Virus record (IMG/VR): IMGVR_UViG_3300028883_000016
Coordinates: 1-45,720 of that record
Length of the DNA: 45,720 nt
Origin: a virus
Reading direction: 5' to 3' (one strand)
Position 1 is the first letter of the stretch, and each line of letters opens with the position of its first letter. A program made the position numbers and the translations under genes. The notes under the pieces were generated by a model. That model ran no database searches, was not told where the DNA came from, and saw only the letters and a list, made by a program, of their open reading frames with translations. Below are positions 1 to 45,720 of the stretch, one piece after another.

Positions 1-126
1 TCTTAGTGCCAGCTGAGAAGATGAAGAGCTAACTGCAGCTCTTACATCCTCTTTCTTTGGATTGCTAGCTCCTCTGTACCACAACGCCGACAGGCTCTCT
101 GATGGATTGCCTCTACGTCTACTCAC
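1..126 (-). CDS. 5' part of the 98-aa gene (duplicate copy at contig end)
   Basis: Read leftward from a GTG at 126-124, this is the same coding sequence as the start of the 98-aa gene at 45719. It is cut by the contig start and is present only because of the 127-bp end repeat. Its GTG lies inside the last codons of the portal gene, in another frame, suggesting translational coupling. Confidence 0.6.
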   Translation of the reverse strand, partial: MSRRRGNPSESLSALWYRGASNPKKEDVRAAVSSSSSQLALR

Positions 127-127
127 C
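1..127. repeat. 127-bp direct repeat of contig ends, left copy
   Basis: Bases 1-127 match 45594-45720 exactly. A repeat of 127 bp equals a common assembler k-mer size, so it most likely marks circular closure of the assembly, not a physical terminal repeat. It holds the 3' end of the portal gene (stop at 119-121) and the first 42 codons of the 98-aa gene that continues at the right end of the window. Confidence 0.9.
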
Positions 128-1885
128 TAAATACTCCTGTGGTGCTGGTGTTTCATTATACTCACCAACTTCTTGTTGAGCTTCTGCCATACGCTTATCC
201 ATTTCAACCTTGTCATCCACAGCGGCGTAGTCAGATATAACACCCTTGTACCTATCTAACGCTAGCGTATTCTCTACAAGTGCTGCAAGCTCTACACTAC
301 TGATGTGCGGTTCGATCTTAGCCCACAGACCAGTGTTGGTCAAACCTGCTAGGTCTTGAATAAGAACACTCTGCTCAGCGAAGTGTCGTGCGCCAATAGG
401 CATGATCTTGCCAGAGGCTGTAAGATTCTCCTTGGAGATCTCAGAGAACGAACTAACACCAAGCTCTGTGTCTAGCGTACGAATAATCTCACCTGTATCC
501 ATCTTACGGCGAGCAAGCTCAAGCATGCTGTTAAGCAGTGGTTCAAGCAGCATCACCTCGAAGCGTGTGATCTTATCTTGGAAGATACGAGTAGAGGCAG
601 TCATTAACTGCTGCACCTCAAACTTGGTCTTCTCTCCGGGAGTACGAAAACCCATAGCTTCTCTTGGCGCGCCAGCATACTGCTCCATTCTCGATTCGAT
701 AAGTGCGATGTTGTTGTCAGCTTGGATAACACCAGCTAAGGTAGTGCCCATCTCTATAACATCACCGTCGTCACCGATATGAATCTCTGCGCCCGGAGCC
801 CACTCGAAGTCTTGCACGTCACCAATAATCTTCTTAGGTGGGTGAACAAGAAGATCCAAGGCATTAGCCTTAGAGTTCTCTAGGTGGTCAATCCTATACT
901 GCAGCCCAACAAGATTATCAAGAGGGCCCATAGCCCACAAGTTATCAGGGCGTGGACGCCAGCCTACCATATAGATCGGGGCGTGTGATAACCACGACTC
1001 CCATTCACCTTTGTACACAACGCAAGTTCTGTCCATTACCTGAATGCGTTGGTTGCGCAGGACTTCACCTGTGTCAGCATCTACGATGTCTCCCCAGTAC
1101 TCTAGGATCTCAATGGTTTGTGAACCTCTGTACCTTTCAATACTACCGTAACCAGCCTTCAACATGCTCTGGAGTTTTGGTATATCTGACGGAGAGATTT
1201 GACCCATGATAGATCGCAACTCGTTGTGCTTGGCAAGTGCCTTAGCAAAATCCCCTTCATGATCTTTGTCAGCGATACTCTGCGCCGTGCCTAGAGTGAT
1301 TACCTTGCGGATGATCTTATACGTAGAATAAAAGTCAGTAGCAGTAGGATCAAACACAATGTCGTATGGAGAGATGCGGACTGCCGCCGGGCCAACAAAG
1401 CCGGGGATTACTTCCTCGGTTGCTGGATCTACCTTAACTTCGGACACCCACTCCGGCATACTGAATGCCACGCCCCTGCAGATATAATCATACAGAAGTG
1501 CCTCAACAGTAGTACGGAAGCGCGGGTCTCGCGTCTTGGCCTGCATGTACGCCTCGATGATTCCACGAACTTCTTTTAGATCCGCGTCTCTGGTGTAACC
1601 TTCCCATCTCAACCAAGAGTTGTTTGGGAACAGCGCCGAATTATAATTGGCGTGCAGGTTATCCATGATCTGGCAGAGCTTTGGAAGAGTGGTGCTATTC
1701 ATCCACCCGCCATTAGCGTTGCTAGTTGTAGATGTGTCTGTCGCATACAGGTAGGAGTCTAACTCCTCCCACTCACTAAGCTTGCCCTGTCTCTGCTCGT
1801 CCAGAGTCTGCCACTGCTGGCCGATCTGTTCCGCGAGCTTTTCACTTGACAGCAGCTGTTCTATACGTAGCGCTATTTCACGCAT
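119..1885 (-). CDS. portal protein (head-tail connector)
   Basis: 588 aa. The product is the likely portal, the dodecameric ring at the capsid vertex through which DNA is packaged and ejected. Assignment rests on size, on position between large terminase and scaffold/capsid, and on general resemblance to podovirus portals (helix-rich N-terminus, acidic middle, long C-terminal helices, and a region near residue 400 rich in Met-Glu-Gln typical of portal crowns). I chose ATG 1885 because GGAGGAG lies 6 nt upstream; the frame stays open 51 codons further but that part lies inside the terminase gene. The start overlaps the terminase stop by 8 nt. Downstream, the GTG of the 98-aa gene overlaps its end. 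Portal function is a family inference; no catalytic residues exist to check. Confidence 0.8.
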   Translation of the reverse strand: MREIALRIEQLLSSEKLAEQIGQQWQTLDEQRQGKLSEWEELDSYLYATDTSTTSNANGGWMNSTTLPKLCQIMDNLHANYNSALFPNNSWLRWEGYTRDADLKEVRGIIEAYMQAKTRDPRFRTTVEALLYDYICRGVAFSMPEWVSEVKVDPATEEVIPGFVGPAAVRISPYDIVFDPTATDFYSTYKIIRKVITLGTAQSIADKDHEGDFAKALAKHNELRSIMGQISPSDIPKLQSMLKAGYGSIERYRGSQTIEILEYWGDIVDADTGEVLRNQRIQVMDRTCVVYKGEWESWLSHAPIYMVGWRPRPDNLWAMGPLDNLVGLQYRIDHLENSKANALDLLVHPPKKIIGDVQDFEWAPGAEIHIGDDGDVIEMGTTLAGVIQADNNIALIESRMEQYAGAPREAMGFRTPGEKTKFEVQQLMTASTRIFQDKITRFEVMLLEPLLNSMLELARRKMDTGEIIRTLDTELGVSSFSEISKENLTASGKIMPIGARHFAEQSVLIQDLAGLTNTGLWAKIEPHISSVELAALVENTLALDRYKGVISDYAAVDDKVEMDKRMAEAQQEVGEYNETPAPQEYLGE

Positions 1886-3419
1886 TGATGACTCCTCCGA
1901 ATCGTTTGTTATACACCAGCTTAGTGCGGGAAGCCACATCGCGCTTGGCTCGTGGTGCCACAGATATTTCAACGGCTGATGCAAGAGCATCCTTAATGTC
2001 GTCGTGCGCTGGTCGTGCCTGTATGATCTCTTCTTCAAGAAGGTTGGTCAGGCCGCCCTTAGCGTGACGGATAATACCATCTCTGTATCTAATTAACAGT
2101 ATGCTATCTACGCGCTCTTCTTTGGAACCCTGCTTGGCTGTTGGGTTGAAGTCGTCAATGACTAATGACTGCCCCGCCTTACGTACTCTGTCACGCAGAT
2201 CCTTAACAATAATCTTTTGTGCACCAGTAATCTCAGCACGCAGTTTCTTAAAGTTCCAGTAATCGTGACGATTCATGATATGCTCATAGTACACACTGAT
2301 ATCATCAGTCTTGAATCTATCAATGTCAAGCACGTAGATGAAGCCCTCTGGGTCTACACCAACAACTACAAGTGCCGTATAATCCGCCCGCGAACTCAGA
2401 GAGAACGCAAAGTCAATTGCAGCATATATGTTAAGAGGCGCTCCATTATGTGTCCAAGTACCATTAACTTTCTTAATACTTGCTGGCTCATAATATAGGA
2501 ATGCGTCTTTACTCATACGGCTGGATCCAACATCGTTTGGATCATTATAGTACTGAGCATGGAACTGTGTTACGTCTAGGTACTTAGCCTTGATCTTAGA
2601 AAGAACTCTATCATCGAAACCAAAGGACTTTCCATCTTCCCTAACTGTTCTGGGCCAGATGTACAATCCGTCTTCTTCAACAACTCGTTCAAACTTATCC
2701 CACACTGGCACATAGCCTATGATGTTATCCTCTTCGTCGTACTCAGGGATCTTCATCGGCAGCCACTTGCCATAAATATCTAGCGGGTGGTAGCGTGTAC
2801 CGCACGCCTTAGTAAAGCCGCCGGGGTTAAGCACAGACTCAATCTGCGACATTGCTGATTCTACTGTATGTCTACCTGTCTCAGTATAAGCGTTATCAGG
2901 AACCACTACGTCATCTGCGATAACTACGTCCGCGTGCCAACCAGTAGTGTTGGTAGTAAGACCGGCGGCGCTGACCGTATGATCTCGAACACCTTCTTCT
3001 TTACGCTTAGGGTGATCAAGTGAAAATGCCTTAGTCGCCCACTTCTCTCTCTTACCCTCTTCTGAATTAACCATCTCAGGCCAGTACTTCCTGTACTGCT
3101 TACAGGTGATCATATTCTTAATATCGTACAGCTGCTTCTCAGCAAGTTCAGATGTTGCAGAGATATACAAGATTGTAGTCTCTGGATGAGTTGTAATCCA
3201 CCACGCACACCATACAGCAATGCAATGCGACTTCATGTGTGCACGAGGTAGCAGTAGTAATTGGTCTACGTCGTACCGCTGTAACCAGCGAAACACGTCC
3301 TCATGTACCTGACCATACACGCGCATCGGATTAACCAAACACGCGAAGGTGTACAAATCATGCTCCGCAGCAGTGCGAATTATATTCTTTTGTTCTAGTG
3401 CCTCAGAGCGCCTTGACAT
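1878..3419 (-). CDS. terL: terminase large subunit (packaging ATPase/nuclease)
   Basis: 513 aa. Packages DNA into proheads with an N-terminal ATPase and a C-terminal RNase H-like nuclease. A divergent Walker A sits at residues 55-65 (LLLPRAHMKSH: the final KS is present, the usual Gly is replaced), a Walker B at 164-170 (DVVIADD), and a nuclease strand with AAIDFAF around residue 335, followed by DDIKDAL near the C-terminus as the second acidic cluster. Length fits podovirus large terminases. It follows the small terminase gene with a 6-nt gap and overlaps the portal start, so the packaging genes are translationally linked. Confident in function; the packaging type (headful or cohesive) cannot be read from the sequence. 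Confidence 0.93.
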   Translation of the reverse strand: MSRRSEALEQKNIIRTAAEHDLYTFACLVNPMRVYGQVHEDVFRWLQRYDVDQLLLLPRAHMKSHCIAVWCAWWITTHPETTILYISATSELAEKQLYDIKNMITCKQYRKYWPEMVNSEEGKREKWATKAFSLDHPKRKEEGVRDHTVSAAGLTTNTTGWHADVVIADDVVVPDNAYTETGRHTVESAMSQIESVLNPGGFTKACGTRYHPLDIYGKWLPMKIPEYDEEDNIIGYVPVWDKFERVVEEDGLYIWPRTVREDGKSFGFDDRVLSKIKAKYLDVTQFHAQYYNDPNDVGSSRMSKDAFLYYEPASIKKVNGTWTHNGAPLNIYAAIDFAFSLSSRADYTALVVVGVDPEGFIYVLDIDRFKTDDISVYYEHIMNRHDYWNFKKLRAEITGAQKIIVKDLRDRVRKAGQSLVIDDFNPTAKQGSKEERVDSILLIRYRDGIIRHAKGGLTNLLEEEIIQARPAHDDIKDALASAVEISVAPRAKRDVASRTKLVYNKRFGGVINA

Positions 3420-3425
3420 ATCACA

Positions 3426-3929
3426 TTACCTTTTAAGACCTTGAATAAGTTTCAAATCATTCGAGAACTCATTTTCAATCTCAGCTTCTTTCTTAAGCTG
3501 GCCTTGTACTTCTTCTTTGGAGGGCCTGCCCGCTTTACGCTTAGGCTTCCACCCCTCATCAGCTAAGTAACGAGCGGCAGCCATAGCACCTTTGCCGTTA
3601 GCCTTTACCTCTTCGATCTGCGCACCAATGCCTAAACTCACCAACTTGACAGCAAGTTCTTCTTGCCACCCCTGAATCATATTACGTAGCTGCTTGTTAC
3701 TACGCTGTAGTTCTAGCCAGTGCTCGAAGTTCTCAAGATAAGTAGTTGCAAATTTATAACCTGTGGGATCTTCACATGCAACGAAGAGGCGTCTGGCGGA
3801 CAAGTACGTCTTGCCGTCCTTAGTAATATCTTCTGGCTTAGTTGTGAAGATTGCATACCTTTGGTCATCAGTCAGTTCGTAGAACAAAGATTGCGTTAGA
3901 TACTTGCCATTTGCGCCTCTGTATTTCAT
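3426..3929 (-). CDS. probable terminase small subunit
   Basis: 167 aa, directly upstream of the large terminase. Small terminases bind the packaging site and load the motor. The protein is helical and charged, with a basic linker near residues 130-140 (KRKAGRPSKEEV, an AT-hook-like GRP within Arg/Lys) that could contact DNA. ATG 3929 is preceded by AAGGAAATCTT, a good ribosome site. A strong terminator for leftward transcription (3956-3987) lies just upstream, so this gene probably begins a separate late unit or depends on read-through. The call rests mostly on position and length; sequence resemblance alone is weak. Confidence 0.65.
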   Translation of the reverse strand: MKYRGANGKYLTQSLFYELTDDQRYAIFTTKPEDITKDGKTYLSARRLFVACEDPTGYKFATTYLENFEHWLELQRSNKQLRNMIQGWQEELAVKLVSLGIGAQIEEVKANGKGAMAAARYLADEGWKPKRKAGRPSKEEVQGQLKKEAEIENEFSNDLKLIQGLKR

Positions 3930-3955
3930 AAGATTTCCTTAAAAACCAATATTAC

Positions 3956-3987
3956 GAAAAAAAAGAAAAGGGGCGTAGCGCCCCTTT
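3956..3987 (-). terminator. intrinsic terminator after tailspike gene
   Basis: On the minus strand AAAGGGGCG and CGCCCCTTT form a 9-bp stem around a 3-nt loop, followed by a long T tract (TTTTCTTTTTTTTT). It sits 19 nt after the tailspike stop and before the small terminase. Confidence 0.9.
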
Positions 3988-4005
3988 AGGGCATGCGATG
4001 ACGCT

Positions 4006-6258
4006 TTAAAGCTCGTCTATAGTAGCACTCCAGTTCACATCAATTGATTCGGATACAGGAAAATTAGTTGCGTCGTCCGTGGCTATCGACGGCGTCAGCC
4101 CAGTAGCAGTAGCTGTTGCCGCAAGTGCAATACCTATACGATTTCCAACATAGCCTTTGTTAGTGCGCGACATAACTACGTTAGGATTGCGAGGATAAAT
4201 CCATTTGTACACAACTGGAGTTCCTTGAACAGAGGGAGCACTAGTCGAGGTAGTAAGCTGCTCTTGCCCAGACTGCTTTTGCATTCTGTGAGGGAAAGAA
4301 GTGTATGACGAAGCATTATGGTTAGCTAAGAACACAGTAGCAGGGCCGCCACGAGATTTAAGGTTATCAACGATAATAAAATCACTGTCAGCTGTACCAC
4401 TGTTCAGACGGGTAAACAAAACTTGCTGGTATGAGTCTACATCAATCTCTATATCTGAGACCTCTACGTTGATTTTGTGTGTCGATCCTCTGTTTTCTAC
4501 AGTCATTAACGAAGCAGTTGCACCGATATTTCTACCAAAAATACTTCCGCCTTTAACGCTAAGAGTCACATCCCCAATGGTTCTTGTGTCAATTGGAGAG
4601 CTATTTCCTCCAGCATCAATAATGCCGCGACTACCTGTAGACGGATCAATAACAGAATGGAATCTGCAGTTTATTGCGTATAACTCGCCCTCCAAAATCT
4701 CTGATGATAGTATGCACGGCCCCGCCAAAATACTTCCAATTCGGCAGTTAACATAACCATTATTTTTGCCCTGCCAAGTCGCCCCGCCGTATATCTCGCA
4801 ATTAACGTACTGGCTATCTTCGGTGTTACCATGGAAGTCGGCACAGTGTGTACCTGACGTTATGTCGTTACTAAGCGTAATATTTGAGAAGCGTAAGTCT
4901 CTGCACGGCACGGCACAGACATTGGCATCTCCGCCAGTTGTTATCGGGTGGCGGCGCGAGTAGATGTCACCACCAGTAATTCTGATAGTCTGGCTATTAG
5001 TAATAGCTATACCATAATCGTCACCGCCATACCCGCCATTAAAAATAGACGGCTCTATAATTGCACAGTTATATGAGCGCTGTACTGTTATACACGAGTT
5101 ATGTTTATGATTACTTTTGATATTCAAAAGCAGACTATCGCGGCAGAATTCCAAGTCTATTAAGCTGGTTGACACGTCTCCGTTTACTGTTAAGCCACTT
5201 ATATTAACAATAATAGCGTCTAGCCTGTAGACGTTAACATCAGCAATAGCGTAGTCATCGTATAAACCACCAGAAATAAGTGCAGTAGACGCAGATGTCC
5301 TACCAACACGGCAAAACTCTCCGGCAAAATAGTTCGTGCGAAATGTAGACCAGCTCGATTCTGCAGGATTGAAAATTATGAATACGTCATTTGGCTCTAG
5401 CGTTGGCTCGGAATCAAAAACTACAATACGCTCACCTTTTACTGCGTTAGCCCCTAGATTTTGAATCTGCTGTAAACTACCGGAAAACTTAGTCCACCAT
5501 CCTCCAGAAAAGACAGGAGAGGTGCAGTCAATAATAACACCGGGCACAGAGGTTATATTTATGCTTGCGCTGTGCGTAGAGCTTGAAAGGAATTTATAAA
5601 CTCCTGGTACAGAGAAGTGTACGTGTGCTGGAGATGTATTTAAAAGCGCCTGCCAGGCATCTGAATTGTCTGCTGATGATGGCAAAACCCCAAAAGTAGC
5701 GGGGGATACTGTGCCAGAGATAACAGCTTTAGCCTGAAGACCTAAACTTATTAGATCAATAAAAGACCCACCGTCGTCGGTACCTGTTCCGGCAGGAACT
5801 ATTTCGTATACGTTACCACCTCCATCTCCAGCGATAGAATAGCCAAGAGTTTCTACGGTGTCTCCAACACGTAAGTCTGATGCATCTACCAAGTACCGCG
5901 CCTCTGGATCTACACCAGACACCGCATCGAATGTTCTTGGATATGCTTTTAACTTTTCAATCTCATAACTAACAGTACCGGGGTCTCCATCATCAACGTG
6001 AGACAGCTTATCATCATCTGTTGTAAGAACACCAACTGGCACTACTGGAGTACCACCTAAATAAATAGTAGAGGCGCTCAAACGTCTTACATTATTAATG
6101 TCGTTGGAGTTCATATCCAGCTCTTGTTCTAGCTGGTTAGGCTCACCATCAATATTAAGGCGGAACAGTATATTACTATTGATCAACTCCTCAAGAGTGG
6201 AGAAGTTATTATCCAGTCGGGAATCCCCAAAGGATTTAAATAAACTAGCTTTGGACAT
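4006..6258 (-). CDS. tailspike / tail fibre protein with beta-helix body
   Basis: 750 aa. Likely receptor-binding tailspike. The N-terminal ~130 residues (LDNNFSTLEELI, then MNSNDINNVRRL) look like the particle-binding region of phage fibres. From about residue 190 the protein becomes rich in short repeats of Asn, Gly, Ile and Val (for example SINITSVPGVIIDC, IVNISGLTVNGD, LRFSNITLSND), the look of a right-handed parallel beta-helix as in polysaccharide-degrading spikes. The C-terminus (after ~680) is probably a separate trimerisation or binding domain. ATG 6258 follows GAGGTGCATC. The gene is the last in the tRNA-led unit and ends at a strong terminator. Whether it has lyase or hydrolase activity cannot be told. 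Confidence 0.8.
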   Translation of the reverse strand: MSKASLFKSFGDSRLDNNFSTLEELINSNILFRLNIDGEPNQLEQELDMNSNDINNVRRLSASTIYLGGTPVVPVGVLTTDDDKLSHVDDGDPGTVSYEIEKLKAYPRTFDAVSGVDPEARYLVDASDLRVGDTVETLGYSIAGDGGGNVYEIVPAGTGTDDGGSFIDLISLGLQAKAVISGTVSPATFGVLPSSADNSDAWQALLNTSPAHVHFSVPGVYKFLSSSTHSASINITSVPGVIIDCTSPVFSGGWWTKFSGSLQQIQNLGANAVKGERIVVFDSEPTLEPNDVFIIFNPAESSWSTFRTNYFAGEFCRVGRTSASTALISGGLYDDYAIADVNVYRLDAIIVNISGLTVNGDVSTSLIDLEFCRDSLLLNIKSNHKHNSCITVQRSYNCAIIEPSIFNGGYGGDDYGIAITNSQTIRITGGDIYSRRHPITTGGDANVCAVPCRDLRFSNITLSNDITSGTHCADFHGNTEDSQYVNCEIYGGATWQGKNNGYVNCRIGSILAGPCILSSEILEGELYAINCRFHSVIDPSTGSRGIIDAGGNSSPIDTRTIGDVTLSVKGGSIFGRNIGATASLMTVENRGSTHKINVEVSDIEIDVDSYQQVLFTRLNSGTADSDFIIVDNLKSRGGPATVFLANHNASSYTSFPHRMQKQSGQEQLTTSTSAPSVQGTPVVYKWIYPRNPNVVMSRTNKGYVGNRIGIALAATATATGLTPSIATDDATNFPVSESIDVNWSATIDEL

Positions 6259-6266
6259 GATGCACC

Positions 6267-6902
6267 TCAGTCATAAAGCTCGATTGTTAGAGGGCCCTGA
6301 TACCAAGTGGCCGTTGTAACTAATCTTGTCGGGCCAGTTGTATCTTCGTTAATTATGCGATACATATAAACGCTGTTCTTCCACAACACACGTTCAACCC
6401 CTGCTGCAAATGTTTCTCTTACAACACCACGATTTCCTAGAGATGTTGTGCCAAGCGAGTGGACTTGCGGGCCAACCGGAGTACCAGCAGAAGATACTGT
6501 GGCTCCTGCAATAATGGAGAAGTCTTGGGGATTGGCGTTCTCATCGTTATAGTTATAAATGGTTTGCGCAGTACCACCAGTGTAAACCGGATCGCGGAAC
6601 CACTGTGTACTTAGTCCTGCTGATTCAAACTCATTTAGGATATCCTTCATTAGGATATTGTAATCACCTACCACAACAATAATGTCAAGCGCCGCACCAG
6701 CGGCAAGTGTCGGAAGATAAATAGACCCAAGGAACTGTGACCCGGTCTTGGAGTTATTAGAAGTGAAGGGCTCAGTCACAAAAGCCTCTTGTCCAAATAC
6801 CATATCCTTAGATGGCGTAACAGGAAACTTTACGTCATCATCTGCACTAACTGAATTCTTTAGAACATGGTTGATGAGGTCCGGAGTTGATGTGCGAGCC
6901 AT
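6267..6902 (-). CDS. putative structural protein next to tailspike
   Basis: 211 aa, no family recognised. The protein is rich in Gly, Thr, Ala and aromatic beta-prone stretches (LAAGAALDIIVVVGDYNIL; LGTTSLGNRGVV), with few charged runs, as in small virion or fibre-associated proteins. It begins at ATG 6902; the frame continues 14 codons upstream but without a better ribosome site. It ends 8 nt before the tailspike start, so the two are co-transcribed and may interact, for example as an adaptor or head fibre. Function is inferred from position only. Confidence 0.6.
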   Translation of the reverse strand: MARTSTPDLINHVLKNSVSADDDVKFPVTPSKDMVFGQEAFVTEPFTSNNSKTGSQFLGSIYLPTLAAGAALDIIVVVGDYNILMKDILNEFESAGLSTQWFRDPVYTGGTAQTIYNYNDENANPQDFSIIAGATVSSAGTPVGPQVHSLGTTSLGNRGVVRETFAAGVERVLWKNSVYMYRIINEDTTGPTRLVTTATWYQGPLTIELYD

Positions 6903-7006
6903 AATAACTACCTTGGTAAGTGTGTGCTGAAAAGGGTGGCGCATCCACTGCGCCTGTCGGGTAATTCACAACCAGCACTCAATGAGCGCCCGCTGCCTCC
7001 AATACT

Positions 7007-7204
7007 TTATTCTACCTCAACAAACTCAGTTGTTAGAGATACTAGCTTTGCATAAGCGTCATCATCTATAATGACATAAGCCACATGGTCTTTGCCTATA
7101 CCAACTGTTGCCATCTTATGGCCCTCAGCCAGCGTGATAACTCTTGGAGCCTCAGCAAGACTAACCTTGCTCAAAAGTATGTCAAGTATAACCGCTTCAT
7201 TCAT
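7007..7204 (-). CDS. small hypothetical protein
   Basis: 65 aa, acidic C-terminus (TTEFVEVE), no recognised domain. It is the first coding gene after the three tRNAs and is likely on the same transcript. ATG 7204 is preceded by GAGAGTC. About 100 nt separate it from the next gene; that spacer holds no clear ORF. Confidence 0.55.
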   Translation of the reverse strand: MNEAVILDILLSKVSLAEAPRVITLAEGHKMATVGIGKDHVAYVIIDDDAYAKLVSLTTEFVEVE

Positions 7205-7226
7205 AAAAGACTCTCAGTATCAATGT

Positions 7227-7303
7227 TGGCACCCCCAATAGGGTTCGAACCTATAACCTACGGTGTAGAAGACCGCTGTTCTATCCAATTGAACTATGGG
7301 GGT
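7227..7303 (-). tRNA. tRNA-Arg (anticodon TCT)
   Basis: 77 nt on the minus strand including an encoded CCA. Acceptor ACCCCCA pairs with TGGGGGT; the anticodon loop CTTCTAC reads TCT (AGA codons); the T loop TTCGAAC is canonical. It is last of three tandem tRNAs, 5 nt after tRNA-Trp. Confidence 0.95.
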
Positions 7304-7308
7304 ATTAC

Positions 7309-7383
7309 TGGCGGCCTAGTGAGGATTTGAACCCCAACCACAAGGTTTTGGAGACCTGTATGCTACCGTTACAACACTAAGCC
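7309..7383 (-). tRNA. tRNA-Trp (anticodon CCA)
   Basis: 75 nt on the minus strand with encoded 3' CCA. Acceptor GGCTTAG pairs with CTAGGCC (one G-U). Anticodon loop CTCCAAA gives CCA. The anticodon stem has a C-U mismatch at its base (27-43) and the D stem is weak, so it is slightly degenerate, but the T arm is intact. Confidence 0.92.
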
Positions 7384-7391
7384 ATTTTAAT

Positions 7392-7467
7392 TGGTGCATC
7401 CCCGTGGTATCGAACCACGTCCTCCAGCTTTTCAAACTGGCGCTTCTACCTAGTTAGCTTGAGATGC
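7392..7467 (-). tRNA. tRNA-Phe (anticodon GAA)
   Basis: 76 nt on the minus strand with encoded CCA. Acceptor GCATCTC pairs with GGGATGC (one U-G). Anticodon stem CCAGT/GCTGG with loop TTGAAAA gives GAA. First gene of the leftward late unit, about 100 nt downstream of the promoter element at 7574-7606. Confidence 0.95.
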
Positions 7468-7573
7468 TAAACCCAAATGGTCACTCCATGATAATTAACA
7501 TAACAGAGGGAATGACTCAGAAACTTAATATAGAGAATCCCGCGTAATATTCGTTGTGCGTTTTATGCGTCTC

Positions 7574-7606
7574 TCATATACTAGCTTAGTCAAATAATTG
7601 TGACAT
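7574..7606 (-). promoter_or_regulatory. promoter element for tRNA/late unit (TGTCACA-N9-CTAAGCTA type)
   Basis: The minus strand reads ATGTCACAATTATTT, two bases, CTAAGCTA, then GTATATGAG. Two other copies at 18190-18220 and 27820-27850 keep the same bases and spacing upstream of operons. Transcription would run leftward into tRNA-Phe. It is either a phage sigma promoter or a sigma70 promoter (GTCACA-17-TATAT-like) with a bound activator. Confidence 0.8.
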
Positions 7607-7707
7607 CGTGTAAAGAAATGTATTAACTTTGTAATCTCTTAACGGGGACATTGAAATCCTGTAATTTACCGGAGAAATTGTTTAGTCGTGGCATGCAATA
7701 GAAGGAA

Positions 7708-7731
7708 CCCCCCGGCCCCCCTTATACCCCC
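7708..7731. other. C-rich tract (G-quadruplex potential on minus strand)
   Basis: Runs of six, six and five C are separated by GG and TTATA. The minus strand therefore has three long G runs that could form a quadruplex by splitting a run. It lies between the divergent promoters, outside any gene. Confidence 0.5.
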
Positions 7732-8079
7732 TTAAGGCTCTGGCTCCCGCCGATTCATTATAGCACGTGCTAGGATCGCTGTCTATAGTGCAATGGTCTA
7801 ATTGCCAATGAGTGCTTATAGTGTCATGATGAAAGGTTTGCTTTTATATGTGAGTTATATTAGTCATCCCTGATGAAAACAGGTAGCCGCGTCGCGTGGC
7901 GTGGGATTATTTATAGTTACGTGCTTTGTGCTTAGCTCGCTAATGGGGGGGATCACTCGCCAACCCGCATAGCTACGGGCATCCTTGCCCTTCGCTCAAA
8001 TTATTTTTAAAAAAGACTGGACATCTGATTTGTACCCGACTACTATTGTAATCGTTCCCTGATACGAGGGACACTGATT

Positions 8080-8118
8080 AGGGATTGACAACCCTGATCT
8101 ATTGCCCTACTATGTAGG
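8080..8118 (+). promoter_or_regulatory. early promoter P1 (sigma70 type)
   Basis: TTGACA at 8085-8090, 17-bp spacer, TACTAT at 8108-8113. The -35 is flanked by AGGG/CCCT and the -10 lies within the inverted repeat CCTAC-TAT-GTAGG (8106-8118), an operator-like arrangement. The expected start lies at about 8120, right before boxA1. Confidence 0.85.
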
Positions 8119-8121
8119 CAC

Positions 8122-8134
8122 GCTCTTTAACAAT
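8122..8134 (+). promoter_or_regulatory. rrn-like boxA1
   Basis: GCTCTTTAACAAT matches the boxA of enterobacterial rRNA leaders (TGCTCTTTAACAA), which binds NusB-NusE for antitermination. It begins within a few bases of the P1 start. Confidence 0.8.
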
Positions 8135-8286
8135 ATGATCTGAATCACCCTTGCCCGTGGTGGGCGTGTCTGAGCCTAGTCAGTAGAAAGGCGTTAAACC
8201 CACAACCACACGTGACATTGTGAAAGGCTTAGTGTACTGGCAATGTGTTAGTTGCTATGACCGGAAACATAAAAGCATATAGGGTG

Positions 8287-8322
8287 TTGACAGATCAAAG
8301 TTGAGTGTCTATAGTAGTAGAC
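8287..8322 (+). promoter_or_regulatory. early promoter P2 (sigma70 type)
   Basis: TTGACA at 8287-8292, 17-bp spacer, TATAGT at 8310-8315. The -10 is enclosed by the inverted repeat GTCTA-N6-TAGAC (8307-8322). boxA2 follows 15 nt after the -10. Confidence 0.85.
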
Positions 8323-8330
8323 GTAACAAC

Positions 8331-8343
8331 GTTCTTTAACAAT
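8331..8343 (+). promoter_or_regulatory. rrn-like boxA2
   Basis: GTTCTTTAACAAT, differing from boxA1 at one base; this variant also resembles boxA in other gammaproteobacterial rRNA leaders. It lies about 10 nt after the expected P2 start. Confidence 0.8.
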
Positions 8344-8502
8344 TTGGGCAGTTCTTTTAGGTGGTGGATGCTATAGCTGTATTGCTATAACGCTGGCTGT
8401 GATTAGTTATTGACCGCTTACACTATACGACTATGCCAGATGGCTTTGGTATGAGAGAGACGCGACTAGACGAATCGTGACCTATGGGACACGTGTATTT
8501 AG

Positions 8503-8532
8503 TTGAGCGCTTTCAATAATATTACCTAAATA
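8503..8532 (+). promoter_or_regulatory. possible early promoter P3
   Basis: TTGAGC at 8503-8508 and CTAAAT/TAAATA at 8526-8532 (spacer 17-18) form a weaker sigma70-like promoter. The third boxA follows about 50 nt later. Confidence 0.5.
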
Positions 8533-8584
8533 GTACGTGTAAAGCCTAACAAGACAGAAGCCCTGCTGTACTTCGTGTATAGTC

Positions 8585-8597
8585 GCTCCTTAACAAT
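8585..8597 (+). promoter_or_regulatory. rrn-like boxA3
   Basis: GCTCCTTAACAAT, one base different from boxA1. It is followed by a GACAG/CTGTC hairpin (8607-8625 region) and then the leader that ends at the terminator at 8849. Confidence 0.75.
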
Positions 8598-8848
8598 TTG
8601 TAATCGTGACAGACTGACAACCTGTCATGCGTGTTCTTAACAGAACCAGTCTATCTGTGTATTGCACCGTAGGTGTGTAGCATAGCTGGGAGACTGTGAA
8701 CCCATTAGTTGCAAGAGATGGGGGAGTCGTCCGTGAAATACCAGCCACTACAAAAGCAGTATTCCCATAGACTTATAGTAACTGTTTCAGTGTTCACACG
8801 TTAAAGAGAAAAGCCGAACTGTTCAAAGGATGCAACTACATATATACG

Positions 8849-8884
8849 GCCTGCCCTTAACGGGGCGGGCTGTTCTTCGTTCTT
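8849..8884 (+). terminator. intrinsic terminator at end of early leader
   Basis: GCCTGCCC (8849-8856) pairs with GGGCGGGC (8863-8870), loop TTAACG, followed by TGTTCTTCGTTCTT. It lies between the last leader promoter and the first early gene at 8931, so early transcripts must read through it. Confidence 0.8.
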
Positions 8885-8930
8885 ATGACAAAGCGCATAA
8901 TACAGTGCGTTTTGCAATAGGTGCTTAGAT

Positions 8931-9080
8931 ATGGATCGTGAAGAGCTAGAGCAGCTACTTACTAAAGTAAGCGAGCTACTATCACAGAAGGAACAAGCGG
9001 GAATCACTGATCATTTATATGAGAGTGCCCTTGCTTTTGAGACTTCATTAATCGCAACACTGGACTTTGAGGGGTGCTGA
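8931..9080 (+). CDS. small helical protein, first early gene
   Basis: 49 aa, not recognised. The sequence is acidic and helical (DREELEQLLTKVSELLSQK), consistent with a short coiled coil. ATG 8931 follows AGGTGCTTAGAT. Its stop is within the 16-nt sequence that carries the ribosome site of the next gene, so the two are coupled. As the first gene after the leader it would be made earliest in infection. Confidence 0.6.
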   Translation: MDREELEQLLTKVSELLSQKEQAGITDHLYESALAFETSLIATLDFEGC

Positions 9081-9082
9081 TT

Positions 9083-9319
9083 ATGAGTGAAGAGCCTGTT
9101 TCCTTTTTGTATAAACTGAGTAAATGCTTGTTTATAGTTGGTTTAATACTTGCAGCACTTACTTGGGGCTTGTTGTTCGCTCGTATGTTTAGCGCGGACA
9201 TAGCAAACGCTGTTAATATTAGCGTCGTTACAGGTGTGGGAGTGGTTGCTACAGCACTGCCTGTTGTTGGTGCGTACCTATTCCTGCTGTTTGATAACTC
9301 TTGTGAGGATCATAAATGA
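9083..9319 (+). CDS. small membrane protein (two TM helices)
   Basis: 78 aa. Residues ~14-33 (CLFIVGLILAALTWGLLFA) and ~46-70 form two hydrophobic helices with a short charged tail (SCEDHK). I chose ATG 9083 (MSEEPV); an in-frame GTG three codons upstream is also possible. Its leader AGGGGTGCTGATT is repeated exactly before the gene at 9502. Early phage membrane proteins often alter host envelope functions or exclude other phages, but nothing here proves that. Confidence 0.65.
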   Translation: MSEEPVSFLYKLSKCLFIVGLILAALTWGLLFARMFSADIANAVNISVVTGVGVVATALPVVGAYLFLLFDNSCEDHK

Positions 9320-9447
9320 GTAGGGCGCTGGCGTGTGTTGGTTTTTCGTGCATGGTGGTTGCCTACCATGTAGGTAGCCGTGAACTGGGAATGCTTGGTG
9401 GTCTGTCCTGTATTCTTGCTGGTATTGCTGGCCGTTCGGGGTACTAA
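9316..9447 (+). CDS. tiny membrane-like protein
   Basis: 43 aa, starting at an ATG that overlaps the previous stop (ATGA). It is rich in Gly, Ala, Cys and Leu (MLGGLSCILAGIAG), giving one or two weak hydrophobic segments. Coupling by overlap and lack of interruption support it being real; no function is evident. Confidence 0.5.
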   Translation: MSRALACVGFSCMVVAYHVGSRELGMLGGLSCILAGIAGRSGY

Positions 9448-9501
9448 GTGTAAGACCAAGTGCATTGTTAAATCTTTTGTATTCACTAAGGGGTGCTGAT
9501 T

Positions 9502-9690
9502 ATGTGTATGAACTGCAATCATTCTTGGACTAAGCAATCAGAGTTTGTTTCTGAGACTGGGGTGGAACTGCTATACAGGACTAAGTGCGCGATACCCAGT
9601 AAAGATACGTCTCTACTAAGGGCAAAACATATAGTGGTATTAACATGCGACCGCTGCGGCGAAATTGTTAAGCTAGTGACTGAACTATAG
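9502..9690 (+). CDS. small zinc-ribbon-like protein
   Basis: 62 aa with CMNC near the N-terminus (residues 2-5) and CDRC near residues 49-52, a CxxC...CxxC pair typical of a zinc ribbon. A further Cys lies at position 29. The ATG follows the sequence AGGGGTGCTGATT also seen at 9070-9082. Such small zinc proteins in early regions may bind nucleic acid or a host enzyme. Followed directly by a hairpin. Confidence 0.65.
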   Translation: MCMNCNHSWTKQSEFVSETGVELLYRTKCAIPSKDTSLLRAKHIVVLTCDRCGEIVKLVTEL

Positions 9691-9711
9691 GGCGCAAGCG
9701 CGCCCCTATTG
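9690..9711 (+). terminator. hairpin after zinc-ribbon gene, weak terminator
   Basis: GGGCGC-AAGC-GCGCCC extended by ATA/TAT forms a stable stem directly after the stop codon. The following bases (TTGCTTATC) are only moderately T-rich. Confidence 0.5.
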
Positions 9712-9778
9712 CTTATCATCATGCCTATTAACATAGTGGGCATGCCTATAAGTAATTGAAACTAAAGAGGTATTCGTC

Positions 9779-10288
9779 ATGCAAACGTATGATAAAAAAC
9801 AATTGGCTGCCATTAAAACCAGTGTCAAACGTGCTGGCGCTACCGTGGCAGAGAAGTTACAAACTGCTATCGAGATGGGTTTGTCATTTTACCGTGACCA
9901 CGGCAATGCTCAAGTGCTAACTGAGGTTGTGGAACTGGCTGTGTCTGCTCGTTCTGTTAATGCTGATGCAGTAAAAACTTATATCGGCAAACATGCAAAC
10001 GTGCGCTGGGTTGTGTCCAAAGAAAAGGGCAAGCGCTTTAAGCAGATTGGCTCAACCGCAGAGGTTACAGAGCCTGAGAAACCATGGTACGAGTTTACCA
10101 ATCAGTCGCAGGTCAAAGCTGATCTTGATCCTTGGGCTGTGCTGGCAGCAGCTAAGCACCGCCTTACTAAGGCAATGTCACAGGGCAAGGTATCTAATAA
10201 AGAAGATGCTGTCTCTGTTGTGGCCGCTCTTGGTACGCTTCTTGAAGGTCATGCTGATCCCGCCGCTACTGCTACGGGTCAGTCGTAA
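9779..10288 (+). CDS. hypothetical early protein, 169 aa
   Basis: 169 aa, no family that I can name. N-terminal half is helical (QLAAIKTSVKRAGATVAEKLQTAIEMGLSF starts residue 8, shown here in part), the middle carries a basic Lys-rich patch (SKEKGKRFK), then helical segments around Trp/Ala (DPWAVLAAAKHRL). No hydrophobic segment, so cytoplasmic. AAAGAGGTATTCGTC precedes ATG 9779. It is the longest gene of the first early cluster and is followed at once by a terminator, so it may be strongly expressed alone with its upstream genes. Confidence 0.7.
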   Translation: MQTYDKKQLAAIKTSVKRAGATVAEKLQTAIEMGLSFYRDHGNAQVLTEVVELAVSARSVNADAVKTYIGKHANVRWVVSKEKGKRFKQIGSTAEVTEPEKPWYEFTNQSQVKADLDPWAVLAAAKHRLTKAMSQGKVSNKEDAVSVVAALGTLLEGHADPAATATGQS

Positions 10289-10298
10289 CAATAATCTT

Positions 10299-10321
10299 GG
10301 GGGCTGCGCGCCCCCTTGTTT
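10299..10321 (+). terminator. intrinsic terminator after 169-aa gene
   Basis: GGGGGC (10299-10304) pairs with GCCCCC (10310-10315) around a TGCGC loop, followed by TTGTTT. It lies 11 nt after the stop. Confidence 0.75.
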
Positions 10322-10335
10322 GGGGAGGATCAGTC

Positions 10336-10533
10336 ATGAAGGGTATAGTAAACCTGTTCTTGATCGCCTACTTTTCTTTTAAGTTGCTATGCACTGTACT
10401 ACACGACGTGTTTAACGTATCTAATCCTTACGTGCTGCCGTTGTTGTATGGACTGGCTGTCATTGTGGCGGTCACGTCTATGACAGCTGTTATAGTGTGG
10501 ACTGTTATATCTCTTTCTGGAGTGGTGTTCTGA
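10336..10533 (+). CDS. small membrane protein
   Basis: 65 aa. Two hydrophobic segments (residues ~4-20, and ~35-62 with VIVAVTSMTAVIVWTVI). ATG 10336 follows GGGGAGGATCAGTC, a clear ribosome site; the open frame upstream of it runs through the terminator and is not coding. Its stop overlaps the next ATG (TGATG). Confidence 0.6.
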   Translation: MKGIVNLFLIAYFSFKLLCTVLHDVFNVSNPYVLPLLYGLAVIVAVTSMTAVIVWTVISLSGVVF

Positions 10534-10646
10534 TGCCTAGAGATCCAATCAATCTGCTCTTGGACGGTCTGTTTAAATTACTCAGCCGTCTAATGCTGCC
10601 TACCGCAATCTGTATGGTACTGGTGGCGTGTATGTTAGTGTGGTGA
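10533..10646 (+). CDS. tiny membrane protein, 37 aa
   Basis: 37 aa, coupled to the previous gene by TGATG. The C-terminal half is a hydrophobic helix ending in VACMLVW; the N-terminal half is amphipathic (NLLLDGLFKLLSRL). It has the form of many short phage membrane peptides. Confidence 0.5.
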   Translation: MPRDPINLLLDGLFKLLSRLMLPTAICMVLVACMLVW

Positions 10647-10705
10647 GTGTTGTGGACAAGTCTATCAATACTCTGTAAAGTAACAAGTTGGGTGTAAGAT
10701 CGCAG

Positions 10706-10924
10706 ATGACTAACAAACTAATCAGCCTGCTAGGAATAGTAGGATTCGTACTGCTGTTAAGTCTTCCAGTAGTCAGCAGTGCTGCAGTTGACGTGGCAAC
10801 CACAACCTATAAGGTGTGGGGCAACTACAGTAAACCAAAGCCTCGATATGCTGTTCCAAAAGTACAGTCTGCACGGGGCAAGTCTTTAGAAGAGAGGGCA
10901 TACTTAAAACAAAAGAAGTATTGA
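10706..10924 (+). CDS. small secreted protein with signal peptide
   Basis: 72 aa. A typical signal sequence (basic start, hydrophobic core LLGIVGFVLLLSL, cleavage site after VVSSA) precedes a ~45-residue mature part that is basic and rich in Lys, Tyr and Pro (KPKPRYAVPKV). It would be exported to the periplasm. An in-frame TTG 6 codons upstream is less likely. No known family; an envelope-acting early product is plausible. Confidence 0.6.
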   Translation: MTNKLISLLGIVGFVLLLSLPVVSSAAVDVATTTYKVWGNYSKPKPRYAVPKVQSARGKSLEERAYLKQKKY

Positions 10925-10975
10925 CGCGCTGGTCGTACTAGCGCAGGTTCCAGCACCGCTACCTGTGATGCTGGT
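10925..10975 (+). other. pair of inverted repeats in intergenic spacer
   Basis: GCGCT...AGCGC (10925-10943) and CCAGCA...TGCTGG (10951-10975) form two adjacent stem-loops between the signal-peptide gene and the next gene. No T tract follows, so they are more likely RNA-processing or stabilising structures than terminators. Confidence 0.45.
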
Positions 10976-11020
10976 GGTATCATCGTTGTACTTTCGTTAC
11001 TAAATAGATAGGTGACTGCT

Positions 11021-11236
11021 ATGTCAAAAGTAAAATTGTTCATGACATCCATGGCTAAGATTAACACTCCTGTAGTATTGGTTCGTGGTCGTGACGAGAT
11101 CACGTTTAACTACGACGGCAAATATCTGCGAAGCTGTGGCAAGCGTGTCAAGCTGTGCTTTGACTCCTTCCCAAAGGCTCTGGAGTCCTTCGAGACTTTG
11201 TGCAGTCGTGGCTACCGCGTGCGTGAGGGCAGCTGA
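11021..11236 (+). CDS. small basic hypothetical protein
   Basis: 71 aa, basic, no recognised domain. Mixed beta-type sequence (PVVLVRGRDEITFNYDGKY) followed by a helix (SFPKALESFETLCSRG). ATG 11021 follows TAGGTGACTGCT, a ribosome-site block repeated at two other genes (13676 and 26491). It ends 1 nt before the first CCG-motif paralog. Confidence 0.6.
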   Translation: MSKVKLFMTSMAKINTPVVLVRGRDEITFNYDGKYLRSCGKRVKLCFDSFPKALESFETLCSRGYRVREGS

Positions 11237-11237
11237 T

Positions 11238-11804
11238 ATGAAGTTCGCTCATATAGAATCTGGTGTGGAAGTAGGTGTTGACCATGCCGTTGCTCAGAGT
11301 TCTGGATTGACAGTAAAGTGCACCTATATGTATGCACTATCCAGTGAGGCTGCAAATGGAGCAAGTAAGACGCTTGAGCTTTCAGGTATGTTAGTGCGCT
11401 CTGATCCTGTGTGGTGGTTTACTGTTATTCGTGATGAAGACGGTGCTCCAATATTCAGCTTTCAGGTATCTCCCGGAAGCATGGGATGCTGTGGTGTGTA
11501 CTCAGTGGGCAAGCCTAGTCTCGTAGTAAACTCACGTGCTGTAGACCCAGAAGTAACTGAAGCCGCAGTCAACATAGGAATTTCAGCAGCACTGCGCCAC
11601 TTGAGTATATCAGCGCTGGTACAAGCAGACCACGAACGCTGGACTCCAGTACTGGGGCGCTGGAAAGGAGCTGTGATTAATATGCCAATGGCCGTGGTCA
11701 ATATGAACAGCAGAAATCCCATCAATATCTTTGCTTTTGTTCGCAAGGGATGTGATATTGTTCCTAATACACGCTACAAGGAGTATAAGGGTGGTACGTC
11801 TTAA
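11238..11804 (+). CDS. CCG-motif paralog A
   Basis: 188 aa; family not recognised. It aligns by eye with the proteins at 12624-13208 and 13205-13675: a GCCGVYSVGKPSL block near residue 80, then an EAAVNIGI helix, then ISALVQADH, and near the end a segment ending in NIFAFV and a Tyr-rich tail. It is the most divergent of the three. The frame is open further upstream but ATG 11238 directly follows the previous stop. Next to a gamma-glutamylcyclotransferase and ligase genes, it could be a substrate or partner of that pathway; this is inference. The conserved adjacent Cys pair suggests metal binding or a reactive thiol. Confidence 0.65.
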   Translation: MKFAHIESGVEVGVDHAVAQSSGLTVKCTYMYALSSEAANGASKTLELSGMLVRSDPVWWFTVIRDEDGAPIFSFQVSPGSMGCCGVYSVGKPSLVVNSRAVDPEVTEAAVNIGISAALRHLSISALVQADHERWTPVLGRWKGAVINMPMAVVNMNSRNPINIFAFVRKGCDIVPNTRYKEYKGGTS

Positions 11805-11940
11805 AGTAGTGCGCTCACCAAGTAAAGTTTATTGGTGGGTGGTACAAGAGGATGACCCCACGCACCCCATCGTTGTGTGCTCTCGTAAATGGGAAGCCCA
11901 ACAGGAGCGTGATCAATTAACTAAAAGTCTGGAGCTTTAA
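11791..11940 (+). CDS. small hypothetical protein, GTG start
   Basis: 49 aa. The GTG at 11791 lies 7 nt after AAGGAG, inside the end of the preceding gene (14-nt overlap). The sequence has aromatic beta-like character (SKVYWWVVQEDD) and a charged helical tail. The good ribosome site and tight spacing to the next gene (1 nt) support it. Confidence 0.5.
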   Translation: MVRLKVVRSPSKVYWWVVQEDDPTHPIVVCSRKWEAQQERDQLTKSLEL

Positions 11941-11941
11941 T

Positions 11942-12160
11942 ATGAAGAAAGGTCAACGTGTTAAGAGTCTTACTGGTAAGACAAAAGGTATGGTTGGTGT
12001 AGCGTCCCAGTGCATTGGTGCTACTGGTAGCGTAGTGCGGGTGGCAGTAACCTTTAGCTATGGCATTGGCAAGCGCACCTACTGGTTCAACCCTGAGAAC
12101 TTGCGGGTACTTAAAGATGGCAAAGCTAACAGCCCTTATGCTGGGGGTACTGCTACTTAG
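11942..12160 (+). CDS. small basic SH3/KOW-like protein
   Basis: 72 aa. The beginning (KKGQRVKSLTGKTKGMVG) and the later beta strands (GSVVRVAVTF; TYWFNPENLRVL) resemble a small SH3-type barrel such as KOW domains, which often bind RNA or transcription complexes. This is a resemblance by pattern only. Its last 44 nt overlap the lipoprotein gene in another frame. Confidence 0.6.
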   Translation: MKKGQRVKSLTGKTKGMVGVASQCIGATGSVVRVAVTFSYGIGKRTYWFNPENLRVLKDGKANSPYAGGTAT

Positions 12161-12239
12161 TGGATGCGCCAGCGCTGTAATCCAACCGGTGGGGCAGTCA
12201 CCTTACTGCCCTGTTGAATATAAATACTGTGGTATATAG
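12117..12239 (+). CDS. 40-aa lipoprotein, overlapping gene
   Basis: 40 aa. MAKLTALMLGVLLLSGC is a complete lipoprotein signal: Lys near the start, hydrophobic core, lipobox LSGC with the lipidated Cys at residue 17. The mature part is only 24 residues with two more Cys. It starts inside the preceding gene (44-nt overlap, different frame) and ends 8 nt before the cyclotransferase gene. A later in-frame ATG (12138) would lose the charged N-terminus. Size and form resemble small phage lipoproteins such as Rz1 spanins or T5 Llp; its early-strand location far from the endolysin favours a surface role over lysis. Confidence 0.6.
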   Translation: MAKLTALMLGVLLLSGCASAVIQPVGQSPYCPVEYKYCGI

Positions 12240-12247
12240 GTAACACA

Positions 12248-12634
12248 ATGAAAGATACAGATCTATTTGCTGTGTACGGAAGTCTTCGTAATGGCTTCGG
12301 GAATCATGGCATTATCGCACAGTTCAGCCCTGAACTAGTTTCTGTAGAGGCTTTGCATGGGTGGAAAATGGTTTCTATGGGGCCTTTCCCTGCCATTTAT
12401 AAGTCTAATGATCAGGAAGACTATGTGGTTGTTGAGGTGTACTCAGTACCAGCTGAGCTACACTCTCAAGCAGCGCAGTCTCTTGACTGGTTGGAGGGGT
12501 TCCCCGACTTCTATGACCGTGAGCTGGTAGACACAGACCACGGCAAGGCGTGGGTGTACTTCCGTGAAGAGCACGAGGTGCGTGGTCTTACTCCTGTTGA
12601 GTCCGGCGATTGGGTGGAATATTATGGTGCCTAA
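12248..12634 (+). CDS. gamma-glutamylcyclotransferase-like protein (GGCT/AIG2 fold)
   Basis: 128 aa. GGCT-fold enzymes release 5-oxoproline from gamma-glutamyl amines and peptides. The substrate-binding loop VYGSLR is at residues 9-14, PAIY at 48-51, and LDWLEGFPDFYDR at 79-91 carries the probable catalytic Glu (E83) in the place expected for this family. Length is usual. It is embedded between the CCG paralogs, 1 kb before the amidoligases, as in other phage and bacterial amide-ligation clusters, where it may edit or release gamma-glutamyl linkages. Fold is secure; substrate is unknown. Confidence 0.88.
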   Translation: MKDTDLFAVYGSLRNGFGNHGIIAQFSPELVSVEALHGWKMVSMGPFPAIYKSNDQEDYVVVEVYSVPAELHSQAAQSLDWLEGFPDFYDRELVDTDHGKAWVYFREEHEVRGLTPVESGDWVEYYGA

Positions 12635-13208
12635 ACTTATTGGTACAGAGACTGACGGCAGACAAGTGCGGTCAGTAACTACAACCAGAACTTATTCTAT
12701 TGGAGATAAGTTTGTGTTGGTTGAGGTGGAGCGTCCAAATGGCCGCACAGATATTACACTGGCGTACATCTCTAAGGGAAAGCCGCCTCTGGATGTTGCT
12801 ACAATTACGGTCACGAACTGCTTTTCTTGCTGTGGTGCTTTCGCAGTGTCTAGCCCGTGGCTGGCTAACCAGCGCGTATTAAATACAGCGAACCTTGATG
12901 TTAAGGAGGTGGTAAACACTATTATTAAAGGTGCCTTTGATGTGTACGACATCACTTACATGGTGCAGGTTGACCGCATTGGTCACAAGCTCAGCACGGT
13001 GGAGGGGGCGGTTGCTGAGAGAGGGCGGTGGGGAATTTTCGTAGACAACTACGATGGAACCATTACTCAGTTCCGCAACAGTCACAGAAATGTAGTGCCT
13101 AACCACTCGTCGGTACTTACTGGCATCGCGTTCGTAAATGATAAGGCTATGGTTGGTGGCACTTACCGTAACTATACTGGATCTTACAAAAAAGGTACAC
13201 TACAATGA
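12624..13208 (+). CDS. CCG-motif paralog B
   Basis: 194 aa. It shares with the next gene FSCCGA, AVS-PWLANQR, EVVN and MVQVDR, and even 17 identical bases coding for the WLANQ region. N-terminal ~65 residues are unlike the other paralogs (beta-rich, Arg/Thr/Val). ATG 12624 overlaps the cyclotransferase end by 11 nt after a GGTGGA site; the longer frame upstream is not needed. No transmembrane segment. Function unknown; close physical coupling to cyclotransferase and ligase suggests shared work. Confidence 0.7.
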   Translation: MVPKLIGTETDGRQVRSVTTTRTYSIGDKFVLVEVERPNGRTDITLAYISKGKPPLDVATITVTNCFSCCGAFAVSSPWLANQRVLNTANLDVKEVVNTIIKGAFDVYDITYMVQVDRIGHKLSTVEGAVAERGRWGIFVDNYDGTITQFRNSHRNVVPNHSSVLTGIAFVNDKAMVGGTYRNYTGSYKKGTLQ

Positions 13209-13675
13209 CAGTTAAATTTATCATTAAAGGCGCACTTCCTGGGAGATATGAACTGTTTGCTAATGAAACGCTCGTACTATGTATGAACGTGGCGTCAGCA
13301 TTCAGCTGCTGTGGCGCGCTCGCCGTGTCTGACCCTTGGCTGGCTAACCAGCGGGCTCTTGAGCCTATCGGATTAACCCAATCCGAAGTAGTAAACAGTG
13401 GCATACAACAACTGCTCCGTCACTTCGGTGTGTCTGCTTTGGTGCAGGTTGATCGTCTTTGTTGTTTGGGAGTGAAGAATGATTTCCGCATTGGATCAGA
13501 GCCCGGCCCATGGTCTGACATTGTAAGCCTGTGGGACGGCAAGTTTACTGAAGGTGATCTTCAGTTCCAGAATGTTAGCGAGGGAGACACTGCCCTTTCT
13601 ATGTTTGCATTCATTGATGAGTATGCTATCACTGAAGATAGCAGTCAACACCCTTATAAAGTAACTAAACAGTAG
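13205..13675 (+). CDS. CCG-motif paralog C
   Basis: 156 aa, starting at an ATGA overlap with paralog B. FSCCGALAVSDPWLANQRAL is at residues ~34-53, then SEVVN, FGVSALVQVDRLCC, a GPW segment, and near the end SMFAFIDEY. Compared with B it lacks the extra N-terminal part, so the shared core is about 130 residues starting just before the CC pair. The CCG and WLANQ blocks are the family signature. It precedes the first amidoligase by 12 nt. Confidence 0.7.
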   Translation: MTVKFIIKGALPGRYELFANETLVLCMNVASAFSCCGALAVSDPWLANQRALEPIGLTQSEVVNSGIQQLLRHFGVSALVQVDRLCCLGVKNDFRIGSEPGPWSDIVSLWDGKFTEGDLQFQNVSEGDTALSMFAFIDEYAITEDSSQHPYKVTKQ

Positions 13676-13687
13676 TAGGTGACTATC

Positions 13688-14473
13688 ATGTCTGACAAAA
13701 TTAAACTTGTATCTCTAGGTGCAGACCCTGAACTATTCCTTCGTGATGTAGCAACAGGTGAATTTGTGCCAGCGACTGGCCTTCTTGGTGGCAGTAAGGA
13801 CTCTCCTCGCCCGGTTAATAAAGGCGCTGTTCAAGAAGATAATGTACTCGCTGAGTTTAATATCGTTCCGGCCACAGATGCTCGCGCCTTCGTTGATAAC
13901 ATCATGACTGTACGTGAAGAGCTGAATAATATGGTTCGTCCGTATGATCTTACTACCTTCGTAACGTCCAGTCATATCTTTACTCACGATGCTCTGAAAG
14001 AGGCTGGCCCGATGGCGTTCGAGTTTGGCTGCGACCCAGACTTCAACGCATGGCTTGGTGGTGAGGTTAATCCTAAACCTGCATCCACCACTGACCTACG
14101 TACTGCCGGAGGTCACGTACACTTCGGCCTCGAAGGTGCCGACCTCGACATTAATCGTTTCATCCGTGTATGTGATGCTACACTGGGTGTTGTTGATGTA
14201 CTTACAGACCCCGAAGGTGCTGCACGGCGCGCCCTGTATGGCTGCGCTGGGGCGTATCGTCCAAAGCCATACGGTGTTGAGTACAGAACGCTGAGTAATG
14301 CGTGGCTGTCTGACTCGGATGCCATTGATCGTACATACCGCCTGTCGGAATACGCAGTGTCATTGTACAACTCCGGCTTTGATCCTAAACCTTCCATCCG
14401 TCAAGTAATTAATAGTGGTGATCGACAAGCGGCGCACCACGTGTACGCTGGACTACATCTTGGGAGAGTATAA
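13688..14473 (+). CDS. COOH-NH2 ligase type 2 (GS-like amidoligase)
   Basis: 261 aa. Members of this glutamine-synthetase-fold family are predicted to join a carboxylate to an amine using ATP. Visible family marks: LGADPELF (residues 10-17), QEDNVLAEFN (49-58), GGHVHFG (141-147) and VEYRTLSNAWL (197-207); the Glu, Asp and His in these blocks correspond to metal and ATP ligands. ATG 13688 follows TAGGTGACTATC; GTG 13679 in frame is an alternative. It leads the ligase genes, 2 nt before the 201-aa gene. Phages related to phiEco32 carry similar proteins. Substrates are not known. Confidence 0.88.
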   Translation: MSDKIKLVSLGADPELFLRDVATGEFVPATGLLGGSKDSPRPVNKGAVQEDNVLAEFNIVPATDARAFVDNIMTVREELNNMVRPYDLTTFVTSSHIFTHDALKEAGPMAFEFGCDPDFNAWLGGEVNPKPASTTDLRTAGGHVHFGLEGADLDINRFIRVCDATLGVVDVLTDPEGAARRALYGCAGAYRPKPYGVEYRTLSNAWLSDSDAIDRTYRLSEYAVSLYNSGFDPKPSIRQVINSGDRQAAHHVYAGLHLGRV

Positions 14474-14475
14474 CA

Positions 14476-15081
14476 ATGAAGCTAGTACCACTGGCTGGGT
14501 TTGAAACCCTACCCACTGCTCATGCTTGGGTAAATTACTTTGACTATCGTGTCTTGGGTGCACTAATGGTACTTGACGAGGACAAGGTAGTTATGGTAGA
14601 TGCTGTAGAACGGGACGGTGCGCGTATAGTAGTGACGGTCTTGGAACTAACTGGCCGCCGCGTAACTATCCCGCCAGAAGAACTGCACGAACGCCTAATG
14701 TTCTGGAAGCCTGAGCATGGGTACTACAACTCCCCAGCTGGCTTGTTAAAAGTGGAGGCGACTGATGTGGGGCGGGGGTATCAGCAGGGAATCCGCACTA
14801 ATTACCTACGTATCAGAGGAGTTGAGACTCAAATAGAATTGCGCGAGTCTTTCCGTAGCTTGTGTCAAATGGTATTTGATAACATCTCCACGTTTAGCAC
14901 TATCACTGAGGCACGAGAGTCTGACAACTTTGTGGCGATCACCCGTCACATTATAGGCAATGCTCGCGGTGCTATTGTTATGGGCGAGCGATCTATTACT
15001 AACTGGGATGCGGCCATGGCCGACGAGGATATTATTACTGACATCGAATTTGAAAGGGGGGATATTCCATGCCTAGTTTGA
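14476..15081 (+). CDS. unknown protein between the two amidoligases
   Basis: 201 aa, not recognised. The N-terminal half is beta-rich (ALMVLDEDKVVMVDAVERD), the C-terminal half mixed, ending in an acidic stretch (ADEDIITDIEFERGD) and CLV. No signal or membrane segment. It begins 2 nt after the first ligase and overlaps the second by 13 nt, so its translation is tied to both. Position makes it a candidate scaffold, carrier or acceptor protein for the ligases, though nothing in its sequence shows this. Confidence 0.65.
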   Translation: MKLVPLAGFETLPTAHAWVNYFDYRVLGALMVLDEDKVVMVDAVERDGARIVVTVLELTGRRVTIPPEELHERLMFWKPEHGYYNSPAGLLKVEATDVGRGYQQGIRTNYLRIRGVETQIELRESFRSLCQMVFDNISTFSTITEARESDNFVAITRHIIGNARGAIVMGERSITNWDAAMADEDIITDIEFERGDIPCLV

Positions 15082-16034
15082 TTGGTGACTTCGTAAATAT
15101 GCGCCACCCAGACCACAAAAATGTCGAGTCAACTGACAGCTTAGTGAGTGACGCTTACGTAGGTGTTGAAGTTGAGCTGGAGAATGCGTCTTTGCGCAGT
15201 GGCATCAGAATGTGGGAGATGCACGAAGAGGGTAGCTTAAAGAACGACGGGCGCGAGTGGGTATTCGCTCGCCCTTATGCAGGTGAGGATGTGGTAGCAG
15301 CAGTCAGCAACCTTGTCAGTGCATACGAAGGTAAGCAGGTTGTGTGCGGCCCGGATGGGTCAGTGCATGTGCATGTTGACGTGACTGATCTAACTATGGA
15401 TCAGCTGTTCCGTATGCTCAATCTGAGCTTTATGTTCGAGCCCCTGCTGTTCGATTGGATGAGTCCTGAACGAGGAACCAACCAATTTTGTCAGAAGCTT
15501 GGCAATAATTCACGGCGAGCCAGTTCAATTTGCAATGCTATTGCTACTGGTACTACTACTGGCGATGTTAACGGCGCAGTGGTAGCCCTGAGTAATCAAT
15601 CGTACAAGTATTCCGCCACCAATACATCACGTCTTCGTGATCTAGGAACGGTAGAGTACAGATTCCACCGCTCCTGCTGCGATTACGACGGGCTTATTCG
15701 CTTGATCAACGCTGTGTGTTGCCTGAAAGAAGCCGCTCGTGATACCCGCTGGGATGCAATCTCCCCTCACCGTGATGTTAAAGGGCGCACAGCAGCCTCA
15801 GTAATCATGCAGGTGTTTGGCAGTGTGATGGACGTAGAAGATTGCTCTATGTTTAAGGACGCTTTAGAGGAGGGCATTCACACCATCCGACAACTGAGTC
15901 TTCGTACCCGACGGCGCATTGATCGTCGTGAACAGGCGGGGTTTGTTGATCATCCACCTCGCCAAGGCACCACTGCACCACCGCGTCCTACGTGGGATGC
16001 TAATCCAGCAGATCTTTTCCAACCAGTAGTTTAA
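15069..16034 (+). CDS. amidoligase (Amidoligase_2 family, GS-like fold)
   Basis: 321 aa. Second, distinct GS-fold ligase. Motifs: GVEVELE (residues 32-38), EGSLKNDGREWVF (54-66), HVHVDV (100-105), and LGTVEYRFH (192-200), which match the metal- and ATP-binding strands of the family. The C-terminal ~45 residues are Arg- and Pro-rich and probably disordered. It overlaps the 201-aa gene by 13 nt. Together with the first ligase, the amidotransferase and ATP-grasp protein it forms a predicted peptide- or amide-forming pathway. Family call is firm, reaction inferred. Confidence 0.85.
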   Translation: MPSLIGDFVNMRHPDHKNVESTDSLVSDAYVGVEVELENASLRSGIRMWEMHEEGSLKNDGREWVFARPYAGEDVVAAVSNLVSAYEGKQVVCGPDGSVHVHVDVTDLTMDQLFRMLNLSFMFEPLLFDWMSPERGTNQFCQKLGNNSRRASSICNAIATGTTTGDVNGAVVALSNQSYKYSATNTSRLRDLGTVEYRFHRSCCDYDGLIRLINAVCCLKEAARDTRWDAISPHRDVKGRTAASVIMQVFGSVMDVEDCSMFKDALEEGIHTIRQLSLRTRRRIDRREQAGFVDHPPRQGTTAPPRPTWDANPADLFQPVV

Positions 16035-16047
16035 AGGTAAATTAATT

Positions 16048-17367
16048 ATGTGTGGTATTGTAGGCGTAATTGGAGCACTGTCTGCTCCTAGAATCAAGCT
16101 GTTTAAGCACATGCTAGTTGCTGATGTAGTCCGTGGAAAGCACTCTACAGGTGTGTTTTCCATTGACAAGAAGGGCGGCATGTCTTATGTTAAGCGCGCA
16201 GTTAACGGCGGTCGCTTTGTGATGGATGATAATATCGACGAACTCCCTAAAGGTTGGGAGTCTAACTCTCGCTGTATCATTGGTCACAACCGTGCGGCTA
16301 CCGTAGGATCAGTTACAACAGACAACGCACACCCATTCATGTTTAATAATGTGGTTGGTGTGCATAATGGTACTCTGGATTCTGAGGCGGGGCTTGTGTC
16401 TACTCTCGCTGACGGTACTAAGATATCTGTGGACTCGCAGAAGATCTACGCAACAATGGATGTGACAAAGCCTGAAGACATTCCTACCCTGTTAGAATCT
16501 CTGGAAGGGGCGTACACCCTCGTGTGGAGTGATACACGGACAGGCCGTATTCACATGGCGAGAAACCGAGAGCGTCCACTGTCATTGGGTCACACCCCAA
16601 GCAGTATTATGCTGGCATCTGAGATGGGCATGCTTACGTGGCTAGTAGAAAAGTCACTGGGCGAGCATGTTAAGCCTGAGTATGAGTCTCTTCCAGTAGG
16701 TGAGATCTGGTCGTTCGATCCTACTGCTGACAACCCCTACTCCACTCTTGAAATTACCAAATTCAAGCCAGCAGCTCCCTTCATTACGTACAAGAGCCTA
16801 TACGGAGGCAATGCGTACTCATCAAAAAAGGACAGTACGACTACGGGTTCGGGTGGGACTGGTAATGTCGTAAAACACGGTCGTGCACTCACTCACCCAC
16901 TTACAGCAGTTGATAAGTTCGTACTGACAGACTTCACATCCAAGTTGTCAGACTATAAAGAGTGCCCGTGGTTATATGACAAAGGCGAATGTAATGAATC
17001 CTATGGTAATCCACTGGACTACGCCCATCGTTACTCGGCTGAGCAGTTAAACAGCCTGCCAGTAGTGTCTATCCTACACCCAATAGCTGCGGAGCTTTCC
17101 AGTCCTACTGGTCTGACGTGCACGTTATTCTGTGTGGATGACGAGGGCTTTGTCTGGGCTCTGCGCTATATGCACTTAGTTAATGTGCACATAGATAAGG
17201 CGTATGTCGTAGACCTGTCCAAGTGCCATCAGAAGTCATGCTATATCATGACATCAAGCACAGGAGCACGAGGTATAAGCTGTTCCTGCGAAGTTATTAC
17301 TGGCATCTGTGATTATCAAACACTTTATGCCCCCGAAAATAAAGATGACTCTGGAGTACCAGCATGA
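16048..17367 (+). CDS. class II glutamine amidotransferase with Cys-rich C-terminal extension
   Basis: 439 aa. The Ntn-type glutaminase domain occupies residues 1 to ~230: Cys2 of MCGIVGVIG becomes the N-terminal nucleophile after Met removal; HNRAATVG (~75-82), HNGTLDS (~108-114) and DSQKIYATM (~130) are the glutamine-binding and oxyanion blocks. It hydrolyses glutamine to release ammonia. A Ser/Gly/Thr linker (~275-290) leads to an unknown domain of ~150 residues with many Cys (CPWLYDKGEC, CHQKSC, SCSC), perhaps metal-binding. No synthetase or phosphosugar isomerase domain is fused, so the acceptor partner must be another protein, likely the ligases beside it. Stop overlaps the next ATG. 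Confidence 0.9.
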   Translation: MCGIVGVIGALSAPRIKLFKHMLVADVVRGKHSTGVFSIDKKGGMSYVKRAVNGGRFVMDDNIDELPKGWESNSRCIIGHNRAATVGSVTTDNAHPFMFNNVVGVHNGTLDSEAGLVSTLADGTKISVDSQKIYATMDVTKPEDIPTLLESLEGAYTLVWSDTRTGRIHMARNRERPLSLGHTPSSIMLASEMGMLTWLVEKSLGEHVKPEYESLPVGEIWSFDPTADNPYSTLEITKFKPAAPFITYKSLYGGNAYSSKKDSTTTGSGGTGNVVKHGRALTHPLTAVDKFVLTDFTSKLSDYKECPWLYDKGECNESYGNPLDYAHRYSAEQLNSLPVVSILHPIAAELSSPTGLTCTLFCVDDEGFVWALRYMHLVNVHIDKAYVVDLSKCHQKSCYIMTSSTGARGISCSCEVITGICDYQTLYAPENKDDSGVPA

Positions 17368-18173
17368 GTATCAACAGAATCCGAATTGTCCCATACAAAA
17401 TGACATCTGCTACTGCAAATGCCCTGCAAACGTGGCTACGTGCCAATCTACCGGACGGTGCACAAAGGAGTGTGCTACGTGTACGAACTGACGGGCGGTA
17501 TGCCCCGCTCGATGATGACATGTTGATCAACTGGGGCTGTAATTCCCTGCCTGAAAAGTTTGGCGGTGTAGGATTGCTACTAAACCACCCAGACATCGTG
17601 GCACGTGCATCAAACAAGTCAGCAGCATTCGCTGTGTTTAAGGAGGCAGGCGTATCTACTCTGGAGACTACGAGTGACCCTGCTGTTGCTGATACGTGGC
17701 TCGCAGATGGAGAAGTGGTGGTTGCCCGCCGACTACTCCGAGCATCTGGTGGTCGCGGTATAGAGTTGTGCACTCCAGAAGGCATGGATCGTGTGGTCAA
17801 AGCACCTCTGTACACCAAGTACATTAAGAAGGCAGCTGAGTACCGAGTGCATGTCCTTCCTAACGGTTCAATCATCCTCAACCAGAAGCGAAGAAAGGCA
17901 GATGTTCCAGATGATGAGGTTGACTGGAAGATTCGTAACCACGACCGTGGCTGGATCATGGCACGAGATAACGTAGATCCCTGCCCTGCTGCTGAGGCCG
18001 AGGCTGTTAAAGCAATCGAAGCTCTGGGACTGAACTTCGGCGCAGTCGATGTGATCTACAATGCTCACCGAGATGCAGCCTACGTTCTTGAAGTTAACAC
18101 AGCTCCCGGCCTAGAGGGCTCATTAGTTGATGCGTATGGACAGGCGTTGATTGAGGTTATGTTACAAAACTAA
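17364..18173 (+). CDS. ATP-grasp ligase (RimK-like)
   Basis: 269 aa, translationally coupled to the amidotransferase by an ATGA overlap. ATP-grasp enzymes activate a carboxylate as acylphosphate and join it to an amine. N-terminal part (residues 1-90) is the substrate lid; a Gly-rich loop RASGGRG lies near 131-137; KKAAEYRVHV near 153-162; the metal-binding end reads NFGAVDVIYN...YVLEVNTAPGLEG (~218-248), with Glu and Asn ligands. Length is close to short RimK/TTL-like ligases. It closes the cassette; about 100 nt follow with the promoter of the sigma-like gene. Confidence 0.9.
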   Translation: MSINRIRIVPYKMTSATANALQTWLRANLPDGAQRSVLRVRTDGRYAPLDDDMLINWGCNSLPEKFGGVGLLLNHPDIVARASNKSAAFAVFKEAGVSTLETTSDPAVADTWLADGEVVVARRLLRASGGRGIELCTPEGMDRVVKAPLYTKYIKKAAEYRVHVLPNGSIILNQKRRKADVPDDEVDWKIRNHDRGWIMARDNVDPCPAAEAEAVKAIEALGLNFGAVDVIYNAHRDAAYVLEVNTAPGLEGSLVDAYGQALIEVMLQN

Positions 18174-18189
18174 TACAAAACGCTACCAA

Positions 18190-18220
18190 ATGTCACAATT
18201 ATTTTCCTAAGCTATATAAT
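18190..18220 (+). promoter_or_regulatory. promoter element upstream of sigma-like gene (TGTCACA-N9-CTAAGCTA type)
   Basis: ATGTCACAATTATTT, TC, CTAAGCTA, then TATAAT at 18215-18220. The first 15 bases are identical to those of the minus-strand element at 7592-7606. GTCACA-17-TATAAT also fits a sigma70 promoter. The region up to the gene has the direct repeat ATTGTATGG twice (18219 and 18244). Confidence 0.8.
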
Positions 18221-18276
18221 TGTATGGTTTATAAAACTATCTATTGTATGGCTTAGCCTTCCTAAAAGGATAAGAC

Positions 18277-18804
18277 ATGAATACAAACGCTATCATTGAT
18301 CAGTTCTCCCCATTGATCTATAGAGTAAGTCATACAGTATCTAAGCACCCCAAAGTGCTGGATGATAACGCAGTGAGTACTGATGATGTTATACAGCAGT
18401 GCTTTACAGAGGCGCTGGATGTAATCCGGTACTATCGTGAGGGAGGTGTGTCACTTAAACTGTGGCTGCAAGTTAACCTTGAGCAGCGCATGAGTAAGTG
18501 GGCACGCTCACTCGGCACAGTCTCTACCGCTCCAATATATGATGAGTCAGACATAGATGAGGAAGATAAAGAGCCTCTCTATGAGGACGATCCTACCATC
18601 CGTATGGATGCCGCGCGCATCCTGTCACTACTGCCAAAGTCACATGCAGAAACACTACGCATGATGTTTGGTATTGATCTGGAATCCCCACTAAGCCTAG
18701 AAGGCATCTCCAAAGTACGAGGAATATCTGTTTCCGAGGCCCGCCGCTTTACTTTCCACACAATCAACATGGCACGTGCATTGTCAGAAGGACGTTTATC
18801 ATGA
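18277..18804 (+). CDS. ECF-like RNA polymerase sigma factor
   Basis: 175 aa. Region 2-like helices at residues ~1-80 (LIYRVSHTV, DVIQQCFTEALDVI, then a basic stretch LEQRMSKWARSL that would hold the -10), an acidic linker (DESDIDEEDKEPLYEDD, 89-105) and a region 4-like helix-turn-helix at ~110-170 (LLPKSHAETLRMMFGI...LEGISKVRGISVSEARRF). Size equals small ECF sigma factors. phiEco32 encodes a sigma-like factor for its late genes, so the analogy is apt. Its own promoter shares an element with the late tRNA unit and the nucleotide operon, suggesting self-activation. ATG follows AAAAGGATAAGAC. Confidence 0.78.
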   Translation: MNTNAIIDQFSPLIYRVSHTVSKHPKVLDDNAVSTDDVIQQCFTEALDVIRYYREGGVSLKLWLQVNLEQRMSKWARSLGTVSTAPIYDESDIDEEDKEPLYEDDPTIRMDAARILSLLPKSHAETLRMMFGIDLESPLSLEGISKVRGISVSEARRFTFHTINMARALSEGRLS

Positions 18805-19199
18805 GCAAGTACAATCAGCCTATCGACATCTTATCTGTTAATAATACTTACAGCACATCACACGGTGTAGTAGTTACCATTGTGGGGTTTGCTAAAGAGT
18901 GCGGCGTCTTTATCGGCGTGTCTGATACGTACTCATCGCCGAGAATGTACCACGCTGACGGCACTTCTGTAACACCACAGCACTCTAACTTGGTGTGCAG
19001 ACAGAGCCGCTACCCTGAACTGTCTCGCGGAGACATTATTGAGGCCATCGCCACTGAGAACGCTAGGGCTACTCTTCGTGTATATAAAGGAGACGGTGAG
19101 ATGTACGCTGCAGGAGCACAGTTCGACGATAATGCTACGACTGTGTCCCTAAGTTCACAACTGTCGTGGAAAAAGGTAGGCACTTACATAGCTGATTAA
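18801..19199 (+). CDS. hypothetical protein downstream of sigma gene
   Basis: 132 aa, coupled to the sigma gene by an ATGA overlap. Beta-rich with Gly, Ser, Thr and several aromatic residues (GVVVTIVGFAKECGVFIGV), no helix-turn-helix or membrane segment. Being co-translated with a sigma-like factor raises the possibility of a modulator (anti-sigma or co-activator); sequence gives no support beyond position. Confidence 0.6.
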   Translation: MSKYNQPIDILSVNNTYSTSHGVVVTIVGFAKECGVFIGVSDTYSSPRMYHADGTSVTPQHSNLVCRQSRYPELSRGDIIEAIATENARATLRVYKGDGEMYAAGAQFDDNATTVSLSSQLSWKKVGTYIAD

Positions 19200-19225
19200 C
19201 TTCTAAGCAAGTAAGGTAGATAGTA

Positions 19226-19474
19226 ATGTGTATATATAACCACATTTATAAAAGAGTTGAGTATCCGAGGGAGCGTGGGTATAGGATGGAGCCTTACCCA
19301 CTTCCAAGATACATGTACATAACTATTGAGAAGGGAGACTCAAAGCGATTAATCGTTCACTCTCGCATACACGTTAATGAAGAAACAAAAGTAGGGCCTT
19401 CCTACAGTAACGAGCTCTCTGATGCAGAGATCATAAAAGATCTAAGTACAGAAATAGCATGGAGATTCTTATAG
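19226..19474 (+). CDS. small hypothetical protein
   Basis: 82 aa. N-terminal third is rich in Tyr, Pro and Arg (EYPRERGYRMEPYPLPRYMY), followed by a beta-strand pair and an acidic helix. ATG 19226 is preceded by AAGGTAGATAGTA. It ends 1 nt before the next gene. No family is recognised. Confidence 0.55.
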   Translation: MCIYNHIYKRVEYPRERGYRMEPYPLPRYMYITIEKGDSKRLIVHSRIHVNEETKVGPSYSNELSDAEIIKDLSTEIAWRFL

Positions 19475-19475
19475 A

Positions 19476-19679
19476 ATGTTTGGACTATTAGATGATTTAA
19501 TTGACGATCCTGTAGGCACTGTGGCGCGCGCTGCTGTGCAACCTGTTGTAGACGGGGCCAGTGTACTGCAAGGTCTGACCGTAGGAGAGTTGCGAGTACG
19601 TGCGGCTGCACGATTTGGGGCAGACGTAGCTGCTGGTATGGCAGTGTCAGAAATTATTGAGGCTCTGACTGATGAGTAA
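19476..19679 (+). CDS. small conserved-type phage protein
   Basis: 67 aa. Begins MFGLLDDLIDDPVGTV and has LQGLTVGELR and a final AVSEIIEALTDE. The LDDLIDDP beginning and GLTxGELR middle occur, as I recall, in small uncharacterised phage proteins; no function is assigned. The protein is mildly amphipathic and Ala-rich. It overlaps the following gene by 8 nt. Confidence 0.6.
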   Translation: MFGLLDDLIDDPVGTVARAAVQPVVDGASVLQGLTVGELRVRAAARFGADVAAGMAVSEIIEALTDE

Positions 19680-19839
19680 AACTCGATTGTTTGGAACACT
19701 GCCTCCGCATAAGCGTGACTTCTATAAGAATCCAAATGGTAACAGCCGTAAGCATTTCGGCGGTGGTTTGGATGATGACTATGAGGGTTTTGATAATCGT
19801 AAAGATGACAAAGACCGAGAGCCTATGATCGGAGATTGA
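19672..19839 (+). CDS. tiny hydrophilic protein
   Basis: 55 aa, highly charged and Gly/Asp/Lys/Arg-rich (RKHFGGGLDDDYEGFD; NRKDDKDREP), so probably disordered. It starts within the last codons of the preceding gene (ATGAGTAA overlap) and ends 13 nt before the primase, whose ribosome site AAAAGGAG follows its stop. Confidence 0.5.
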   Translation: MSKTRLFGTLPPHKRDFYKNPNGNSRKHFGGGLDDDYEGFDNRKDDKDREPMIGD

Positions 19840-19852
19840 AAAGGAGTGACAT

Positions 19853-20647
19853 GTGCGACTCAATAACAAACAATTACTGGAACTGCCATCGCTATGCGAA
19901 GGTGAGACTGTATGCTGCACGTGCCCCGCCTGTGGCCGCAGCAAATTCTACGTGTCGGTGCGAGATGGTGTAACACTATATTGCTGCCACCGCGCAAGCT
20001 GCGGTGCGCGTGGTATGGTAGGGGCCAACCCACACAATAAGGTGGACGAGGGATATAACAAGCCGAAGAGTAAGTATGTGCCTCACCCTGACAGATCCCT
20101 GAACATAGAAGAGATAGCTGCGCTAACTGCTAAGTTTCCATGGTGGGTTAATTGTAAGCACTTATCTGTTGACAGATCTACAAAACGTGTGTTACTTCCA
20201 CTGTCAGACCACAACAGGGAGAATATAGGCTACGTGTCTAGGCACTGGCCTGATGTTTGTGGTTATAACACGAGGGCACCAAAAGCCTTAGTGTGGTTAC
20301 GTGATCCAAACCCGCCCTCAAAGTTGGGGTTCATGCGTCGGTATGCTGGTGAGGACACAGCATATCTATTCGAGGACTGGGTGTCAGCAGAGCGTGTAAA
20401 CCTATACACCGACAAGCTGTGCATTATATTAGGGGGCACATCAATATCTAGTAGTGACATTGTATATCTGCGCAAGCTGGGCATAAAGCACCTTGTTACC
20501 TGCTTGGACACGGACGCAAGACACAAAGCAGCAGTTATACAGAAGCAGTGCGCCATGCTGTTTTCTTCAGTTACCACAAAGTTCTGGGATAGGGATGAAG
20601 ATCCAAAGGACATGGACGATGATTACTTTAGTGAGGTGTTCCTATGA
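19853..20647 (+). CDS. DNA primase (zinc ribbon plus TOPRIM-like)
   Basis: 264 aa. N-terminal zinc ribbon: CTCPACG (residues ~23-29) and CCHRASCGARG (~44-54). The C-terminal half has a TOPRIM-like order: LCIILGGTSISSSD near 190, then LVTCLDTDARHKA (DxD) near 215 and an acidic end (DRDEDPKDMDDD). It would lay RNA primers for the polymerase at 22795 with the helicase at 20887. GTG 19853 follows AAAAGGAGTGACAT; an ATG two bases earlier is out of frame. Separate primase and helicase genes differ from T7, which fuses them. The acidic triad of catalytic TOPRIM domains is plausible but short, so a Zn-bound primase-like accessory is an alternative. Confidence 0.8.
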   Translation: MRLNNKQLLELPSLCEGETVCCTCPACGRSKFYVSVRDGVTLYCCHRASCGARGMVGANPHNKVDEGYNKPKSKYVPHPDRSLNIEEIAALTAKFPWWVNCKHLSVDRSTKRVLLPLSDHNRENIGYVSRHWPDVCGYNTRAPKALVWLRDPNPPSKLGFMRRYAGEDTAYLFEDWVSAERVNLYTDKLCIILGGTSISSSDIVYLRKLGIKHLVTCLDTDARHKAAVIQKQCAMLFSSVTTKFWDRDEDPKDMDDDYFSEVFL

Positions 20648-20871
20648 AATACATACTTGCTGTTGCAATGGCCGTGTTACTGTCTGCATGTAGTGATGAA
20701 TACGCAACTAATGATGAGATAAAGTACGCTGAGGAGCTGTGTAGTATCAACGATGGCTTGGTAAAGTTGTACCCGTCTACCAGCAGCAGGCAAGTTGTTA
20801 AATGCTCCAACGGCGCATCATTTTCTTTTTACTTCAACCCAACAGACGGTAAATTTGTTACCGCTAAATAA
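20644..20871 (+). CDS. small lipoprotein
   Basis: 75 aa with a textbook lipoprotein signal: MKYILAVAMAVLLSAC, lipobox LSAC, lipidated Cys at residue 16, then Ser-Asp. An Asp directly after (S-D-E) is not at +2, so outer-membrane sorting is likely. Mature part ~60 residues with two further Cys that could form a disulfide. It is coupled by ATGA to the primase and sits inside replication genes. Possible role: blocking superinfection or altering the envelope; unproven. Confidence 0.7.
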   Translation: MKYILAVAMAVLLSACSDEYATNDEIKYAEELCSINDGLVKLYPSTSSRQVVKCSNGASFSFYFNPTDGKFVTAK

Positions 20872-20886
20872 GGAGGTGACTGCAAA

Positions 20887-22119
20887 ATGCTTGAGCAGAG
20901 TGTGATCGCTGCGTTTATACAAGACGCAAGCGTTTACCGAGAGCTTGGTGTGTTTGTTTCGGAAGACAACTTCTCTGACATAGGAAGAGCATTGCTGTCC
21001 TGTGTAAGAGACTACTACGGTAGAGACGCTGACGCTGAAAGTATAGACGCTGGTCTACTTGCAGAGCTAGCTGGCACCAAGTACCCCCGCATGGAAGAAG
21101 AGTTAAAACTTGCAATAGACACGATGCAAACTGTTTCCGTACCTAATGTACAACAGACCATCGTAGACCACACCCTTGAGGCACTGCGTAACAAGATCAC
21201 ACAGCTGAATGCTGTTGGTGATTCTGATGAACTAGCAGAAGCCATGCGTACATACGAGGACGTTAGGGCCAGAGGCATTGACGCTCTGTCCACTGACAAA
21301 GAGGATACTGTTTATAATGCGGCTGACGCATCAATCCTCGAAGAGGCGTACTCGTCCCACCAGTTAATACCAATCTTTCCCCTACCTCTCAACAGACGAT
21401 TAAACACTGATAATGACCCAGACGGTGGTGTGCCTCGCGGAACCCACATACTGTTGTATGCAAGACCTGAAACTGGTAAGACCATGTTCAATATTAATCT
21501 TGCAAACGCAGCAGCCAACCTTGGATTCAAGGTGCTGTACTATTCTAACGAAGATCCAGCCGCAACCTTGATGCTAAGATCAATAAGTAACTTTACTGGA
21601 CTTGGGACATCCGCAGTTAAGCGCGATATAGCAGCCGCACGTGAGCAGGCAATGGACATGGGATATGGAAACATATACTTTGCTGACAGGCATCCCGGAT
21701 CTATACCTGACATACGTAAACTTGTGATGGAGTATGAGCCAGATCTGCTAATTGTGGATCAGATTCGTAACGTAAGGCCGCCTCGCCCGCTCAACAAAGT
21801 TGAAGCGTTGGAGGAGTTATGTAAGGACGTGCGTAATATAACCAAGGAGTTTAATATAGTTACCTTGTCAGTAACACAGGCTGGTAATGAGGCAGACCAG
21901 AAAGCTTTCTTGGACATGGGTGACGTTGACTTCTCAAACACAGGTATGCAGGCCGCTGTGGATGTTATGATCGGACTTGGTGTAACCGCAGTCATGGACT
22001 CCAATGAGATTAGAGGTATATCACTTCCGAAGAATAAACCGGGCAGCAAGCACGATCACTTTGTTGTCGGTGTAGATCCATCTAGGTCTACTATACTTGA
22101 TGAAGAGATGGAAATGTAG
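20887..22119 (+). CDS. replicative DNA helicase (DnaB/RecA-like)
   Basis: 410 aa. N-terminal helical domain (1-150), then a RecA-type ATPase: Walker A ARPETGKT at 192-199, YYSNEDP (~227-233) with the catalytic acidic residue, Walker B DLLIVDQIRN (~279-288), and a C-terminal SVTQAGNEAD block resembling the helicase H3/H4 region. It should unwind DNA ahead of the polymerase as a ring. The ribosome site AAGGAGGTGACT is the strongest seen in the window. Length is a little shorter than bacterial DnaB (~470). Confidence 0.88.
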   Translation: MLEQSVIAAFIQDASVYRELGVFVSEDNFSDIGRALLSCVRDYYGRDADAESIDAGLLAELAGTKYPRMEEELKLAIDTMQTVSVPNVQQTIVDHTLEALRNKITQLNAVGDSDELAEAMRTYEDVRARGIDALSTDKEDTVYNAADASILEEAYSSHQLIPIFPLPLNRRLNTDNDPDGGVPRGTHILLYARPETGKTMFNINLANAAANLGFKVLYYSNEDPAATLMLRSISNFTGLGTSAVKRDIAAAREQAMDMGYGNIYFADRHPGSIPDIRKLVMEYEPDLLIVDQIRNVRPPRPLNKVEALEELCKDVRNITKEFNIVTLSVTQAGNEADQKAFLDMGDVDFSNTGMQAAVDVMIGLGVTAVMDSNEIRGISLPKNKPGSKHDHFVVGVDPSRSTILDEEMEM

Positions 22120-22120
22120 C

Positions 22121-22531
22121 ATGAATATTAAAGTTATGAAACTTCCAAGACTTTATAAGAACCATAAGTTTGCTGAAGAGGTAGCTGCTGGCTACCACAA
22201 AGAAGTTCCTGTTGTGTTCAACAGAGATGGCATATACCGAATGGGAGATGCATGCTGGCTGGAGTCTGATGGTAGGGCATTTGAATACGACAAGGACTTC
22301 TTCGATTACGAACTAAGTTTGCTTAATCACAAGTCATTATCTGACTCAGTACTGTGCTGCCTAGAGCGTGCTCTAAGTTTAGGCATAGCTAGTAAGAGCC
22401 AAATGGAGTTGCTGTTTTATGAGAGACGTGCTAGAAAGGCATACGCTAGAAGACTAGAGGGCTTTCGTAGACGTAAGCTATTACTATATATAAAGGAGGC
22501 AGAGCGTGGTAATGCACGTACCAAAGGGTAG
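22121..22531 (+). CDS. basic hypothetical protein in replication operon
   Basis: 136 aa. C-terminal half is a long basic helix (YERRARKAYARRLEGFRRRKLLL) likely to bind nucleic acid. N-terminal part has PVVFNRDGIYRMGD and an acidic patch. ATG 22121 follows the helicase stop by one base; eight codons more upstream are possible. Between helicase and polymerase, it could load or link replisome parts. Confidence 0.6.
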   Translation: MNIKVMKLPRLYKNHKFAEEVAAGYHKEVPVVFNRDGIYRMGDACWLESDGRAFEYDKDFFDYELSLLNHKSLSDSVLCCLERALSLGIASKSQMELLFYERRARKAYARRLEGFRRRKLLLYIKEAERGNARTKG

Positions 22532-22802
22532 CATGTGCGTAAACTGCATTAATGCTAAAGATGATTGCTCTTCTCTTGAGTTCAACAGGATGAGAGTAAT
22601 AGGCAGATTCTCTGAGGAAGGCGCTAACTTCTTAGAAGTTGCGTGTACAGAGCGACATACCAAAGGGATTGATGAACTAGAGGCGGAAGTTAAAGAGCTG
22701 CGACAGCTTATTAAGTACTACGAATCCGAGGAGTACAAGGATGACATACAGGATGAGCGCCTAGTCAAGTACCTACAAGAACTTGGTAGTCAACGTGGAT
22801 AA
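22506..22802 (+). CDS. small Cys-containing coiled-coil protein
   Basis: 98 aa. CVNC at residues ~11-14 and two further Cys (CSS; VACTE) may form a metal site; the C-terminal part (GIDELEAEVKELRQLIKYYESEEYKDD) is a coiled coil. GTG 22506 is spaced 6 nt after GGAGG; the ATG two codons later is less well spaced. It overlaps its predecessor by 26 nt and the polymerase start slightly. Confidence 0.6.
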   Translation: MVMHVPKGSMCVNCINAKDDCSSLEFNRMRVIGRFSEEGANFLEVACTERHTKGIDELEAEVKELRQLIKYYESEEYKDDIQDERLVKYLQELGSQRG

Positions 22803-24750
22803 TAAATTCTTTAAATATCTACCACCGTGGCTGAGAGATCCTGATCCAGATCAATGGTTGTTGACAGATAACTATTTGGTGCTGGACTTTGAAGGCACTA
22901 ACTTGGAGAAGGGGTCTGCCTTAGTCGATGATAATAGAATCCTACTTGCTTGCTGGAGATACAAAGGCGTATCTAAGGCTGTGTGGGGGGATGTACATGA
23001 TATGGGTGATCTACTTGCTGACATAGAAGAGGCAGACTTGGTGGTGGCACACAATGCCAAGTTTGAACTGCAGTGGCTGAAGCGGGCGGGTGCTCGGTTG
23101 CAAGACATGCTTACCTACGACACTATGCTTGGCGAGTATGTTCTGTATGGGAACCAGAAGGTGCCTTTAAACTTGGGAGCTATAGCAAGTAGGTATGGGC
23201 TAGGTGGCAAAGAAGCATTCGTTGACAAAATGATGCGGGCCGGTGTATGTCCATCAATGCTGCCAAGATCACTACTACTGGACAGGTGCCGTAAGGACGT
23301 ACTTCAGACAGAGGAGATCTTTCTTCAGCAGAGGCAAGTACTTAAAGACACAGACCGACTGAAGACTGTGTTCACACGTAATATACTTACTGCCCCACTG
23401 GCAGATATAGAGTTCAATGGTATGTGCCTTTCGGCTGATCGTGTGCGGGAGGAGTATAACGACGCTGTAAAACGTACCACTGAGATAGGAAGAAAGCTCG
23501 ACGAGATGGCTGGGGGTATTAACCTCAACTCTCCCGTGCAGTTGGGTGAGTTCGTTTACGGAACTCTTGAGTTTGAAGAGCTTAAGTCAAAGAGAGGTGA
23601 GCCGCTAAGAACGCCAAGCGGTGGACGTAAGACTGATTCTGATACGCTATCAGCTTTAAAAGCGAAGACTAAACAACAGAAAGAGTTTGTATCTCTTTGG
23701 TCGGAGTACAACAAGTTAACATCGGCATTGTCCAAGAACCTAGAATTCTTTAAGGGGGTGGTAGAAGAGAGTGAAGGTGGTATCTTTCACGGGCAGTTTA
23801 ACCAAGCTGTCACTGCGACGCACAGGCTGTCGGCTTCTGGCAGGCCGATTAAGTTTGAGATGTTCAAGAAGAAGAAGTCAGTGCAGTTCCAGAATATGCC
23901 TCGTGCATATAAGCGCTTGTTTAAATCTAGGAATGATGGATGGTTAGTAGGAGAAGCTGACGGTGGGCAGCTGGAGTTCAGGGTTGCTGGATTCTTAGGA
24001 GCTGATAAGGCAGCTGTTGACGCAATCGCTGATAAGTTCGATGTGCACACGTTCACATCAGAAACTTTGACTGCCAATGGCGAGCCTACTGGAAGGCAGG
24101 ACGCCAAGGCACACACGTTTAAGCCCCTGTATGGTGGACAGTCTGGGACTAAAGCACAACAGGCGTACTATCAAGCGTTCAAGGCCCGTTATCCGGGCAT
24201 TACTTCATGGCAGGAGAATAACAAGCGAGAGGTACTACGTACTAAACAGCTGCGCATACCTTCAGGTCTGATCTTCTATTGGCCAGACACTAAGCTGCGC
24301 GATGATTACATAACAAACTCAACTTCTATTTGTAACTATCCAGTGCAGTCGTTTGCCACGGCAGACATCATACCAATAGCCATAGCATCACTGTGGCATA
24401 TTATGAAGCGCGCTGATATGCAGTCATTCATTGTAAATACTGTACACGACTCAACGATCATGGAGCTACACCCTGACGAGGTGGAGCCTATTGGAGAGAT
24501 CAGTGGTTTCTCCTTTACTGATTACGTGTACTTCTATTTAGAAGAAGTCTATGACGTTAAGTTCTTCGTTAACCTAGCAGCAGGATACAAAGTTGGAGAA
24601 CACTGGTCTGAAGGCGAAGAAATTGTATTTGAGAAATATCCTAAACACAAACTTGAGGATTTAATCCATGAAGAAAGCACTAGTAAAGTCGAAGTCCCGC
24701 AAGGGCACAGGGGTACTGTTAGACGACGGACAATGGTACAACGGAACTAA
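22795..24750 (+). CDS. family A DNA polymerase with 3'-5' exonuclease domain
   Basis: 651 aa. The 3'-5' exonuclease domain comes first: LDFEGTN (Exo I Asp/Glu, ~31-37) and HNAKFELQWL (Exo II). Polymerase motif A reads EADGGQLEFRVAGF, motif B RQDAKAHTFKPLYGG (Arg, Lys, Phe and Tyr in the positions of E. coli Arg754, Lys758, Phe762 and Tyr766), motif C NTVHDST (Asp for metal; the usual HDE is HDS). Phe in the ribose-selecting position favours dNTPs over dideoxy analogues. I chose GTG 22795; TTG 22783 is possible and no strong ribosome site decides. It is T7-like in scale, with exo but no separate 5' nuclease, which is encoded at 25351. Confidence 0.93.
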   Translation: MDNKFFKYLPPWLRDPDPDQWLLTDNYLVLDFEGTNLEKGSALVDDNRILLACWRYKGVSKAVWGDVHDMGDLLADIEEADLVVAHNAKFELQWLKRAGARLQDMLTYDTMLGEYVLYGNQKVPLNLGAIASRYGLGGKEAFVDKMMRAGVCPSMLPRSLLLDRCRKDVLQTEEIFLQQRQVLKDTDRLKTVFTRNILTAPLADIEFNGMCLSADRVREEYNDAVKRTTEIGRKLDEMAGGINLNSPVQLGEFVYGTLEFEELKSKRGEPLRTPSGGRKTDSDTLSALKAKTKQQKEFVSLWSEYNKLTSALSKNLEFFKGVVEESEGGIFHGQFNQAVTATHRLSASGRPIKFEMFKKKKSVQFQNMPRAYKRLFKSRNDGWLVGEADGGQLEFRVAGFLGADKAAVDAIADKFDVHTFTSETLTANGEPTGRQDAKAHTFKPLYGGQSGTKAQQAYYQAFKARYPGITSWQENNKREVLRTKQLRIPSGLIFYWPDTKLRDDYITNSTSICNYPVQSFATADIIPIAIASLWHIMKRADMQSFIVNTVHDSTIMELHPDEVEPIGEISGFSFTDYVYFYLEEVYDVKFFVNLAAGYKVGEHWSEGEEIVFEKYPKHKLEDLIHEESTSKVEVPQGHRGTVRRRTMVQRN

Positions 24751-25132
24751 AGAACAGCTGGAGAATATCTCGTGGAAAGACGAGGTTGAGTACGATGCTG
24801 ATGACTCACGAACACTTATTAGCATTAAGAAAGTAGAAGGCGACTCTGGCGGCGGTAAGGCACAAAGTAATTCCAAACCAGCCAGCGGTGGTAAAGGCGG
24901 TTACAATGATGAAAAGCGGCAAGCTGTAATTGTATTCCAGTCTGCACGTAATACTGCCACGGATCTAGTAACAGCGGCACTAGCAGCTGGCGCACTTGCG
25001 CTACCAGCCAAGAACGCTGACAAGTTTGACTGTCTACAAGCGCTGGTTGATACACTAACCACTCGTTACTTCAACGAGAATATGGAAGTGTACCGTAACG
25101 GTGAACTACCTGAAGGATTTGGCGATGCCTAA
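24668..25132 (+). CDS. probable replication accessory protein (possibly ssDNA-binding)
   Basis: 154 aa overlapping the polymerase 3' end by 83 nt in another frame; GAGGATTTAATCC precedes the ATG. N-terminal ~55 residues are a small beta domain (GTGVLLDDGQWYNGT) as in OB/SH3-type barrels, then a Gly/Ser/Lys linker, then a helical region (IVFQSARNTATDLV; LALPAKNADKFDCLQALVDTL). A helical FQSAR...ALPA block occurs in phage proteins near polymerase genes, as far as I recall. DNA-binding is a reasonable guess from domain pattern and position, not shown. Confidence 0.6.
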   Translation: MKKALVKSKSRKGTGVLLDDGQWYNGTKEQLENISWKDEVEYDADDSRTLISIKKVEGDSGGGKAQSNSKPASGGKGGYNDEKRQAVIVFQSARNTATDLVTAALAAGALALPAKNADKFDCLQALVDTLTTRYFNENMEVYRNGELPEGFGDA

Positions 25133-25373
25133 TACTAGTATTTGGTCTGATGATATCTATAACATAGTAATTAACGTTGACGAAGAGGCAGAAGCGCCTA
25201 CAAACAAGCACTATGCCGTTATCAACAAGCACACAAGTGTCTATGAGTATGCGGCATTCTCTCTGATCGAGTGTATATCTTTTGCTGAGCAGAGCACAGC
25301 GCTACTAAGTGACAGAAAAGTATTCACACAGGCAGCGAGGGTAATGTCCATTGCAACAAAAGCTACTCATTGA
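25125..25373 (+). CDS. small hypothetical protein
   Basis: 82 aa, acidic in the first half (VINVDEEAEAP), followed by helical Ala/Ser-rich parts. ATG 25125 follows GAAGGATTTGGC and lies in the end of the preceding gene. Its 3' end overlaps the exonuclease start by 23 nt. Function unknown; tight packing suggests co-expression with replication genes. Confidence 0.5.
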   Translation: MPNTSIWSDDIYNIVINVDEEAEAPTNKHYAVINKHTSVYEYAAFSLIECISFAEQSTALLSDRKVFTQAARVMSIATKATH

Positions 25374-26169
25374 TGGCGATGGGCTGGTTTACTGGGCGGC
25401 GTTTGCCGCTCAGTTTACTAGACGGTTCGTCGAGACAGAATACGGCACTGAGTGTTTCGATACTCACGTGGACTTTAAGAATTGGGCTTTTGAAAATGAC
25501 CTTAACTGGCGGGAGGTTGAAGTAGACAAGCAGATTGTAGATAGAGGAGAAGGTGTAGCACTAGGAGCTTTCGATAATATCATGGCGTCCGTCTTTGGAG
25601 AGATGGGAGTTAACGACTATGAGATGTACCTAACAGGAGAGGGTAATTTTAGACTGTTGCTATACCCGCAATATAAGGGGAACCGCTCCAATAGAGAAGA
25701 TCCAATACACAAAGCCGCAGTAATAGAGCATGCTATACAGCGATGGGGGGCTGTTGTAGTAGACGGTATGGAAGCTGATGACATGCTGTGCATTAGAGCC
25801 ACTGCACTTGATTACGAAGGTGTAGAGACTACTGTGGTGTCTGAAGATAAGGACATGGATACGTTTCCCGGAAATAAATATAGCCCCAAACGTGGGTTGT
25901 GGAAGTTCGTAGACCCGTATGACGCATTCTTAAACTTCTATAGTCAAATGCTGACTGGTGATACCTCAGATAACATACCCGGAGTGCGCGGTATAGGCCC
26001 AAGTAAGGCGTTCAATATACTGCGAGAGTGCGACAGAGACACGGACATGTGGGCCACAGTGCTTGAGTACCACGAACAGGCTGGCTATTCAAGAGAGTTC
26101 AGCATTACAATAGGCAAGCTGCTACACATGCTTCGTCATGAAAAAGATTCTTGGGAGCCTCCAACATGA
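25351..26169 (+). CDS. 5'-3' exonuclease (FEN/PIN-type)
   Basis: 272 aa. Acidic metal-binding residues appear in order: LLIDGDGL (residues 5-12), GMEADDMLC (~138-146), VSEDKDMDTF (~164-173), then a helix-hairpin-helix GDTSDNIPGVRGIGPSKAFNIL (~198-219). This is the T5/T7-gp6-like flap nuclease set and would remove primers or degrade host DNA. Start TTG 25351 lies after GAGGGTAATGTCCA; no ATG in frame precedes LLIDGDG. It supplies the 5' nuclease missing from the polymerase. Confidence 0.9.
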   Translation: MQQKLLIDGDGLVYWAAFAAQFTRRFVETEYGTECFDTHVDFKNWAFENDLNWREVEVDKQIVDRGEGVALGAFDNIMASVFGEMGVNDYEMYLTGEGNFRLLLYPQYKGNRSNREDPIHKAAVIEHAIQRWGAVVVDGMEADDMLCIRATALDYEGVETTVVSEDKDMDTFPGNKYSPKRGLWKFVDPYDAFLNFYSQMLTGDTSDNIPGVRGIGPSKAFNILRECDRDTDMWATVLEYHEQAGYSREFSITIGKLLHMLRHEKDSWEPPT

Positions 26170-26345
26170 TAGTAAAATTCAACTGGACTCTTAAGTCCTA
26201 CTATAAAAATATTAAAAACTACCACCTCGCGTGTGTAGGGTTATACGACGATAACGTCCTGACAGTTAAAGAGAAGGCCATGGTGTGGGGAGTCCTACTA
26301 CTGTGGTTGCCAATTGCACTACTTGGTGGGGAGCCCTATGATTGA
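26166..26345 (+). CDS. small membrane protein
   Basis: 59 aa. Basic aromatic N-terminus (FNWTLKSYYKNIKNY) and a C-terminal hydrophobic helix (VWGVLLLWLPIALLGG). ATG 26166 overlaps the exonuclease stop and follows GGGAGCCTCC. It overlaps the next gene by 8 nt. Confidence 0.55.
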   Translation: MIVKFNWTLKSYYKNIKNYHLACVGLYDDNVLTVKEKAMVWGVLLLWLPIALLGGEPYD

Positions 26346-26493
26346 CGCATACATACGTAACTGGAAGCAGTACCTTCGCACGTGGCCTGAAGTTATTAAC
26401 ATGAAAGCCAGTGGCGGCATTAAATTTCTGTTACTAATTATGTTGACTATAGCGTTGTTGTTTGTTGTATTTGGTGTAGGTAAAGATGATTAG
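26338..26493 (+). CDS. tiny membrane protein, 51 aa
   Basis: 51 aa. Residues 1-27 are polar (YIRNWKQYLRTWPEV), residues 29-47 form one strong TM helix (FLLLIMLTIALLFVVFGV), ending in KDD. It follows another one-TM gene with an 8-nt overlap, and shares its stop with the ribosome-site block TAGGTGACTATT of the next gene. Confidence 0.55.
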   Translation: MIDAYIRNWKQYLRTWPEVINMKASGGIKFLLLIMLTIALLFVVFGVGKDD

Positions 26494-26502
26494 GTGACTA
26501 TT

Positions 26503-26733
26503 ATGAATAATAACGTCCTCGACCAGAATGATCACTACTCTCTAATTACACATAGCTCAATTAGGGGCATTACTCTTGAGGTGCTTGGGCCTAACTTGGA
26601 ACGTGAGTTCTCAGTTCCTGTTCAGATCTATGAGAAGGATTTAAAGCGTATGCTCAGTTCGGGCATCGCCTATGTGGACAGCAGGTCAACTATGCTACTG
26701 ACGTACCATGGCTCAGTGGTAGAGAAGTTTTAA
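26503..26733 (+). CDS. small hypothetical protein
   Basis: 76 aa, mixed alpha/beta and slightly acidic, no family recognised. It starts at ATG 26503, 9 nt after the previous stop, behind TAGGTGACTATT; an in-frame GTG three codons earlier exists. No membrane segment. Confidence 0.55.
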   Translation: MNNNVLDQNDHYSLITHSSIRGITLEVLGPNLEREFSVPVQIYEKDLKRMLSSGIAYVDSRSTMLLTYHGSVVEKF

Positions 26734-26735
26734 TT

Positions 26736-26837
26736 ATGAGTCCAGCACTTATGGTACTTCCGCCTGTAAATGGAGGCGAGGCCCTACTGTTCGCTGTAGC
26801 AGGAATACTAATTATATGGGCGATCAAACATGTTTAA
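26736..26837 (+). CDS. tiny membrane protein, 33 aa
   Basis: 33 aa, one TM helix (ALLFAVAGILIIWAI) preceded by a Pro/Gly-rich start. It begins 2 nt after the previous stop and overlaps the next ATG. Too short for homology; support comes from operon packing and hydrophobic profile. Confidence 0.45.
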   Translation: MSPALMVLPPVNGGEALLFAVAGILIIWAIKHV

Positions 26838-27279
26838 AGATTTAGATAAGTATGGTCACTGGGAGGTGTCGAGAGGCTTCGACCCTACAAAATATGAAGG
26901 CTTTGTATATTTAATAATCTGTCCTGATGGTAGGAAGTACATAGGCCGTAAATACTTTACGTCTATGCGACGTGTAAAGGTTAAAGGCAGGAAGAACAGA
27001 AAGATTACCAAGACAGAGTCTGATTGGAAGACGTACACTTCATCTTCCAGCACCATCAATAAGTTAATAGAGGATCATGGTAAGGAGGGATTTACATTTA
27101 GAATCCTATTGCTCTGCGAGAACAGAGCGGATACTAATTACTATGAATCTAAGATTTTAATGGACGCACGCGCACTGGAGAGACCGGATGAATACATTAA
27201 TCGCAGAGTTGAAAGAGTTTTTTGCCCTAAGTCAGGAGGCTTGTGGTCTGCTAGAAGAGCTGGACGCCTACTTAGTTGA
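26830..27279 (+). CDS. GIY-YIG family endonuclease-like protein
   Basis: 149 aa. The GIY-YIG pattern appears as GFVYLI (residues ~24-29) and KYIGRKYF (~37-44), followed by ESDWKTYTSSS and, near residue 105, NYYESKIL with the catalytic-position Glu. This is the short form seen in free-standing phage homing or nicking endonucleases; no separate DNA-binding repeat is visible. Its last 92 nt are shared with the next gene in another frame. Inserted between the exonuclease and nucleotide genes, it could be mobile or serve in DNA processing. Confidence 0.75.
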   Translation: MFKDLDKYGHWEVSRGFDPTKYEGFVYLIICPDGRKYIGRKYFTSMRRVKVKGRKNRKITKTESDWKTYTSSSSTINKLIEDHGKEGFTFRILLLCENRADTNYYESKILMDARALERPDEYINRRVERVFCPKSGGLWSARRAGRLLS

Positions 27280-27583
27280 GACGGAGGCATACCCAGATAC
27301 TCAGGAAGAGGCTGACATCCTTATTAAAGAGGAGGCTGAAGCAATGAACGCGGCTTCAGAGGAGTATAATGAGGCTAGGTTCGCATCTAATATCAAGGGA
27401 GAGCTTTCAGCTATGGTGGAGCTGGTTCTATCAGCTGCACAGTACTCTCTATTCTCTGGAAAGCCTGAGCAATTTGCAAAGGCATACCCTAGAATGGCAA
27501 AACGAGCTGAAGATCTTGGAAAAGACTTACGTGATATGTGCTCGGAGGAACTATTAAATGCAGGAAAAGATACGTTCCATTGA
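27188..27583 (+). CDS. acidic helical protein
   Basis: 131 aa, almost entirely helical and acidic (EEADILIKEEAEAMNAASEEYNEA). No recognised family. It starts 92 nt before the end of the GIY-YIG gene, a long overlap for this genome, suggesting that gene was inserted or extended. A DNA-mimic role is conceivable for so acidic a protein but not supported otherwise. Confidence 0.55.
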   Translation: MNTLIAELKEFFALSQEACGLLEELDAYLVETEAYPDTQEEADILIKEEAEAMNAASEEYNEARFASNIKGELSAMVELVLSAAQYSLFSGKPEQFAKAYPRMAKRAEDLGKDLRDMCSEELLNAGKDTFH

Positions 27584-27752
27584 GGGTGCCAGAGCAGAGC
27601 ATAGTAGGGACGGTATTAAGTGGAAGCAACTAACTATTGTGTCTCAACCGTACTGGAAGGGTACACGTGGGGACGTTTGTGTAGCGGTTGTGTATGACAT
27701 ATCTCCTAAACACCTCATGAGTGTGAGGTTGTGTGATTTAAAATTACTATAG
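27558..27752 (+). CDS. small hypothetical protein ending operon
   Basis: 64 aa, basic, beta-rich (LTIVSQPYWKGTRGDVCVAVVYDI). ATG 27558 overlaps the previous gene by 26 nt. A UUCG hairpin follows 12 nt after the stop, marking the end of this transcription unit. Confidence 0.55.
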   Translation: MQEKIRSIEGARAEHSRDGIKWKQLTIVSQPYWKGTRGDVCVAVVYDISPKHLMSVRLCDLKLL

Positions 27753-27763
27753 GTACTCGTAAC

Positions 27764-27795
27764 GGGGGCTTCGGCCCCTGCTACAATTCTTTACA
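27764..27795 (+). terminator. UUCG-loop hairpin, likely terminator
   Basis: GGGGC-TTCG-GCCCC (27765-27778) with a flanking G-T pair is followed by ACAATTCTTTA, a modest T content. The same stem sequence recurs on the minus strand at 43223-43238. Confidence 0.6.
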
Positions 27796-27819
27796 GTAAT
27801 ATTAACAATTCATTACCGG

Positions 27820-27850
27820 ATGTTACAAAAGTTTTACTAAGCTAATAATA
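27820..27850 (+). promoter_or_regulatory. promoter element upstream of nucleotide operon (TGTTACA-N9-CTAAGCTA type)
   Basis: ATGTTACAAAAGTTTTACTAAGCTA, then ATAATATGG. It keeps TGTYACAA, the central TTT and CTAAGCTA at the spacing of the elements at 18190 and 7574. The preceding hairpin at 27764 and the following gene at 27867 place it at a unit boundary. Confidence 0.78.
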
Positions 27851-27866
27851 TGGAGGACATACAAAA

Positions 27867-28124
27867 ATGTCTAATACATTATTAAACGAGGTTGTATTTA
27901 ATCTACACGCACAGCATCACATTAGTATGGATGTAAGAGAACATATCAAGTTTGTGTGTGAGAATGTTGAAGACGTAGATGAACTCCTCCGTTACGCCAA
28001 GATCCAGATGCTAACTATCTTACAGTCGATAGGTCTTGATGATGCCCAGTACTTAGTTGGGTGGGCAGAGACAGTCAATATTATTAACGATGTGAAATAT
28101 AAAAAAGAACTTGGAGTACTATAA
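27867..28124 (+). CDS. small hypothetical protein, first of nucleotide operon
   Basis: 85 aa, helical and acidic, no recognised family. ATG 27867 follows GGAGGACATACAAAA. It ends in TAATG shared with the next gene. It is the first product of the unit that makes NrdA, NrdB and ThyX. Confidence 0.6.
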   Translation: MSNTLLNEVVFNLHAQHHISMDVREHIKFVCENVEDVDELLRYAKIQMLTILQSIGLDDAQYLVGWAETVNIINDVKYKKELGVL

Positions 28125-28351
28125 TGGCCTATTACCTTAATGACATTACGATAGGGGCTCTGTCCAAGCAGGTCAGAGACAATACATTGTTTTCTAGGGA
28201 TCTAATGATCGACGATGTAAAGGTCGGCGCTATTTACGAGGATGAGTATGGCAACAGTAAGTACCTAAGTATTGATCTACCTAACGGAAACACAATGAAT
28301 GTTACGGTAACACCACGACTTGAAGAGGAGATTGAGATTGGTCAAGGTTGA
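28124..28351 (+). CDS. small hypothetical protein
   Basis: 75 aa, mixed beta/alpha with acidic C-terminus (EEEIEIGQG), coupled to the previous gene by TAATG overlap. Its 3' end contains the ribosome site and start of nrdA. No function recognised. Confidence 0.55.
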   Translation: MAYYLNDITIGALSKQVRDNTLFSRDLMIDDVKVGAIYEDEYGNSKYLSIDLPNGNTMNVTVTPRLEEEIEIGQG

Positions 28352-30128
28352 TTATTCTAGGGACGTCCTACTAAATCCCCACGGCATGTCCCTACTAAAG
28401 AACTTTTATATGCGCCCGTGGGATACGTCACCACAGGATGTGTATGCTCGCGCAGCAACTGCTTTTGCAGATGATGAAGCACACGCCCAGCGTATGTATA
28501 ACTACTTCTCAATGCAATGGTTGGGGGCTTCTAGTCCCATACTATCAAATGCTCCAGATCCGCGCGACAAACGTCTTAAGGGTCTGCCTATTGCATGCTT
28601 CTTAGGAACAGTACCTGACGATATAGAAGGTCAGTACTTGGCTGCTGACGAGCGTAAGCGCTTGTCTGTATTGGGCGGTGGTGTAGCAGAGCATGTACTT
28701 ATTAGGGGAGTGGATGACAAAGCTGCTGGCCCCATCCCTTGGGTGGGCACTGCAAATGGAGATGTTAAGTACTACCACCAAGGCGGTACTAGGCGTGGAA
28801 GTATTGCAGAGTATCTATGGTACACACACCCAGATTCAGTAGAGTTTATTGGCATTCGTAATCCTAATGGCGGAGACTCAACGCGAAAATGCTTAGATAT
28901 CCACACTTCTATAACGTTTGACTACGAACTGTTAGAACTAGCCAAGTCTGGAGGAGATGTAGAGCTGCGCTGCCCGCATAGTGGCGAGCTGTTTGATACT
29001 ATACCAGCTAGGGACATGTGGCAACGTATGGTAAATGAGCGTTACCTGCGTGGTGAGCCATTTATGTGTAACGTTGAGGAGATGAACAACGCCCTGCACC
29101 CAGTTCTAAAGGCGGCTGGTTACAAAGTTCATGGATCTAACCTGTGCACCGAGATTGCACTTGTAACTGCGGATGATATGAGTGCCGTGTGTTGCTTGGC
29201 ATCACCAAACGCCTACTACTTTGAGGAGTGGCGTGATACACCAATGATCCGTGACCTTGTGCGGTATCTTGATAACGTACTAACTTATACGTACAACAAA
29301 CTGCCGGATGCTCTATGGCGCATTAAGCGCGGCATCGAGATGATGCGGGATATTGGTATCGGATTGATGGGGTGGCATAGTCTGCTTCAACGTAAGATGA
29401 TTCCTTTTGAATCTGGGGGCGTCAATTCCGCTGCACAGTGGGCGTTTATAATCCAAGACCATATCTGGAAGGAGGCTGAGGCTGAATCGCTTGCGCTAGG
29501 AGCTGAGCGTGGTGAAGCACCAGCTATGAAGGGTACTGGCAGACGCAACGCACACTTAATTGCTATTGCTCCTACAGCCAACAACTCCATTATTAACAAC
29601 TGCTCTCCTGCAACTGAACCATACTTAACTAACTACTACACACAACGTACCAGAGCAGGTACTGTCGTACATAAGAACCCAGAGCTTGATAAGCTTATCC
29701 TAAACAAGATAGACAAAGGAGAGATTACTGCATCTTACGATGAGGTGTGGGATGCGATCAAAGCAGATAACGGAATCTTGGATAACATAGAGGATGACTG
29801 GTTCTCCGAGCACGAGCTTGCCGTGTTCCGCTGTTTCAAACAGATTGACATGACTCACGTAATTGATCAGGCTAGGATTAGACAGTCACGAATTGATCAG
29901 GCGCAATCAACTAACTTATACTTCGCTGCCGGTGCCCACGTTGCCTATGTAAATGGCATGCACATGCGCGCGTTTGATAGAGATCCACAACTACCCGGTG
30001 TCCCATTGAAGACTCTGTACTATCTACGCACTACAACTCATGCCAAGGCCGACAATGTTGGTAAGGCAGTTGTTCGTGAAGTTATCAAAGACTATGAATC
30101 GCAGGAGTGTACAAGCTGCCATGGTTAG
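28338..30128 (+). CDS. nrdA: ribonucleotide reductase, class Ia alpha subunit
   Basis: 596 aa. Makes deoxyribonucleotides from ribonucleotides. All core residues are visible: first redox Cys in LPIACFLG (~87), NLCTE (~268-272) with the thiyl-radical Cys and its Asn and Glu neighbours, second redox Cys in SAVCCLAS (~285), the radical-transfer Tyr pair in LYYLRT, and C-terminal CTSC for reduction by thioredoxin. It is shorter than E. coli NrdA (761 aa) and lacks the N-terminal ATP-cone, so overall activity control by dATP should be absent. I chose TTG 28338, 8 nt after GAGGAG. Confidence 0.93.
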   Translation: MVKVDYSRDVLLNPHGMSLLKNFYMRPWDTSPQDVYARAATAFADDEAHAQRMYNYFSMQWLGASSPILSNAPDPRDKRLKGLPIACFLGTVPDDIEGQYLAADERKRLSVLGGGVAEHVLIRGVDDKAAGPIPWVGTANGDVKYYHQGGTRRGSIAEYLWYTHPDSVEFIGIRNPNGGDSTRKCLDIHTSITFDYELLELAKSGGDVELRCPHSGELFDTIPARDMWQRMVNERYLRGEPFMCNVEEMNNALHPVLKAAGYKVHGSNLCTEIALVTADDMSAVCCLASPNAYYFEEWRDTPMIRDLVRYLDNVLTYTYNKLPDALWRIKRGIEMMRDIGIGLMGWHSLLQRKMIPFESGGVNSAAQWAFIIQDHIWKEAEAESLALGAERGEAPAMKGTGRRNAHLIAIAPTANNSIINNCSPATEPYLTNYYTQRTRAGTVVHKNPELDKLILNKIDKGEITASYDEVWDAIKADNGILDNIEDDWFSEHELAVFRCFKQIDMTHVIDQARIRQSRIDQAQSTNLYFAAGAHVAYVNGMHMRAFDRDPQLPGVPLKTLYYLRTTTHAKADNVGKAVVREVIKDYESQECTSCHG

Positions 30129-30309
30129 AGAAGATCGTTATATAGTTTTGAAAATAAGCGACATTAATAAAGCTCTTAGCTTCGAGCAAGAGGCAGACTT
30201 CTTCGACCTAGTATTTACAATAGGACAAAGAGAGGCTGTGGTGGTTGAGGAAGATTGGCCTATATATGAGGCCACTTGGAGTCTGATAGAGGCCATGACC
30301 GATGCCTAG
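30121..30309 (+). CDS. small protein between nrdA and nrdB
   Basis: 62 aa, acidic, no recognised family; not a glutaredoxin or thioredoxin (no CxxC). It begins in the end of nrdA and its stop overlaps nrdB by 8 nt. Possibly a small cofactor for the reductase, by position only. Confidence 0.55.
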   Translation: MVREDRYIVLKISDINKALSFEQEADFFDLVFTIGQREAVVVEEDWPIYEATWSLIEAMTDA

Positions 30310-31270
30310 AATGGAAGACGCAAGAGATACGTATAAGCCGTTCACGTATCCGTGGGCGCACGAGGCTTGGCAGGTGCACGAAGACCTGCACTGGTCTCCT
30401 AGTGAAATGAAACTTGATCGTGACCTGCGTAATTGGCAGCGCGATCTATCCTTTGAAGATAGAAACTTAATCCACCAAATTCTACGTGTATTTACACAGT
30501 CGGACATGGAAGTTTCTGGAAACTACGCAGACAAATTTCTGGAGATGTACAAGAACCCAGAGCTTCAGCGTTTGTTCCTTAGTTTTGGTGCTAGAGAGGG
30601 CACGCACACAGTTGCTTACGCCCTGTTCAATGACACGCTTAACCTGCCGGACAGTGACTGGTACGCCTTTAAAGAGTATGAGGAGATGGCGGATAAGATC
30701 GGCTTCCTTCGAGTAGCTGATGTATCCACTGATAGTGGCAAGGCAATCGCCCATGCACACTCAGCTTTCGCAGAAGGCATCAACTTGTTCGCGGCCTTCG
30801 TTATGCTGCTGCAATTCCAGCGTCGTGGTCTAATGCCCGGTATGTGTGAAGCAGTACGATGGTCGATGAAAGATGAAACAGTACACTTCATGGCACAAAT
30901 TACTGCGTTCAGAACCAAATGTGAAGAATGCCCAGAGATCGTCACGGACGAGTTTAAGAAAGAGATCTATGACTTGGCACGAAAAGCTGTTAGCTTGGAG
31001 GAGAAGTTTATTGATCTGGCGTATGAAATGGGCCCGTCTGGTGACACAACTGCGGACGACACCAAACAATATATTCGTTTTATTGCTAATCGTCGCCTGC
31101 TACAGCTTGGTTTTAAGCCTGTATGGGATATCGAGTCCAACCCCTACCCTTGGGTTGAGGACTTGGTAAGCGCTGAAGTCATTGAGAATTTCTTTGAGAC
31201 GCGAGTAACTGAGTATTCTAAAGCTGGTATGACAGGCAGTTGGGAGGTAGACGTATGGGGCAATGTGTAG
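30302..31270 (+). CDS. nrdB: ribonucleotide reductase, class Ia beta subunit
   Basis: 322 aa. Ferritin-like radical subunit. The di-iron ligands are visible: Asp68, Glu99, His102, Glu158, Glu192 and His195, with the radical Tyr106 four residues after His102 as in E. coli (REGTHTVAY, DETVH). Complete and of normal length for phage enzymes. The C-terminal tail GSWEVDVWGNV should bind NrdA. ATG overlaps the preceding stop; its 3' end overlaps thyX. Confidence 0.95.
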   Translation: MPRMEDARDTYKPFTYPWAHEAWQVHEDLHWSPSEMKLDRDLRNWQRDLSFEDRNLIHQILRVFTQSDMEVSGNYADKFLEMYKNPELQRLFLSFGAREGTHTVAYALFNDTLNLPDSDWYAFKEYEEMADKIGFLRVADVSTDSGKAIAHAHSAFAEGINLFAAFVMLLQFQRRGLMPGMCEAVRWSMKDETVHFMAQITAFRTKCEECPEIVTDEFKKEIYDLARKAVSLEEKFIDLAYEMGPSGDTTADDTKQYIRFIANRRLLQLGFKPVWDIESNPYPWVEDLVSAEVIENFFETRVTEYSKAGMTGSWEVDVWGNV

Positions 31271-32208
31271 AGGATCATGTTGGTATGATAACTGCTAAGG
31301 TGGTGGCGCATAGCGCCTCCCCTTACGGCGATGATATAGGTGATTTAATAACCTTTGAACTGGAGTATCCGAGATACATACACGCAGAGCTACTAACACA
31401 CAGGTACTTCTCAAAGAATAGCTCGTCATCGCGTGCTATACCAAGTGCTATGCTTATCGGTATGGTGCTTGACGCACCAGCAAGACCATTGTATTATGCG
31501 TACAACAAGGCAGGTATGCAGGCAGGCAGCCGTATGACTGGTTGGCGTAGGAAGTTTGCTGAGGTTGCATGGAGCGTAGGCGCGCATTGTGCAGCCGGTG
31601 TTGCATACGCTCTAAATAAACTTGGCGTTCATAAACAGTGGGCCAATCGTGGGCTAGAGCCATACCAGATGATGAAGGTAGTACTTACTTCTAGTGAGTG
31701 GAACAACTTCTTCCATCTTAGAAATCATAAGGATGCCCAGCCTGAGATCCGAGCACTAGCTCGTGTAATGCTTAACGCAATGCAGCACTCGACAGCAGTA
31801 AAACTTGGAGAGGGAGACTATCATCTACCTTACCTACAGACTGTTGTGACAGGAGATCAACCAGCTCGATACTTTACTTATAAAGGAGTAGAGCTTTCTA
31901 TAAACACAGCGTTAAAAGTGTCTGCATCATGCTGTGCGCAAGTATCATACCGTGTACTAGACGATGGCATAGACAAAGCTAACAGAATCTACGACAGATT
32001 AGTAGAGTCTACACCAGTACATGCCAGCCCATTTGAGCACCAAGCGCACCCACTAAAACCACTGAGTACTGATGCAGAAGCAGCAGACCCAGCACTGTGG
32101 CCCGCAGGTGCGACGCACATGGATCGCTATGGAGATTTGTGGTCTGGTAACTTTAGAGGCTGGGGGCAACACCGTCAGTATATAAACAACAATGTTGTTA
32201 GGGGGTGA
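31255..32208 (+). CDS. thyX: flavin-dependent thymidylate synthase
   Basis: 317 aa. Makes dTMP from dUMP with FAD and folate. The signature THRYFSKNSSSSR (residues 48-60) is the ThyX motif (RHRxxSxNExSxR in many members), preceded by FELEYPRYIHAE. GGGAGGT precedes ATG 31255 by 6 nt, so I prefer it, although many homologs begin at the position of MITAKV, ATG 31285. It overlaps nrdB. Length (~290-320) is that of phage ThyX. Works with the reductase to supply DNA precursors. Confidence 0.93.
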   Translation: MGQCVEDHVGMITAKVVAHSASPYGDDIGDLITFELEYPRYIHAELLTHRYFSKNSSSSRAIPSAMLIGMVLDAPARPLYYAYNKAGMQAGSRMTGWRRKFAEVAWSVGAHCAAGVAYALNKLGVHKQWANRGLEPYQMMKVVLTSSEWNNFFHLRNHKDAQPEIRALARVMLNAMQHSTAVKLGEGDYHLPYLQTVVTGDQPARYFTYKGVELSINTALKVSASCCAQVSYRVLDDGIDKANRIYDRLVESTPVHASPFEHQAHPLKPLSTDAEAADPALWPAGATHMDRYGDLWSGNFRGWGQHRQYINNNVVRG

Positions 32209-32211
32209 GGG

Positions 32212-32502
32212 GTGTTTGCGGTAGAATCTAAAAACAGTACTATGCATGTACCAATGAACAGATACCAACGAACGATCATGAATAAAAATGGATCTCTAGT
32301 TGTTGATGTGTATGATGTTCTGGCCGCTTGGGAGGTAACTAACCCGGCTCTGGCGCATCTAATTAAGAAGGCGCTGCAGCCCGGACAACGCGGGCATAAG
32401 GATACATTACAAGACTACACAGATATTATTGACAGCGCACATCGAGCTAAAGATGTTTATGAGGCGCGTGCCTGCATACTGGACACACCGGAGGTTACTT
32501 AA
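32212..32502 (+). CDS. small hypothetical phage protein
   Basis: 96 aa. A VDVYDVLAAWEVTNPALAHL block and KKALQPGQRGHKDTLQDYTDI are typical of a short protein found in many phages near nucleotide genes, as I recall, but no function is established. GTG 32212 follows a G-rich site AGGGGGTGAGG; ATG 32242 is an alternative. It is cytoplasmic. Confidence 0.6.
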   Translation: MFAVESKNSTMHVPMNRYQRTIMNKNGSLVVDVYDVLAAWEVTNPALAHLIKKALQPGQRGHKDTLQDYTDIIDSAHRAKDVYEARACILDTPEVT

Positions 32503-32504
32503 TA

Positions 32505-32966
32505 ATGACTCTTGATCCAATGCACTCAAAGTACTTTAGTACAAAAGAGCTTGTAGATGAGACTACCTACTCTAGGTATGGAGAGGCAGCTCGCATGTTT
32601 ATTGACGAGGGACTGCTTGCTTTGATTAATGTGGTTCGTTCACGTAATGGACGTATGCTAATTAATAACTGGCACACAGGAGGTAAACGTAACTGGCAAG
32701 GTCTACGCACAGCTGAGTACTACGATGGTGGTAAGCCAGCATATTCCCAGCACATCTTCGGAAGAGCTGTCGATATGCACCCGCTAGATAGCACTGTTGA
32801 CGAGGTCAGAAAGGACATTATTGATAACTGGGAAGAGATCTTAGAGGCGGCTGGGTACAACAGCAAAGGCGTAAAGCCACGAGGGTTTGTGATTGAGGAG
32901 GACGTTAGCTGGATTCACTTGGATACACGGCCAGCTGTTTCAGGATTGGAGACATTTAAACCATGA
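32505..32966 (+). CDS. endolysin, peptidase M15-like (L,D- or D,D-peptidase)
   Basis: 153 aa. Zinc ligands of the M15 fold: SQHIFGRAVD (residues 81-90; His83, Asp90) and WIHLD (136-140; His138). The N-terminal ~80 residues lack a signal or TM, so it needs a holin. It would cut the stem peptide of Gram-negative peptidoglycan. It lies at the end of the rightward early/middle block, not in the late block. Confidence 0.85.
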   Translation: MTLDPMHSKYFSTKELVDETTYSRYGEAARMFIDEGLLALINVVRSRNGRMLINNWHTGGKRNWQGLRTAEYYDGGKPAYSQHIFGRAVDMHPLDSTVDEVRKDIIDNWEEILEAAGYNSKGVKPRGFVIEEDVSWIHLDTRPAVSGLETFKP

Positions 32967-33031
32967 TGTGGGTAGTGTACGTACTAATAGTTTTGTTTGG
33001 TGTATCACTTCTTTATTCCGTTCTTAAATAG
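32963..33031 (+). CDS. 22-aa membrane peptide overlapping endolysin
   Basis: 22 aa (MMWVVYVLIVLFGVSLLYSV then LK): one hydrophobic helix and a basic end. Its ATG overlaps the endolysin stop (ATGA) and it ends 5 nt before the terminator. Coupling, composition and position after the endolysin suggest a tiny lysis or membrane peptide; length makes proof from sequence impossible. Confidence 0.45.
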   Translation: MMWVVYVLIVLFGVSLLYSVLK

Positions 33032-33035
33032 CAGG

Positions 33036-33071
33036 CACAAAAATGGGGAGCACTAGGCTCCCCTTTCTTTT
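33036..33071. terminator. bidirectional terminator between converging blocks
   Basis: GGGGAGC-ACTAG-GCTCCCC (33045-33063) is followed by TTTCTTTT on the plus strand and by ATTTTTG on the minus strand. It separates the rightward unit ending at 33031 from the leftward unit ending at 33070. Confidence 0.9.
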
Positions 33072-33240
33072 ACTTAGTTGCCTCGTCAAAGGCTTCGTAC
33101 AGTTCGTCATCTACTTTAGTCTTTGTAGACTTAACAAGATTCTTCAAGATAATCTTGGTAACTGCAATTACGAATTTTTCTGTAGCCAGTTTAACTAGCA
33201 TACCGCCAAGGATTTTTGCAATCATATTTATGATCCCCAT
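33070..33240 (-). CDS. small amphipathic protein, last late gene
   Basis: 56 aa. Hydrophobic/amphipathic N-terminal two thirds (IAKILGGMLVKLATEKFVIAV) and an acidic tail (VDDELYEAFDEATK). Similar small proteins occur near lysis or tail genes in many podophages. Start ATG 33240 overlaps the end of the coiled-coil gene by 13 nt. Its stop coincides with the T tract of the bidirectional terminator. Confidence 0.6.
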   Translation of the reverse strand: MGIINMIAKILGGMLVKLATEKFVIAVTKIILKNLVKSTKTKVDDELYEAFDEATK

Positions 33241-33464
33241 TTAGCAAAGAATTTAAGAAAGCTGTCCCAGTTCAACCCTACCATAGCAAGTATCCCCACC
33301 AGACCGGCACGTAATACAAGCCAAATGGCTCTGTATATACTAAGATCCGCCTCCAATTTATCTATCTTGTTTAGAACTTTTTCGTTCTGCTCCTTCATTT
33401 CCCCCACGCTGCTTTCCAGCGCCTCAACCTTCCCTGTCAAGTATCCCAAACGCTCATCATCCAT
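33228..33464 (-). CDS. coiled-coil membrane protein, XhlA/holin-like
   Basis: 78 aa. Residues 1-42 form a heptad coiled coil (VEALESSVGEMKEQNEKVL), followed by one TM segment (~44-66; AIWLVLRAGLVGILAMVGL) and a short basic end. This form is seen in XhlA-type hemolysin/holin proteins and in small tail-associated membrane proteins. Being late and next to the end of the virion block, a holin role with the endolysin at 32505 is plausible. ATG overlaps the preceding stop. Confidence 0.65.
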   Translation of the reverse strand: MDDERLGYLTGKVEALESSVGEMKEQNEKVLNKIDKLEADLSIYRAIWLVLRAGLVGILAMVGLNWDSFLKFFAKWGS

Positions 33465-35110
33465 TATCTTCCAGCCCCCACTCCAAATTTAGTATCGAAT
33501 ACGCTCTGCATGTACTGTGCTGGGCTATCATACTTCCCTTCCCACAGTTGAGGATACTCTTTAATGACTCGATAAGCGTCCATTAACGCCTGTCTAGCCT
33601 GTGGAGTAACACCTTTCCCACCGAAGATCACTTCAGGCACACCACTAAGGTTGCCTACCTGTCTTGTATCCTCATCTAGCATATCCATTGGAGTGGAGAT
33701 GGTTAACGTCTGCCCGATGTTAGTCCTCCCACTGTACATGGAATCGCTAACCGCCCAGAACATCGCCCCCTCAATAGAATTTTCAACATCAGATAGCTGC
33801 AGATCGCCATTAGCAACGGCTGTCTTGAACTTAGGAGAAGTCCAGCTGACAATAGTACTTGGTGCAGATGCAAAAACCTTGTACATACCGTCGCTGTTAT
33901 CGCCATCTGATATGGACTTAGCCACGTCATACCCACGCGCGGAGTTGAGCATAACACCAACAGCTGCAGCCTCTTGGTTTGACATAGGGGTCGTATCGTT
34001 TTCCCCACCAGTTAGCTTATCAAAGCCCTTAACAAACCAGTCACCGAACATGTCTGGGTTGGATCTAAGCTCCTTCATAGACACAGCCATGATAGGATCG
34101 TTCTTGACTGCTGTGAGCAGGGCGCTCTTGCCTTGAGGCATGTTGCGCAGCTCGATTAGGACGGATTCAAATGTGGTATCGCCAAGGATCTCTCTCAGTC
34201 TAAGAGCACTACCATAGTTCTCCTGCAAATAAATGTCTGCCTGATCTCCCATAATCTCAGACGTGTTCTTATAGAACTGATACTGAGATCTGTCTTGAGC
34301 AATAGCATCGACCCTACGAATCATTGCTTCCATCTGGTCGTCAAACTCCTGCATTGATCTGGTGTCCACACCACCACCAGTCTCACGTAGTAAGTTTTGC
34401 TTTAACTGTGTTGCATAGGCTCTAGTCCTGACTCGAATATCACCAACCTGCGTCGGTGTAAGTTCGCCGCCCGCCTCGTAAACACGAGACACTTCAAGTG
34501 TGATAGCGTCAGTGAAGTCAGCTGCATACACAGCACCAGACTGAGTGAACTCTGCACCAGTGTTCTCCCGCTCTGCCATCTTAAGCGCCAGCTCGTCTTT
34601 TCTCAAAGCTCTACGAGTCTGGTTAGCAATGATGCCACGAGCACTAGACTCAGGCACGTTAAGCTGCTGAGATAGCATGGCAACATCTTTCTGGTACTGA
34701 TCAGCCGCCAGTTCCTGCGGTGATTTCTGTTGTGCAAATTCACCAACATTAAGACCAGTAACAGTATTGAAATGTTTAGCAAGCTCAGGAGCTAGCGCTG
34801 GAGCAGCGTCAGCAAAATCCTTGTACAGTCGCGTACCGCGCATCTTATACTGAGTATTAGAGATCTCTCCACGAGCGCGTGCATCCGCCAGCGCGCCAAG
34901 TTTCTGTGCGAAGTCCCCGTTTACTTTATCAACTGCTGCTGTAGCAGTGGCTGCCTGCTCACCAGCAAACGCCTTGAGTCCTGCACCTATAGTATTCGCT
35001 AGATTACTGGCAGAATTATCTACTACTTCAGTAACAGGAGTTGCTACTGGTGAGGCGAGAGCGGACACTTGTCCGCCCCCTATTGTTGGAGCAAACATAT
35101 CATTCGCCAT
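33464..35110 (-). CDS. putative internal virion protein (gp15-like position)
   Basis: 548 aa, helical, Ala/Gln/Glu-rich (AANTIGAGLKAFAGEQAATA is similar in tone to ejection proteins). No recognised catalytic domain. It follows the 1410-aa protein with a short overlap, in the same order as the ejected core proteins gp14-gp15-gp16 of T7-like phages though with order differing. It likely forms part of the ejectosome in the capsid core. Assignment is by size, order and composition. Confidence 0.6.
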   Translation of the reverse strand: MANDMFAPTIGGGQVSALASPVATPVTEVVDNSASNLANTIGAGLKAFAGEQAATATAAVDKVNGDFAQKLGALADARARGEISNTQYKMRGTRLYKDFADAAPALAPELAKHFNTVTGLNVGEFAQQKSPQELAADQYQKDVAMLSQQLNVPESSARGIIANQTRRALRKDELALKMAERENTGAEFTQSGAVYAADFTDAITLEVSRVYEAGGELTPTQVGDIRVRTRAYATQLKQNLLRETGGGVDTRSMQEFDDQMEAMIRRVDAIAQDRSQYQFYKNTSEIMGDQADIYLQENYGSALRLREILGDTTFESVLIELRNMPQGKSALLTAVKNDPIMAVSMKELRSNPDMFGDWFVKGFDKLTGGENDTTPMSNQEAAAVGVMLNSARGYDVAKSISDGDNSDGMYKVFASAPSTIVSWTSPKFKTAVANGDLQLSDVENSIEGAMFWAVSDSMYSGRTNIGQTLTISTPMDMLDEDTRQVGNLSGVPEVIFGGKGVTPQARQALMDAYRVIKEYPQLWEGKYDSPAQYMQSVFDTKFGVGAGR

Positions 35111-38100
35111 TTACTAGCTCCTCGTGTTTAGATTTTAGCAGGATGTTGAACTCAACACTTGCTTTATCGAAGTCCTTGCCAATACTTGATAGTGCCTCAC
35201 GGATAAGACGATCCTCTTTTGACTTAGGATTAGTCAATCGTTCTCTGAACTTCTTGAGCATATCTCGTCTCTGAATAGGATCTTTCACACCGCTCATTAT
35301 AGTACCTATAGCCATCTGATAATCAATGGCGGCATCAGAGCCGTCCAAAGAAAGTCTTAGCATCTGGTGGTACATCTTAATAGCACGCTCAAGCACCAAG
35401 TCAGGCACCTGCTTCTGGAACTTAGCACGACCTTTGAGATCTAAACTAAGATCAAACATATCAGACATGTCCTGAGATTGTAGACCCAACGCCTGCGACG
35501 TTACATCCCACACATCTGGATCTGCCTGCATTAAAGGTACACCTTTACTTGTGAAGAACATCTTAGAGTTCTGAAGATCGTAAGCCTTCATGAGGTTACG
35601 GGTTGACGCAGGAAGCTCCGCCCAGCTCTGGGCAATTACTGCTGCGACTCTTGGGATAACCTCTGCTGCTTCTAACTCATCAGCGTAGAATGCTGAGCTA
35701 ACTGCCTGCATAGACTGTTTGGCAGCTGTCACTGTTCTGTCTACTGTGGTGCCAAACGGCCCCATAAGATTAACTGCGTTAACGTCAGTAGTTGCTGCAT
35801 CAATGATTGTTTCTAAGAAACCACCAGACAATGCAACACGGTCAGTGACCACTGTGTCCATGTCCATGTAAGAGTTAACTAACCAAGCCATAGCACCACG
35901 CTTAGCCAGCGTGAGCTGCTCGGCAGTAACATCCTCAAAGTCTAGGAACACATCAAGAACTCTATCAGCCATGATGTCAAGTACTGGTACACCAGCGAAA
36001 CCGAACAACGTCATCTGCCCAGTCAGGAGTCTACTCTTCTCAGCTACAGACAGCTCTTTGCCCATCAACGCCTCGAAGAACTTAGTGTTGATCTGCTGGA
36101 ACTGTGTAACTACGCCTGAGAACCCTTTCTGGAAATCAGCGCGGTTAGCACGGGACATGTGCAGACGGTATGTTTCAGCACGTGACACCATCTCTTTTAG
36201 ATTAACATCTGATACCTTGCCCTTAGACAACTTAGAGTATGCGGTAGCGAAACTAACTCGCATGTTTGCCAACTCGCCCATATCAAAGAATACGTTACGA
36301 GTGTTCCAAGCTCTCTGTAGCATGGAGGCATCATAGGGGTTTCCGTCCATCATAGACCCTAAGTCTGGGTTTGCAAAGCGCACTGAGTCGTAGTACCCTG
36401 TTCGACGCCACGCTGTGTGGGCCTCTCTGATATCAGGTACAATCTTCTCAAGAGCTTTAACAGCACCCTCGTATGCCTTTGGATTCTTGATGTTATCTAA
36501 CAGACCGAATGCTATTGCACGCGGCATACCTTTAGCGGCGTTGATAGGATCAACTGTCAGTGCTGCGGTAATACCCATCAGCTGTACTGGGAACTGCGCG
36601 AAACTCCACATACCCAAGTTCATGTTAAAGCTTGCAGCTTTCATGGCGTCGGTAGGAGCCGAGTGGTTCATGCGGTACAGATATTTGGACAGTGGTTTAA
36701 GGAATGCTGGTGCCTTGGCATCCATCCATTTGCCCATATCCACTAACTTACTTTGCATTGACTGCTCTGTCTCTGTAGGAATACGGGACAGTGCATTGAT
36801 CTGATCATGTGCCTTGAGTAATTTGTTACGTCTGCCAGAAGGTATGTTTCTGTGAGACTTGATTACAGCCCTTGCGTCCTGGAATGTTACACCAGATGAT
36901 GTACCAATGAACTCCTGCGCCTCGTTCATCCAGCGACGCTGCAATGAAGACCTTAGTTGGTTAATAGGATAACGAGTTGACAGTGTACGGTAGTACCTCT
37001 GAAGGGCTTTGATAGGATCTGTGTCCATCTCTGCACCCTCAAGGCCGAACTTCAGCTGCTCCTGTTTACGAGGAGATCTGAACAACCCACCGTTCATTCT
37101 GATAACATCGCCATCGCCACCACTAGAGGTGGTCAGTTCTCTATCGAACAGTACTTGTGCTTTTACATTGTCCTTTTTGGACAGCCACGCGCTGAACTTA
37201 TCAGCATCCGCTTTGTTATCGAAGTAGCGCACAGTGTCAAGCTGCTCAACAGACTTACCGTCAAGGTTTACCCTGCGTGGAACTTTAACGAACCAGTATG
37301 CGTTGTCATACACACGTGGAATATATCCGGGAACTTTATTAAGAACCAGATTGTCCAGTGGTTTGATAGCATCAGGCCCAACGACAGCAAAGCGTGTTCC
37401 TGTAGATCCTGCGTTCCAGTGGGTGTCATCAATAACACGAGTAAGTTTATATCCTCGTGAATATAGATCATCAAGCATAGCAGGAGACACATCATCTAGT
37501 ACTTTAGGCACTCCTTTAGGAGCGTCAGGGAACCATACGTGTGTGTTGCTAGAGGCTCTGTAACCTTTTAGTGCATCTTCTGATGCTTCATATACTTTAC
37601 TGTATCCTGTCTGTCTGCCTATAGAAATAGATTTGGCGTTCTGTAGATCAAGCTCTTCACGTTTCAGCTTGTTCATGACGTTGAACATATTGTCAGCTAC
37701 ACTACGCAGTTTGACATACGCGCCATACTCTCGTTCTGTAAGTCTAATACCATCTACACCAGCACCCATCAACTGATCACGTGGATACTCTCCGACACCA
37801 TTACCCTTGTTCAGGATTCTGGATACTCTTGAGTATTCTTCAGTGGTAAGTTTGTCAGTTGCCAGTCTAAGAGAGTCATCAAACAGTCGAGACATCTTAG
37901 CAGAAGCACCAAGTGCGCGCTCTGCTGGCTGAACTAGAAGACGCTTATCCTTGCCAAGCGCCACGTTAGGTGACGCCACAAAGCTAAATGCCTGTGACCC
38001 TGTACCAGCGGACGGCTGCAAGAAGCCACCAGTAACATCATCAAGTACGTATGATACTGTCTTTGTAAGTTCAACAGGAGTAGCTGTTGGTGTAACAGGA

Positions 38101-39332
38101 TCAATAAATTTGTAAGAGAACGTAACTCCGTCCTCAGTTATTTCAAGAGGTGTGATGTTTGACACACCCGGAGTCTCAGCTAGGCGCTCTTGTGCACGTA
38201 CGAATGCAGCATCCATCTCATCTGGAGTTAGATGTACACCCTCTCGTAGCACTCTCTCGGCCTCGTCGGCCATGTCATCGAGCGCTCTAAGCTCCTCGTT
38301 AAGTCTCCAAGCTGCATCATCTACTGAGCCAGCGGCCACAGTGTCGGACATGTTAACTGGTACTGTAGACATAGCAGCGTCAACGCGAGACATACCTACT
38401 ACATCAGCGCCCTCTTGTGTGCGCACAGCAATATCAACAGCCTCAGCTGCAGCTCCTGTGTCTTGCTGAGCCATAGTACGTACTGGGTTAACTCGCTTAG
38501 CAACTTTAAGAAGACCGCTGCCGATTGTGGCAAGATCTATACCGATGAACAGTTTCTCAAAAGTCTCGTAGTCGAGGGATCTTTGGATGCCAGTTGCCTT
38601 TCTCAGCATGTCAATCTGCTGAGTTAAGTTATCATCCTCAACATCTCTTGCCACTTCCTGCATTCTTGCGAATACTTGAAGCTTCTGCTTTGCTGACAGC
38701 TCGTTGAATCTATCTGCGAAGGCGTACATGTCAGATGCAGATTTAAACCAATCACCTACACTAACACCATCAGCACCACGCATTTGAGAAACGAAAGCCG
38801 CAGTGTTATAAGACTCATCAGGCCAAGCCACCATTCCAAGTAGGTCTAATGCAGAATCACCAACGCTCTGTGCGTCAGCCATAGTTGCAAGAGTTCTACG
38901 AATATAATGATCTACCGCCAGATTCTCAAGCTCCTCGTCACTCAGATTTTCAGAGTTGCCCAGCTTGTACTTAACATAAACCAAGTCAGCACCCATCGGG
39001 GTGTTGATTAGCTCATTACCTTCCTGTAACATGTCAATTGCGATGCCTGTAAGCTCTTGTGCTTCATCAGGCTGTGATCTGACACCCGCCTCTAGTGCCA
39101 TGGCAGTTGACTGGCGCTCCAGTAGTGTTCCCTCTTGTACGGCAGATTGCGCTGCCGCTGCACTGCCAGCCAAGTATGCTTCATTGTAAGCAGTGAATGG
39201 ATCGTCGCCGGATGACACGGCGGCTGCTGCGTCCCGCAGCGCCATTTCTTTGTCTTGGTTATCAGTTGTGACATTTCCAGACGAGTCGAACACGTTCTCG
39301 TAATCAATCCCGCCTTGCTCAAATCCGTTCAT
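35100..39332 (-). CDS. large internal virion / ejection protein
   Basis: 1410 aa, the largest gene. Long helical stretches with Ala, Glu and Asp dominate; hydrophobic patches occur near residues ~890-940 (SFAQFPVQLMGITAAL) and ~1120-1140 (FGFAGVPVLDIMA), which could insert into the host membrane during ejection. I see no N-terminal lytic transglycosylase motif such as T7 gp16 has. ATG 39332 (MNGFEQ) follows GAGGTTAAGC and is preferred to ATG 39344, which overlaps the previous stop but lacks a ribosome site. Probable role: DNA ejection channel. Confidence 0.7.
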   Translation of the reverse strand: MNGFEQGGIDYENVFDSSGNVTTDNQDKEMALRDAAAAVSSGDDPFTAYNEAYLAGSAAAAQSAVQEGTLLERQSTAMALEAGVRSQPDEAQELTGIAIDMLQEGNELINTPMGADLVYVKYKLGNSENLSDEELENLAVDHYIRRTLATMADAQSVGDSALDLLGMVAWPDESYNTAAFVSQMRGADGVSVGDWFKSASDMYAFADRFNELSAKQKLQVFARMQEVARDVEDDNLTQQIDMLRKATGIQRSLDYETFEKLFIGIDLATIGSGLLKVAKRVNPVRTMAQQDTGAAAEAVDIAVRTQEGADVVGMSRVDAAMSTVPVNMSDTVAAGSVDDAAWRLNEELRALDDMADEAERVLREGVHLTPDEMDAAFVRAQERLAETPGVSNITPLEITEDGVTFSYKFIDPVTPTATPVELTKTVSYVLDDVTGGFLQPSAGTGSQAFSFVASPNVALGKDKRLLVQPAERALGASAKMSRLFDDSLRLATDKLTTEEYSRVSRILNKGNGVGEYPRDQLMGAGVDGIRLTEREYGAYVKLRSVADNMFNVMNKLKREELDLQNAKSISIGRQTGYSKVYEASEDALKGYRASSNTHVWFPDAPKGVPKVLDDVSPAMLDDLYSRGYKLTRVIDDTHWNAGSTGTRFAVVGPDAIKPLDNLVLNKVPGYIPRVYDNAYWFVKVPRRVNLDGKSVEQLDTVRYFDNKADADKFSAWLSKKDNVKAQVLFDRELTTSSGGDGDVIRMNGGLFRSPRKQEQLKFGLEGAEMDTDPIKALQRYYRTLSTRYPINQLRSSLQRRWMNEAQEFIGTSSGVTFQDARAVIKSHRNIPSGRRNKLLKAHDQINALSRIPTETEQSMQSKLVDMGKWMDAKAPAFLKPLSKYLYRMNHSAPTDAMKAASFNMNLGMWSFAQFPVQLMGITAALTVDPINAAKGMPRAIAFGLLDNIKNPKAYEGAVKALEKIVPDIREAHTAWRRTGYYDSVRFANPDLGSMMDGNPYDASMLQRAWNTRNVFFDMGELANMRVSFATAYSKLSKGKVSDVNLKEMVSRAETYRLHMSRANRADFQKGFSGVVTQFQQINTKFFEALMGKELSVAEKSRLLTGQMTLFGFAGVPVLDIMADRVLDVFLDFEDVTAEQLTLAKRGAMAWLVNSYMDMDTVVTDRVALSGGFLETIIDAATTDVNAVNLMGPFGTTVDRTVTAAKQSMQAVSSAFYADELEAAEVIPRVAAVIAQSWAELPASTRNLMKAYDLQNSKMFFTSKGVPLMQADPDVWDVTSQALGLQSQDMSDMFDLSLDLKGRAKFQKQVPDLVLERAIKMYHQMLRLSLDGSDAAIDYQMAIGTIMSGVKDPIQRRDMLKKFRERLTNPKSKEDRLIREALSSIGKDFDKASVEFNILLKSKHEELVNGE

Positions 39333-39340
39333 GCTTAACC

Positions 39341-39793
39341 TCATCTATTTCTGTAGGCTGCTCCAGCTTGGAATCCCAGACCGCTAAGTGCCGAGTACTG
39401 CCCAGCCCTGTTCTGTGCTCTGATTGCTCTGTTCTGGAATGCAGCGGCATTAGCTAAGCGCTCTGTTGCTATAGTTCCTAGACCAGCAGTCTGATCCAAG
39501 AATGATAAGTTAGATGCCAGCGTAGTTTGTACTGCCTGAGAAGCTGCAACTGCCGAAGATGACGCAGCCACACCACCGCCCTCAGCGGCCTGCTCTACAT
39601 CCGCCTGCTGTACACGACGTTGTCTAATCTCTTCAGTTCTCTGTCTTCTGGCCTGAAGCTCTTGGATTTTTCTTTGAGCCTCCGCCGCCACTTTCTGTTC
39701 TTTATTGGCCCGTTCTTGTTCCCGCGCTGCGCGTCTCTGCTCAGAGTACGAAGCAAGTCCAAGACCGATAGCTACTACTGCTGCAGCTCCCAT
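39341..39793 (-). CDS. internal virion protein, gp14-like
   Basis: 150 aa. Begins with a short hydrophobic segment (AAAVVAIGLGLA), then a coiled coil rich in Arg, Glu and Gln (QRRAAREQERANKEQKVAAE), then an Ala/Ser-rich C-terminal part. This matches the small membrane-active ejection proteins of podoviruses (T7 gp14). The start overlaps the GNAT-like gene by 19 nt. Confidence 0.7.
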   Translation of the reverse strand: MGAAAVVAIGLGLASYSEQRRAAREQERANKEQKVAAEAQRKIQELQARRQRTEEIRQRRVQQADVEQAAEGGGVAASSSAVAASQAVQTTLASNLSFLDQTAGLGTIATERLANAAAFQNRAIRAQNRAGQYSALSGLGFQAGAAYRNR

Positions 39794-40077
39794 AAATAAA
39801 TCTCCGCGTTGCCATCACTTGTGTAGCCCACCGGCGTGAAGCCCATGCGCACAGCCAGCTTGGCAGTGACACCGTCACCCGTATGGATTGGTGCCACTAG
39901 GTACTTGATACCCCTGTCTCTGAGAGAGTCAGTAAGCTCGCCTATGAATAGCAGCCATTCAATGTATGCTGCTTTATTAAACGTATGTGGGATGATATGG
40001 ATAGCCACCGACTCAGCGTCGATGACTTCCAACTCAACTTCCACTGTATTTGATGTATATACTACCTCTCTACACAT
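39775..40077 (-). CDS. GNAT-like acetyltransferase domain protein
   Basis: 100 aa. The C-terminal part resembles the GNAT acetyl-CoA site and C-terminal strand (LVAPIHTGDGVTAKLAVRMGFTPVG), with the GF end typical of the fold, but the domain is shorter than full GNATs (~140). It overlaps the tail protein at its start and the gp14-like gene at its end. Small GNAT-like proteins occur at this location in other podophages. Catalysis is unproven. Confidence 0.6.
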   Translation of the reverse strand: MCREVVYTSNTVEVELEVIDAESVAIHIIPHTFNKAAYIEWLLFIGELTDSLRDRGIKYLVAPIHTGDGVTAKLAVRMGFTPVGYTSDGNAEIYLWELQQ

Positions 40078-42241
40078 CACGTACACCAGTCATTGATAGT
40101 GCATAACCGTGAAGCCATGAGTTCTTAGCTTCATCAGATCTAAATTCAAGTGACATAGTTTTACCTCTGCCTCTTATCTTGACCTTTGATGACACTACTG
40201 AACTGTCGTATGGTACGGCCTGCCCAATAGCCCCAACAGGTAAGTACCTTGGCCTGTAGATTTCACGTGGAGTTGTACTAACAGATTTGTTGTCGAACCT
40301 AGCAGTAAGAGTACACTGCGATGGATCATCAGGTACAGGATTACCAGCACCGTCATCTACATACACACCGTCTGTGAACTTCATGTGCGTGGTCACATAC
40401 AGCGGCTCTTTGATACGTTGTGTATCATTAAAGTTTAGCTGGTTGGTTTGTGCCACAGCAACAACAGGTGCGCTCTGTATAGTACTTTCTACAGTAATAG
40501 TACCATCACTGTACCTGCCAAGGAACTCTACTGTTGTGTACTCATCGGAGAATTCCTGAGACTTAATCAACGAATAGTAAGTAGGGACAGGATTGAAAGT
40601 TACTAGGTCATCGTAGCTAACGGTTAAACCAACCATAGTATTATTTAATATAGCGCAATACTTACCTTGGTAAGAACTTGTAAGCACAGACTGTTTCGTA
40701 GCATTAAGTGATATAACAACTGAGTATAGACCAAGATCGTTTACATATCCAGATCCAACACCACTAATTACATCTTCAGAGTACGCGATATTGTAGTTGC
40801 CATCCTCGTCAGTAAAGGACACACACGCGCCATCAGTAGCTTTATTAATAAGAGATTTAAGTGCTCCGGCGCTTGCATTGGCTGCGCGTACAACACCTCG
40901 GTCGTCTACGTTTACAATGTATAAATCTCCGTCGTCAACGAATACAGCATCACTACCAATAACTGATAGAGTTGCTGGTACGATTGTAGTAGACTTTCTT
41001 AGCACGGTTACGTAGTTGTCTGTGGCCGAGAACCCACGGCTACCAGTAATAAGCCACGCACCTTCACTACTTGTCACTACTACACCACCAGCGCACGATA
41101 CCATATCATAAACAAGACCAGATCCTTTTAGCTGTATGTACCCACCATCAGTTGCTACCAAGTCGCTTACATGCTCTGATGTAGGGTCGGCTTCTTGATG
41201 GCATACCGACATGTCTTTCACATCTGACACAAGCTTAGAGTAGTAAATCCTCTCGGACGCCTGTCCTACCTCTGCATTTAAGTTGGGGCTACTAGTCTTG
41301 TAAGTTGAAACAGCAAAGAACGCGCGACCGGAGTGGAAGCACACAGCATCAACACTATTTGAGTTGAAGTCAAGACGAGCAGAAGCATCACCTATGCCCG
41401 GCATAGTTTGGACTTCGTAAATGTCTCTACCACGCGGTGCTGGCGTATTACCGAAGAAGTTCTTCTCAAGCTCTGCAGGACTAAACTCACCAATCTCTGA
41501 TGGAGTATCAGAAGTTGTAATCTTTCCGTATTGTGGTATATCTGCTAGACTTGGGTAAACTCCTAAGTCAGCGTAGACTTGGTTTATTAATGCTGGCGTC
41601 CATCCTGCGTTAAAAAGATTAGCATAATGCTGTGGAGTTATAGTAGTGGGGCGCTCTGATATAGATGAAGTTCCTAGAATTTCAAACATACGAGTTTTTA
41701 TACGTACAAGTCCCATACCATAACGTCCAGCATTCTCGTCGTAATATACAATCAATGCGCTATCTAAGAAAGCTCCGCCTACAAGCACGCCATAGTCAGA
41801 GTCCGCCATACTAATAGTCGGCAGTTCACTAGCCTTAGTTACTGTCTGCGTTGGAGTAACATATGATAACTCAGCGCTCGTTAGGCGTACTCCGCTGGTA
41901 GAGAAGACCTCAGCAGTGTACTTAACTATTCCACTACCTACTATAGTCACTCCTACAACAACCAATCGGTCTTTGCGCGCTGACCCAATTGATGATAGAA
42001 TCCATCTATGTCTTCCGTAAGTAGGAGTTGTGTTGCTGTCTTCAAGGCGAGCGCCGCCTGTTGAAGCAAACGATGCGTACTCATTATTGTACACGTACCC
42101 ATGACGCTTACTAACACTACCATCGTCGTTTAGGTTGTAGTTGTCTAACACTTTGAAGGTGTTTGTGTTTTGTACAGTTGGCGGCAGGTCAGTAGCTATT
42201 CCACCTGTGAAATCCGCAAACTCAAAGTTGGCCCCCGCCAT
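40070..42241 (-). CDS. tail tube / nozzle protein (gp12-like)
   Basis: 723 aa, beta-rich. Starts with FADFTGGIATDLPP and DNYNLNDDGSVSKRHGY, the form found at the beginning of podovirus tail tubular B or nozzle proteins, and continues with many propeller-like strands (GAFLDSALIVYYDENAG; GRAFFAVSTYKT). It would form the distal tail tube beyond the adaptor at 42444. Starts 8 nt after the 65-aa gene. Assignment by N-terminal pattern and order. Confidence 0.7.
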   Translation of the reverse strand: MAGANFEFADFTGGIATDLPPTVQNTNTFKVLDNYNLNDDGSVSKRHGYVYNNEYASFASTGGARLEDSNTTPTYGRHRWILSSIGSARKDRLVVVGVTIVGSGIVKYTAEVFSTSGVRLTSAELSYVTPTQTVTKASELPTISMADSDYGVLVGGAFLDSALIVYYDENAGRYGMGLVRIKTRMFEILGTSSISERPTTITPQHYANLFNAGWTPALINQVYADLGVYPSLADIPQYGKITTSDTPSEIGEFSPAELEKNFFGNTPAPRGRDIYEVQTMPGIGDASARLDFNSNSVDAVCFHSGRAFFAVSTYKTSSPNLNAEVGQASERIYYSKLVSDVKDMSVCHQEADPTSEHVSDLVATDGGYIQLKGSGLVYDMVSCAGGVVVTSSEGAWLITGSRGFSATDNYVTVLRKSTTIVPATLSVIGSDAVFVDDGDLYIVNVDDRGVVRAANASAGALKSLINKATDGACVSFTDEDGNYNIAYSEDVISGVGSGYVNDLGLYSVVISLNATKQSVLTSSYQGKYCAILNNTMVGLTVSYDDLVTFNPVPTYYSLIKSQEFSDEYTTVEFLGRYSDGTITVESTIQSAPVVAVAQTNQLNFNDTQRIKEPLYVTTHMKFTDGVYVDDGAGNPVPDDPSQCTLTARFDNKSVSTTPREIYRPRYLPVGAIGQAVPYDSSVVSSKVKIRGRGKTMSLEFRSDEAKNSWLHGYALSMTGVRDV

Positions 42242-42249
42242 ACATCACC

Positions 42250-42447
42250 TCACTCAGTCTGTGCTCTCTTTGCTCTGTCTCGTGACACGCTGCGTTTATT
42301 AATATTCAGATAACGTGCCTTAGCAAGCACTGCTTCACGGTGAGTAGTGTACATACCAGATAATTCTTTTGGTAGCTGACCACCGCCTTCATATCTAAAC
42401 TCGTACATACCAAGAGGCGTGTAATCTATAATCAAATCTTTATTCAT
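42250..42447 (-). CDS. small hypothetical protein in tail module
   Basis: 65 aa, basic C-terminus (NINKRSVSRDRAKRAQ). It overlaps the adaptor gene end by 4 nt and precedes the tail tube gene by 8 nt. No recognised family; probably a minor structural or assembly protein. Confidence 0.6.
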   Translation of the reverse strand: MNKDLIIDYTPLGMYEFRYEGGGQLPKELSGMYTTHREAVLAKARYLNINKRSVSRDRAKRAQTE

Positions 42448-43202
42448 TTTTTACTCCGTCTTCCAAAGTTCTTGTATCTGATACCTTGGTGTGCCTGCTG
42501 CTGATTGCGGCTAAGCCACCGGCGCTGTCTGTTTGCTTCCTGTTCAGTCTTTGGATTACTTACTTGCTTGAACGAAACGAAGGCCCTTGACTTAAGTTCC
42601 TCTATGTAAGCAGCGAAAGCTTCATCAGGTAGGTGAGGTACGAACGTATCGTTAAGTACGAATGTTGGAGTAAGAGAGGCGAACGCCTGCGTCTTGCTCT
42701 CCTGCAGATTAGTCTCAATTGATGAATCGTAACTATCGCAAACCAAGTACACATCGTCAAACGAAGTCCAGTACCGTGGGTTAGCATTGTTAGTAATTGA
42801 GATGAACGCACCACCGGGAAGTTGGAACTGCTCAACGAAGTCTTGTGTGACGTCAAGAGAGTTTGATAGTTTTATGAATTCATCTGGATACAAGTACTTA
42901 ATGCCTTGCTGATTAACTCTTTGATCTAAAGCATCTCGTCTACAATCGTAGTTGATCCACTCCAGTTTCTTAATGTCGTCAGGAAGTTTAAGTGCTGTAG
43001 GTTTTGATGAGCCAAATGTTGCGGGAAGTTGAATTAGTTTTTGTGTGTGTGCCCAGTTCTTATTGGACACAAAGCTAAGATAAACATCTCGTGCGAGCAG
43101 TGCTACCTGATCAGACTCTGCTGTATCCCCGATAGAAGTAACTTCGTCGGAGTCCATCTCAGACAGTACAGATTGTACTATTTCTAATAGTGTCAGCTTC
43201 AT
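42444..43202 (-). CDS. head-tail adaptor / tail tubular protein A-like
   Basis: 252 aa. KLTLLEIVQSVLSEMDSDEV at the start, helical; then QVALLARDVYLSFVSNKNW and KLPDDIKKLEWINYD, a pattern shared with T7 gp11-type adaptors that ring the portal. The C-terminus is basic (RYKNFGRRSKK). It is the first gene after a UUCG hairpin. Order capsid - decoration - adaptor - tube fits a podovirus neck. Confidence 0.72.
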   Translation of the reverse strand: MKLTLLEIVQSVLSEMDSDEVTSIGDTAESDQVALLARDVYLSFVSNKNWAHTQKLIQLPATFGSSKPTALKLPDDIKKLEWINYDCRRDALDQRVNQQGIKYLYPDEFIKLSNSLDVTQDFVEQFQLPGGAFISITNNANPRYWTSFDDVYLVCDSYDSSIETNLQESKTQAFASLTPTFVLNDTFVPHLPDEAFAAYIEELKSRAFVSFKQVSNPKTEQEANRQRRWLSRNQQQAHQGIRYKNFGRRSKK

Positions 43203-43222
43203 TGGATACTCCTTGGAAGATT

Positions 43223-43238
43223 GGGGGCCGAAGCCCCC
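43223..43238 (-). terminator. UUCG-loop hairpin between decoration and adaptor genes
   Basis: On the minus strand GGGGGC-TTCG-GCCCCC forms a 6-bp stem with a UUCG loop; the following bases (AATCTTCC) contain few T. More likely a partial terminator or mRNA-stabilising hairpin than a full stop, lowering tail relative to capsid expression. Confidence 0.55.
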
Positions 43239-43253
43239 GTACTACCGTGTGGT

Positions 43254-43667
43254 CTACCGTTTATAGGTGATGATCACGCGAGCGTAACCCTCACCCGTAA
43301 CTGCCACTGGGAAGGTCATTACCAGATCTACAGAGTCAATATCCGAAGTGTTGGCAAGACCAGCCATATCTACTTTGCCAAAGGACTTGGCGTCCAGAGC
43401 CATATCAGTTGTAAGACCTGCACCACCATCAATGGAGAGATCTGCCGTACCTGTTGTGTACTCATCCTCTACATCCAAAGTTATGTCAGTGACAGAGTAA
43501 CCTGCCGGCAGTGTGTGTACAAACGGATGGTCTAGGTTGGTAGGGGTGATCTCAAAGACCACCTCCACCTCTTTACCTAGAGTATTAAGAACGCCGGTAA
43601 CGCCAGTCTTCTCAACACCGTAGTGCTGGTCTACACCAATACCGGCTGGGTTTGTTTCGTAAGCCAT
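43254..43667 (-). CDS. probable head decoration or minor capsid protein
   Basis: 137 aa, beta-rich, acidic (TDITLDVEDEYTTGTADLSIDGG), directly after the capsid gene. No Cys and no membrane segment. This size and place suit a decoration protein that stabilises the expanded head. Name is inferred from position and composition. Confidence 0.6.
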   Translation of the reverse strand: MAYETNPAGIGVDQHYGVEKTGVTGVLNTLGKEVEVVFEITPTNLDHPFVHTLPAGYSVTDITLDVEDEYTTGTADLSIDGGAGLTTDMALDAKSFGKVDMAGLANTSDIDSVDLVMTFPVAVTGEGYARVIITYKR

Positions 43668-43679
43668 GCTACCCTCCTA

Positions 43680-44642
43680 TTAGGCAGTTGCAGTTGCGGA
43701 TGTGATAATAACACCCAGAGTGTCGCGTCGCTGTACGCCAAAGCCGAAGCGAGAGGACACAGTGTACTCATCACGACGCAGATCTTTGTTACGACCAAAC
43801 TCAGCTTTAGGTGCACGACGCTCAGCGTACATCAGTGGCTTGGTGTTGTCGTTAAAGATAGAGAACGCGATATTAGCAACACCACCAGTAACCGCAGTAC
43901 CATCTACAGTCTCAGACTCAATAGCTGGCAACAGGTTAGAAGTGATGATGTTAAAGCTATACAGCTTAGCGACAAAGTCACGACCGCGCATAAAGCCCTC
44001 TGACATAATGTCCATGAAGAACATGTTAGCGTCAGTGGTGTTGGACGTGATCTGGAAGCGACGATCCAGAGTGGATGCCACAATAGGATCTACAACCAGA
44101 ATACGGCCAGCCGCTGGCACGTTGGCTTTATCGAACGCCAGTTTCATAGCGCTGATATCGTCAAGCTCAATGACCTGATTAGTACCAGACGCCACTAGGC
44201 GGTGAGCGAAGCCATTAACCTCGTTGGTATCACCAGCAGTCTGAGCTGCGTTTAGCACCTCGAACGCGCGTGTCTCATGATACTTCTGCATCGCGTACAC
44301 TTCTTCCTCGCCGTAAGCGGCAAGCAGTGCGTCGATGTTGCTACCATCTTCACGCATGTCGTCGGTAATATAATGAGCGTTACCGATCTGGTCGGTGATG
44401 CGCATTGAGATCTTACCGGTCTGGATTGGTGAGTAGACGAATGGTTCATCTTCTCGCACTTCCTGAATGTTCACTTCACCGATGGAAGGGATGTCAATGG
44501 ACTCACCATTCTGGAAGTCTGTTACGTTTCTATAAAACGTTTCTGGGAGGATGGCATCGTGCAGGTTACGCTGAATAAAAGAAGACAGCATTGTAGCCTC
44601 GATGAAACCCTGTTCTACCCCATTAGTGCTAGTTTTAATCAT
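43680..44642 (-). CDS. major capsid protein
   Basis: 320 aa. Pattern of an HK97-fold coat: N-terminal arm (~1-30), then ETFYRNVTDFQNGESIDIPSIG (shown partly; the E-loop follows ~50-70), a spine helix region (DGSNIDALLAAYGEEEVYAMQKYHE), an A-domain with AAGRILVVDPIVAS, and a C-terminal strand region. Size is near T7 gp10A (345). It lies right after the scaffold gene. Expected to be the most abundant virion protein. Confidence 0.88.
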   Translation of the reverse strand: MIKTSTNGVEQGFIEATMLSSFIQRNLHDAILPETFYRNVTDFQNGESIDIPSIGEVNIQEVREDEPFVYSPIQTGKISMRITDQIGNAHYITDDMREDGSNIDALLAAYGEEEVYAMQKYHETRAFEVLNAAQTAGDTNEVNGFAHRLVASGTNQVIELDDISAMKLAFDKANVPAAGRILVVDPIVASTLDRRFQITSNTTDANMFFMDIMSEGFMRGRDFVAKLYSFNIITSNLLPAIESETVDGTAVTGGVANIAFSIFNDNTKPLMYAERRAPKAEFGRNKDLRRDEYTVSSRFGFGVQRRDTLGVIITSATATA

Positions 44643-44662
44643 TTAGTAATTCTCCAAAATCA

Positions 44663-45421
44663 TTAGCGATTAAGTGTGGCTTCGACTTCTTTACGAATGT
44701 CGGCCATTGCGTTAGTTACTTTGGCTGTGGTTGATCCCATACCTAGTACACCAGAACCTGCTGGACGTACTGCTGGTTGGAACTGGTCACGCTGCGATGC
44801 AGTTGCCGTATTTACTTGTGCCTGTTGAACAGGCGGTTGCTGAGGGGTAGGGTTACTAACAACTCCCAGCATTGCGATGGCTGCAGCTGGTGACTGCTCC
44901 GCCAACGATACTACGTTTTGTACAGGAATACCTAAAGCTGCCGCCTTTGCCTCTACCTTGGCAGAGTAAGAATCTCCGTAAGCTTCTCGCAAAGAGTTCT
45001 CAAACTGCGCGCGGTTAGTCTGCGCGGTGGCCTGCTGTTGGTGTTGCTGTAAATAACCGAAGACCATTTTCTGAACATCCTCTGGGTTAAGAGAAGCAGA
45101 ATTCTGTTCTTGCGGTTGATTGGAATTAAGTGCTGTGCTCAAGGCGTCCTCCACACTCTGTCTTGTTTGCAGATCTGCCTGAAGAGCTTCGAGCTTATCT
45201 TGCAGTTCCTTGTTGGTAGCCTCAAGCGTTTGAATATGTTCTTGGCTATGACCCAGAGCATTGATGGCTGTAACAGGGTCGTTGTATTTCTGTCTTCCGG
45301 TAGGATCTGTGATGCCCTTTAAAAGTGCCTCAAGTTCAGATACCTGCGGTTCTGCTACTGGTTGCTGCGGCTCAGCTGCAGCGTTGTTATCTACATTACC
45401 TGCTGGTGTGTTCTCATCCAT
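44663..45421 (-). CDS. scaffolding protein
   Basis: 252 aa, Gln/Ala/Asn-rich and acidic at the start, with a coiled coil (~60-95; IQTLEATNKELQDKLEALQAD) and a C-terminal basic helical end (MADIRKEVEATLNR) that would bind coat. This composition and its position directly upstream of the capsid gene are those of podovirus scaffolds, which guide prohead assembly and then leave. Confidence 0.82.
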   Translation of the reverse strand: MDENTPAGNVDNNAAAEPQQPVAEPQVSELEALLKGITDPTGRQKYNDPVTAINALGHSQEHIQTLEATNKELQDKLEALQADLQTRQSVEDALSTALNSNQPQEQNSASLNPEDVQKMVFGYLQQHQQQATAQTNRAQFENSLREAYGDSYSAKVEAKAAALGIPVQNVVSLAEQSPAAAIAMLGVVSNPTPQQPPVQQAQVNTATASQRDQFQPAVRPAGSGVLGMGSTTAKVTNAMADIRKEVEATLNR

Positions 45422-45422
45422 A

Positions 45423-45719
45423 TTATGCTCCTACTATACCGCCGTTAATCATATCTCGTACTAATCGTAATGTTCTTACTTCAGCTATTCTATCTGCCGT
45501 GTGCTCCGACCATGCTGGAAGCTCATATGTAGTATCAGATAGCAGTCGTGCTTCTGCGCGCTCAAGTTCCGCGTCGATGAAAGCCACCACCTGTCTTAGT
45601 GCCAGCTGAGAAGATGAAGAGCTAACTGCAGCTCTTACATCCTCTTTCTTTGGATTGCTAGCTCCTCTGTACCACAACGCCGACAGGCTCTCTGATGGAT
45701 TGCCTCTACGTCTACTCAC
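45423..45719 (-). CDS. 98-aa protein between portal and scaffold (spans contig join)
   Basis: 98 aa. Basic N-terminus (SRRRGN), helical centre (ALRQVVAFIDAELERAEARL) and acidic/basic pattern to MINGGIVGA. Start GTG 45719 lies within the portal 3' end, in another frame; the stop is 1 nt before the scaffold ATG. The first 42 codons recur at window position 126-1 because of the end repeat. A helical assembly or head-completion protein is plausible, but no family is recognised. Confidence 0.6.
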   Translation of the reverse strand: MSRRRGNPSESLSALWYRGASNPKKEDVRAAVSSSSSQLALRQVVAFIDAELERAEARLLSDTTYELPAWSEHTADRIAEVRTLRLVRDMINGGIVGA

Positions 45720-45720
45720 C
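45594..45720. repeat. 127-bp direct repeat of contig ends, right copy
   Basis: This is the second copy of bases 1-127. Removing one copy gives a circular unit of 45593 bp, in which the portal gene (ending at 119) and the 98-aa gene (45423-45719) become adjacent and overlap by a few bases. Confidence 0.9.

Follow-up and report, generated by a model that had tools for sequence, protein, structure and literature searches.

Three shared intergenic elements and a predicted sigma-like factor point to a probable phage-controlled regulon in a Zobellviridae podovirus

Why does the sequence element at 7574–7606 (minus strand) recur ahead of two other operons of the same phage, and what reads it? The initial annotation of the window (the whole stretch of 45,720 nucleotides that was analysed) had described three copies, at 7574–7606, 18190–18220 and 27820–27850, and had taken them for the code of a regulon under phage control that links middle with late genes. 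We find the three copies, exact, at these places and on the strands given, and consider that sites 1–3 probably serve as promoters for the host RNA polymerase once it carries an ECF-like sigma factor encoded by the phage, the predicted product of 18277–18804.

An exact 127-bp repeat at the ends of the window (1–127 and 45594–45720), whose record is classed as linear, indicates that it represents a complete circular map. By its sequence the phage is a podovirus of the Zobellviridae, and its TerL is 54–62% identical to those of ICP2, VP41s3, T5S1, CW02 and T2S2. No RNA polymerase gene, including one for a T7-type single-subunit enzyme, was found among the profile-searched ORFs of this complete genome; several small ORFs have no family match. 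The late operon, on the minus strand, descends from 7.5 kb to base 1 and continues across the join from 45.7 to 33.2 kb. The units and elements discussed below are as follows.

119–7204, minus strand: late operon, part 1 (small ORFs, tail proteins, TerL, portal)
33228–45719, minus strand: late operon, part 2, past the circular join (scaffold, capsid, tail, internal virion protein)
7227–7467, minus strand: tRNA-Phe, tRNA-Trp and tRNA-Arg, the first units 3′ of site 1
18277–18804, plus strand: putative ECF-like sigma factor of 175 aa, proposed reader of sites 1–3 (profiles, RpoD region 4 alignment, fold search)
18801–27752, plus strand: replication operon 3′ of site 2 (primase, DnaB-type helicase, DNA polymerase, 5′–3′ exonuclease, HNH/homing endonuclease)
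27867–32966, plus strand: nucleotide operon 3′ of site 3 (ribonucleotide reductase large and small subunits, ThyX-type thymidylate synthase, endolysin-like ORF)
7574–7606, minus strand: site 1, putative late promoter (exact motif); −35-like ATGTCACAA at 7598–7606, CTAAGCTA at 7582–7589, −10-like GTATAT at 7576–7581
18190–18220, plus strand: site 2, putative middle/autoregulatory promoter before the sigma-like gene and the replication operon (exact motif); ATGTCACAA, CTAAGCTA at 18207–18214, TATAAT at 18215–18220
27820–27850, plus strand: site 3, putative promoter before the nucleotide operon (exact motif; 23/30 with both other sites); ATGTTACAA, CTAAGCTA at 27837–27844, ATAATA at 27845–27850

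Two further features of these arms were recorded. The ORF at 26830–27279 (plus strand), at the end of the replication operon, matches homing endonuclease families, and 12248–18173 (plus strand) carries gamma-glutamyl cyclotransferase, COOH-NH2 ligase, amidoligase, glutamine amidotransferase and RimK-like ATP-grasp genes, a type of conserved module that is found in most of the sigma-carrying relatives.

The motif ATGTYACAA-N3-TTT-N2-CTAAGCTA has exactly three exact copies in the window (7582–7606 minus, 18190–18214 plus and 27820–27844 plus), which share 20 identical positions across 25 bases, and none of 100 dinucleotide shuffles contains an exact match. The earlier statement that there are none elsewhere also held in a genome-wide scan: no fourth place lies within three mismatches, so that there are no equal matches inside genes, and the next best place agrees at 15 of the 20 motif positions compared with all 20 at sites 1–3. 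When intergenic 30-mers of the window were compared independently of the motif, sites 1 and 2 formed the top pair (25/30 matches), followed by sites 2/3 and 1/3 with 23/30 each; when this intergenic DNA was dinucleotide-shuffled 60 times, no pair exceeded 23. Non-coding sequence makes up ∼9% of the window by a simple ORF call and contains all three sites, each oriented into its operon, as had been proposed for the tRNA/late unit, the sigma-like gene and the nucleotide operon. Conservation is longer than the initial annotation gave, with TACNNN immediately 5′ of the ATG common to sites 1–3, and its boundary at 7574 also takes in the GTATAT that matters in relatives (see below). A scan of 2.9 million viral contigs for the exact motif returned no match, which suggests that this exact form is restricted to the window phage and any close kin outside the collection.

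The ORF at 18277–18804 matches phrog_1740 (RNA polymerase sigma factor; 1.5e-5) and Pfam Sigma70_r2 (E = 0.0048), and its C-terminal part aligns to RpoD region 4 (LRMMFGID/LRMRFGID; E = 0.085). The AlphaFold2 model has a pLDDT of 59, and owing to this low confidence the predicted structure is taken as support only; the order of its helices is that expected for sigma2 followed by sigma4. All of the 50 PDB matches listed in a fold search with the model are sigma factors or sigma-containing complexes, headed by ECF sigmas (best E 4.8e-3, probability 0.97). Taken together, the weak profile matches and the model identify the product as a divergent two-domain sigma-like factor. It shares the sigma2–sigma4 plan with bacterial ECF sigmas such as E. 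coli sigmaE and M. tuberculosis SigH, which are among its top fold matches, but differs from them in being phage-borne, in a similarity that lies below curated cut-offs and in a region 4 whose sequence is nearer to that of RpoD. No relative of this protein came up in direct searches, and profiles built from the sigmas of related phages reach it only at E values of 0.006–0.013; the sigma is much less conserved than the late promoter of the same phage.

If the elements are phage-sigma promoters, sigma-carrying relatives are expected to hold their own repeated element at equivalent places. Starting from the short gap before the scaffold/capsid genes, copies were sought genome-wide; each was scored with a matrix specific to its phage, and reversed sequences served as the control. 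Each of eight sigma-carrying relatives (1.253.O, CW02, T2S2, T5S1, T4S1, KZY1-1027853, GP100 and CVT22) holds two to four copies of its own element, usually before the scaffold/capsid genes, the helicase–sigma–polymerase operon or the late operon.

Vibrio phage 1.253.O, TGACACAA-N16-GTATAT: 465+ (before the late operon), 10929+ (before scaffold), 34826− (before helicase and sigma)
CW02, TGTAGA..CTATAT: 34002− (scaffold), 7086+ (before the helicase–sigma–polymerase operon), 46087−
T2S2, ATGACCCC..GGTA: 40119−, 12055+, 3659−
T4S1, GTAACAA-N16-GTATATA: 42415−, 12265+, 13390+, 5597−
T5S1, TGTAACAA-N16-GTATTAT: 619−, 12001−
KZY1-1027853: 44789−, 5798−
GP100: 43067−, 5471−

A further variant occurs three times in CVT22, and Pecta shows two copies, of which one is clear and the other weaker. 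PA11, O4 and KZY1-1938105 carry a sigma and show a single element copy. Accepted copies score 17–42 versus control maxima of 11–17, the lowest being CW02 7086+ (17.3 versus its own control maximum of 10.7). The best intergenic repeat exceeds every shuffle in four sigma-carrying phages (the window phage, 1.253.O, CW02 and T2S2). That of T5S1 does not, yet its two copies score 40.0 and 29.1 versus 11.5, and the failure is probably owing to crude gene calls. Counterparts of site 2 precede the helicase–sigma operon in 1.253.O, T4S1, T2S2 and CW02. These elements at equivalent places in sigma-carrying Zobellviridae support the proposed regulon of middle and late genes, whose function we infer.

The elements track the presence of the sigma gene among the relatives compared. 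Neither phrog_1740 nor the profile of the relatives' sigmas detects a sigma in ICP2, VP41s3 or a third genome (G001), and the best intergenic repeats of these three are not above chance. Vibrio phage ICP2, also of the Zobellviridae, resembles the window in its structural genes (TerL 60% identical) and arm layout, but differs in these respects and in that sigma-70-like promoters are annotated, one of them just 5′ of the scaffold position.

To place the window among its relatives, a family matrix was built from one pre-scaffold element of each of nine relatives, with the window excluded. Site 1 ranks first of 91,376 positions at 18.6 bits, compared with 13.4 for the next position and 14.2 for the reversed window. 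Sites 2 and 3 rank 1528 and 871; they are missed because TATAAT and ATAATA stand where GTATAT is expected, of the family layout they share just the −35 and CTAAGCTA blocks, and they are therefore counted as members on the strength of their identity to site 1. When each relative was left out in turn, its own element ranked between 1 and 92, and the matrix is thus imperfect although it carries information. The layout kept across relatives is a TGTNACAA-like block, 16 bases and a GTATAT-like block; the CTAAGCTA of the window occupies the same position, just 5′ of the −10, as CTMAACYG/CTCAACAG of 1.253.O and T5S1. The element is thus best read as bipartite, with a −35-like TGTYACAA, N16 and a −10-like block (GTATAT), CTAAGCTA being a conserved block just 5′ of the latter. 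An earlier matrix from four relatives, chosen partly for the ACAA block, was biased and was replaced by the nine-phage matrix. Scoring the window consensus directly on the relatives gave chance matches only; the shared layout emerged only from de novo repeats and alignment on the pre-scaffold gap.

The −10 regions bear directly on whether the host sigma suffices. In a sigma-70 scan site 2 reads GTCACA-17-TATAAT (10/12) and site 3 reads GTTACA-16-AATAAT (9/12), as they would if the three sites were ordinary host sigma-70 promoters that are alike by chance. We regard this as very improbable: the region has about as many matches of such quality as chance would give (29 found, 27.4 expected), site 1 is absent from the scan, so that a TTGACA-16/18-TATAAT-like match is not common to all three sites, and 20 identities over 25 bases would be left unexplained. 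Moreover, the strong sigma-70-like promoters of this phage, in the early region near 8.1–8.3 kb (8085 and 8287, the latter TTGACA-17-TATAGT), look different. The same −10 hexamers at sites 2 and 3 would suit a MotA-like phage activator working with host sigma-70 polymerase, with ATGTYACAA as the activator box and the A/T-rich −10 read by sigma-70, and such an activator would also accommodate a sigma far more divergent than the late promoter. It is nevertheless an unlikely reading, since the elements go with the sigma gene and none is seen in relatives where no sigma was detected, the second block is conserved too and in relatives is mostly not TATAAT (GTATAT, GTATTAT, CTATAT; GTC in Citrovirus) and site 1 has no sigma-70 match. 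Repeated sites for replication, packaging or a repressor would account for the finding that some copies in relatives lie in the early region against the early genes (T2S2 3659−, CW02 46087−, T5S1 12001−, T4S1 5597−), which is unexpected for a simple gene-proximal promoter. However, the two blocks have a fixed spacing of 16 bases and the second is TATA-like, the orientation is constant, into the late and replication operons and often 23–135 nt 5′ of a gene, and the antisense copies themselves face the late arm, so that a non-promoter role is hardly credible.

Promoters for a phage sigma remain the preferred reading, and several observations weigh against it. Sites 2 and 3 have different −10 blocks and neither is recovered by the family matrix; the window sigma is very divergent from those of the relatives although the late promoters are alike; and PA11, O4 and KZY1-1938105 have a sigma with one copy each. 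At site 3 a start ∼7 nt past ATAATA, at about 27857, would fall just beyond, and hence exclude, the Shine–Dalgarno GGAGG (27852–27856), whereas a start set by CTAAGCTA acting as the −10, at about 27851, would retain it.

On the sigma-promoter reading, host sigma-70 polymerase would first transcribe the early genes from the promoters near 8.1–8.3 kb, and initial expression of the sigma gene would come either from read-through or from site 2, whose −10 (TATAAT) is sigma-70-like. The phage sigma would then sustain its own gene and the replication operon through site 2 by autoregulation, raise nucleotide synthesis through site 3 and switch on the tRNA/structural unit through site 1. These steps are deduced from the placement of the elements.

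In the early leader, a boxA-like GYTCYTTAACAAT, which resembles the antitermination boxA of rRNA leaders, occurs three times on the plus strand (8122–8136, 8331–8345 and 8585–8599), two of the copies lying just 3′ of the strong promoters at 8085 and 8287. CW02, T2S2, PA11, T2S1, KZY1-1938105, Pecta and O4 each have one or two copies of this kind within the early leader or close to it. These copies suggest that early transcripts may come under host Nus-factor antitermination.

In seven relatives an element copy lies inside the early region, oriented opposite to the early genes and facing the late arm; the window has no early-region copy of this orientation.

T2S2 (L008): 3659–3691, minus strand
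CW02 (L007): 46087–46119, minus strand
T5S1 (L005): 12001–12033, minus strand
T4S1 (L136): 5597–5629, minus strand
KZY1-1027853 (L135): 5798–5830, minus strand
GP100 (L129): 5471–5503, minus strand
L132: 44144–44176, plus strand

It is possible that long antisense late transcripts arise from these copies. Tentatively, and with more doubt than for the window itself, one may envisage a sigma regulon throughout the Zobellviridae, in which each sigma would have a co-evolved two-block promoter before the sigma/replication operon and before the capsid genes. In no fewer than seven of the relatives, the backward-pointing early-region copy would let late transcription begin far upstream and run antisense through the early genes, which would thereby be shut down.

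A phage sigma regulon of the same logic and with a different motif has been described for phages 7-11 and phiEco32 (PMC4331800). Like the window phage, these are podophages that use host RNA polymerase with their own sigma and have a few well conserved intergenic elements before middle and late genes, the sigma gene included, which were found through pairwise intergenic comparison (PMC4331800). The window likewise combines a sigma-like protein and a low-copy, oriented intergenic element with no phage RNA polymerase gene found. In contrast, the 7-11 motif has a TGATGT core followed by TATA; in that phage the late motif is long and distinct from a short middle one, and an anti-sigma factor is present (PMC4331800). 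TGATGT is absent from the blocks shared in the window, which points to the same kind of system with a different specificity. Within the Zobellviridae, sigma genes are known as CW02 gp21, PA11 gp012, CVT22 gp45 and 1.253.O NVP1253O_36, near helicase/polymerase genes. Their carriers resemble the window in having their own repeated bipartite element before the capsid genes, several also before the helicase–sigma operon, with a version of the motif specific to each phage or genus; the window sigma differs in its very divergent sequence and in a gene that lies 5′ of primase/helicase. In the literature searched, where coverage of subscription papers was small, we found no description of a Zobellviridae sigma promoter. 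Thus, phage sigma regulons are already known, and the specificity seen here and its spread over the Zobellviridae are apparently undescribed.

The proposed regulon would explain, in concrete and testable terms, the passage from early to late transcription in a family of T7-like podoviruses that lack an RNA polymerase, and it offers a set of sigma/promoter pairs that differ in specificity. The cultured members Vibrio phage 1.253.O, Salinivibrio phage CW02, Pseudomonas phage GP100 and CVT22 allow bench tests, which, if confirmatory, would provide compact sigma factors (about 160–190 aa) with cognate promoters. A different intergenic repeat, GGACTACTACTTAGAATAATA, is present in one further genome (G011; IMGVR_UViG_3300025276_000050) at 11903–11932 and 39304–39457 (up to 28/30 identical); it does not fit the layout and was set aside as a family element. 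The sigma-like gene of this genome (31003–31500) is only weakly related to the other sigmas, and its repeat possibly represents another sigma specificity.

Follow-up and report, generated by a model that had tools for sequence, protein, structure and literature searches.

The window, a 45,720-base virus record (IMGVR_UViG_3300028883_000016), carries at positions 11238-18173 a cassette of open reading frames (ORFs) that all run in one direction on the + strand. The original prediction placed five tightly packed enzyme families here: a COOH-NH2 ligase type 2 (CNL), an Amidoligase_2 (AL2), a class II glutaminase or GATase (GAT), an ATP-grasp ligase, and a gamma-glutamylcyclotransferase (GGCT). 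Pfam, PHROG, and profile matches recovered all five. The unrecognised proteins that it also mentioned are an unnamed protein, U (14476-15081), and three paralogs with a common Cys-Cys-Gly (CCG) motif. In gene order, the features are as follows.

11238..11804, + strand: CCG paralog a, 188 aa; CCG motif; candidate member of the CCG profile family
12248..12634, + strand: GGCT/AIG2 (PF06094, 2e-19); YGSL and E83 intact
about 12624..13208, + strand: CCG paralog b; start codon inferred; GNAT fold in the AlphaFold2 model, without the acetyl-CoA loop motif
13205..13675, + strand: CCG paralog c, 156 aa; CCG motif; ends 3 bases 5' of the CNL ORF
13679..14473, + strand: CNL (PF14395, 2.3e-13; phrog_3815, 2.7e-76)
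14476..15081, + strand: U, ~200 aa, unnamed; in the slot between CNL and AL2; modelled small beta-barrel at the N terminus
15069..16034, + strand: AL2 (PF12224, 5e-7; phrog_7469, 6e-40)
16048..17367, + strand: GAT (PF13522, 8e-14); Cys2 nucleophile
17364..18173, + strand: RimK-like ATP-grasp ligase (phrog_2599, 5e-79; RimK structures by profile, 5e-8)

From the GGCT gene onward, adjacent genes overlap by 4 to 13 bases or are separated by gaps of 2 to 13 bases. CCG paralog a lies ~440 bases 5' of the GGCT gene, with small ORFs in between, and the CNL ORF could start at a GTG (13679) or at an in-frame ATG (13688). Neither a nucleotide search of the window against phage records nor PADLOC returned a match.

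Family motifs of the cassette enzymes

We aligned each window protein with 23 to 59 relatives per family, drawn from 58 loci (56 IMG/VR contigs, phage Bjorn, and Vibrio phage 1.293.O), and took note of the columns that were at least 85% conserved. Judged by these alignments, the cassette enzymes keep the motif residues conserved in their families, residues whose catalytic role we take to be that known for each family. CNL scores 50.4 bits against PF14395 (curated cut-off, 25) and retains D16, E18, H146, H148, R183, R194, K196, E201, and R203. GAT scores 52.2 bits against PF13522 (cut-off, 27) and retains the Cys2 nucleophile and the glutamine-site residues R82, N107, G108, and D129; its C-terminal part (~190 aa, 16798-17364) matches no Pfam family and keeps the conserved cysteines C358, C362, and C393. 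GGCT scores 70.7 bits against PF06094 (cut-off, 22.8), with Y10-G11-S12-L13 and E83 present.

AL2 scores 30.2 bits against PF12224 (curated cut-off, 22) and retains E34/E36/E38, H100, H102, R135, N185, E196, and R198. At two columns that are at least 95% conserved, however, D96 and L212 replace the R and W of nearly all relatives, so the activity of AL2 may be altered. A PDB sequence search with the AL2 profile gave no convincing match. The ATP-grasp protein keeps the Mg ligands D229/E243/N245, as well as K85 and R122, and matches RimK structures by profile at 5e-8 to 3e-7. In this it is like the RimK family of alpha-L-glutamate ligases, yet it does not reach the curated score threshold of either Pfam RimK or TIGR00768.

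Co-occurrence in related phages

Four core enzymes (CNL, AL2, GATase, and ATP-grasp) are almost always found together. Across the 58 loci, which were collected via CNL, AL2 is present in 58/58, ATP-grasp in 56/58, GATase in 55/58, and GGCT in 23/58. The order CNL-U-AL2 is fixed in almost all of them, while the positions of GAT and ATP-grasp vary around it. Because this sample had been collected through CNL itself, we re-sampled through the neighbouring primase, 0.2 to 2.7 kb upstream of which the cassette lies in many relatives. The core was found in one primase clade wherever the upstream DNA suffices; none of it was found in a divergent primase clade (L110-L140), many of whose contigs are short. 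In genome assemblies, the ligase occurs on 11 MAG contigs, 10 of which carry other cassette genes. Since contigs and flanks are partial, absences from any of these samples are not firm. The original prediction had named as counterevidence homologous phages in which these genes never occur together; instead, the core stands together in nearly all 58 relatives and in the primase-anchored sample. Its central claim, a cassette for peptide or amide ligation, thus gains support from this co-occurrence and from the intact motifs.

The prediction had also held that the set is larger than those already known, and this does not stand. The LUZ24-like Pseudomonas phages tf (gp19-gp25) and UFV-P2 (ORF21-29) and the Pseudomonas phage Bjorn (gp20-26) carry the same order of CNL, a U-slot protein of 186 to 200 aa, AL2, GATase, and ATP-grasp, together with a GGCT, and a test against this tf/LUZ24-type cassette found the same content and core order in the window. 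The window differs in that its GGCT gene lies upstream of the core, whereas that of the tf type lies downstream, and in that its cassette is flanked by the three CCG (GNAT-like) paralogs. The idea of such a ligation cassette was itself published earlier: PMC10580990 credits Iyer et al. 2009 (Mol Biosyst 5:1636) with predicting, for phiEco32, a role in cell-wall modification against superinfection. Compared at the level of enzyme classes, the amidoligase operons of phiEco32-type phages agree with the window, and a paper on TC6 reports the same kinds of annotation (PMC6209634). Given the six genes shared with tf, UFV-P2, and Bjorn and the role for which Iyer et al. 2009 is cited, the cassette is not a new set. 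What we may add is the always-present U slot and the link to GNAT-like CCG proteins. Phages that infect Pseudomonas, Escherichia, Salmonella, and Vibrio retain the putative pathway.

The U and CCG proteins

A single ORF separates CNL from AL2 in all 58 loci, and for this reason U looks obligatory. The window U matches a profile of the other U proteins at 1.9e-10 (12 sequences searched), although U sequences are highly divergent (9-22% identity). Several relatives' U proteins belong to phrog_11055 or phrog_4877, both without a named function; UFV-P2 ORF22 and tf gp20 occupy the same slot. An AlphaFold2 model of U (pLDDT 77) has a small beta-barrel at the N terminus. Compared with PDB chains, the model received no clear fold assignment (Z ≤ 5.8), and its significant viral matches carry no function annotation. 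Among many other small barrels, the N-terminal barrel superposes weakly on RNA-polymerase-binding domains (best Z, 5.8). U would probably serve CNL and AL2 as a scaffold or as a subunit common to both.

The CCG paralogs were approached through structure and distribution. An AlphaFold2 model of paralog b, run with an alignment of 17 CCG proteins (pLDDT 77.9, pTM 0.76), has a GNAT fold: nearly all of its top Foldseek and VIA-align matches are GNAT-type acyltransferases, the best being RimL (Z 9.5 over 127 residues, 3.5 A). Paralog b lacks the pyrophosphate loop for acetyl-CoA (Q/R-x-x-G-x-G/A); after strand 72-80 the sequence reads PWLANQRVLNTAN, without G-x-G/A. It may therefore not be an ordinary acetyltransferase. 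On another contig, a CCG protein encoded just upstream of the ligase (L014:7499-8005) has an acetyl-CoA-type loop, RRKGVG. Pfam gave only sub-threshold hits for the CCG proteins, to GNAT in the case of L014, and a PDB sequence search with CCG profiles gave no convincing match.

CCG tripeptides exceed expectation in loci with the window-like gene order (7 observed, 1.3 expected) and in other cassette loci (27 observed, 6.6 expected); loci that lack the cassette hold 1 against 2.7 expected. When IMG/VR was scanned with a DNA pattern and the ORFs at the matches were read, 23 contigs proved to carry genuine CCG-family ORFs, and another 13 contigs had matched by chance. Cassette genes lie on 21 of the 23 (CNL on 17, and ATP-grasp on 4 more that are short or carry it near a contig end), while CNL, ATP-grasp, or AL2 lies on none of the 13. 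Fisher's test gives 5e-8, or 3e-5 once near-identical contigs are merged by eye, for sequences that are related and a pattern that was chosen after cassette-locus examples had been seen. Elsewhere in IMG/VR, then, proteins matching the CCG profile sit almost only on cassette contigs, though most cassettes are without them: the profile matched 14 of 54 whole cassette records and found nothing in the other 40, which include 10/10 isolates tested. The original prediction had proposed a neighbourhood search for the five families together with the CCG paralogs. The core families do co-occur, but we reject CCG proteins as a general part of the cassette, only 14/54 records matching the profile. The constant U and the CCG proteins that are nearly confined to cassette contigs offer concrete partners for joint tests and a minimal gene set.

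The link of the window paralogs to the wider CCG family rests on motif, position, and fold, because their profile scores are not above those of motif-preserving shuffles (as high in 27/500 for paralog a, 403/500 for b, and 260/500 for c). By hhalign, the alignment of the trio with the family is limited to the motif. The L014 protein matches the profile beyond the motif, with 0/500 shuffles scoring as high. A pattern search of viral contigs for relatives of paralog c found none, and neither did tblastn in phages with paralog c and two CCG-family proteins of other contigs. The two genes before the ligase in UFV-P2 (L201:642-2357) and tf (L202:1-1790) encode short N-terminal motifs that resemble one another (HGSCFG, WGNCWG, YTCCFAG, and HYSCFG), and their products are possibly distant CCG-type proteins; Pfam assigned no family to the two UFV-P2 ORFs or to tf gp18.

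A predicted pathway of amide bond formation

We give somewhat better than even chances to an early-expressed phage pathway of ATP-dependent amide bond formation, whose predicted product is either a small compound of gamma-glutamyl or peptide type or a cell-envelope peptide precursor in amidated form. The glutaminase would release ammonia from glutamine, and CNL and AL2 would activate a carboxylate with ATP and couple it to ammonia or another amine. The RimK-like ATP-grasp enzyme would attach an amino acid, probably glutamate, and U would probably bridge the two COOH-NH2 ligases. Where it is carried, GGCT would take off a gamma-glutamyl group, much as BtrG does in butirosin synthesis, and the product would most likely alter the infected host. 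What the analysis shows is the genes themselves, their intact motifs, their co-occurrence, and the GNAT-like model of one CCG paralog. We infer the order of these steps, what U and the CCG proteins do, the product, and its target; the gamma-glutamyl tag and the host target of the original prediction are likewise hypothetical.

GGCT enzymes and glutamate-cysteine-ligase-like enzymes both act on small compounds, the former on small gamma-glutamyl compounds, and it is for this reason that we favour a small gamma-glutamyl or envelope-peptide product. In the butirosin side-chain pathway, BtrJ is an ATP-grasp enzyme and BtrG a GGCT. The window likewise pairs an ATP-grasp ligase with a gamma-glutamylcyclotransferase, and the tf GGCT is annotated as BtrG-like, but no carrier protein or aminoglycoside substrate was recognised in the window. 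Three points count against the pathway: the AL2 substitutions, the likeness to RimK, which fits protein modification equally well, and the recovery of GGCT from only a minority of loci. Early expression, which the original prediction had supposed, is plausible, since proteomics of a relative, the E. coli phage SU10 (a PEG-precipitated preparation), places ATP-grasp, GATase, and YtfP (GGCT-like) among the early gene products (PMC4281155).

Protein modification is the main rival to a small-product pathway. A host protein, such as a ribosomal protein or RNA polymerase, may receive glutamate or a peptide from the RimK-like and COOH-NH2 ligases, with the GNAT-like CCG proteins as further modifiers or adaptors. 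RimK, to which the ATP-grasp enzyme is closest by profile, is a protein modifier; the U barrel has its weak resemblance to RNA-polymerase-binding domains; and RNA polymerase is a known target of modification by phage GNATs (Rac, reviewed in PMC7824862). That resemblance, however, lies in the Z range of common arrangements, a RimK-type tag needs less than two amidoligases and a glutaminase, and the small substrates of GGCT enzymes argue the other way. We regard modification of a host protein as possible but rather less than probable.

In a bolder form of the pathway, U and the GNAT-fold CCG proteins would both belong to it as dedicated components: U as the obligatory scaffold for CNL and AL2, and the CCG proteins, in their several copies, as acceptors or specificity factors of a hitherto undescribed multi-protein ligation machine. 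We consider this unlikely.

Amino-acid-type hypermodification of phage DNA bases might be suspected from the proximity of the primase gene in many relatives, but by eye we recognised no enzymes for 7-deazaguanine or hydroxymethyl-base precursors among the window ORFs, and HaeIII has been used to digest the DNA of tf, which has the same cassette (PMC3517423), making this reading very improbable. We find it equally improbable that the genes are in decay or only transiently carried and share no function, a notion to which the divergence of U and the unusual AL2 substitutions might point, given that the motifs remain intact and that dozens of divergent phages retain this core.

Several further features lie around the cassette. 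Directly 3' of it, 18277-18804 encodes a sigma-factor-like protein (phrog_1740, 1.5e-5; Pfam sigma-70 region 2 below cut-off), and two small proteins whose signal sequences are of the lipoprotein type (LLSGC and VLLSAC) are encoded at 12117-12239 and 20644-20871. Promoter-like sites at 8018, 8085, and 8287 precede the rightward gene block, at a frequency in the scanned region no higher than in shuffles. Hairpins of six pairs, all G-C, lie between small early genes at 9690-9705 and 10299-10315, and tRNA genes for Phe, Trp, and Arg stand in tandem at 7227-7467 on the - strand.

Follow-up and report, generated by a model that had tools for sequence, protein, structure and literature searches.

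Three diverged gene copies beside a phage amidoligase module probably represent a new variant of a known protein fold

We have examined a window of viral DNA, namely the whole stretch of 45,720 nucleotides that makes up IMG/VR record IMGVR_UViG_3300028883_000016, in which three genes (P0001 to P0003) encode proteins that carry a CCG motif. They lie among genes for enzymes of gamma-glutamyl and amide-bond chemistry, as follows.

11238..11804, plus strand: P0001, CCG paralog 1, 188 aa; CCG codons at 11487-11495
12248..12634, plus strand: gamma-glutamyl cyclotransferase (GGCT); PF06094, E 2e-19; phrog_2520
12624..13208, plus strand: P0002, CCG paralog 2, 194 aa; CCG codons at 12828-12836; 5' end overlaps the 3' end of the GGCT gene
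12858..12874, plus strand: 17-base word, copy 1, in the WLANQR block of P0002; identical to 13337-13353
13205..13675, plus strand: P0003, CCG paralog 3, 156 aa; CCG codons at 13307-13315; ATGA overlap with P0002
13337..13353, plus strand: 17-base word, copy 2, in P0003; identical to 12858-12874
13679..14473, plus strand: COOH.NH2 ligase; PF14395; phrog_3815
14476..15081, plus strand: 201-aa protein with no assigned function, between the two ligases, in the slot of LUZ24 gp17 and its counterparts
15069..16034, plus strand: amidoligase; PF12224; phrog_7469
16048..17367, plus strand: class II glutamine amidotransferase; PF13522
17364..18173, plus strand: ATP-grasp protein, RimK-like; phrog_2599, E 5e-79; Pfam match below the cut-off

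The GGCT, P0002, P0003 and COOH.NH2 ligase genes overlap or nearly touch in an operon-like arrangement. An earlier note, made from the sequence of the window, had placed the three paralogs beside ligases and a GGCT, and the COOH.NH2 ligase and GGCT genes do adjoin them. The 201-aa slot is filled in relatives by a protein of similar size, such as LUZ24 gp17 or NV1 gp17. Promoter-like sites occurred at chance level, terminator-like sites numbered 10 against 6.6 expected, and Rfam gave no matches. Three tRNA genes, Arg(tct), Trp(cca) and Phe(gaa), lie on the minus strand at positions 7227-7467 of the window.

P0001, P0002 and P0003 are diverged copies of one gene. In pairwise BLASTP, P0002 aligned with P0003 at 35% over 145 columns (E 1e-21) and P0001 with P0003 at 28% over 109 columns (E 4e-11), in agreement with the earlier claim of three paralogs starting at 11238, 12624 and 13205. 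P0001 and P0002 gave no direct match by this method, so that P0003 is the joint that holds the trio together; the proposal that one profile would join the three was accordingly not refuted. The 17 bases reported as identical in two of the paralogs were recovered at 12858-12874 and 13337-13353, and a 13-mer is repeated at 12961 and 13440 with the same offset of 479, so that P0002 and P0003 represent a duplication in register at the DNA level. The description of the trio as tandem holds strictly for these two genes, with their 4-base overlap; small ORFs and the GGCT gene separate P0001 from the pair. The sequence blocks that had been described as common to the trio are likewise only partly so. 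The (S/G)CCG block and the terminal (F/I)AF(V/I) block occur in all three proteins. PWLANQR and EVVN are found in P0002 and P0003, with PSLVVNSR and TEAAVN as their counterparts in P0001, and SALVQ(A/V)D is found in P0001 and P0003, with TYMVQVD in P0002.

Searches with the trio itself returned little beyond the trio. P0003, used as a query against the window's own virus record, found three places, which are the trio genes only. None of the three proteins matched a Pfam or PHROG family (P0002 reached one PHROG at E 0.33), in keeping with the suggestion that their family was not previously known. No close relatives were found among 50,697 phage records, viral contigs and genome contigs, with P0003 as a single sequence or with alignments of the trio or of P0002 and P0003, and tblastn of three members of the wider family described below found no relatives in phages. 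The single-sequence, alignment and tblastn searches came back empty because the divergence lies beyond their reach.

Relatives were instead collected by gene neighbourhood. Eighty viral-contig loci around ligase homologs and 8 phage regions were assembled, and in many of these loci the ligase strand encodes proteins that have a CCG turn. An iterated profile was run over all 5318 ORFs, including those that lie under antisense ORFs (for example, the member L082_5904), with a membership cut-off of E<2e-3. This yielded 37 members. L084_3551 (E 0.0023) and L084_3070 (E 0.14) initially fell outside the cut-off, and both came inside once L084_3551 had joined the model. When contigs were left out one at a time, 32 of the 37 members were recovered at E<1e-3 and five were missed; for the LUZ24-like set, near relatives were dropped as well. 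LUZ24 gp12 scores as a member in a profile search of six proteins. Among 29 aligned proteins, two matched phrog_8299 (best E 4e-11), a PHROG without assigned function, and none had a convincing match in Pfam or NCBIfam. The trio and these relatives appear to constitute a previously undescribed phage family, for which we have coined the name CCG family.

Common to the aligned members are a strand-CCG-strand unit, then a helix and a strand, a second helix with GF or GW at its end, an N.N[TS]GN motif and a last strand. A strict version of the C-terminal pattern, N.N[ST].[NH].[ILVMT]..[aromatic], is present in 12/37 members. The second Cys of CCG is kept in 35 of 36 aligned members, the first in 30 of 36 (it is otherwise mostly Asn), and the Gly in 31 of 36. 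The adjacent Cys pair had been put forward as a metal or reactive-thiol site. A noteworthy Cys is indeed present, whereas a paired metal site is unlikely, as only the second Cys is near-invariant. The rest of the sequence is poorly kept: median identity is 16% for the CCG family against 40% for ligases of the same contigs, and the ligase was more identical than the CCG protein in all 519 contig pairs. The family thus appears, from these sequence comparisons, to evolve very fast. Multiple copies per contig are found in L091 and G055 (three each) and L084 (at least three), and several loci carry two. The L084 paralogs lie at 1588-4243 and 9172-9810 of that locus, and one of them keeps a GNAT-like RxxGxG loop.

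The fold of the family was predicted from the representative L070_5911, for which AlphaFold2, given 28 family rows with the trio excluded, returned a model of pLDDT 87.7 and pTM 0.80. The best 50 VIA rows of this model against the PDB were all GNAT acetyltransferases by title or known identity, nearly all aligned via the C-terminal part of the GNAT fold. The best Z was 7.4, a middling value; a Z below 8 can reflect a common arrangement. With Foldseek, L070_5911 had no row that reached E<=0.001, and unrelated proteins headed the list. L084_1588 matched Pfam Acetyltransf_1 over most of that model, with an E of 0.0034 that falls short of the cut-off, and by eye it has RKLGLG past the strand that follows CCG, which is the expected position of the acetyl-CoA loop. 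An R/QxxGxG/A string occurs within 75 residues of the motif in 6 of 35 members and, by eye, stands in the right place only in L084_1588. Taken together, the models indicate that the family fold is most likely GNAT-like, lacking the N-terminal elements and, in all but one member, the acetyl-CoA loop. The predicted order of elements is most likely strand, [CN]C[GTA] turn, strand, (short strand), helix, strand, helix, strand, N.N[TS]GN turn, strand. By eye, the R/QxxGxG/A loop is absent from the sequences of P0001 to P0003, and for this reason the trio is not classed as acetyltransferases.

We regard it as probable that the trio belongs to this wider family, on the element order, the GNAT rows, the ranking of window ORFs, a shuffle test and the motifs of P0001 taken together. 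An AlphaFold2 model of P0003 made from the trio only was poor (pLDDT 43, pTM 0.47). In this low-confidence model, strands flank the CCG that all three proteins have at the [CN]C[GTA] turn, and the order is strand-CCG-strand-helix-strand-helix-strand. Forty-six of its 50 best VIA rows read as acetyltransferases by title, none of these with a Z above 3.4; ICL2 stood first (Z 3.5), and two rows were phage chimallin-type proteins. The family HMM ranked P0001, P0002 and P0003 as the three best scorers among the window ORFs, at hmmsearch E values of 3-7. In hhalign, the trio and the family were joined at a probability of 3%, with the CCG columns driving the score, and this score of 19.7 exceeded that of every one of 60 column shuffles, the highest of which reached 14.7. 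At the C-terminus of P0001, VVNMNSRNPINIFAFV resembles the N.N[TS]GN...Y ending of the family; the pattern is full in P0001 and partial in P0002 and P0003. P0001 is the sole non-family ORF of the 5318 to carry both motifs, by a pattern that was drawn after P0001 had been seen. No trio-family sequence score from hmmsearch or hhalign was significant alone, and this absence, with the poor quality of the trio model, is what would be expected if the trio were a separate family that has only the CCG turn in common with the wider set. We consider that reading improbable: a model made independently of the family gave a matching element order and mostly GNAT rows, the trio supplied the best three window ORFs for the family HMM, P0001 bears the C-terminal motif, and the neighbourhood and strand of the trio match those of the family.

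The association of the family with the ligase was then measured on whole records. On the ligase side these comprised the 46 records, from among the 80 ligase loci, that have a length of at least about 35 kb, and 6 phage records, 52 in all. Records fetched by polymerase numbered 23 and 20, from two sets of 80 loci; G060 and G065, which occur both among the ligase records and among those fetched by polymerase, were each counted once. PF14395 matched no control genome, and the ligase profile A2 was therefore also used to call ligases. The ligase-bearing total came to 54 with the addition of G080 and G086, the latter with a weak ligase match (1.4e-24 against about 1e-93 elsewhere). A CCG-family match was present in 19 of the 52 ligase-bearing records and, in the second polymerase set, in one of 20, which is itself one of the 4 records there that carry a ligase. 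Overall, 20/54 ligase-bearing records matched against 0/39 ligase-free records (p=4e-6). Sixteen of the 52 records had supplied the members from which the family model was made; with the model's contigs set aside, the counts were 4/38 and 0/39 (p=0.055). Of the 88 ligase loci, 25 contain a member. Wherever a member and a ligase occur in one locus (35 members), the two are on one strand, with 22 of the members upstream of the ligase and 13 downstream. The question of whether such proteins always lie beside an amidoligase has a divided answer: no ligase-free record matched, 20 of the 54 ligase-bearing ones did, and the member in G050 is separated from the ligase by about 17 kb. Most ligase-bearing records had no detected member, and the G055 trio is near a ligase only if the contig ends join.

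These distances bear on what the neighbourhood means. Both the CCG genes and the ligase module belong to the early region, so that their proximity may be regional, and the proteins could then serve in host takeover or counter-defence with no relation to ligase chemistry. Very fast evolution is in keeping with such a role, as are members at distances of up to about 5 kb upstream or downstream of the ligase and the one at about 17 kb, and phage GNATs that modify host proteins are known (PMC7824862). We judge this explanation unlikely, given that no ligase-free record had a match. Moreover, G080, which is the only polymerase-fetched match outside the model, again has its member about 1.4 kb upstream of a same-strand ligase, and in L200, which a CCG query retrieved, a ligase follows 2.2 kb downstream of the member.

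Other proteins near the ligase were also considered. Immediately upstream of the ligase, or in its vicinity, lie one or two proteins of 270-400 aa that have C[FWY]G close to the N-terminus. Proteins of class I GATase/peptidase-like type, marked by a CRGAQ block, are often found beside the ligase of relatives, with none seen near the ligase of the window. Examples, by position in the collected loci, are as follows.

C[FWY]G proteins (N-terminal motif): L004 4295-5989; L007 4715-6565; L205 5443-7380; L008 3879-6014; L009 3082-4014
CRGAQ-block proteins (class I GATase/peptidase-like): L005 7601-8236; L011 4011-4685; L082 6266-6973; many others

Where they matched, the C[FWY]G proteins hit phrog_29805, 7973, 13063 and 13102, all PHROGs without assigned function. 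Those that precede the ligase in LUZ24, NV1, UFV-P2, ZRK32, Slicky01 and KBNP1711 resembled CCG-family relatives; the CCG-family HMM failed to join LUZ24 gp14 and gp15, and the group is not counted in the family. Several further proteins were excluded from the CCG family: L039_12134, L080, L087 and L059 are zinc-ribbon-like or otherwise unsupported CCG proteins, and L056, L075, L082_3874, L085_6369 and L039_6126 have only CCG in common with it.

On balance, we lean toward the view that the trio are CCG-family accessories of the phage amidoligase module, with a GNAT-like fold, that face the target and have been multiplied and diversified. In such a scheme, the ligases of the module (the COOH.NH2 ligase and the amidoligase, with the class II GATase, ATP-grasp and GGCT proteins) would make a peptide linkage, and the CCG proteins would face the acceptor, either as GNAT-type acyl- or aminoacyl-transferase-like enzymes or as non-catalytic specificity subunits. 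The near-invariant Cys, in its turn between two strands, would be a functional thiol, and duplication with fast divergence may have produced several acceptor or target specificities. A dosage role, which had been suggested from the repeated duplication, is poorly supported, as the copies diverge strongly and have not been kept alike; a partner that is GNAT-like, bears a Cys and has multiplied and diverged fast is better suited to facing the acceptor.

The substrate role suggested alongside dosage deserves separate weight. The CCG proteins might themselves be substrates or carriers of the amidoligases, that is, acceptors of a tag, modified at the Cys or at the N.N[TS]GN turn. The overlapping or touching GGCT, P0002, P0003 and ligase genes, the several diverged copies, the single near-invariant Cys amid little-conserved sequence and the missing GNAT acetyl-CoA loop are all consistent with this. 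A substrate that one conserved ligase recognises should nevertheless retain a conserved surface for that recognition, yet conservation is much higher in the ligases (40%) than in the family (16%), and an obligatory substrate is unsupported since most ligase-bearing records lack a detected member; we therefore hold a substrate role to be doubtful. More speculative by far is a form of the accessory role in which the Cys acts as an acyl-thioester relay: the amidoligases would load a gamma-glutamyl or peptide tag onto it, and the GNAT-like fold would pass the tag to a target amine, with one target for each paralog. We think this very improbable; if true, it would amount to a phage conjugation cascade on a small scale, in which labour is divided much as between E2 and E3.

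The ligase has a match in 317 of 50,697 phage records, including those of well-studied Pseudomonas phages. The amidoligase module is thus widespread, yet its product is conjectural in the portions of the published accounts available to us. A fast-evolving GNAT-like component with a near-invariant Cys would provide a handle on the destination of that product, and LUZ24 gp12 makes the question approachable in a laboratory phage. The models also offer a possible fold for genes annotated as 'hypothetical'. Overall, the trio probably adds a new and as yet unnamed form to a known fold, next to a module that is itself known.

With the GNAT fold, the family shares the predicted topology of L070_5911 and its best PDB rows, together with L084_1588, which has the RxxGxG loop and a weak Pfam match. 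It differs in that nearly all CCG members are without the N-terminal elements and the R/QxxGxG/A loop, and in the addition of the CCG and N.N[TS]GN turns. Fem/MurM peptide ligases have a GNAT fold, make no use of acetyl-CoA and act on peptidoglycan peptides; they have two GNAT domains and depend on aminoacyl-tRNA. Their likeness to the CCG proteins may be no closer than an analogy. A precedent comes from operons that combine GNATs with ATP-grasp ligases, in which the GNATs are suggested to cap peptides; operons that link GNATs with COOH-NH2 ligases are also known (PMC4431377). The surroundings of the trio are those of the phage amidoligase or 'peptidoglycan modification' module, which has been proposed to form unusual peptide linkages on peptidoglycan, with superinfection block or endolysin sites as the outcome; the available portions of the two accounts name no CCG or GNAT-like component (PMC11945000, PMC10580990).

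The nearest individual proteins are the uncharacterised LUZ24 gp12 and UFV-P2 ORF13 of Pseudomonas phages. A 219-aa LUZ24 protein, which was the second BFVD fold match, was taken to be gp12 by its length. As described in the accessible text of a LUZ24 study, a growth screen of 13 small early genes gave four inhibitors, with gp12 not among the four and its inclusion in the screen unstated; a two-hybrid assay in the same 2015 work found the host glutamylpolyamine synthetase SpuB as the partner of gp9 (PMC4635203). That contact is a possible hint to gamma-glutamyl chemistry in the LUZ24 phage group. Unlike the trio, gp12 and ORF13 have CCT in place of CCG, were found in one copy and lie several kb from the ligase; like the trio, they belong to the CCG family by profile, lie in the early region and accompany the same amidoligase module.
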